In this document: positions 1 to 32,988 of the stretch, piece by piece
Layout: each line of letters begins with the position of its first letter
How positions within the stretch are numbered: the first letter of the stretch is position 1
Assembly (NCBI GenBank): GCA_001898625.1
Contig: MKUP01000030.1
Span: forward strand, 1-32,988
Reading direction: 5' to 3'
Length of the DNA: 32,988 nt
Source of the DNA: Burkholderiales bacterium 67-32
GTDB lineage: Bacteria > Pseudomonadota > Gammaproteobacteria > Burkholderiales > Burkholderiaceae_B
The notes under the pieces: model-generated
Databases searched by the model: none
Told to the model about the DNA's origin: nothing
Seen by the model: the letters and a program-made list of their open reading frames with translations, nothing else
Translations under genes and position numbers: made by a program

Positions 1-678
1 CGTGACTTCCCCGGCCGCCGCGAAGCGCTCGATGTGCACGTTCTGGTAGCCCAGTTCCTTGCAGGCCGCCTCGAAGGCATCCAGCATGGGCGTCGGCCCA
101 CAGCAGTAGAAGTGCGTGTCGGCCGGATGGCCGGCCAGCAACTCGCGCAGGTTGGGCGGGCAGCCCGCCTCATCGTCGAAGCGTGTCGTGACCTGGCCGC
201 CCGAGGCCACCAGTTCGTCGACGAAGGCCGCTTCGGTCTTGGTGCGGGCGCAGTAGAGCAGCTCCACCGGATTGGCAATCGCGCGCAGGCGGTTGTACAT
301 GCAGAAGATGGGCGTCACGCCGATGCCGCCGGCCAGCAGCACCGACTGCGCCGCCGACTCGTCCAGCTCGAAGTTGTTGCGGGGCGGCGCGATCTTGATG
401 GTCGAGCCCACACGCAGCTGTTCGTGCACGAAGCGCGAACCGCCGCGGCTGTTACGGTCGTTCAGCACGCCCACCACGTAGCGATGCCGCTCTTCGGGCG
501 AATTGAACAGCGAATAGCTGCGCACCAGGCCGTTGGGCAGATGCAGGTCGATGTGGGAGCCCGCGGCGAAGGCAGGCAGTTCCTCGCCCGTGGGCGAGCG
601 GAACTCGACACTGATGATGCCCTGCGCTTCAAGGCGGATGGCGTGAACCAGTACCGTAAGGAGTGAGCTGCTGTTCAT
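1..678 (-). CDS. PDR/VanB-family oxidoreductase (Rieske oxygenase reductase), partial
   Basis: Reductase that would pass electrons from NAD(P)H through a flavin and a 2Fe-2S centre to the Rieske oxygenase encoded upstream. The 226 visible residues begin MNSSSLLTVLVHAIRLE and show the flavin-binding RSYS motif (residues 53-56), the nucleotide-binding GGIGVTP motif (117-123) and the CGPTPM motif (193-198), in the order usual for phthalate dioxygenase reductase and VanB. The C-terminal plant-type ferredoxin domain lies beyond the window edge, so the gene is truncated by the window and not by mutation. The ATG at 678 is 20 bp downstream of the Rid-family gene and fits the end of the same operon. 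Family assignment is firm; the electron partner is inferred from position. Confidence 0.9.
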   Translation of the reverse strand, partial: MNSSSLLTVLVHAIRLEAQGIISVEFRSPTGEELPAFAAGSHIDLHLPNGLVRSYSLFNSPEERHRYVVGVLNDRNSRGGSRFVHEQLRVGSTIKIAPPRNNFELDESAAQSVLLAGGIGVTPIFCMYNRLRAIANPVELLYCARTKTEAAFVDELVASGGQVTTRFDDEAGCPPNLRELLAGHPADTHFYCCGPTPMLDAFEAACKELGYQNVHIERFAAAGEVT

Positions 679-698
679 GAAAGGGTCGAAAAAAACGG

Positions 699-1118
699 TT
701 ATGCGTCGGCACGCAGGGCGATGTCGAGCCGCGCAAACGCATCGATCTCCACGGTCAGTCCGGGAAAAACGAGGCCACGCACCTCGACCAACGTGGAACA
801 CGGATAAGGCGACTGGAAGAACTCCTTGCGGGCCCTTCCGACTTCATCCTTGTCCTGAATGTTCGTCACGTAAATCACCAGTTTATAAATATTTTGCACC
901 CCTCCGCCAGCGGCCTCGACCAAAGCTCGGATTTTGCCTAGCACAATCAGGGTTTGTTCGTAGGTGCCGAGGGGCGCGGCGGCCGTCGATTCCGGGTTGG
1001 CCGTCATGCCCGACATCGAGATTTCATTGCCCAGGACCAGGCAATTGGACCAGGTGGCCGTCTCGCGCTCGAGCACCGACGGCGCGATGACGCGGCGCGC
1101 CGCCGCGCCGCCGCTCAC
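699..1118 (-). CDS. Rid (RidA/YjgF/YER057c/UK114) family protein
   Basis: Small trimeric-type Rid protein of 139 residues. Classical RidA hydrolyses reactive enamines and imines, and relatives include 2-aminomuconate deaminases of aminoaromatic catabolism. The GTG start at 1118 overlaps the Rieske gene stop (GTGA), which shows translational coupling and rules out the longer open frame inside the Rieske gene. Visible Rid features are the GTYEQT segment near residue 51 and the C-terminal PCSTLVEVRGL segment (106-116). In classical RidA the second segment carries the catalytic arginine (PARSCVEV in E. coli); here the aligned residue is Ser108. It is therefore probably one of the Rid subfamilies without general imine-deaminase activity, with a specialised role in this pathway. 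The specific reaction is unknown. Confidence 0.88.
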   Translation of the reverse strand: MSGGAAARRVIAPSVLERETATWSNCLVLGNEISMSGMTANPESTAAAPLGTYEQTLIVLGKIRALVEAAGGGVQNIYKLVIYVTNIQDKDEVGRARKEFFQSPYPCSTLVEVRGLVFPGLTVEIDAFARLDIALRADA

Positions 1119-2134
1119 GCCGTCTTCCCTTTCAGTTGCTCGAACTGCTCGGTCGCCAGGTTGCGCAGGTGGCGGCGCAGGCGGACCAGTCCGATGTCGT
1201 GCTGGTACAGGTTCTCGCGCTGGTTGGCGTCGGGCTCCATGACTTCCAGCACTTCGCGGTCCTGCTCCAGCACCGCCCAGTGGCGCGCTTCCAGCCGGTT
1301 GCGGTACAGGAACTGCCACGCGTGGCGCTGCCAGCCCGAGACCTTGCGGCAGCGCCAGTGGAACACGGCGGCCAGGTTCTCGGAGATCGGGGTGTAGGTA
1401 CCGACGATGGCGAAGCTGCCGCCGGGGCCGCCGGTGGACGGATACGGAATCTCGAGCCGCAGCCAATGCAGGCCGGTGTTGGCCCACTCGGTCCAGTCGA
1501 AGTTCACGCCGCGCTGGCCCTTCTTCTCGAAGACGAAGCCGTGCTCGGTGTCGCGCACGCCGAAATCGGCCACCGAAGAACCTTCGGCCATCGAGTGCGA
1601 CTGCTTGTGCAGGTAGGTCCCGTGCATCGGGTCCATGACGTTGTCGATGACGTAGCGATAGTCGCCGCGCCATTCGGTGTAGCACAGGAAGGCGGCGTAC
1701 TCGTCCGAGACCAGTTCTTCCGGCAGCGTGAACTCGGGCGCCTCGTCGACGTTGGTGGCCGAGTTGTACAGGAACACCGCGCCGTTGCGCTCGGCCACGT
1801 GGAAGGAACGCGCGGCGCGCTTGCCTTCCAGGCTGCAGCCGGGGCTGCCCGGCACGTTGGTCACCACGCCGTCGGCGCGCACCTGCACGCCGTGGTAGCC
1901 GCAGGCGATGCGGTCGCCCAGCAGGATGCCGCGCGACAAGGGCGCGCCGCGGTGCGGGCAATGGTCTTCCAGCGCATACAGCTTGCCGGCCTCGTCGCGC
2001 CAGAACACCAGCTTCATGCCCAGGCGACGCAGCGACACGGGCTTGTCGGCGATGAAGTTGGACGGACAGATCGCGTACCAGGTGTCTTTCAGGCCGTTCG
2101 CGAGCAGGGTGTCGGGGCTATCGATCTTGATCAT
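1115..2134 (-). CDS. Rieske non-haem iron oxygenase, single alpha-type subunit (phthalate dioxygenase/VanA-like)
   Basis: Oxygenase component that would hydroxylate or demethylate an aromatic substrate using electrons from the reductase at the end of the operon. The 339-residue protein has an N-terminal Rieske domain with ligands C59, H61, C78 and H81 (CPH and CGYH). The mononuclear iron site follows as D168-x2-H171-x4-H176, in which D168 would be the bridging Asp and the two histidines the ligands; D313 is a plausible third ligand. The length and lack of a beta-subunit gene match the phthalate dioxygenase, vanillate demethylase and toluenesulfonate monooxygenase group, not the biphenyl or naphthalene type. 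The ATG at 2134 has a GGAG ribosome site. The substrate cannot be read from the sequence. Confidence 0.92.
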   Translation of the reverse strand: MIKIDSPDTLLANGLKDTWYAICPSNFIADKPVSLRRLGMKLVFWRDEAGKLYALEDHCPHRGAPLSRGILLGDRIACGYHGVQVRADGVVTNVPGSPGCSLEGKRAARSFHVAERNGAVFLYNSATNVDEAPEFTLPEELVSDEYAAFLCYTEWRGDYRYVIDNVMDPMHGTYLHKQSHSMAEGSSVADFGVRDTEHGFVFEKKGQRGVNFDWTEWANTGLHWLRLEIPYPSTGGPGGSFAIVGTYTPISENLAAVFHWRCRKVSGWQRHAWQFLYRNRLEARHWAVLEQDREVLEVMEPDANQRENLYQHDIGLVRLRRHLRNLATEQFEQLKGKTA

Positions 2135-2144
2135 GGCGGACTCC

Positions 2145-2375
2145 TCAGGCGGTCTCGGCCAGGCGGGCCAGTTCGGATTGCAGCAGGTCCTCGGTCCAGG
2201 GCACGCCGTTGGGCGCCGGAGGGCCGGCGTGGTTCAGGTATTCGACGATGGGCGCGAGCTCATGCTTGCCCGCCGCGAAGGCGCGCTCGAGCGAATCGCC
2301 CAGCAGGCTTTCCCACTCGCTGGGCGTGCGGCGACGTGCCTGATGCGGGTCCAGATAACGGTCTTGTTGCATCAT
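2145..2375 (-). CDS. Small uncharacterised protein, possible recombinase-like helix-turn-helix fold
   Basis: Protein of 76 residues, soluble and charged, with no signal peptide. The PNGVPWTEDLLQSELARLA end resembles the short helical domain found in serine recombinases, and I recall such proteins being named recombinase-like helix-turn-helix proteins; that name is from memory and not verified. It sits between the 107-residue protein and the Rieske gene. The ATG at 2375 overlaps the upstream stop (ATGA), but the GGAGG sequence is only 3 bases from it, so the second ATG at 2372 (spacing 6) may be the true start. Its position inside the operon suggests an accessory of the oxygenase, or a small regulator. 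Its function is unknown. Confidence 0.75.
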   Translation of the reverse strand: MMQQDRYLDPHQARRRTPSEWESLLGDSLERAFAAGKHELAPIVEYLNHAGPPAPNGVPWTEDLLQSELARLAETA

Positions 2376-2695
2376 TTACCTCCGTTGCGTACGCGTTCGC
2401 GGATGCGTTCGCGAACGGGAACAAAGTCATAAGTGGGATAGCACTCGGTGCGGAATACCCCCCAGGCCGAGCGCTCGAGTTCGACGTTGACCGTGGCCAG
2501 CAGATGCGGCGGCACCTCGAGCGTCACGATCTGCCCCAGCCCCATCGCCACGGTCCAGGACACGATCTTCACGCCCTCGGGCGGGAACCGCTCCCACCAG
2601 TCGGCTTCCTTCAGCTTGGTCTGGACCGCGTCCAGATTGTTCGACTGATTGTGCTTGAGCAGCACGGTCAACATCACGCTCGCCGGCTCGGCCAT
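2372..2695 (-). CDS. Conserved-looking 107-residue protein of unknown function in the catabolic operon
   Basis: I do not recognise a named family with certainty. The ATG at 2695 lies 8 bp after the dioxygenase gene stop with an AGGGG ribosome site; the longer open frame would run back inside that gene and is not credible. The protein begins MAEPASVMLTVLLKHNQ and alternates beta-strand-like stretches (residues 7-14, 42-60) with amphipathic helices, followed by a Trp/Tyr-rich end (AWGVFRTECYPTYDF). That pattern would suit a small ferredoxin-like alpha/beta barrel such as Dabb or muconolactone-isomerase folds; this is inference. The stop overlaps the start of the 76-residue gene by 4 bp, so the two are translationally coupled and probably work together. 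Confidence 0.8.
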   Translation of the reverse strand: MAEPASVMLTVLLKHNQSNNLDAVQTKLKEADWWERFPPEGVKIVSWTVAMGLGQIVTLEVPPHLLATVNVELERSAWGVFRTECYPTYDFVPVRERIRERVRNGGK

Positions 2696-2703
2696 GGTCG
2701 CCC

Positions 2704-3663
2704 CTACTTCTTTTCGGTTAAGAACTTGCCATCCGGCGCCTTGGCGTTCTTCTGGCGGCGGGTATTGCCATCCAGGCCGCCATCGATCGCCCATTCGGCG
2801 AAAACCGTCGGGCCGGGCTCGAAATCGCGGGCCTCCCATTCGGCATCCAGGTAGTCGTCGTCGGCGTAGTACTCGATCAGGCCACCGCCCGGGAAATTGA
2901 AGTACCAGAAGTAGGCCGACGAAATCGGATGCCGGCCCGGGCCGAGCTGCGTGCTCCAGCCATCGCGGGCCATCGCCATGCCGCCGCCGAACACCTCGTG
3001 GATGTCGCGCACGGCGAACGCCACGTGGTTCAGGCCGGCGCGCGGCTGCGGCGGCTGCAGCAGGAACAGGTCGTGGTGGCCGCCCTCGGGCGCGCAGCGC
3101 AGGAAAGCGCCTTTGCCCGGATAGCGGTCGGAAGCCACGAAACCGAAGTTATCGGTATAGAACTGCTCGCAGGCTTTCACATCCTTGACGAAGAACACCA
3201 CATGCCCGACTTCGATGGGGGTGGCGCGCTCGTAGATCGGGCTGCGCTCGTTGCGGCGAGCCTTGGTGCCCCAGGTGTTCATGCCCGGGCTGTCGAGATC
3301 GAGATCGATCTTGCGGGTGGTCTGGAAACGCACGGCCAAGCCGTTGGGATCGGTACAACCGACCCGGCCGCCTTCGTTCACGTAGCCCGGCTTGTCCTTC
3401 AGGCGAGCCGCGAAACGCTCCAGCACTTCGTCGCTGGACACGCCCCACACCACTTCACGCAGCGTCGGGCCGTCCTCGATCGCCGGCGGCAGGCCCGGGA
3501 AATCGGTGGTCTTCACGATCACCCGGCATTTGTTCATCGACTCGAACACCAGCGACTTGTCCGTTTCCTCGGCAAGCGTCAGGCCCCAGTCGGACAGGAA
3601 CTTCCTGCAGGCGGCCAGATCGTCAGCGCCGTAGGTGATTTCGTCTATACCCAATACGTCCAT
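2704..3663 (-). CDS. VOC-superfamily type I extradiol ring-cleavage dioxygenase
   Basis: Probable Fe(II) dioxygenase that opens a catechol-type ring next to its hydroxyls. The 319-residue protein has two vicinal-oxygen-chelate modules, an N-terminal non-catalytic one (about 1-120) and a C-terminal one (about 150-270), as in BphC. The iron ligands are visible as H154 (EVGHVVFF), H213 (LNHVAF) and E264 (LIEYY). Active-site residues found in BphC-type enzymes also appear: His196/197, H245 and a Tyr at 251 or 254. The intact metal triad argues for a real dioxygenase and against a non-metal VOC relative. The ATG at 3663 has an AGGAG site. It lies 14 bp after the aldehyde dehydrogenase gene. The exact catechol substrate is unknown. 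Confidence 0.88.
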   Translation of the reverse strand: MDVLGIDEITYGADDLAACRKFLSDWGLTLAEETDKSLVFESMNKCRVIVKTTDFPGLPPAIEDGPTLREVVWGVSSDEVLERFAARLKDKPGYVNEGGRVGCTDPNGLAVRFQTTRKIDLDLDSPGMNTWGTKARRNERSPIYERATPIEVGHVVFFVKDVKACEQFYTDNFGFVASDRYPGKGAFLRCAPEGGHHDLFLLQPPQPRAGLNHVAFAVRDIHEVFGGGMAMARDGWSTQLGPGRHPISSAYFWYFNFPGGGLIEYYADDDYLDAEWEARDFEPGPTVFAEWAIDGGLDGNTRRQKNAKAPDGKFLTEKK

Positions 3664-3677
3664 TTGGCTCTCCTACC

Positions 3678-5156
3678 TCAGTTTGCCCAAGGCAAAGGAT
3701 TTTGATTCATGCCCCAGTACATGCCCTTCTGTTCCATGTACTGCAGGATGCCGAGTCGGCCCTTCTCGCGGCCGAGGCCGCTGTCGCGCCAGCCGCCGAA
3801 CGGCGTGGAGATCGAGAAGAACTTGTAGGTGTTGATCCACACCGTACCGGCCTGCACGGCGCGGCCGACGCGCCAGGCGCGCTTGTAGTCGCCCGTCCAG
3901 ATGCCGGCCGCCAGCGCGTACACGCTGTCGTTGGCCTGCTCGATCAGGTTCTCTTCGTTGTCGAAGGGCATCGCCACCAGCACCGGCCCGAAGATTTCCT
4001 CCTGGCTGATGCGCGCCTGGTTGTCCAGGCCCTCGATGATGGTCGGGCGATAGAAATAGCCCTTGTCGTAGATGCCGCCTTCCGGACGCTGGCCGCCGGT
4101 GCGGATGCGGCCGCCCTCGGACACGCCCAGTTCGACGTAGCGCTCGATCGACTCGCGATGGCGGCCGGTGATGAGCGGGCCCATCTGGGTGCGCTCGTCG
4201 GCGGGGTCGCCCACGCGCAGCGCCGCGGCACGCTGGGTCAGCCGGTCCAGGAACTGCTCATAGATGGACGAGGCGACGAACAGGCGCGACCCGGCGATGC
4301 AGGACTCGCCCGACGAACTGAAGATGCCGTACAGCACGCCGTTGACGGCATGGTCCAGGTCGGCGTCCTCGAACACCATGGTGGGCGACTTGCCGCCCAG
4401 TTCCAGCGACACCGGCATCATCTTGTCGGCCGCGATGTGGGCGATGTGCCGGCCGGTGGTCGTGCCGCCGGTGAAGGACACCCGCTTGACCAGCGGATGC
4501 TTGGTGATGGCGTCGCCGATGACCGAGCCCTTGCCGGGCAGCACGCTGATGATGCCCTTGGGCACGCCGGCTTCCTCGCAGATGGCGGCCAGGTCCAGCG
4601 CCATCAGCGGCGTGACTTCGGCGGGCTTGACCACGAGGGCGTTGCCGGCGGCCAGCGCCGGAGCCATCTTCTGGGCCTCGCTGGCGATGGGCGAGTTCCA
4701 CGGGGTGATGGCGGCCACCACGCCCATGGGGTCGTACACGCTCATGGACATGTAGTCGCCACGCGACGGGGTGATGACTTCCTCCAGCGTCTCGCAGGCG
4801 GCGGCGAAGAACTGGAAGGTGCCGGCCGCGCTGGCCACCAGCGCGCGCGTCTCGCTGATGGGCTTGCCGTTGTCCAGGCGCTGGCGCTGGGCCAGGTCTT
4901 CGGCGCGCTCGCGGATCAGTTGCGCGATCCGGTACAGCACGGCGGCGCGCTCGTGCGGCTTGCGCTGGGCCCAGCCGCTGGTGCGGAAGGCCTGGTGCGC
5001 GCCCTGGATCGCCTCTTCGACGTCATCCAGGCTGGCCGCGTTCAGGTAGGCCACGGGCTCGCCGGTGGCCGGATAGAGCGTGGCGTAGCGTTCGCCGCCG
5101 CCCTCGCGCCAGACGCCGGCGACGCAGATGGGAAGGTTCTTGTCGGAGATCAACAT
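3678..5156 (-). CDS. NAD(P)-dependent aldehyde dehydrogenase
   Basis: Oxidises an aldehyde to its acid. The 492-residue length is normal for the family. Conserved residues are N154 (TPWNSP), K177 (VVKPAE), the FTGGTTTG turn near 228-235, general base E252 (LELGGKSP) and catalytic nucleophile C286 (GESCIAGS). It follows the ThDP enzyme gene by 3 bp, so the likely substrate is the aldehyde made by that decarboxylase, or a semialdehyde from ring cleavage; 2-hydroxymuconate and 2-aminomuconate semialdehyde dehydrogenases belong to the same superfamily. Whether it uses NAD or NADP cannot be decided by eye. Confidence 0.93.
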   Translation of the reverse strand: MLISDKNLPICVAGVWREGGGERYATLYPATGEPVAYLNAASLDDVEEAIQGAHQAFRTSGWAQRKPHERAAVLYRIAQLIRERAEDLAQRQRLDNGKPISETRALVASAAGTFQFFAAACETLEEVITPSRGDYMSMSVYDPMGVVAAITPWNSPIASEAQKMAPALAAGNALVVKPAEVTPLMALDLAAICEEAGVPKGIISVLPGKGSVIGDAITKHPLVKRVSFTGGTTTGRHIAHIAADKMMPVSLELGGKSPTMVFEDADLDHAVNGVLYGIFSSSGESCIAGSRLFVASSIYEQFLDRLTQRAAALRVGDPADERTQMGPLITGRHRESIERYVELGVSEGGRIRTGGQRPEGGIYDKGYFYRPTIIEGLDNQARISQEEIFGPVLVAMPFDNEENLIEQANDSVYALAAGIWTGDYKRAWRVGRAVQAGTVWINTYKFFSISTPFGGWRDSGLGREKGRLGILQYMEQKGMYWGMNQNPLPWAN

Positions 5157-5159
5157 GGT

Positions 5160-6839
5160 TCAGGCTCCCGCCTTGTCGGTCGCGGCCTTGACCGGGGGAC
5201 CCGCGAACTTGGTGTTGAAGCCGCCGACCGACAGCATGTCGATCTCGACGATGAACGGCCCCTTGGCGGCCAGGCCCTGCTTGAGCGCGCCTTCCAGCTC
5301 GTCCAGGTTCCTGACGCGGGCATGGCCCAGGCCCATGGCCTGGGTCAGCAGCGCGTAGTCCGGCGTGTGCAGCTGCACGTAGTGCTTGCGTCCGCCATAG
5401 ACGGCGTCCTGGATGTTCTTGATGACGCCGTACGCCTGGTCGTTCATCAGGACGATCAGCATGTCGGCCTGCTCCTGCACGGCCGTCGCCAGCTCGCCCA
5501 GGTTCAGGATGAAGCCGCCGTCGCCGGCCAGCGTAAAGGTCTTCTTGCCCGAGCCGCTCACGGCCGCGCCCACGGCGGCGCCCACGCCCATGGCCAGGCC
5601 CAGGCCGATGCCGCCGCCCAGGGCGTGCACACCGGCCTTGGAATCATGCAGGCACGGCAGGCGGTTGCCCCAGATGCTGTTGGACAGCGTGACGTCGCGC
5701 ACCCAGTTGAAGGACTCGCCCACCACGGATTGCAGGGTGTCGATGAGCCTGGTGTAGGGGCCGACGTCGTCGCGCAGCTTGGCCATCGCGCCCTGCTTGG
5801 CGGACTGGATGTCGTCCAGGAACTTGGGGTCGGCCGACATCTTGCCTTCCAGGCGGTCGGCCAGGCCCTTGAGCGCCAGGGTGGCATCGCCGTTGACGAA
5901 GAAATCGGTCGTGTAGGCACGGCCGTCCGCCTGCGAATCGGCATCGATGCGGTAGCGGGTGGCGGGCAGCTTGATCGCGTACTTCAGCGTCTCGTTGCTG
6001 CGCAGGCGCGAGCCGACCACGAGCAGCGCGTCCACGGTCTGGTAGAGGTTCTCGACCGGCTTGGCGACCGTGAACGAACCCAGGCAGGCCGGATCGTTTT
6101 CCGGGATCACGCCGCGGCCCTGCGTGCTGGTGATCACGCCGAAGCCCATCTTGACCAGGCGGCGGACCTGCTCGCCGGCCTGACGGGCGCCACCGCCCAG
6201 CCACAGCAGCGGACGCCTGGCCTGGGCCAGGCGCTGGGCCAGTTCGTCCAGCGCGGCCTCGGACGGCACCAGCGCCGCCACGGGCAGCGGGCTCAGGTCG
6301 GCGGGCTCGTCGATCAGGGCGGCCTGCACGTCGATGGGGATCTCGATGCTGACCGGGCCGGTGGGGGCTGTCATGGCGATCTGCACGGCGCGCTTGACGA
6401 TGCCGATGGCGGTCTCGGGCGTGCGGATGCGGAAGGCGGCCTTGGACACCGCCTGCAGCATGTCGAGCTGGTGGTTGGCTTCGTGGATGAAGCCCAGGTT
6501 CTGGTCCAGGTAGGGGCTGTCGATCTGGCCGGTCAGGTGCAGCAGCGGCGTGCCGGCGGTGATGGCCTCGACCATCGAGCCGGCGGCATTGCCGGCGGCG
6601 GTGCCGGTGCTGGTCACGGTCACGCCCAGGCCGCCGGTGGTGCGGGCATAGGCATCGGCCATGTTGGTCGCGCCGGCCTCGCCGCGGGCCATGACGAAGC
6701 GGATGTTGCCGCGTTCGCCGAAGGCATCCAGGATGGGCATGTTGTGGATCGAGATGACCCCGAATGCCGCCTTGACGCCGCAGTTCTCGAGGAACTGCGC
6801 AATGGCTGCGCCGACGGTGATACGGTTGACATTAGGCAT
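5160..6839 (-). CDS. Thiamine-diphosphate-dependent enzyme (2-oxoacid decarboxylase/acetolactate synthase-like)
   Basis: A 559-residue member of the family holding acetolactate synthase, benzoylformate decarboxylase and related enzymes. It has an N-terminal pyrimidine-binding domain with the catalytic Glu at 54 (ARGEAGATNMADAYA), a central domain (about 190-330) and a C-terminal diphosphate-binding domain with GDG at 439-441 and the closing Asn near 466 (LMNDQAYG). The ATG at 6839 overlaps the SDR gene stop by 8 bp and has a GGAGG site; an in-frame upstream ATG at 6905 lies inside the SDR gene and is rejected. Being next to an aldehyde dehydrogenase suggests decarboxylation of a 2-oxoacid intermediate to an aldehyde. 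No small regulatory subunit gene is present, which argues against a biosynthetic acetolactate synthase. Confidence 0.88.
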   Translation of the reverse strand: MPNVNRITVGAAIAQFLENCGVKAAFGVISIHNMPILDAFGERGNIRFVMARGEAGATNMADAYARTTGGLGVTVTSTGTAAGNAAGSMVEAITAGTPLLHLTGQIDSPYLDQNLGFIHEANHQLDMLQAVSKAAFRIRTPETAIGIVKRAVQIAMTAPTGPVSIEIPIDVQAALIDEPADLSPLPVAALVPSEAALDELAQRLAQARRPLLWLGGGARQAGEQVRRLVKMGFGVITSTQGRGVIPENDPACLGSFTVAKPVENLYQTVDALLVVGSRLRSNETLKYAIKLPATRYRIDADSQADGRAYTTDFFVNGDATLALKGLADRLEGKMSADPKFLDDIQSAKQGAMAKLRDDVGPYTRLIDTLQSVVGESFNWVRDVTLSNSIWGNRLPCLHDSKAGVHALGGGIGLGLAMGVGAAVGAAVSGSGKKTFTLAGDGGFILNLGELATAVQEQADMLIVLMNDQAYGVIKNIQDAVYGGRKHYVQLHTPDYALLTQAMGLGHARVRNLDELEGALKQGLAAKGPFIVEIDMLSVGGFNTKFAGPPVKAATDKAGA

Positions 6840-7629
6840 GACGGCAAACCCCTCCGGAAATATCGATATGGCTGCCCGTCGTGTAGGAAGACAAGGGCGT
6901 GGCAAGGAAGAAAATGGCCCGCGCGGGCTCTTCGGGACGGCCGAGGCGGCCCAGCGGAATCTGTTTTTCGGCGGCGATGCGGCCCGTCCATTGCTCCCAG
7001 GTCAGCGCGCGGTCCTTGCGCTCCTCGTAGCGGCGGCGCCATTGGCCCGACTCCACCAGGCCCAGCAGGATGCCGTTCACACGGATATGCTTGGGAGCCA
7101 GTTCGAATGCCAGCGAGCGCACCAGGTTGTGGATGCCGGCGCGCGCGGCCGAGGTGGCCACCATGTGCGGTTCGGGTTGGATGGCCAACAGCGAGTTCAC
7201 GCACACGATCGCGGCATCCTCGCTCAGCTCCAGCTGCGGGATGAAGGCGCGGGTCGGGTTGATGACCGAAAAGAACTTCAATTGGACTTCGTCCAGCCAG
7301 GCCGAGTTCTCGGTGCTGGCGAACGTCGACACGCGGCCCTGGCCGGCGTTGTTGACCAGGATGGACGCCGTGCCCAGCTCGCGCTGCACCTGGGCGGCGA
7401 AGGCCTCGACCTGTTCGGGCACCAGCACGTCGCAGCGGGCCGCGAGGATGCGGGCGCCGGGAAAGCGGGCCAAGAGGCCTTCCTTGGCCTGGCTGAGCTT
7501 GTCCTCGTTGCGGCCGCAGAAGGCGACCGCCGCGCCGGCTTCCAGCAGCAAGCCGACCGTCGCGAGACCGATGCCCGAGGTTCCCCCCGTGACGACGGCG
7601 ACTTTCCCGTCAAGCTTATACATAGTCAT
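6832..7629 (-). CDS. Short-chain dehydrogenase/reductase with a replaced catalytic Tyr-Lys pair
   Basis: A 265-residue protein with a complete Rossmann fold: TGGTSGIG at 14-21 for the cofactor, NNAG at 93-96, and a C-terminal TGSHIDISGG. The active-site Ser is present at 146, but the positions that should carry Tyr and Lys (S-x12-Y-x3-K) hold Thr159 and Arg163 (ATSAARAG). I checked this against the DNA and the frame is intact. Either it uses unusual chemistry or it is a non-catalytic or binding member. The ATG at 7629 shares one base with the IclR stop (TAATG); Met3 is an alternative start. It is the first enzyme gene after the regulator. Family certain, activity uncertain. Confidence 0.9.
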   Translation of the reverse strand: MTMYKLDGKVAVVTGGTSGIGLATVGLLLEAGAAVAFCGRNEDKLSQAKEGLLARFPGARILAARCDVLVPEQVEAFAAQVQRELGTASILVNNAGQGRVSTFASTENSAWLDEVQLKFFSVINPTRAFIPQLELSEDAAIVCVNSLLAIQPEPHMVATSAARAGIHNLVRSLAFELAPKHIRVNGILLGLVESGQWRRRYEERKDRALTWEQWTGRIAAEKQIPLGRLGRPEEPARAIFFLATPLSSYTTGSHIDISGGVCRHA

Positions 7630-8471
7630 TAGGCAACCATTCCGTTCAGTTTTTCATCGAGACCATAGGCGGCATCCTGCCCACGGTAGTTGAGCAAGGA
7701 AGAGAGTTCGGCGGCGTTTTCGCAAACGCTGTCGGCCAGGCGCTCCAGGCGGCCGGCTTCCAGCGGCACGGCGGGCATCGCCACGCCCAGCGCGGCGGCG
7801 ATGGCCCCGCCCTGCTCGCGCACGGGCGCGGCCAGGGTCGAGATGCCCGATTCGAAGAAACCTTCATGCAGCAGGTAGGGCCGCCGGCGGTCCTCCGCCA
7901 GCAGCGCATGCAGTTGCTCCACGGAGCGCGGCGTGAACGCGTTGACAACGGGCAGCGTGCCCTGCGGATACAGCTCGCGCAGTTCGTCCAGGGACATGTC
8001 GGCCATCAGCACCCGGCCCAGCACCGTGGCATGGGCGGGCAGGCGGGTGCCGACGTTCACCGAGCTGGCGAGCGGCGTGTTGGCGGCAGCCTTGGCGACG
8101 TAGACGATGTCGGCGCCGTCGCGCACCACCAGATGACAGGAAAGATTGAACTCGTTGCGCACCCGCTCCAGCAGGGGTGCCCCCAATTGGGTCAGTTCGA
8201 GCGAGGCGAGGTATTCGAAGCCCAGGCGCAGCACGGCCATGCCGAGGGAATAGTCGCGGCCGTTGTCGGCGCGATGGATGAAGCCCATGCGTTCGAGCGT
8301 GGCCAGCAGCCGGAATACCGTGGTGCGGGGCACGCCCAGCCGCCGCGCCAGTTCGGGGGCGTTCATGGCGCCCTGCGCCTGGCCGACCTCGCACAGCACG
8401 CGCAGGCCGCGCTCCAGGCCGGGAACGACATACTTGTCCTGCGAGGTTTCCTGAGGGGGAAGCGGGTTCAC
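7629..8471 (-). CDS. IclR-family transcriptional regulator (first copy)
   Basis: A 280-residue regulator with an N-terminal winged helix-turn-helix (about 14-80; recognition region RLGVPRTTVFRLLATLE) and a C-terminal GAF-like effector domain (about 90-265; LPAHATVLGRVL, APVREQGG). IclR proteins of aromatic catabolism bind the pathway substrate or an intermediate and repress or activate the adjacent operon. It is the promoter-proximal gene of the ten-gene operon, downstream of the conserved element at 8521-8605, so it is probably autoregulated together with its targets. It is closely related to the regulator at 17624-18451. The ATG at 8471 is the upstream-most Met in the frame that keeps the family's usual short N-terminal arm. 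Confidence 0.93.
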   Translation of the reverse strand: MNPLPPQETSQDKYVVPGLERGLRVLCEVGQAQGAMNAPELARRLGVPRTTVFRLLATLERMGFIHRADNGRDYSLGMAVLRLGFEYLASLELTQLGAPLLERVRNEFNLSCHLVVRDGADIVYVAKAAANTPLASSVNVGTRLPAHATVLGRVLMADMSLDELRELYPQGTLPVVNAFTPRSVEQLHALLAEDRRRPYLLHEGFFESGISTLAAPVREQGGAIAAALGVAMPAVPLEAGRLERLADSVCENAAELSSLLNYRGQDAAYGLDEKLNGMVA

Positions 8472-8520
8472 GGCGCGCGCCAGGGTTCGTTCGAGCAGCT
8501 AAGGGGATGGGCAGAAATGT

Positions 8521-8605
8521 CGTTTCAAATATGAACTGACAATCCATACACGGAACAGAACGAAATATAGCCGCTCCGCCCTCCCGTCGACACTAGGGTA
8601 AACCC
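8521..8605 (-). promoter_or_regulatory. Promoter/operator region of the catabolic operon, shared with 22150-22235
   Basis: This intergenic segment, 49 bp upstream of the first IclR gene, aligns with the segment upstream of the ABC importer ATPase gene. Plus-strand order is a 37-bp block (8521-8557, 26 of 37 positions identical by hand count), AAATATAG (8563-8570), 25 bases, then GGGTAAACC. The block holds half-sites TATGAAC and CACGGAAC. Read on the minus strand these are GTTCATA and GTTCCGTG, which resemble IclR operators of the GTTYCGTA type. AT-rich stretches could supply a -10 element but I cannot fix the transcription start. Binding by the IclR proteins is inferred. Confidence 0.7.
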
Positions 8606-8618
8606 GCAAATCTGGCGT

Positions 8619-8936
8619 TCAGCGGCCGTCGGCGTCCAGGCCCAGCACGCGCAGCCGCGCGCGCAGCCGCCGTATTTCGTTGCTCATGTCGAGGATCAGG
8701 GCCGCCGCGTCCAGGCTGGCGTCGAAATCGCGCTGCAGGTCGCGCGCCGCCAGGGCCTGCCGCAGCGCGGCGCTGTCGAAGCACCAGTCGGCCTGACGGC
8801 CGCTGGCCTCGATGATGCCGACCCGGACCAGTTGCAGCACCCAGGCCTCTTCCGCGCCGCAGGCCCGGGCCAACTCCCCGGTGCTGAGCGGCTGTTCCTT
8901 GCCCACCAAGGTGGCGGTGACGGCAACCGTCTTCAT
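8619..8936 (-). CDS. cbpM: Chaperone modulator CbpM
   Basis: A 105-residue protein with a MerR-like N-terminal helical region (STGELARACGAEEAWVLQLVRVG, shown here only by its ends: STGEL at 18 to RVG near 40) and a C-terminal helix with heptad character (NEIRRLRARLRVLGLD). CbpM binds the J domain of CbpA and blocks its DnaK-stimulating activity. The start is 2 bp after the stop of the DnaJ-type gene, the standard cbpA-cbpM arrangement, and length fits. It is the last gene of that unit; the catabolic promoter region follows. Confidence 0.88.
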   Translation of the reverse strand: MKTVAVTATLVGKEQPLSTGELARACGAEEAWVLQLVRVGIIEASGRQADWCFDSAALRQALAARDLQRDFDASLDAAALILDMSNEIRRLRARLRVLGLDADGR

Positions 8937-8938
8937 CG

Positions 8939-9868
8939 TCAGTCTCCCAGGTTCCGGCGCGGGTCGAAGGGCACTTCCTGCGCCAGGTGTCTATAGGCCG
9001 CCTTCGCCTTCTCGGTGTCGGCGGGCGGCCAGGCGATCTCCAGCACCAGGTAGAAATCGCCGGCCGGGTCCCCCGGGATGCCCTTGCCCTTCAGGCGCAG
9101 CTTGCGGCCGTTGCGCGAGTTCGCCGGCACGTTGACCTCGACCGGTCCGTGCGGCGTGGGCGCCCGCACCGTGGCGCCCAGCGCGGCCTCCCAGGGGGCC
9201 ACCGGCAGGTCCATGTACAGGTCGCGCCCCTCGACCCGATAGCGCGGGTGAGGCTTGATCCGGACCTCGAGGTAGAGGTCGCCGTTCTCGCCGCCGCCCA
9301 GGCCCGGCATGCCCTGCCCCGCCAGCCGGATGAATTGCCCTTCCCGGATCCCGGCCGGGATGCGCACGCTCAGCGTGCGCGTTTGCAGCCGGGGCTGGCC
9401 GTTCTCGTCGTGGCCGATGGAGCGCAGCGAGATGTCGCGGGTGGCGCCGTGCAGGGCGTCGTCCAGGTCGATCTCGATGGCGGCGTGGTGGTCCTCGCCC
9501 CGGGCCCGCATCTGCGCGCCGCCCGGACGATGGCGCGCGCCGAACAGCGACGAGAAGAACTCGCTGAACGCCGCGTCGTCGTTGGGGCTGGCCCCGCGGA
9601 ACTCGAACCCGCTGTCCCAGTCGGACGGCGGACGGAAATCGCCGCCGGACGAGACACCGGCCGCCAGATTGTCGTAGGCGGTCCGTTTCTCGGGATCCTT
9701 CAGCACCTGGTAGGCCTCGTTGACGTCGCGCATGCGCTGCTCGGCGTCGGCCTCCTTGCTGACGTCCGGATGGTACTTGCGGGCCAGCTTGCGGTAGGCA
9801 TGCCGGATATCGTCGTCCGACGCCCCCTGCTCGACGCCCAGCGTCGCGTAGTAGTCCTTGAACTCCAT
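8939..9868 (-). CDS. cbpA: DnaJ-type co-chaperone CbpA (curved DNA-binding protein)
   Basis: A 309-residue J-domain protein: J domain at 1-70 with the HPD triad in RKYHPDV, a glycine-rich linker with GGDF-like and FSEFFSSLFG segments, then two C-terminal beta-sandwich substrate-binding domains (about 120-300). The cysteine-rich zinc domain of DnaJ is absent, which identifies the CbpA class. It would stimulate DnaK and may bind curved DNA at the nucleoid. The ATG at 9868 begins MEFKDYYATLGVEQ, where the J domain itself starts; the 12 residues added by an upstream ATG at 9904 have no counterpart in the family. A candidate heat-shock promoter lies at 9932-9960. Confidence 0.92.
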   Translation of the reverse strand: MEFKDYYATLGVEQGASDDDIRHAYRKLARKYHPDVSKEADAEQRMRDVNEAYQVLKDPEKRTAYDNLAAGVSSGGDFRPPSDWDSGFEFRGASPNDDAAFSEFFSSLFGARHRPGGAQMRARGEDHHAAIEIDLDDALHGATRDISLRSIGHDENGQPRLQTRTLSVRIPAGIREGQFIRLAGQGMPGLGGGENGDLYLEVRIKPHPRYRVEGRDLYMDLPVAPWEAALGATVRAPTPHGPVEVNVPANSRNGRKLRLKGKGIPGDPAGDFYLVLEIAWPPADTEKAKAAYRHLAQEVPFDPRRNLGD

Positions 9869-9931
9869 AGCCGCGGTCTCGCAAAGTAAAGTGCCGGCCG
9901 GCACGTCGCCGGGCCGGCCGAGTATTGCTTT

Positions 9932-9960
9932 ATATGTGGGACACGCCGACCGATTTCAAT
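9932..9960 (-). promoter_or_regulatory. Candidate sigma-32 (heat-shock) promoter of cbpA-cbpM
   Basis: On the minus strand ATTGAAA (9960-9954) is followed by a 13-base spacer and CCCACATAT (9940-9932). This is close to the sigma-32 consensus CTTGAAA-N13/14-CCCCATnT in both elements and spacing. It sits 63 bp upstream of the cbpA start, with a TATAAA just downstream that could serve sigma-70. A heat-shock role suits a DnaJ homologue. Identified by eye only. Confidence 0.6.
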
Positions 9961-9998
9961 CGTCCGGGGGCGAAGGAAGGCCTTCGTCCGTTTCCAGT

Positions 9999-10700
9999 CT
10001 AGCAGGGCAGGTCGAACAGTAGAACCTCCGCGTTTTCGCCCTGTTCGACCACGATGCCGGCCTCGTCCCCGACCGCCAGCGCATCGCCGCCGGACAGGCG
10101 CTGGCCGTTCACCACCGCCGTTCCCCGCGCGACGTGCACCCAGGCCTGGCGGCCCTCGGCCAGCGCGTGCTCGGCGCGCTCCCCGGCGTCGAACAGCCCG
10201 GCGTACAACCGGGCGTCCTGGTGGATGCCCACCGACCCCTGGGCGCCGTCCGGCGACGCCACCAGGCGCAGCCGGCCGCGCTTCTCGGCGGCGGGGAAGT
10301 TGCGCTCCTCGTAGCTGGGTTCGACGCCCTTGACGTTCGGCTCGATCCAGATCTGCAGCATGTGGGTGGCGCGGTCCCGCTCGGGGTTGAACTCGGAGTG
10401 CATCACCCCGGTACCCGCGCTCATGCGCTGCACGTCGCCGGGACGGATGACCGAGCCGTTGCCCATGCTGTCCTTGTGCTCGATGGCGCCGTCCAGCACA
10501 TAGGTGATGATTTCCATGTCGCGGTGGCCGTGCATGCCGAAGCCCCGGCCCGCGGCGATGGTGTCGTCGTTGATCACGCGCAGGGGGCCGAAGCCCATGT
10601 GCGCGAGGTCGAAGTAGTCGGCGAACGAAAAGGTATGGGCGCTGCGCAGCCAGCCGTGGTCGGCGCGGCCGCGTTCTTCACTGCGTCGAATGGTTTGCAT
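9999..10700 (-). CDS. Pirin-family protein (YhhW-like bicupin)
   Basis: A 233-residue pirin. The N-terminal cupin carries the metal-binding set H57, H59, H101 and E103 in GMHGHRDME and VMHSEFN; the C-terminal cupin is degenerate. Some members oxidise quercetin, others respond to redox stress; the natural substrate here is unknown. The start at 10700 gives MQTIRRSEERG, the usual family N-terminus; longer in-frame starts reach into the divergent LysR gene and are rejected. It is divergently transcribed from a LysR regulator across 130 bp, a common pairing in which that regulator controls the pirin gene. Confidence 0.92.
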   Translation of the reverse strand: MQTIRRSEERGRADHGWLRSAHTFSFADYFDLAHMGFGPLRVINDDTIAAGRGFGMHGHRDMEIITYVLDGAIEHKDSMGNGSVIRPGDVQRMSAGTGVMHSEFNPERDRATHMLQIWIEPNVKGVEPSYEERNFPAAEKRGRLRLVASPDGAQGSVGIHQDARLYAGLFDAGERAEHALAEGRQAWVHVARGTAVVNGQRLSGGDALAVGDEAGIVVEQGENAEVLLFDLPC

Positions 10701-10803
10701 GAGGATTCTCCCGTGTCGGCCCGCCCGGTGGCAGGGCCGTTGTCGATGGATCCATTGTGGGCTACCGGCTCCCCGGTTTGTGCCGTATCCTTTGAGGACA
10801 TCA

Positions 10804-10818
10804 TTCAAATTCGTTGAA
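10804..10818. promoter_or_regulatory. LysR-type T-N11-A operator candidate
   Basis: TTCAAATTCGTTGAA is an inverted repeat with 5-base arms and contains the T-N11-A pattern of LysR-type boxes. It lies 12 bp before the LysR gene start in the divergent pirin-LysR gap, so it could mediate autorepression and control of the pirin gene. No binding evidence exists. Confidence 0.45.
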
Positions 10819-10830
10819 CGACTTTTCCCC

Positions 10831-11775
10831 ATGCATGCGCTGTCGCCCGAATCGCTGCAGATGATCGACGCCATCGCGCGCCACGGCAGCTTCGCCAAGG
10901 CCGCGCGCGAACTGGGCAAAGTCCCGTCGGCGCTGACCTATTCGGTGCGCCGGATCGAGGACGACCTGGACGCGCTGCTGTTCGACCGCAGCGGCCATCG
11001 CGCCCGCCTCACCGCCGCCGGCGAGGAACTGCTGCGCGAAGGCCGCCCCCTGCTGGAGGCCTACGACGCGCTGGCGCAGCGGGTGCGGCGCATCGCCACA
11101 GGCTGGGAGACGGAACTGCGCATCGCGGTCAACGCGGCCCTGAACTGCACCGCCCTGTTCGACCTGGCCGAGGATTTCGAGGCCCTGGGCACCGGCACCC
11201 GGCTGCGGTTCAGCCACGAGGTGCTGCAGGGCAACTGGGATGCCCTGCTGTCCGGCCGCGCGGACATCGTGATCGGCGCGGACGCCGACGGCGCGCCGGC
11301 CGAGGGCTTTCATTCGCGCGCGCTGGGCAACCTGCCCTTCGTGTTCTGCGTCGCGCCCCACCATCCGCTGGCCACGGCGCCGGAGCCGCTGGCCGCCGCC
11401 GATATCGACCGCCATACCGCCGCCGTCGTGGCCGATACGTCGCGCCGCCTGCCGGCCGGCACCAAGGGCCTCCTGAGCACCCAGCACACGATCACGCTGC
11501 CCAACATGGAACTGAAGGTCCGCGCCCAGGTGCGCGGGCTGGGCTGCGGCTACCTGCCCGAGCCCCTGGCGGCGCCCTACCTGTCCCAGGGCCTGCTGGT
11601 GGCGCGCGAGGTCGAGGGCATCGGCCTGAACGAACGGCTGGTCTACGCCTGGCGCGCCCCCGCCGAGGGACAGGCGCTGCAATGGCTGCTGAAACGGCTG
11701 CAATCGACGCGGCTGCATGCCGCCCTGCTGTCCCGCGCGCACCCGCAGGCGGCCTCGGCCCGGCGGGCCTCGTGA
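10831..11775 (+). CDS. LysR-family transcriptional regulator
   Basis: A 314-residue regulator with an N-terminal winged helix (about 4-62: [20 protein letters not shown], then [14 protein letters not shown]) and a C-terminal periplasmic-binding-like effector domain (about 92-300). The ATG at 10831 puts the helix-turn-helix at the usual distance from the N-terminus; the upstream ATG at 10690 would overlap the pirin gene. It is divergent from pirin and is probably its regulator; the effector is unknown. Its stop codon shares the A of the gluQ ATG (TGATG), so gluQ may be translated from the same message. Confidence 0.9.
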
Positions 11776-12653
11776 TGGACTACGTCGGCCGCTTCGCCCC
11801 CAGCCCCACCGGCCCCCTGCACCAGGGTTCGCTGGTGGCCGCGCTGGCCAGCCACCTGGACGCCCGCGCCCACGGCGGGCGCTGGCTGGTGCGCGTCGAG
11901 GACCTGGACGCGCCCCGGGTCGTGGAAGGCGCGGACCACGTCATCCTCGACCAGTTGCGGGCCCTGGGCCTGCACTGGGACGGCGAGATCCTCCACCAGT
12001 CCTCGCGCCACCAGGCCTACCGCGAAGCCTTCGATACGCTGCGGCGCCAGGGCATGGTCTATGCCTGCGGCTGCACGCGCAAGGAAATCGCCGACTCCAT
12101 CCTGAGCTCGCGCGGCTACCTGCCGGCCGGCGAACTGCCCTATCCGGGCACCTGCCGCGACGGGCTGCACGGCAAGCCGGCGCGCGCCTGGCGGCTGCGC
12201 GTGCCGCCGGGCACCGTACGCATCGACGATCGATGGATGGGGGTGGTCGAGCAGGACGTGGCGGACGAGGTGGGCGACTTCGTGCTTTTCCGCGCGGACG
12301 GGATGTGGGCCTACCAGTTGGCGGTGGTGGTGGACGATGCCGAACAGGGCATCACCGACGTCGTTCGCGGCGAGGACCTGCTCGGCTCCACACCCAGGCA
12401 GAAAGTCCTGCAGACACTGCTGGCGCTGCCGGTTCCCCGGTGGATGCACGTGCCGGTGGTGGTCAATGCCGACGGGCAGAAACTGTCGAAGCAGACCGGC
12501 GCCGCGGCGATCGATACGCAGCGGCCGCTGGCCGCGTTGCGGGCCGCGTGGCGCCATCTGCAATTCGAACCGCTGCCGGCGGCGGACGTCCCGGCCTTCC
12601 TGGCCGAAGCGACGGACCGCTGGGCGCGGCGATGGGAAATAGTCCGGAGATGA
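11775..12653 (+). CDS. gluQ: Glutamyl-Q tRNA(Asp) synthetase
   Basis: A 292-residue paralogue of the glutamyl-tRNA synthetase catalytic core that attaches glutamate to queuosine at position 34 of tRNA(Asp). The class I signature region is [14 protein letters not shown] (7-20), the KMSKS loop is KLSKQ, and zinc ligands appear in ACGCTRKE and YPGTC. No anticodon-binding domain follows, which separates it from GltX. The ATG at 11775 overlaps the LysR stop by one base. It converges on rhlE with a GC-rich hairpin between them. Confidence 0.93.
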
Positions 12654-12657
12654 GGCC

Positions 12658-12676
12658 GGGGCGCGGCGGGCGCCCC
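12658..12676. terminator. GC-rich hairpin between convergent gluQ and rhlE
   Basis: GGGGCGC and GCGCCCC form a 7-bp stem with a GGCGG loop in the 43-bp gap between two convergent genes. There is no T run on either strand, so intrinsic termination would be weak; it may instead block readthrough together with Rho. Confidence 0.4.
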
Positions 12677-12696
12677 GACAACGGCCGGCAGGAAGG

Positions 12697-14115
12697 TCAG
12701 TCCTTCTTGCCGCCGCCCAGCAGCACGGCCAGCGGCCGCTTGGCGGACGTGCGAGGCGGCACGGGAGGCGCCTCGCCATGGACCGGCTCGGTGCCGCTCG
12801 CGGGCACATAGGGACGGAAGAAGAAATCGTCGACGGGCTTCTTGGCCGGCGATTCATACCGCGGGCGCTCGCCGCGCTCGCCACGATCGCCGCGTCCGGC
12901 ATGGCTGCGAACCGGGCGTTCGCGCTCACCGCGCGACGATGCCAGCAGCGACGCCGGCAGGTCCAACTGGCCGCGCGGGATCTCGCGCTTGATCAGCTTC
13001 TCGACGTCGAGCAGGAAGCGCTCTTCCTCGGGCGCGAACAGCGCGATGGCCTCGCCCGTCGCGCCGGCACGGCCGGTGCGCCCGATGCGGTGCACGTAGT
13101 CCTCGGCGTTGTAGGGCAGGTCGTAGTTGATCACGCAGGGCACGCCGGCCACGTCCAGGCCGCGGGCCGCGACGTCGGTCGCCACCAGCACTTCCAGCTC
13201 GCCGGCCTTGAAGGCCTCGAGCGCCTTCATGCGATCGGCCTGGGTCTTGTCGCCGTGGATGGACTCGGCGCGCACGCCGTCGCGCTCGAGCAGCCGCGCC
13301 AGGCGGGCGGTGCCGATCTTCGTGTTGGAGAACACGATGACCTGCTTCAAGCCGCGCGACTTGACCAGGTGAACGACCGCGGCGCGCTTGGCGTCGCCGC
13401 TCAGCTTGTAGGCGATCTGGCTGACGGTGTCGGCCGTGGCGTTGCGCGCCGCGACCTCGATCTCGACCGGCTGCGTCAGATAGGAGCGCGCCAGCTTGCG
13501 GATCTCGTTGCTGAAGGTGGCCGAGAACAACAGCGTCTGGCGCTGCTGGGGCAGCAGGCGGATGATGCGTTCCAGGTCCGGCAGGAAGCCCATGTCGAGC
13601 ATCCGGTCGGCCTCGTCCAGCACCAGCATGCCGACCTGGCCCAGATTGATGGTTTTCTGCTCGACGTGATCGAGCAGGCGTCCCGGCGTCGCGATCAGCA
13701 CTTCGCAGCCGCGCCGCACTTCTTCCTTCTGGGGGCCGATGTCGACCCCGCCGAAGACCACGGCCGCGCGCAGGGGCGTGAACTGGCTATAGCGCTTGAC
13801 GTTGTCGGCCACCTGGTCGGCCAGCTCGCGCGTGGGCGTGAGGATCAGCGCGCGGACGGGATGCCGTGCCGGCGATGCGCTGGTGTTGGCCAAAGGCATG
13901 AGCCGATGGAGGATGGGGAGAGTGAAAGCCGCGGTCTTGCCGGTTCCGGTTTGCGCTGCGCCCATTACGTCTCGGCCGTTGGTGACGACCGGAATCGCTT
14001 GCGCCTGGATAGGCGTCGGAATGGTGTACCCGGTGGCGACGACCGCCTTGAGTATGTCGGGGTGCAGGCCGAAATCGGCAAAAGAACTGGGCCCTGATGC
14101 CGCTGTATCTGTCAT
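12697..14115 (-). CDS. rhlE: DEAD-box ATP-dependent RNA helicase, RhlE type
   Basis: A 472-residue helicase with both RecA-like domains: motif I AQTGTGKT, PTRELA, TPGR, motif II DEAD (VLDEADRML), SAT, and in the second domain ARGLD and HRIGRTGR. The C-terminal tail from about residue 400 is rich in Arg, Gly and Glu and probably disordered, typical of RhlE-type proteins acting on ribosome assembly or mRNA decay. The start at 14115 gives MTDTAASGPSSFADFGL, placing the Q motif normally; an in-frame ATG at 14157 adds 14 residues without family support. A sigma-70-like promoter lies at 14183-14209. Confidence 0.92.
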   Translation of the reverse strand: MTDTAASGPSSFADFGLHPDILKAVVATGYTIPTPIQAQAIPVVTNGRDVMGAAQTGTGKTAAFTLPILHRLMPLANTSASPARHPVRALILTPTRELADQVADNVKRYSQFTPLRAAVVFGGVDIGPQKEEVRRGCEVLIATPGRLLDHVEQKTINLGQVGMLVLDEADRMLDMGFLPDLERIIRLLPQQRQTLLFSATFSNEIRKLARSYLTQPVEIEVAARNATADTVSQIAYKLSGDAKRAAVVHLVKSRGLKQVIVFSNTKIGTARLARLLERDGVRAESIHGDKTQADRMKALEAFKAGELEVLVATDVAARGLDVAGVPCVINYDLPYNAEDYVHRIGRTGRAGATGEAIALFAPEEERFLLDVEKLIKREIPRGQLDLPASLLASSRGERERPVRSHAGRGDRGERGERPRYESPAKKPVDDFFFRPYVPASGTEPVHGEAPPVPPRTSAKRPLAVLLGGGKKD

Positions 14116-14182
14116 GGTGGGGGACCACCAATGCCGCAACACGATGATGCGTATCAATAGTCCAGAAAAATCAAAGACTTAG

Positions 14183-14209
14183 ATTTTACCTCAAAAGCCA
14201 GCCTGTCAA
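14183..14209 (-). promoter_or_regulatory. Sigma-70-type promoter of rhlE
   Basis: On the minus strand a perfect TTGACA (14209-14204) is followed by 15 bases and TAAAAT (14188-14183, five of six matches to TATAAT). The spacer is short, but the elements stand out in GC-rich DNA and point at rhlE, leaving a leader of roughly 60 bases. Confidence 0.6.
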
Positions 14210-14299
14210 CCAGAAGGAAAAACCGGCGGCGAACCGGCCCGCCGCCCCGGCGCACCATGCTGTAATGGCGGCATCGCCACCCTGCTCTCCGCATGCGTC

Positions 14300-15034
14300 A
14301 TGCGCCTGTCCGTCGTCATCATTGCCCGCAACGAGGCCCGCAACCTGGCCGACTGCCTGGAATCGGTCCGCTTCGCCGACGAGATCGTCGTGGTCGATTC
14401 AGGCAGCACCGACGAGACGGTGGACATCGCGCGCCGGCATGGCGCCCGGGTCGAGATCACCCCGGACTGGCCGGGCTTCGGGCCGCAGAAGAACCGCGCG
14501 CTGGCCCTGGCCACCGGCGACTGGGTCCTGTCGCTGGATGCCGACGAACGGGTGACGCCCGAACTGGCCGCCGCGATCGCCGACGCCCTGCGCACCCCGC
14601 GCCACGATGCCTACGACATGCCACGGCTGTCCAGTTTCTGCGGCCGCTTCATCCGGCACAGCGGCTGGTGGCCCGACCGCGTGCTGCGCCTGTTCCGGCG
14701 CGGCACGGCCCGCTTCAGCGACGATCTGGTGCACGAAAAGGTGGTCGCCGACGGCGAGGTGGGACACCTGGCGCCGCACCTGCTGCACTACACTTACCCC
14801 GACCTGGACAGCGCCATCGCCAAGATGAACCGCTATTCCAGCGACAGCGCGCAGGCGCTGCACGCGCGCGGCAGGCGAACGGGCATGGGCGCCGCCATCG
14901 GTCATGGCGCCTGGACCTTCGTGCGGCTGTACGTCTTCAAGCGCGGCTTCCTGGACGGCCGCCACGGGTTCCTGCTCGCGGCCACCGCCGCCGCCGGCAG
15001 CTTCTATCGCTACGCGAAGCTCAGCCTGAAATAG
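14300..15034 (+). CDS. Family 2 glycosyltransferase, lipopolysaccharide-core (WaaE/KdtX-like) type
   Basis: A 244-residue inverting GT-A glycosyltransferase without signal peptide. It begins MRLSVVIIARNEARNLADCL and has the nucleotide-sugar region VVDSGSTDET (about 35-44) and a DxD-type metal motif in LSLDADERV. The later HEKVV segment and a hydrophobic, basic C-terminal helix (about 205-240) resemble the WaaE/LgtF-like glucosyltransferases that extend the inner core of lipopolysaccharide. Sugar donor and acceptor are inferred from the family. It stands alone, 25 bp before dinB, which may share its transcript. Confidence 0.85.
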   Translation: MRLSVVIIARNEARNLADCLESVRFADEIVVVDSGSTDETVDIARRHGARVEITPDWPGFGPQKNRALALATGDWVLSLDADERVTPELAAAIADALRTPRHDAYDMPRLSSFCGRFIRHSGWWPDRVLRLFRRGTARFSDDLVHEKVVADGEVGHLAPHLLHYTYPDLDSAIAKMNRYSSDSAQALHARGRRTGMGAAIGHGAWTFVRLYVFKRGFLDGRHGFLLAATAAAGSFYRYAKLSLK

Positions 15035-15059
15035 GCTCGGCCAACCGGCGAATGCGGCC

Positions 15060-16136
15060 ATGCGCAAGATCATCCACTGCGATTGCGACTGCTTCTACGC
15101 ATCGATAGAAATGCGCGATGATCCCAGCCTGCTCGGCCGGCCGCTGGCCGTGGGCGGGCGGCCCGAGACCCGGGGCGTGGTGGCCACCTGCAACTACGAG
15201 GCGCGCAAGTACGGCATCCATTCGGCCATGTCGTCGGCGCGCGCGGTGCGGCTGTGCCCGGACCTGCTGATCATTCCGCCCAGGATGGAGATGTACCGGG
15301 TGGCCTCGGCGCAGATCATGGACATCTATCGCGACTACACCGAACTGGTCGAACCGCTGTCGCTGGACGAGGCCTACCTGGACGTGACCGGCAGCGACCG
15401 GCTGCAGGGCAGCGCCACGCGGATCGCCAGCGAGATCCGGCAGCGCGTGGCCCAGGCCGTCGGCATCACCGTCTCGGCCGGCGTGGCGCCCAGCAAGTTC
15501 GTGGCCAAGATCGCCAGCGACTGGAACAAGCCCGACGGCCTGTTCGTCGTGCGTCCGCGGGACGTGGACACCTTCGTGGCGGCGCTGCCCGTCTCCAAGC
15601 TGCACGGCGTGGGCAAGGTGACCGGCGCGCGGCTCAAGGCGCTGGGCGTCGAGACCTGCGCCGACCTGCGGGCATGGGAACACGACCGGCTGCGCGACGA
15701 GTTCGGCGCGTTCGGCGAACGCCTGCACGACCTGTGCCGCGGCATCGACAACCGCGAGGTCTCGCCCACCCGAGAACGCAAGTCGGTCAGCGTGGAGCAG
15801 ACCTTCGTCACCGACCTGCACACGCTGGAGGCGTGCCAGGAACTCCTGCGCGAGATGCTGGACCAGCTCGACGCACGCGTGCGCCGCGCCGATGCCCAGC
15901 ACCACATCCAGAAGCTGTTCGTGAAACTGCGCTTCTCGGATTTCAACCGCACCACCGCCGAGGGCGTCGGGGCGGCGCTGGACGAGGAACAGTTCCGCAT
16001 CCTGCTGGCCACGGCCTTCCGCCGCAACCCGCGCGCCGTGCGGCTGATGGGACTGGGCGTGCGCCTGGGCGCCCCGGGCGGACAGCTCGCGCTGTTCGGC
16101 GATCAGCCTACGGTTTCGGAACCCGACACCGTGTAG
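15060..16136 (+). CDS. dinB: DNA polymerase IV (Y-family translesion polymerase)
   Basis: A 358-residue DinB with the palm catalytic acidic residues D8 (HCDCDCFYAS) and D103/E104 (SLDEAYLD), the finger and thumb regions, helix-hairpin-helix near KLHGVGKVTG, and a little-finger domain at about 235-345. It ends QLALFGDQPT, similar to the beta-clamp-binding QL-LF motif, which supports clamp-dependent function. It performs error-prone bypass of damaged bases. The ATG is at 15060. The final 34 bp overlap the convergent copper chaperone gene. I see no obvious LexA box just upstream. Confidence 0.93.
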   Translation: MRKIIHCDCDCFYASIEMRDDPSLLGRPLAVGGRPETRGVVATCNYEARKYGIHSAMSSARAVRLCPDLLIIPPRMEMYRVASAQIMDIYRDYTELVEPLSLDEAYLDVTGSDRLQGSATRIASEIRQRVAQAVGITVSAGVAPSKFVAKIASDWNKPDGLFVVRPRDVDTFVAALPVSKLHGVGKVTGARLKALGVETCADLRAWEHDRLRDEFGAFGERLHDLCRGIDNREVSPTRERKSVSVEQTFVTDLHTLEACQELLREMLDQLDARVRRADAQHHIQKLFVKLRFSDFNRTTAEGVGAALDEEQFRILLATAFRRNPRAVRLMGLGVRLGAPGGQLALFGDQPTVSEPDTV

Positions 16137-16312
16137 CCGGCCTCTTCGATCAGCTTGGCGATCCGCGCTGCGTCGTCGGCCTGGTCGACGCGCACCTTCC
16201 CGGCACCCAGGTCGACCTCGACATGGGCCTGGGGATAGGCGGACTGCACCGCCTGGGTGACGGACTTGACACAGTGTCCGCAGCTCATTCCCTGCACCTG
16301 GAATTCAAACAT
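16103..16312 (-). CDS. copZ: Heavy-metal-associated domain protein, CopZ-like copper chaperone
   Basis: A 69-residue single-domain ferredoxin-like metallochaperone. The metal site is MSCGHC (residues 9-14), and the rest follows the beta-alpha-beta-beta-alpha-beta HMA pattern ending GYTVSGSETVG. It would carry Cu(I) in the cytoplasm to an exporter ATPase; no copA or cueR gene is in this window. The ATG at 16312 has an AAGGAG site. Its 3' end overlaps that of dinB on the other strand by 34 bp. Confidence 0.88.
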   Translation of the reverse strand: MFEFQVQGMSCGHCVKSVTQAVQSAYPQAHVEVDLGAGKVRVDQADDAARIAKLIEEAGYTVSGSETVG

Positions 16313-16368
16313 GGCATGACTCCTTTCTTGATGGTGTAGCCAGTATTCCCCTTCCCACGATGGCAAGG

Positions 16369-17619
16369 TCAAGCGCCGTTGCGCAGTGCCAACCAACGGG
16401 CGGCGCCCTGCCCCGACCAGCGGCCGCTGGCCAGGCAGGCCGTGAGCAGATAGCCGCCGGTGGGTGCCTCCCAATCCAGCATCTCGCCGGCGCAGAAGAC
16501 GCCAGGCAGCACGCGCAACATGCCGTGTTCGTCCATGCCGTCGAATGCCACGCCGCCGGCGCTGCTGATGGCCTCGGCTATAGGCCGCGGCGCGCGCAGC
16601 ATCAAGGGCAGCGACTTCACCCACGCGGCCAGCCGGACAGGATCCTGGAAATCGGCGGCCGGCACGATCTCGCGCAGCAGGCCCGCCTTCGCGCCGTCCA
16701 CCTTGATGCGCGCGCGCAGGTGGTTGGCCATGGATTTGCTGCCCCGCGGCCATGCCAGTTCCTCGGCCACGCGCTCGATGCCGAGCCCGGGCGCCAGGTC
16801 GAGCCGCAGTTCGGCACGGCCGTGACGGACGATGGCCTCGCGCAGGCGGGCCGAAGCGGCATAGATCAGGCTGCCCTCGACACCGTAGCCGGATACGACG
16901 AACTCCCCGCCGCGCCGCCACTCTCCCCGTTCGTCGGACATGGCGAGCGTGACCGCGCGCACCGGCTGTCCCGCGTAACGCTCGCGGAAGTGCGGGCTCC
17001 AGTCGATCTCGAAACCGCAGTTGGCCGGCAGCAGCGGCGCAATGCGTACGCCGCGCCCGGCCAGCCACGGCACCCAGGCCGCGTCCGATCCCAGCCGCGG
17101 CCAGCTCGCGCCCCCCAGGGCCAGCACCACCGCATCGTGGCGATGGGCCGCACGACCGGCCGGCGTATTGAAGGCCAGCGCGCCGTCCGCCTCCCACCCT
17201 AGCCATCGATGCCGCATGTGCAGGCGCACGCCCCGCCCCCGCAGCCGATGCAGCCACGCGCGCAGCAGCGGCGCGGCCTTCATCTCTTTCGGGAAGATCC
17301 GGCCCGACGATCCGACGAAGGTGTCGATGCCCAGGCCATGCACCCAATCGCACACGGCCCGGGCGCCGAACGCCTCGAGCATGGGGGCCAGCGCTCCGGC
17401 GCGATCGCCATAGCGGGCCAGGAAGGCCGCCGCCGGTTCGGAGTGCGTGATGTTCAGGCCGCCTATGCCGGCCAGCAGGAACTTGCGGCCCGCCGACGGC
17501 ATGGCGTCGTAGACATCCACCGCGATGCCGGCCTCGGCCAGGACCTCGGCAGCCATCAGGCCCGCCGGCCCGGCGCCCACCACCGCGGCGCGGCCAGGCG
17601 CGGTCAACGACCCGGCCAT
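16369..17619 (-). CDS. HI0933/TIGR03862-family FAD-dependent oxidoreductase
   Basis: A 416-residue flavoprotein. Its N-terminal dinucleotide motif is VVGAGPAGLMAAE (14-26), followed by GRKFLLAGIGGLN and THSE segments characteristic of the HI0933 (YhiN-like) group, and a C-terminal FAD closure VFCAGEMLDWEAPTGGYLL. The enzymatic role of this group is not established. It starts 4 bp after the second IclR gene stop, so it is co-transcribed at the end of the importer operon. That location could be incidental, since such genes also stand alone elsewhere. Confidence 0.85.
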   Translation of the reverse strand: MAGSLTAPGRAAVVGAGPAGLMAAEVLAEAGIAVDVYDAMPSAGRKFLLAGIGGLNITHSEPAAAFLARYGDRAGALAPMLEAFGARAVCDWVHGLGIDTFVGSSGRIFPKEMKAAPLLRAWLHRLRGRGVRLHMRHRWLGWEADGALAFNTPAGRAAHRHDAVVLALGGASWPRLGSDAAWVPWLAGRGVRIAPLLPANCGFEIDWSPHFRERYAGQPVRAVTLAMSDERGEWRRGGEFVVSGYGVEGSLIYAASARLREAIVRHGRAELRLDLAPGLGIERVAEELAWPRGSKSMANHLRARIKVDGAKAGLLREIVPAADFQDPVRLAAWVKSLPLMLRAPRPIAEAISSAGGVAFDGMDEHGMLRVLPGVFCAGEMLDWEAPTGGYLLTACLASGRWSGQGAARWLALRNGA

Positions 17620-17623
17620 ACGT

Positions 17624-18451
17624 TCACAGGTTGACGACCCGGCCCATGGCCAGTTTCTCGGGCGAATAATTCAACAGGCGCGACAACTCCATGGCGGTGC
17701 TGCGCACCCGGCCGACCAGGTCGTCGATACGCTCGGGCTCGAAGCGCGACGAGGGTATCGTGGCGCCCAGCGCCGCCACGATGCGGCCGGTGGCGTCGCG
17801 CACCGGCGCGGCGATGGTCGAGACCCGCGCCTCGAAGAAGGCTTCCTGCAGGACATAGCCGCGTTCGCGGTCCTTCTGCACCAGCTCGTACAAATCCATC
17901 ACGGTCGTGGGCGTGCTGGATGAGTAGCTTGCCAGGTGTTCCTCGGGGAACAGCTCGCGCAGTTCGTCCAGCGTGAGGTCCTCCAGCAGGACGCGGCCCA
18001 GCACCGTGGCGTGCGCGGGCAGCCGCGTGCCAACGTGGACCGAGCTGGTGAAGGGCGTGGGCGCCGACGACTTGGCGACGTAGACGATGGAACGGCCATC
18101 GCGCACGACCAGGTTGCACGAGAACCCGATCTCGCCCCGCAGGCGCTCCAGCAGGGGCGCGCCCAGCTCGGTCAGTTCGAGCGAGGCCAGGTATTCGAAA
18201 CCCAGCCGCAGCACGGCCAGTCCGAGCCGGTAGTCGTGCCCGCCCTCGGCCCGCTGGACGAACCCCATGGACTCCAGGGTCATCAGCAGCCGGAAAACGG
18301 TGGAACGCGGCAAGCTGAGGCGGCGCGCCAGTTCGGGCGCCGACAGCTTGCGGTCGACGTGGCTGAATTGTCCCAGCAACAGCAGGCCGCGCTCCAGCGC
18401 CGGGACGAGATACTTGTCCTGCGCGACCTCCGAGATGTTCCCTTTGCTCAT
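17624..18451 (-). CDS. IclR-family transcriptional regulator (second copy)
   Basis: A 275-residue IclR regulator built like the one at 7629-8471: helix-turn-helix at about 20-75 (RLSLPRSTVFRLLMTLE) and effector domain at about 85-260. Long segments agree between the two, including LGFEYLASLELT and RLPAHATVLGRVL, so they are recent paralogues or have the same ancestry. It is the fifth gene of the importer operon, separated by 81 bp from the SDR gene. Both regulators may bind the element present upstream of both operons, with different ligands or opposite effects; that is inference. Confidence 0.92.
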   Translation of the reverse strand: MSKGNISEVAQDKYLVPALERGLLLLGQFSHVDRKLSAPELARRLSLPRSTVFRLLMTLESMGFVQRAEGGHDYRLGLAVLRLGFEYLASLELTELGAPLLERLRGEIGFSCNLVVRDGRSIVYVAKSSAPTPFTSSVHVGTRLPAHATVLGRVLLEDLTLDELRELFPEEHLASYSSSTPTTVMDLYELVQKDRERGYVLQEAFFEARVSTIAAPVRDATGRIVAALGATIPSSRFEPERIDDLVGRVRSTAMELSRLLNYSPEKLAMGRVVNL

Positions 18452-18532
18452 GGTGTGACCGACTGTCTGATGGCTTGCGGACGGAATGATACCGGTCCCG
18501 ACAGGCGGTGCCGGCCACGCTGCCCGCTTTTT

Positions 18533-19315
18533 TCAATTCATCACGAATCCGCCGTTGACCGGAAGAAGCTGGCCGGTGACGAAGCGCGCGAGGTCCGACA
18601 GCGCGAACAACACCGATCCGCTCACGTCCTCGGGCACCTGTTCGCGGTGGATCGCACGCTGGTCATGGTAGAGCTGATGCCGCGCCTCGGGCACGTATTC
18701 CGTCGCCTCGACCAGGGTCAGCCCCGGCGCAATGGCATTGACGGTGATGTTGTCGGCGCCGAACTCGCGCGCCAGCGACCGCGTCATCGCCGTGACCGCG
18801 CCCTTGCTGGCGACGTAGGCCATCAGGTTGGGCGCGCCCCACAGCGCCGTGTCCGACGCCAGGTTGACGATGGCGCCCCGGCCCGAGGCCTTCAGCGCCG
18901 CGTGGCAGGCGACGGACATCAGCCAGGTGCCGCGCACGTTGACCTGCATGACCTTGTCCCATACCTCGACCTCGAGCTGGTGCGCGGTGCGCCCGCCCGA
19001 GTTGGTGATGGCGGCGTTGTTCACCAGTCCGTCCAGCCCGCCCAGCAGTTCGACGGCGCGCGCCGCGCACCGCTCGACCGATGCCTTGTCGCCCAGGTCG
19101 ACTTCGATGCCGTGCACCGGAAAACCCCGCGCCTGCAGCGACTCGACCGCCTCTTTCAGCGTGTCGGCCAGGATGTCGGCCATGGCCACCTGCGCGCCGG
19201 CCTGGCACAGCGCCACCGCGAACTCGTAGCCCAGCCCGCGCGCCGCGCCTGTCACCAGGATGCGGCGGCCCCGCAGGAGATTACCGATAGTGCTTGAATC
19301 CAACATTGCTCCCAT
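18533..19315 (-). CDS. Short-chain dehydrogenase/reductase with classical active site
   Basis: A 260-residue SDR: TGAARGLG cofactor motif (about 19-26), NNAA, active-site Ser in NLASD and the Tyr-Lys pair in AYVASKGAV, ending in LPVNGGFVM. All catalytic residues are present, unlike the SDR at 6832-7629. It is downstream of the ABC importer and may oxidise the imported compound or a dihydrodiol or alcohol made by the Rieske oxygenase. Two starts are possible, ATG 19315 and ATG 19306; neither has a well-spaced ribosome site, so I keep the longer one. The permease gene ends 9 bp upstream. Confidence 0.9.
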   Translation of the reverse strand: MGAMLDSSTIGNLLRGRRILVTGAARGLGYEFAVALCQAGAQVAMADILADTLKEAVESLQARGFPVHGIEVDLGDKASVERCAARAVELLGGLDGLVNNAAITNSGGRTAHQLEVEVWDKVMQVNVRGTWLMSVACHAALKASGRGAIVNLASDTALWGAPNLMAYVASKGAVTAMTRSLAREFGADNITVNAIAPGLTLVEATEYVPEARHQLYHDQRAIHREQVPEDVSGSVLFALSDLARFVTGQLLPVNGGFVMN

Positions 19316-19324
19316 TACCCGTGC

Positions 19325-20173
19325 TCAGACCGTGGTGGTGGCTGCGCGCGGCAGATAGTGAAGTACGCGCTTCTCGGCCCAGACGACGCCCGCGTAGGCG
19401 ACGATGCCGATCAGCGTAAGCACCGCGATCGTGACGAACACGGCCGAGGTGTTGCCCTGCCCCTCGCCGTCGACCAGCAGGAAGCCCAGGCCCAGGTTGC
19501 CCCCGACCAGTTCACCCACGGTCACGCCGATGACGGCCAGCGTCGAGGCGATGCGCAGGCCCGAGAACAGCGCCGGCAGCGCCGACGGGAACTCGACCAG
19601 GCGGAAGATCTGCCAGCGGCTGGCGTTGAGCGTGCGGACCAGGTTGACCATGTCCGGGTCCACGGTGCGCACCGCCGACAGCACGTTGATCATGACCGGG
19701 AAGAACACGATCAGGATGGCGACCAGGATCTTGGGATAGATGGTGTAGCCCAGCCACATCACGAACAGCGGCGCGAAAGCCACCTTGGGCGCGATCTGCA
19801 GCGCCAGGATGTAGGGCGACAGGATGGACTCGGTGGTGGGCGACAGGCCCAGCACCACGCCCACCACCAGGCCCAGCAAGGCCCCCAGGATGAAGCCGAC
19901 GATCACCTCGAACGCGGTAATGCCGCTGTGCATGAGCAGCTCGCTGGTCTGCCACATGTGGCCGAACTCCTGGACCACGCGGCTGAAGCGGGGCAGGATG
20001 AATTCCGGCATCTTGAGCAGGCCGGGACCCCATTCCCAGGCGGCCAGGAACACCAGCAGGACCAGCAGGCTGCCGGCGGCCGTGGCGACCTTGCCCGAGA
20101 AGAACGGGCGGGCCGCCGGCCTGGCGGCGCCCGCCGCGGCGGACGCGTTTTCGTTGGATACGGATACAGACAT
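19325..20173 (-). CDS. ABC transporter permease (SsuC/TauC/NitT family)
   Basis: A 282-residue inner-membrane permease with about six transmembrane segments, the first at about 33-52, after a 30-residue Ala-rich cytoplasmic arm. The EAA-type coupling loop that contacts the ATPase is visible around LNASRWQIFRLVEFPSALP. The family imports sulfonates, taurine, nitrate, thiamine precursors and some aromatic acids. The ATG shares a base with the receptor stop (TAATG), showing translational coupling. Substrate is unknown; the shared promoter suggests it brings in the compound degraded by region 1. Confidence 0.92.
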   Translation of the reverse strand: MSVSVSNENASAAAGAARPAARPFFSGKVATAAGSLLVLLVFLAAWEWGPGLLKMPEFILPRFSRVVQEFGHMWQTSELLMHSGITAFEVIVGFILGALLGLVVGVVLGLSPTTESILSPYILALQIAPKVAFAPLFVMWLGYTIYPKILVAILIVFFPVMINVLSAVRTVDPDMVNLVRTLNASRWQIFRLVEFPSALPALFSGLRIASTLAVIGVTVGELVGGNLGLGFLLVDGEGQGNTSAVFVTIAVLTLIGIVAYAGVVWAEKRVLHYLPRAATTTV

Positions 20174-21168
20174 TACCGCTCAACCCCGACGAACTGGTTC
20201 GTATAAAGATCGGTCAAGGGCGCGGCCTTGGACACGATGCCTTCCGACACGTAGAACTTCTGCACCTCCGCCAGGCGGGCGGTATCCATCTGGCCCAGCA
20301 CCTTCTGGTCGGCGTACACGTACTTGTTGTACAGGCGCAGGATGCGCTCGAGCTTCTCTTCCTTGCCCTTGAAGGCCGGCGCGGCCTGGGCATAGGTGGC
20401 GGCGGCGCTCTTGGGATCCTTCATCACGTCCTGCATGCCGCGCAGGGTCGCGCGCACCAGGCGCTTGATCAGGTCCGGATTCTTCTTGATCGTCTCGTCC
20501 GAGGCGATGATGGCCTGCGCCATGCTGTTGAACGGCTTGTCGACCTTCAGGTACTCGACGTTGCCGTTGGTGGCTTCGTCGGCGTCCACCAGCCAGTCGG
20601 GCGTGGCGGCCATGCCCTCGGACTTGCCGGCGGCGAACAACTGCCAGACGCCGGCCGGGCCGGCGGCCTGGATGGACACGTCGTTCTTGCTCAGGTTGTA
20701 CTTCTTGAGCGTGCCCAGCAGCGCGTAGTAGGTCGTGTCGCTGTACGAGATCACGGTCAGGGTCTTGCCCTTGAGGTCGGGCACCGACTTGATCGGACCA
20801 TCCTTCTTGACCGCCAGCGCCGACAGCGAGCCGGCGCCCAGCACGGCGACGGCCTTCACCGGCACGCCGTTGGCGCGGACGATGATGGGCGTGTCGCCGA
20901 TGGCGCCGCCGATCACGGCATTGCCGGCGCCGATCTGCTTGGCGACGTCGACGCCGCCCTTGCCCAGCACGAAGTTGACCTTGATGTTCTCATCGGCGTA
21001 GTAGCCGCGCTGCTGCGCGATCATCCACGGGGCGAACGCCGGCAGCGTGGGCGGCGCGGGCAGCAGATAGTTCACTTCCTCGGGCGCGGCGTGGACGGCG
21101 AAAGGCGAGGCGACAGCCACGGCGACGGCGGCCAGTTTGAAGCTGAACGAGACCAGAGCTTTTTTCAT
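20173..21168 (-). CDS. ABC transporter substrate-binding protein (NMT1/SsuA-like)
   Basis: A 331-residue periplasmic receptor. Its signal peptide has a KKALVSFSFK start, a hydrophobic core and a likely cut after Ala27 (AVHA-APEE). The mature part follows the NMT1/THI5-like two-lobe fold with early LPAPPTLPAF and FVLGKGGVDVAKQIGAGNAVIGG segments (the second runs from about 66 to 88). It captures the ligand for the permease and ATPase encoded on either side. Start supported by an AGGAAG ribosome site. Ligand not predictable from sequence by eye. Confidence 0.92.
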   Translation of the reverse strand: MKKALVSFSFKLAAVAVAVASPFAVHAAPEEVNYLLPAPPTLPAFAPWMIAQQRGYYADENIKVNFVLGKGGVDVAKQIGAGNAVIGGAIGDTPIIVRANGVPVKAVAVLGAGSLSALAVKKDGPIKSVPDLKGKTLTVISYSDTTYYALLGTLKKYNLSKNDVSIQAAGPAGVWQLFAAGKSEGMAATPDWLVDADEATNGNVEYLKVDKPFNSMAQAIIASDETIKKNPDLIKRLVRATLRGMQDVMKDPKSAAATYAQAAPAFKGKEEKLERILRLYNKYVYADQKVLGQMDTARLAEVQKFYVSEGIVSKAAPLTDLYTNQFVGVER

Positions 21169-21232
21169 AGGGCTTCCTGTAAAGAATGGGCGCCCACGGG
21201 CGCGGCGTGCGTGATCGGGAGAAATGGACGGC

Positions 21233-22021
21233 TCAGTGCAGTTCGGCAGTTTCCTTGCCGACCTTCAGCAATTCCATCAGGCGCCCCTGCAACGGGCCGA
21301 TTTCAGGCAGCTTGCGCCGCTCCAGCGGGTTGTCCCGCATGGGCAGGTCGACGACGATTTCCTCGATGATGGTGCCGGGACGCTCGCTCATGACCAGCAG
21401 GCGGTCGGACAGCGCGATGGCTTCCACCAAGTCGTGGGTGATGAACAGCGCCGTCTTGCGCTTCTCGTACACCATCTTGGCCAGGTCCTGCTGCAGCACC
21501 ATCTTGGTCTGCGCATCCAGCGCCGAAAACGGCTCGTCCAGCAGCAGCACCTGCGGGTCCACGGCCAGCGTGCGGGCCAGCGCGGCACGCTGGCGCATGC
21601 CGCCCGACAACTGATAGGGATAGTGTTCCTCGAAGCCTTTCAGGTGGCACTTGGCCAACAGCTCGTCGGCGATCACCTTGCGCTCGCGAGCCGGGGCACC
21701 GTCGATCTCCAGGCCCAGCTCGACGTTGGCGCGGATGGTGCGCCAGGGCATCAGCAAGTCCTTCTGCAGCATGAACGCCACCTTGCGCACGGGCTTGGTG
21801 ACGCGCTCGCCGCCCACGTAGACCTCGCCCTCGCTGGGCAGGTAAAGGCCGGCGCCCATGTTCAGGAGCGTGCTCTTGCCGCAACCCGACGGGCCGATGA
21901 TGGACACCACCTCGCCGCTGCGTATGCTGAGGTTGACGTCGGTGACCGCCGTGCGGGGTTGCCCCGTCTGGCGGTCCATGAAGCGCTTGCCAACCTTGCG
22001 GAACTCGATTTCATTCGTCAT
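21233..22021 (-). CDS. ABC transporter ATP-binding protein (SsuB/TauB family)
   Basis: A 262-residue ATPase with Walker A GPSGCGKS (43-50), signature LSGGMRQR (138-145), Walker B QVLLLDEP (157-164), D-loop SALD and switch His196 (ITHDLVEA). It powers the importer and is the first gene of the operon, 128 bp downstream of the conserved promoter element. A 64-bp gap with a small GC-rich hairpin separates it from the receptor gene, which may help set the higher receptor level usually needed. Confidence 0.93.
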   Translation of the reverse strand: MTNEIEFRKVGKRFMDRQTGQPRTAVTDVNLSIRSGEVVSIIGPSGCGKSTLLNMGAGLYLPSEGEVYVGGERVTKPVRKVAFMLQKDLLMPWRTIRANVELGLEIDGAPARERKVIADELLAKCHLKGFEEHYPYQLSGGMRQRAALARTLAVDPQVLLLDEPFSALDAQTKMVLQQDLAKMVYEKRKTALFITHDLVEAIALSDRLLVMSERPGTIIEEIVVDLPMRDNPLERRKLPEIGPLQGRLMELLKVGKETAELH

Positions 22022-22393
22022 GTTGCGGGCCTGTAGGAACCGAAGCGTCGATTCGGCGGCGAGCGGGAGCGGAACCGCCCCATCCCCGCGGTTGCGGGGG
22101 GCCGGACACTGCGATAGTGTTATTCGATCGCTGGGCCGGCATCGTTCGTCGTCTTAAATACGAAACCTCATCTCATATACGGAACAATGGCAAAAATATA
22201 GCGCCTCGTTTTTGGGGGCGCGACTGGGGTAAACCACTACCGAAGGCCAAGCAAGCACCGGGCCAGGGGGAAGACCGGCCCGTGAGCGACGAACAACGCG
22301 CCGTGGCGGTGCAACATCGCACCATCCACGGGCGGGAAACGGGGGAACCCGCACCCGGGCGGTGCGGAGGACAACGCGGCGCGGCCGCGCCGG
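22022..22393. other. Non-coding interval between folE and the importer operon
   Basis: This 372-bp stretch has no credible gene on either strand. The part next to the ATPase gene is its leader, 22150-22235 is the promoter element shared with the catabolic operon, and 22236-22393 is GC-rich sequence after the folE stop in which I see no clear terminator. Confidence 0.7.
22150..22235 (-). promoter_or_regulatory. Promoter/operator region of the importer operon, shared with 8521-8605
   Basis: Same architecture as the catabolic promoter: a 37-bp block (22150-22186), AAATATAG (22194-22201), 25 bases, GGGTAAACC (22227-22235). The block contains a direct repeat ATACGAAAC / ATACGGAAC whose copies start 19 bp apart, about two helical turns, so both could be bound on one DNA face. 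The internal distance from block to AAATATAG differs from the other copy by only 2 bp. IclR control is inferred from the half-site shape and the two IclR genes. Confidence 0.7.
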
Positions 22394-22939
22394 CTAGCGG
22401 ATCAGTTCGAGGAATTCAGCCCGCGTCGAGGGATTCTCGCGGAACGCGCCCAGCATGACGGAACTGACCATGGACGAGTTCTGCTTCTCGACCCCGCGCA
22501 TCATCATGCACATGTGCTGGGCCTCGATGACCACGGCCACGCCCAGGGCATCGGTCACTTTCTGGACGGCCTCGGCGATCTGCAGACAGAGGTTTTCCTG
22601 GATCTGGAGGCGCCGGGCGTACATGTCGACGATGCGCGCCACCTTGGACAGGCCGAGCACCTTGCCGTTGGGCAGGTAGGCCACGTGGGCCTTGCCGATG
22701 AAGGGCAGCAGGTGGTGCTCGCACAGGGAATACAGCTCGATGTTCTTGACCAGCACCATTTCGTTGGTGTCGGACGAAAACAGGGCGCCGTTGACGATCT
22801 CGTCCAGGTTCTGCGTGTAGCCCTGGCACAGGTATTTCATGGCCTTGGCGGCGCGCTTGGGCGTATCGCGCAGGCCCTCCCGGCCCGGGTCCTCGCCGAG
22901 CTGTTCGAGTATGGAGGTGTAGTTCTGTTCGAGCGACAT
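22394..22939 (-). CDS. folE: GTP cyclohydrolase I
   Basis: A 181-residue enzyme that converts GTP to dihydroneopterin triphosphate, first step of folate synthesis. Zinc ligands C73, H76 and C144 are in place ([10 protein letters not shown] and QHMCMMMRG), and the [10 protein letters not shown] segment is typical. The ATG at 22939 follows a GGGAG site. It is transcribed alone, with 148 bp to murI. Length is near the short bacterial form. Confidence 0.95.
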
Positions 22940-23087
22940 GAAGGCTCCCGAGGTATCCGTGGAAACGGCGGCGCTGGACCGGCCGGGCGCGGCGCGAAGG
23001 CCCGCGGAAGGCGTGAGGATACCCCATCGCCCCAGGCGGAGCCGGAAAGGCCCTACCTCGATCCCGAATCCGGGCCGCCGCTGCGGC

Positions 23088-23894
23088 TCAGCAATATTCC
23101 CGGGGCAGGCGCGCCACGGCGACCTCCTGCCCGGTCAGGCGCGCGATGCGCCGCACGGCCTCGGCCGGATCGCCGCTGGTCATGAAGGTGACGCCGCCCT
23201 CGCCCGCCTCGCGCGCCAGCCCACGGGCCAGCAATTGCCGCTGCAACTGGCGGGCGAAGGGCACGCCGGTTTCCAGCACCGCCACGTCCGGCCCGACGTG
23301 GCGCCGGATCGGATCGATCAGGAAGGGAAAATGCGTACAACCCAGGACCAGCACGTCGGCGCCGCGCTCGACCAGCTCCGCCAGCGGCTCGGCCACGAGA
23401 CGGTCCTGGTCCGGCGTCCAGCCTTCTTCGGCCAGCGACACCCAGCCGGGGCAAGGCTTGAGGAGTACTTCCACGTCCGGCGCCTCGCGCCGGACCAGCG
23501 CATGGAAGCGGTCGCTGAGCAGCGTGCCGGTGGTGGCCAGCACGCCGATCACGCCGGAACGCGTCAGGCGGGCCGCCGGCTTGACGGCGGGCTCGATGCC
23601 GACGATCGGCAGATCCGGATAGCGGTCACGCAGGGCGTCCACCGCGACCGCCGTGGCCGTATTGCAGGGAATGGCCACCGCCTTGGCCCGGTGCGACAGG
23701 AAGAATTCGGCCAGGCGCAGGGCGCGCGACACGACATAGGCCGGCGTTTTCTCTCCATACGGCAAATGGCCGCTATCGGCCACGTACAGGAGGTCTTCGT
23801 GCGGCAAGGCCTGCCGGATGGCGCTCAGCACGCTGATGCCGCCCACGCCGGAGTCGAAAATACCTAAGGGTCCGTCGTGAGCGGCGGTGGTCAT
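23088..23894 (-). CDS. murI: Glutamate racemase
   Basis: A 268-residue cofactor-independent racemase making D-glutamate for peptidoglycan. The [11 protein letters not shown] motif (13-23) and both catalytic cysteines, C77 (IPCNTATA) and C186 (LGCTHFPF), are present. The start lies 16 bp after the stop of the exporter gene upstream, so the two may share a transcript and murI expression could be partly affected by the riboswitch there. Confidence 0.95.
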
Positions 23895-23910
23895 GGAATG
23901 AAAATGCGCG

Positions 23911-24225
23911 CTAGGAAGCCAGTTTCAGCCCTATGATACCCGCCAGTATCAGCCCCAGGCTGGCCAGGCGCGCCGGGCTGGCGGCCTCGCCGAACAACAG
24001 GATGCCCAGCGCCGCGGTACCCACCGCGCCCACGCCCACCCAGATGGCGTAGGCGGTGCCCACCGGCAGCGTGCGCATCGCCAAGCCCAGCAGCGCCATG
24101 CTGACGACGATGGCGGCGATGGTGCCCACCGAAGGCCACAATCGCGTGAATCCGTGGGTGTATTTCAAGCCGATCGCCCAGCCGACCTCCATGAGTCCGG
24201 CGATGATCAAAAGGGTCCAAGCCAT
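23911..24225 (-). CDS. gdx: Guanidinium exporter of the SMR family (Gdx/SugE)
   Basis: A 104-residue four-helix inner-membrane protein that works as a dual-topology dimer, exchanging guanidinium for protons. The essential Glu13 lies in [15 protein letters not shown], whose GLKYTHG part distinguishes Gdx/SugE from the multidrug EmrE subtype; [18 protein letters not shown] and GIIGLKL complete the family pattern. The guanidine-II riboswitch directly upstream independently supports guanidinium export as its function. The ATG at 24225 follows a GAGGAA ribosome site. Confidence 0.93.
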
Positions 24226-24241
24226 GGTTTTTTCCTCATTG

Positions 24242-24284
24242 CGGGGCCGTCCCCATTCGTCATGCCAAGCGGGGTCGTCCCCGC
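24242..24284 (-). promoter_or_regulatory. Guanidine-II (mini-ykkC) riboswitch
   Basis: On the minus strand two small hairpins with ACGR loops stand in tandem: GCGGGG-ACGA-CCCCGC (24284-24269, 6-bp stem) and UGGGG-ACGG-CCCCG (24255-24242, 5 bp with one U-G pair), joined by a 13-base linker. This is the defining structure of the guanidine-II class, in which guanidine binding stabilises the two loops against each other and frees the ribosome site. The GAGGAA site of gdx follows within 20 bases, so control of translation is likely. Confidence 0.9.
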
Positions 24285-24293
24285 CTCGTTGCG

Positions 24294-24311
24294 TCCCTAT
24301 TTAAATAGGGA
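24294..24311. repeat. 18-bp perfect palindrome upstream of the riboswitch
   Basis: TCCCTATTTAAATAGGGA is self-complementary and lies 9 bp upstream of the first riboswitch hairpin. Its AT-rich centre could be the -10 region of the gdx promoter, or it could be a dimeric repressor site. On the minus strand it is not followed by a T run, so it is unlikely to be a terminator for that strand. Confidence 0.5.
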
Positions 24312-24397
24312 AAAACGCCCAACCACCCCGCTCCGTCCCTTTTTAAAGATCGCACTAAATACGTGCATAAAGTCAGGGGTTACCGACATGATGACGG

Positions 24398-24425
24398 AAA
24401 AACGCGATTACAATGCCGCGTTTTT
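24398..24425 (+). promoter_or_regulatory. Hairpin with embedded TACAAT in the gdhA leader
   Basis: AAAAACGCG (24398-24406) and CGCGTTTTT (24417-24425) form a 9-bp inverted repeat around a 10-base loop that includes TACAAT, a fair -10 hexamer (24409-24414). No convincing -35 lies at the right distance. It may be the gdhA promoter with a superposed operator, or a leader hairpin. The remaining sequence between gdx and gdhA holds nothing else I recognise. Confidence 0.35.
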
Positions 24426-24544
24426 TCGGTGTAACGCACCACATCAGAGCAATTGCCGCACGCAAAAGGTGCAGCCCTCGATGCCGCTCGCAGCTGATTG
24501 CGGCAGGACGACCCCAAGCGCCCGGACATTCAACGGAGCCGATA

Positions 24545-25888
<1,344 letters not shown>

Positions 25889-25970
25889 CCCCCCCCTACG
25901 CCCTTACGGGCGCCCCCCAGGGGGCGATGCGCGAGGACCGGCGGAGCCGGATCCTCCGCATCCTGGGTCT
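25889..25970 (+). repeat. GC-rich intergenic repeat, copy 1
   Basis: Begins right after the gdhA stop codon. It has a C8 run, TACGCCC, then nested small hairpins (GGGCGCCCCCCAGGGGGCG and CCGGCGGAGCCGG) and ends CCTGGGT. The reverse complement of 26075-26161 matches it along its whole length with few differences. Likely a dispersed repeat family of this genome. Confidence 0.75.
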
Positions 25971-26034
25971 AGTACGGATTTCGTAGATTGTGGCGCCGGT
26001 GCTTCGCTGGCTACCAACAGTTGGAAATGAAGAA

Positions 26035-26068
26035 AAAATGGCCTCGCTTCAAAAAGCGAGGCCATTTT
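26035..26068. terminator. Bidirectional intrinsic terminator between gdhA and the AI-2E gene
   Basis: A 15-bp perfect stem, AAAATGGCCTCGCTT with AAGCGAGGCCATTTT, and a CAAA loop. A-rich and T-rich flanks lie on both sides, so each strand gets a U-rich tail. It can end transcripts of gdhA and of the convergent membrane-protein gene. Confidence 0.88.
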
Positions 26069-26074
26069 GTTTTG

Positions 26075-26161
26075 CCCCCTACCCAGGGCGCCGCGGATCC
26101 GGCTTCGCCGGTCCGCCAGCGCCGCCCCCTGGGGGGCGCCCGCGAGGGCGTAGGGGGGGGC
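26075..26161 (-). repeat. GC-rich intergenic repeat, copy 2 (inverted), entering a coding region
   Basis: Inverted copy of 25889-25970, sharing the C8/G8 run, TACGCCC, GGGCGCCCCCCAGGGGGCG and CCGGCGAAGCCGG parts. Unlike copy 1 it lies inside a reading frame: it supplies the last 26 codons and stop of the AI-2E family gene. The two copies bracket the terminator. Confidence 0.75.
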
Positions 26162-27209
26162 TTTCCTCCCTTAGCCATTCGCGCCAGATGGCTACCAGGA
26201 GGGCCATCAGGACGGGGCCGACGAAGAGGCCGACCAGGCCCATGGTTTGTACGCCGCCCACCAGGCCGATGAAGGTGGGCAGGAAGGGGAGCTTGACGGG
26301 GCCGCCCACCAGGCGGGGGCGCAGGGTCTTGTCGACGATGAAGAGTTCCAGCGTGCCCCAGGCGAACAGGCCGATGCCGGCGATGAGCTTGCCCGAGCCG
26401 ATCAGGTACAGCGAGACCATGGTGAAGGCCAGCGGGGCGCCACCGGGGACCAGGGCCATGAAGCCGGTGATCAGGCCCAGCAGGGCCGGCGACGGCACGC
26501 CGGCGATCCAGTAGGCGGTGCCCAGCACCACGGCTTCGCCGATGGCGATCAGGCCCATGCCGGTCACGGTCGCGCTGATGGTGGCCGGCACCACGCGCGA
26601 GAGGCGGGTCCAGCGCACCGGCAGCACCCGCTCGCCCACGGTGTCGAGCTGGCCGACCATGCGTTCGCCGTCCTTGTAGACGAAGAACAGGATGATCAGC
26701 ATGAACACCACCGTCAGCGCCAGGTGGAAGACGTTACCCGTGGTGGACAGCACCACGCGGTAGATGTTGCCCAGGTGTTCGCCGCTGACCAGTTGCACCC
26801 AGGCGCCCAGCGCGTGCGGCCGCGACAGGTGTTCCTCCCAGTATCCGGCCAGGCGCTCGCCCACCAGCGGCAGGCCCGTCACCCAGTGCGGAACGGCCAG
26901 GCCCTCGCGGTTGGCTTCGAGCAGCCAGCGGACGAGGTTGCTGGCCTCCTGGATGGCGTAGGACAGGCCGTAGGCGAACGGCACGATCAGGCCGACCACG
27001 ATGACCAGCAGCGCGCCAGACGCCGCCAGCGCCGTGCGACCGCCGCAGATGCGGACCCAGCGCCGGTACAGGGGCCAGCTGGCCAGGCCGATGATCAGCG
27101 CGGCCAGGCCGGGAACGAGAAACCCGCTGAAGAAGTAGGCGCCGGCCAGCAGCATCAGGATCAGCAGCCAGCGGGCCACGAGGCGGGCGGAAAAGACAGG
27201 AAGCGTCAT
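26079..27209 (-). CDS. AI-2E family transporter (TqsA/PerM-like membrane protein) with repeat-derived tail
   Basis: A 376-residue integral membrane protein with about seven to eight transmembrane segments, for example at 12-45, 62-82, and several between 150 and 345, with the family's soluble region in between. Conserved late segments include ALVPGGAPLAF and PFLPTFIGLVGGVQTMGLVGLF (the second at about 308-329). The family exports or exchanges small solutes such as autoinducer-2; the substrate here is unknown. The last 26 residues, rich in Pro, Gly and Arg, are encoded by the intergenic repeat and replace what would normally be a short cytoplasmic tail. The start at 27209 has only a weak ribosome site. 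Confidence 0.88.
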   Translation of the reverse strand: MTLPVFSARLVARWLLILMLLAGAYFFSGFLVPGLAALIIGLASWPLYRRWVRICGGRTALAASGALLVIVVGLIVPFAYGLSYAIQEASNLVRWLLEANREGLAVPHWVTGLPLVGERLAGYWEEHLSRPHALGAWVQLVSGEHLGNIYRVVLSTTGNVFHLALTVVFMLIILFFVYKDGERMVGQLDTVGERVLPVRWTRLSRVVPATISATVTGMGLIAIGEAVVLGTAYWIAGVPSPALLGLITGFMALVPGGAPLAFTMVSLYLIGSGKLIAGIGLFAWGTLELFIVDKTLRPRLVGGPVKLPFLPTFIGLVGGVQTMGLVGLFVGPVLMALLVAIWREWLREESPPLRPRGRPPGGGAGGPAKPDPRRPG

Positions 27210-27319
27210 GAATGGTCGCGAGCGGTGAGCCGAGGAACGTCGCCGACAACTGTACCAGCTAGCAAGCGCGTTGCGGGGCGGCTTCGCGAGGGGGCTGCCG
27301 CATCATCGCCGGCGGTGGT

Positions 27320-28330
27320 ATGTTCGGGCCCATGCGAACCTTTCTACTGTCGGCGCTGGCCGTCCTGGTTTTCCTGCCCACCACCCTGTGGGCCGCCTTC
27401 GCCCTGCGCTATCAGGTGCCCGGCCCACTGCCCCTCAAGATCGCGGCGGCCGTGGCCGGCGCGGCCTTCGGCCTGGGCATGCTATGGCTGACGCTGGCGG
27501 GACGGCCCGCATGGGGCGTGGGCCTGTACGTCGTGGGCTTCGGCCTGCTGCTGGCCTGGTGGCATGGCATCGCGCCGTCGAACGACAGGGTCTGGGCCGA
27601 CGACGTCGCGCAGATGACCACGGGCCAGGTCGACGGCCACATGGTCACGCTGCGCAACGTGCGCAACTTCGACTGGCGCAGCGCGACCGACTACACCCCG
27701 CGCTGGGAGACGCGCAGCTACGACCTGACCAAGCTGGCCAGCGTGGACCTGATCCTGTCCTACTGGACCATCGAGGCCATCGCCCACACGCTGGTGTCGT
27801 TTGGCTTCGAAGACGGCCGGCAACTGGTGTTCTCGGTCGAGATCCGCAAGGAACGCGACGAGAAATTCTCGTCCATCGGCGGCTTCTTCAAGGAATTCGA
27901 GACCAGCGTCGTGGCGGCGGACGAGCGCGACATCGTCCGGGTGCGCACCAACATCCGGGGCGAGGACGACTACCTGTACCGGGTGTCCATGCCGCGCGAG
28001 GCCATGATGTCGCTGTTCCTGGCCTATGTGGACGAAGCCAACAAGCTGGTGTCGACGCCGCGCTTCTACCACACCATCACGGCCAACTGCACGACCATCG
28101 TCTACCACATGATGACGCGGATCATCCCCGGCCTGCCCATGGACTACCGGCTGGTCCTGGCCGGTTACCTGCCGGGCTACATCTACGACGTGCGCGGGCT
28201 GGACACCTCGCACCCGCTGGCGGAACTCAAGCGGCTGGGCCGCATCACGCAGCGGGCGCTGGACGCCGGCGACGATCCAGATTTCCCGGCCGCCATCCGG
28301 CGCGGCGTGCCGGGCATCCCGCAGCCCTAG
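27320..28330 (+). CDS. DUF4105-type membrane protein with possible papain-like cysteine site
   Basis: A 336-residue protein with three hydrophobic segments at the N-terminus (about 5-27, 36-58, 64-82), then a domain expected in the periplasm that matches the DUF4105 (Lnb N-terminal-like) pattern. A His near 251 and Cys near 257 in [16 protein letters not shown] resemble the NC-containing core of that thiol-peptidase-like domain; any enzymatic role is inferred. ATG 27332 is an equally possible start. Its stop overlaps the stop of the convergent fusA gene in CTAG. Confidence 0.8.
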
Positions 28331-30438
28331 CCGCCCTGCTTGCGCTGGCCGATCACCACGTCGGCCACCATGCGCGGCACCTCGGCGTAGTGCTTGAACT
28401 CCATGGTGTACGTGGCACGCCCCTGCGTAAGCGAACGCAGCGTGGTGGAGTAGCCGAACATCTCCGCCAGCGGCACCTCGGCGCGCACCAGCTTGCCGCC
28501 TCCGCCGGCAATGTCCTCCATGCCCTGCACCATGCCCCGCCGCGACGACAGGTCGCCCATCACGTTGCCCATGAAGTCCTCGGGCGTCTCGACCTCGACG
28601 CTCATCATGGGCTCCAGCAGCACCGGGTTCGCGCGCCGCATGGCTTCCTTGAAGGCCATCGAGCCGGCCATCCGGAACGCGTTCTCGTTCGAGTCCACGT
28701 CGTGATAAGAACCGAAGGTCAGCGTGACCTTCACGTCCACCACCGGATAGCCCGCCAGCACGCCCGAACCCAACGTGTCCTGGATGCCCTTGTCGACCGC
28801 GGGAATGAACTCGCGCGGCACCACGCCGCCCTTGATGGCGTCGACGAACGCATAGCCCGAGCCGGCCGGCTGCGGCTCCAGCGAGATCACCACGTGGCCG
28901 TACTGGCCGCGCCCGCCGGACTGCTTGATGAACTTGCCCTCGACGTCGCGCACCGCCGCGCGCACCGTTTCCCGGTAGGCGACCTGCGGCTTGCCCACCG
29001 TGGCCTCGACGCCGAACTCGCGCTTCATGCGATCGACCAGGATCTCCAGGTGCAGCTCGCCCATGCCGGAGATGATGGTCTGGCCCGACTCCTCGTCGGT
29101 GCGCACGCGAAAGGACGGATCCTCCTGCGCCAGGCGGTTCAGCGCCATGCCCATCTTTTCCTGGTCGACCTGGGTCTTGGGCTCCACCGCCTGCGAGATG
29201 ACCGGCTCGGGGAACACCATGCGCTCGAGGATGATGGGATGGTCCGGCTCGCACAGCGTGTCGCCGGTGGTCGCCTCCTTCAGCCCGACCGCGGCCGCGA
29301 TGTCGCCCGCGTAGACTTCCTTGATCTCGCGGCGCTCGTTGGCGTGCATCTGCACGATGCGGCCCAGCCGCTCGCGCTTTCCCTTGAGCGGATTGAACAC
29401 CGTGTCGCCCGAGCGCACGATGCCTGAATACACCCGGAAGAAGATCAACTGGCCGACGAAGGGGTCGGTCATGATCTTGAAGGCCAGCGCCGAGAACGGC
29501 TCGTCGTCCGAGGGATGGCGTTCGATCTCGCGATCGTGCAGGTCCACGCCCTTGATGGCCGGAACGTCCACCGGCGACGGCAGGTAATCGATGACGGCAT
29601 CGAGCATGGCCTGCACGCCCTTGTTCTTGAACGCGCTGCCGCACAGCATGGGCACGATCTCGCCCGCCACGGTGCGCTTGCGCAGCCCGCGCCTGATCTC
29701 GTCCTCGGTCAGCGTATCGCCGTTCAGGTACTTGTCCATCAACTCGTCGTCGGCTTCGGCCGCCTCGGCCACCATCTTGTCGTGCCACTCGACGGCCGTG
29801 GCCTGCAGCCCGGCCGGGATGTCCCGGTACTCGAAGCGCACGCCCTGGCTGGCCTCGTCCCAGATGATGGCCTTCATCTTGACCAGGTCCACCACTCCTT
29901 CGAAATGGTCCTCGGCGCCCACCGGGATCTGGATGGGGACGGCCCGTCCCTTCAGGCGGTCGACGATCTGCCGCTGCACGCGGAAAAAGTCCGCGCCGAC
30001 ACGGTCCATCTTGTTGACGAAAGCCATGCGCGGCACATGGTATTTGTTGGCCTGGCGCCAGACGGTCTCGGATTGCGGCTGCACGCCGCCGACCGAGTCA
30101 TAGACCATGACGGCGCCGTCGAGCACCCGCATGGAGCGTTCGACCTCGATGGTGAAGTCCACGTGCCCCGGAGTGTCGATGATGTTGATCCGATGCTCGG
30201 GGTAGTTGCCGGCCATCCCCTTCCAGAACGCCGTGGTGGCGGCGGAGGTGATGGTGATGCCGCGCTCCTGTTCCTGCTCCATCCAGTCCATGGTGGCATT
30301 GCCGTCATGGACTTCCCCGATCTTGTGATTGACCCCGGTGTAGAACAGGATGCGCTCGGTCGTCGTGGTCTTGCCGGCGTCGATATGCGCGCTGATGCCG
30401 ATGTTCCGGTAGCGCTCGATGGGGGTCTTGCGGGTCAT
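28327..30438 (-). CDS. fusA: Translation elongation factor G, isolated copy
   Basis: A 703-residue EF-G with all GTPase motifs: AHIDAGKTT (17-25), the RGITI switch 1 region at 59-63, DTPGH (88-92), NKMD (142-145) and GSA in LCGSAFK, followed by domains II to V ([33 protein letters not shown]). It catalyses translocation and, with RRF, ribosome recycling. Its rpsL, rpsG and tuf neighbours of the usual str operon are absent, so it is probably the second EF-G of the genome rather than the main copy. No key residue seems lost. Confidence 0.94.
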
Positions 30439-30657
30439 GGCTATCTCGTCGAAAGGTTGATGGAACGAAACGCGAGCCGCGCCGGTTCCGGGTAGGAAAC
30501 GGCGAAGGAGCTAGTTTGCACCGATTCCGGCCGGGCCGGGAGGGGCTACGCGCCACACCCCTGCTGGCAGCCCGGGCATTCCCGCGCGCCTCGTAGTAAC
30601 CTCGCAGATATGGGCGCGTTTCCTGAAAACAATCCGAAACCGGCAATTCGATCCGCC

Positions 30658-31824
30658 ATGACCGCCACCGACAGACAGCGTGCCATTCCCGCCCTCTACA
30701 TGCGCGGCGGCACCAGCAAGGGTGTGTTCTTCCTGCCCGCCGACCTTCCCTCCGACCCCGCCGTCCGCGACCGTATCCTGATGCGCGTGATCGGCAGCCC
30801 CGACCCCTACGAGAAGCAGATAGACGGCATGGGCGGCGCCACCTCCAGCACCAGCAAGGTGGTCATCGTGGGTCCCAGCACCCGCCCCGACTGCGACGTC
30901 GACTACTGGTTCGGCCAGGTCGCCATCGGCCAGCCCGTCATCGACTGGAGCGGCAACTGCGGCAACCTCAGCGCCGCCGTCGGCCCCTTCGCCATCCATC
31001 GTGGACTGGTGCGGCCGGCTGGCGACGGCATCGCCGTGGTCCGCATCTGGCAGGCCAACCTGGGCAAGCGCATCATCGCCCACGTGCCCGTGCAGGACGG
31101 CCAGGTCCAGGAACTGGGCGGCTTCGAACTGGACGGCGTGACCTTCCCGGCGGCCGAAGTGCGGCTGGAATTCCTGGACCCTGGCGGCGACGACGGCCCC
31201 GACGGCGCGATGTTCCCCACCGGCCGCACGGCCGAGGTGTTGACCATTCCCGGAGTGGGGGAAATCCGCGCGACGCTGGTCAACGCCGGCAACCCCACTG
31301 TTTTCGTCGCCGCCTCGTCCCTGGGACTGGCCGGCACGGAATTGCAGCCCGATGTGAACAGCCGCGCCGACCTGCTGGCCCGGGTCGAGGCCATCCGCGC
31401 CCATGCCGCCGTGGCCATGGGGCTGGCGCCCGACGCCGCCCATGCCACCGCGCACCGCCAACACACGCCCAAGCTCGCCTTCGCCGCCCGGGCCGCGGCC
31501 TATACCGCCTCCAGCGGCCGTGCCGTGAACGCCGACGACATCGACCTGAACGTGCGCATCTTTTCCATGGGCAAGCTGCACCACGCCATGACGGGCACCG
31601 GCGCGGTCGCGATCGCCGCCACCGCCGCCGTGCCCGGCACGGTGCTGGCCGACGTGCTGGGCGGCGCCCGCGGCGAACTACGCTTCGGCCACCCCTCGGG
31701 GACGCTGAAAGTGGGCGCCCAGGCGCACGGCCAGGACGGACGCTGGAGTGTCGCGCGAGTGGCCATGAGCCGCACGGCCCGCCGATTGATGGACGGCGTG
31801 GTGCTGGTGCCGCCGTGGGAATGA
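30658..31824 (+). CDS. PrpF-family protein (isomerase/tautomerase)
   Basis: A 388-residue PrpF relative with the diaminopimelate-epimerase-like double barrel. Family marks are the N-terminal LYMRGGTSKGVFF, DWSGNCGNLSAAVGPFAI in the middle and NAGNPTVFV. PrpF isomerises aconitate in the methylcitrate cycle; relatives interconvert oxalomesaconate or methylitaconate forms. No prpC or acnD is adjacent; instead a tricarboxylate transporter follows, so an isomerase for an imported unsaturated di- or tricarboxylate is likely. The start at 30658 (MTATDRQRAIPALYMRG) fits the family; an ATG at 30610 adds 16 residues. Confidence 0.9.
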   Translation: MTATDRQRAIPALYMRGGTSKGVFFLPADLPSDPAVRDRILMRVIGSPDPYEKQIDGMGGATSSTSKVVIVGPSTRPDCDVDYWFGQVAIGQPVIDWSGNCGNLSAAVGPFAIHRGLVRPAGDGIAVVRIWQANLGKRIIAHVPVQDGQVQELGGFELDGVTFPAAEVRLEFLDPGGDDGPDGAMFPTGRTAEVLTIPGVGEIRATLVNAGNPTVFVAASSLGLAGTELQPDVNSRADLLARVEAIRAHAAVAMGLAPDAAHATAHRQHTPKLAFAARAAAYTASSGRAVNADDIDLNVRIFSMGKLHHAMTGTGAVAIAATAAVPGTVLADVLGGARGELRFGHPSGTLKVGAQAHGQDGRWSVARVAMSRTARRLMDGVVLVPPWE

Positions 31825-31866
31825 CTTCCCGCCCGCGCGCGTTTGGACGGATACTGTATTCGTAGC

Positions 31867-31887
31867 GGAACGGCGCCTTGCCGTTCC
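31867..31887. promoter_or_regulatory. Inverted repeat upstream of tctC
   Basis: GGAACGGC and GCCGTTCC, 8-bp arms around GCCTT, 28 bp before the tctC start. It could be an operator or a leader hairpin. The arms end in GGAAC/GTTCC, as the IclR-like half-sites elsewhere in the window do, but the spacing differs. No T run follows. Confidence 0.4.
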
Positions 31888-31915
31888 CGTATTCCACCGC
31901 AGCAAGGAGACATGC

Positions 31916-32869
31916 ATGAAGTTCGTCAAGAAAACGGTTGCAGCCCTCGCCATCGCCGTCGTGCCGCTGGCCGGCATCGCGGCCCCCGCCAAGGTCATGG
32001 CCCCCGGCGGCCCCGGCGGCGGCTATGACGGCGCCGCGCGCGTGCCGTTGCAGGTCATGCAGCAGACCGGCATCTTCACCGACGGTTTCCAGGTCACCAA
32101 CAAGGGCGGCGCCGGCGGCACCATCGGCCTGGCCGAGTTCGTGCGCACCGGCAAGGGCGACGACAACGCCATCATGTCCATGGGCGCGATCCTGGTCGGC
32201 GCCATCATCACCAACAAGTCCCCCATCACGCTGGACCAGACCGTGCCGCTGGTGCGGCTGACCGACGACGCCGGCGCGATCGTGGTGGCGCCCAACTCGC
32301 CCATCAAGACCATCGCCGACGCGCTCCAGGCGATGAAGGCCAACCCCGGCGGCACCGCCGTGGCCGGCGGTTCGATAGGCGGCACCGACCACGTCACCGC
32401 GGCGCTGCTGGCCAAGGCGGCCAAGTTCGACCCGACCAAGGTCAACTACCTGCCCTACACCAGCGGCGCGGAAGTCGTCACCTCGCTGGCCAGCGGGCAA
32501 GCCAAGATCGGCATCTCGGGCCTGTCCGAATTGAAGACCTTCGTCGACCAGGGCCGCATCCGCATCATCGCGGTCTCCTCCGACAAGCGCCTGCCGGGCG
32601 TCGACGCGCCCACGCTCAAGGAAAGCGGTTACGACGTCGTCATCGGCAACTGGCGCGGCATCATCGGCGCGCCCGGCATGAGCAAGGCTGGCCGCGACAT
32701 GTGGCTGCAGCGCTATGCCAAGCTGCACGCCTCGGCCGAGTGGAAGAAGGCGCTGGCCGATCGCGGCTGGGACGACGCCTATCTGGCCGGCGACGACTTC
32801 GCCGCCTTCCTGACCAAGGAAAAGGCGCGCCAGGCCGAAGTGCTGAAGGACGTCGGACTGGTCAAGTAA
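31916..32869 (+). CDS. tctC: Tripartite tricarboxylate transporter receptor (TctC/Bug family)
   Basis: A 317-residue periplasmic receptor. The signal peptide runs MKFVKKTVAALAIAVVPLAGIA with a cut near residue 22, and the mature protein opens with the family segment VMAPGGPGGGYDGAARV. Bug proteins bind carboxylates such as citrate or aromatic acids and are much expanded in Bordetella and relatives. Strong AAGGAG ribosome site. The next gene starts as a TctB-like protein, which indicates a complete TctCBA unit. Confidence 0.93.
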   Translation: MKFVKKTVAALAIAVVPLAGIAAPAKVMAPGGPGGGYDGAARVPLQVMQQTGIFTDGFQVTNKGGAGGTIGLAEFVRTGKGDDNAIMSMGAILVGAIITNKSPITLDQTVPLVRLTDDAGAIVVAPNSPIKTIADALQAMKANPGGTAVAGGSIGGTDHVTAALLAKAAKFDPTKVNYLPYTSGAEVVTSLASGQAKIGISGLSELKTFVDQGRIRIIAVSSDKRLPGVDAPTLKESGYDVVIGNWRGIIGAPGMSKAGRDMWLQRYAKLHASAEWKKALADRGWDDAYLAGDDFAAFLTKEKARQAEVLKDVGLVK

Positions 32870-32895
32870 GGTCCAAGCCAACATAAGAAGGCACG

Positions 32896-32915
32896 GGGCG
32901 CCGCCGCCGGCGCCC
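32896..32915 (+). other. GC-rich hairpin between tctC and the next gene
   Basis: GGGCGCC and GGCGCCC form a 7-bp stem with a 6-base loop in the 61-bp gap. With no T run it is more likely to protect the tctC message and raise receptor level over the membrane subunits than to terminate. Confidence 0.5.
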
Positions 32916-32930
32916 ATCGGAGACGACACG

Positions 32931-32988
32931 ATGACAACACCCCGAAGGCGCCCCTGGTGGCTGGGCCTGGCCGTCATGATCATAGGCG
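32931..32988 (+). CDS. tctB: Probable TctB small membrane subunit, partial
   Basis: Only 19 codons are visible: MTTPRRRPWWLGLAVMIIG. A basic start followed by the beginning of a hydrophobic segment, directly after tctC with a GGAG site at the normal distance, is what TctB would show. The identification rests on gene order, as the sequence is too short to judge alone. Confidence 0.6.
   Translation, partial: MTTPRRRPWWLGLAVMIIG

Follow-up and report, generated by a model that had tools for sequence, protein, structure and literature searches.

The window analysed here, a stretch of 32,988 nt from Burkholderiales bacterium 67-32, carries on its minus strand two operons, which we call A and B, each preceded by a promoter of the same build. 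The genes and the promoter features are given in Table 1. The closest solved relatives did not settle the substrate of the pathway; the compound that is taken up and degraded is probably ring-shaped.

Table 1. Genes and promoter features of operons A and B in the window
Feature	Positions	Strand	Remarks
Ferredoxin-type reductase	1..678	-	Truncated by contig end; domains from intact G166 copy
Small ORF, RidA-type by appearance	702..1118	-	Named by eye; ORF match only
Rieske oxygenase, VanA-like C-terminal domain	1115..2134	-	
Small HTH_62 (PF20552) relative, matched part	2154..2342	-	Adjoins Rieske gene
107-aa protein	2372..2695	-	No assigned function
Two-domain VOC protein, extradiol-dioxygenase-like	2704..3663	-	
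Aldehyde dehydrogenase (ALDH)	3678..5156	-	
TPP-dependent enzyme, acetolactate-synthase-like	5160..6905	-	True start may be internal
SDR_A, short-chain dehydrogenase	6832..7629	-	
IclR-A	7629..8471	-	First gene of operon A; Pfam PF01614/PF09339
Operator A, 35-nt tandem IclR-like site GTTCCGTGTATGGATTGTCAGTTCATATTTGAAAC	8522..8556	-	About +1 to +35 of predicted transcript; genus-conserved
-10 box A (TATATT)	8564..8569	-	Sequence and spacing table
Upstream element A, GGGTTTACCCTAGT	8592..8605	-	GGGTTTACCC part centred at about -43.5 from predicted start
IclR-B	17624..18451	-	Last gene of operon B
SDR_B, short-chain dehydrogenase	18533..19315	-	
ABC permease	19325..20173	-	
NMT1/THI5-like substrate-binding protein	20173..21168	-	
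ABC ATPase	21233..22021	-	First gene of operon B
Operator B, GTTCCGTATATGAGATGAGGTTTCGTATTTAAGAC	22151..22185	-	
-10 box B (TATATT)	22195..22200	-	Sequence and spacing table
Upstream element B, GGTTTACCCCAGT	22223..22235	-	

Since the downstream genes lie on the minus strand, promoters A and B are read leftwards, and their true order is the GGTTTACCC element, exactly 26 nt, a TATATT -10 box, 7 or 9 nt, and the operator, a 35-nt tandem IclR-like site that overlaps the predicted transcript start (at about 8557 for A and 22188 for B). The first-pass annotation had claimed that the segments 8521-8605 and 22150-22235 are alike, and the likeness is real: their local alignment had a score of 46, with 55 identities in 84 columns and one 2-nt gap, well above the scores of 2,000 dinucleotide-shuffled pairs (mean 15.9, SD 2.84, maximum 35). 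The details of that claim were also reproduced, namely that 26 of 37 letters are identical between the 37-nt blocks 8521-8557 and 22150-22186, that exactly 25 nt separate AAATATAG (8563-8570; 22194-22201) from GGGTAAACC (8596-8604; 22227-22235), and that the block spacing differs by 2 nt between the two segments. When segment A was compared with 6,547 tiles of the window on both strands, tiles at most 90 nt away from it being left out, its eight best partners all overlapped segment B. The description of the flanking coding sequences as unrelated was correct for the genes directly downstream, but not for the operons as a whole, as both encode paralogous IclR proteins and each contains an SDR gene. 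There is practically no probability that the likeness is a product of chance or of composition between two AT-rich stretches; this explanation is already refuted by the shuffle test and the comparative data, and the conservation in the genus, the fixed spacing and a third copy of the promoter, all described below, speak against it as well.

The spacing of the composite promoter was tabulated for 21 promoters, which were our choice among the operator and promoter matches, with weaker matches omitted. The spacer from the element to the -10 box is 25-27 nt in 20 of the 21, and the gap from the -10 box to the operator varies from 6 to 10 nt. The deviating spacer of 38 (C_G179) results from a wrong element chosen automatically; the taataaccctagt element is present at that site.

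IclR-A and IclR-B are IclR-family transcription regulators. IclR-A contains the Pfam domains PF01614 (103 bits) and PF09339 (50.5 bits), and IclR-family models match IclR-B over its length, as judged from the NCBIfam scan only. The best NCBIfam model for both is TIGR02431 (PcaR/PcaU/PobR), but their scores, 168.1 bits for IclR-A and 175.9 bits for IclR-B, are far under the curated cut-off of 284.75 bits, and the two proteins do not qualify as members of that subfamily. Tandem IclR sites have been described with centres 18-22 nt apart, and the published consensus of IclR group 1 is GKTYCRYW3-4RYGRAMC (Suvorova and Gelfand 2021, PMC8222616). In the putative operators A, B and C (for C, see below), the two sites start 19-20 nt apart, as counted by eye, and their centres are about 19 nt apart, within the described range. 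By eye, the half-site GTTYCRT agrees with the group 1 consensus; the putative sites are 15-16 nt long versus 17-18 nt in the consensus, their right arms are imperfect and several of them are poor palindromes. The regulons described in the main-text parts of PMC8222616 resemble the present one in their IclR regulators, aromatic-type catabolism and tandem sites, whereas here the sites are 1-2 nt shorter, a fixed upstream element is added and three paralogues would serve one dispersed pathway. Those main-text parts do not mention the present regulon.

Outside the window, on contig C12 of the same genome, a third operon has the same promoter build, and the genes following promoter C are arranged in the order cupin, alpha/beta hydrolase, IclR-C and AspDH-like. 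This more diverged copy had escaped the exact pattern of the first-pass annotation. Operator C scores 14-16 bits in a model built on the intact sites of A, A' and B, which themselves reach 46-58 bits. Promoter C was found in 9 of the 10 genus loci read, eight times by its letters and once by score; in the tenth locus (L186, from G151) the contig ends before the expected position.

The first-pass annotation had named two conditions under which the regulon idea would fail, a motif widespread at unrelated sites and a lack of conservation in relatives; both were checked, and the idea held. The motif is not widespread. In the own genome of 6.66 Mb, the promoter pattern gave 2 matches when at most 2 mismatches were allowed, and so did the 35-nt operator at no more than 3, against none for the reversed-pattern controls; these patterns were built on A and B, so that more diverged copies like C could remain hidden. 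With these two sites and the related one at the third operon, the shared site precedes all member operons and, as judged by the A- and B-based patterns, is nearly absent elsewhere in the genome. The element alone, searched as TTTACCCYAGT, occurs at 4 places in 6.66 Mb compared with 2 in the reversed control, and three of the four are promoters A, B and C. The fourth, on contig C25, was rejected as a further promoter, having neither a suitably placed -10 box nor an operator. Four other AGGGTAAACC places were also dismissed as signs of a wider spread of the element, since inspection by eye revealed neither a -10 box at the right distance nor an operator.

Among 250 genomes searched family-wide, the promoter pattern was present in 10, of which 9 belong to the genus; the tenth (G093) has a different gap and was taken as chance. 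A scan of 84,980 genomes for the operator identified three places outside Pigmentiphaga-type records, in Variovorax, an uncultured proteobacterium and an Allomuricauda MAG. The Variovorax place precedes a TctC-type gene, as named by eye.

Within Pigmentiphaga, a genus of soil bacteria, the orthologous promoters have been conserved. Ten of the 11 genus genomes have site A or A', the displaced form of it; among them is G179, in which the operator of promoter A is decayed (34 bits). Site B was likewise seen in 10 of the 11. At the cut-offs used, the remaining genome, G135, has no such promoter or operator, no relatives of IclR-A or IclR-B and no TPP gene. P. litoralis lacks the ABC trio at the operon B place, and promoter B lies there directly before SDR_B.

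The sample from other Burkholderiales genera consisted of 14 loci. Of 13 non-own genomes with matches 11 were fetched, and of 1,081 plasmid records 3 were examined. Genes from all three operons are neighbours in 13 of the 14 loci, and this retention of the window-operon genes in one cluster is, in our judgement, what argues most strongly for a split regulon. In Cupriavidus sp. EM10 (L180), Burkholderia multivorans (L181) and Caballeronia sp. NK8 (L182), for instance, related Rieske, SDR_B, alpha/beta hydrolase, IclR, SDR_A, TPP, AspDH, ALDH, VOC and cupin genes form a single cluster, in contrast to the three operons here. The window importer accompanies the cluster in only 2 of the 14 loci, and the stretches read from these three strains gave no relatives of its genes at a threshold of E 1e-15. 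The composite promoter was present in 4 of the 14 loci, the other 10 being without the full version. The Cupriavidus locus shares it, whereas those of B. multivorans and Caballeronia have only weaker operator-like sites of at most about 17 bits. An operator model trained on Pigmentiphaga sites only found 21 places above 12 bits in the 14 loci, versus 0.15 expected. Among the matches listed in literature searches there was nothing on this gene cluster, and those listed in a text search for the letters of the element were unrelated.

These comparisons suggest, on a genomic and not a biochemical basis, that the members of operons A, B and C belong to one pathway. It might be argued that each IclR paralogue nevertheless answers to a separate inducer and controls only the operon that encodes it, and that the likeness was inherited from duplicated regulators and promoters. 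Every operon indeed has its own IclR gene, the identity between IclR-A and IclR-B is only 57-59%, and operator C has diverged from the other two. Moreover, IclR-B and IclR-C share a branch with IclR-A outside it, although the support of the fork is moderate (84/97), so separate inducers for the paralogues are possible. On the other side, the putative recognition helices of IclR-A, IclR-B and IclR-C are nearly identical by eye, the genes form one cluster in relatives, and promoter B precedes the importer and not IclR-B, and hence did not arrive as a promoter-regulator unit. We consider separate regulons unlikely. Three operons that were split from each other and carry the same composite switch are probably still controlled together; they would respond to a shared signal, and the regulators using the sites in common could be three IclR paralogues instead of one.

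Neither A nor B passed a consensus scan for sigma-70 promoters, which is expected if an activator is needed, and because these promoters are without a passable -35 box, the upstream element probably binds an activator, a possible role that the first-pass annotation had missed. At promoter C a weak -35 box, GTGACG, 17 nt before TATATT and with 9 of 12 consensus letters, lies inside the right end of the element; thus C may need no activator, and the odds of the activator reading are slightly lowered. The position of this box, together with the strict spacing of 25-27 nt between element and -10 box, would also suit an element that is no regulator site but a sigma-70 feature, composed of a weak -35 box (AGT/GTGAC-like) and an upstream extension. 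A general feature of this kind should recur, yet the 11-mer is nearly confined to the regulon (3 of its 4 places in the own genome), and the scan result at A and B also disagrees with it; we regard this explanation as rather doubtful.

PcaU and PobR, relatives within the IclR family, are activators, and the element accompanies the operators both in Pigmentiphaga and in 4 of the 14 other-genus loci; one could therefore imagine the IclR proteins as activators with the element as part of their own binding site. This is quite improbable: the operators follow the -10 box, which is the position of a repressor, the letters of the element poorly resemble the operator half-sites, and two promoter-like places in G572 carry the element without the tandem operator.

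Two candidates for a separate activator were set aside. The gene of the small HTH_62 protein adjoins the Rieske gene in 13 of the 14 other-genus loci as well as in the window, and with this constant position the protein resembles an oxygenase partner, not a promoter regulator. In G166, a GntR gene lies downstream of operon A; its product was set aside more tentatively as the element binder, GGTWWACC occurring in that 20-kb stretch only at promoter A.

Taken together, the split regulon proposed in the first-pass annotation was supported and could be extended by a third operon with the same promoter build, whose genes lie with the others in one cluster in relatives. We think it likely that one catabolic pathway, spread over three operons, is controlled by three copies of the composite promoter, through an activator as well as IclR repression. 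In each promoter the -10 box is normal and the -35 box is poor or missing. The GGTTTACCCYAGT element keeps a rigid spacing, with its core near -43.5, and probably binds an activator touching RNA polymerase; a tetramer of the operon-encoded IclR-family regulators probably occupies the tandem operator from about +1 to +35, where it would block transcription until released by a pathway compound. More tentatively, GGTTWACCCYAGT may be bound by a catabolic activator of the Burkholderiales that is so far undescribed and works with IclR repressors; the activator and repressor sites would have kept a fixed register while the pathway was split into three operons and an IclR paralogue stayed with each.

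The locus serves as a worked example of how a catabolic cluster can be dispersed without losing its promoter logic. With the importer, itself uncharacterised, and the enzymes placed in one pathway with three IclR regulators, the search for substrate and inducer becomes tractable, and the analysis points to a promoter element without an assigned binder that is common to several genera.

The window is the entire contig C30 of a 6.66-Mb genome of the genus Pigmentiphaga (Alcaligenaceae), and the two look-alike segments in it, A and B, are promoters that fire leftwards onto genes of the minus strand. The figures that the first-pass annotation had given for the likeness of the two segments were reproduced on recomputation. 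Read on the minus strand, both show the same order, namely an upstream motif, GGTTTACCC (the element), 26 nt, TATATT (the -10 box) and, after 7 nt at A and 9 nt at B, a 35-nt operator comprising two IclR-like sites (GTTCCGTGTATGGATTGTCAGTTCATATTTGAAAC at A and GTTCCGTATATGAGATGAGGTTTCGTATTTAAGAC at B). The A-B alignment scored 46, while 2,000 dinucleotide-shuffled pairs gave a mean of 15.9 (SD 2.84) and a maximum of 35. In the whole genome the promoter pattern (at most two mismatches) and the 35-nt operator (at most three) each matched 2 places, with no match for either reversed control. Of 250 family genomes, 10 contained a looser promoter pattern; nine of these belong to Pigmentiphaga, and in the remaining one the gap differs.

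Coordinates of the promoters, operator sites and genes discussed
Feature	Record	Coordinates	Strand
Segment A	window	8521-8605	
IclR-A gene, behind promoter A	window	7629-8471	-
Segment B	window	22150-22235	
ABC ATPase gene, behind promoter B	window	21233-22021	-
HTH_62 relative	window	2154-2342	-
Operator site C	contig C12, L107	11547-11581	
Second TPP enzyme	G000, contig C33	91997-93652	
Operon B region without the importer trio, P. litoralis	L104	7900-12700	
Operator fit, Variovorax sp. J22R187	L150	5554-5588	-

A position-weight model of the operator, trained on sites A, B and A' (a displaced form of A), gave a third site in the genome, C, which scored 14-16 bits against 46-58 for intact training sites. 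Promoter C follows the plan of A and B (TGTTTACCC, then 25 nt, TATATT, another 7 nt and a tandem operator) and precedes cupin, alpha/beta hydrolase, IclR-C and AspDH-like genes, the names of which are borrowed from Caballeronia relatives. Ten genus loci were read, and 8 of them show its motif letters; genome G179 adds one by score (35.6 bits in a later model that included C sites), and the tenth locus ends short of where the promoter could be judged. The 11-mer TTTACCCYAGT occurs at four places in the genome, A, B, C and one on contig C25 (reversed control, 2), and the C25 copy has neither -10 box nor operator.

Within the genus, 9 of 11 genomes, the present one included, carry the promoter pattern (site A in 7, site B in 9); the same scan gave three extra two-mismatch matches of another sequence, in three genomes. 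In G179, site B is present with a mismatch-free operator and an element one letter shorter, and site A is present but with a decayed operator. In G096 (P. litoralis) and G116, operon A is displaced, the IclR is diverged and the promoter layout is kept (A'). Overall, A or A' occurs in 10 of the 11 genomes and B likewise in 10. Neither promoter sites nor operator were found in G135, which has no relatives of IclR-A or IclR-B (E at most 1e-80) and no TPP gene (E at most 1e-150). The IclR-A' of G096 and G116 is 61% identical to IclR-A, versus 78-85% for the operon's SDR, TPP and ALDH proteins (L103, L105); the regulator has changed faster or been replaced, the promoter layout being nonetheless retained. 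When 84,980 species genomes, a set that may omit the present genome or its near kin, were scanned for exact operator matches, 16 stretches were obtained. Pigmentiphaga-type records account for 13 (2 of them from 'Alcaligenaceae bacterium SAGV5'), and 3 lie elsewhere. Variovorax sp. J22R187 has an exact fit to the tandem operator pattern around the start of an ORF for a TctC-type binding protein (by eye).

The order was searched with the TPP enzyme (399 genomes), and 13 genomes besides the present one passed 1e-150; 11 of these, together with three of the 1,081 plasmid records that matched, provided 14 loci. In 13 of the 14, all but L174, members of operon A (TPP among others) occur together with SDR_B of operon B and with the cupin, hydrolase or AspDH gene of operon C; carriers include Cupriavidus sp. 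EM10, Burkholderia multivorans and Caballeronia sp. NK8. This joint clustering is the best support for the split regulon proposed in the first-pass annotation. Importer genes lie alongside the cluster in two loci (L175, L178), within the 8-26 kb read. A small relative of HTH_62 (recombinase-like HTH, PF20552) adjoins the Rieske oxygenase gene in the window and in 13 of the 14 loci (L168-L171, L173-L178 and L180-L182, L182 being the source of the query), and may serve as a partner of the oxygenase instead of binding DNA. A second TPP enzyme on contig C33 is 53% identical to that of the window, and the match contains one in-frame TGA.

In the 220,160 bases of these loci, an operator model trained on Pigmentiphaga sites alone scored 21 places at more than 12 bits (Markov-1 expectation, 0.15) and 14 at more than 20 bits (expectation, 0). 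With an extra stretch (L190) there were 22 operator places, 11 of which had, 34-38 nt upstream, an element scoring higher than the 99% background level, in a search on both strands that doubles the chance level; three further places had it at 43 nt. All 11 come from L168, L169, L171 and L180, and the full composite promoter is absent from the other ten loci. Allowing one mismatch, GGTTWACCCYAGTC gave 10 matches in four other genomes (reversed control, 3), 2 inside clusters and 8 outside. Two of the outside places (L202 and L204, contig C2 of G572) lie 25 nt from a -10-like box, lack a tandem operator and precede a GntR-like and a gentisate dioxygenase-like ORF, respectively (both by eye); they could be chance.

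Among 21 promoters chosen from the other-genus hits and Pigmentiphaga, the spacer from element to -10 box is 25-27 nt in 20, two of which (B_G179 and g607) have a shortened or weak element; C_G179 departs from this through an error of the automatic picker. The gap from -10 box to operator varies from 6 to 10 nt. The rigid phase of the former suggests that the element works with RNA polymerase, and the loose gap fits a blocking operator. A sigma-70 consensus scan found no promoter at A or B. At C it gave a weak one, with a -35 box (GTGACG) that shares bases with the element's right end, so GGTTTACCC may be an activator site or, alternatively, may in part represent an imperfect -35 box extended upstream. 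The operators, placed from the -10 box, would span roughly +1 to +35, a location that suits a repressor. Their site centres are about 19 nt apart, and those of published tandem IclR sites (PMC8222616) are 18-22 nt apart. The putative recognition helix is nearly identical in IclR-A, IclR-B and IclR-C (by eye), which makes it plausible that the three would share operators. In the tree, the regulators of the other-genus clusters join IclR-B and IclR-C, and IclR-A falls outside at a fork of moderate support (84/97).

The enzyme types suggest a ring compound as the substrate. Operon B of P. litoralis lacks the three importer genes (for the ABC ATPase, the permease and the binding protein), and the interval from SDR_B to IclR-B contains ORFs that resemble TctC and sulfatase genes (by eye). 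Promoter B is retained there directly before SDR_B (2 operator mismatches, a spacer of 26 and a gap of 8). Since it persists in an operon from which the importer genes are missing, promoter B seems tied to the regulon and not to the importer.
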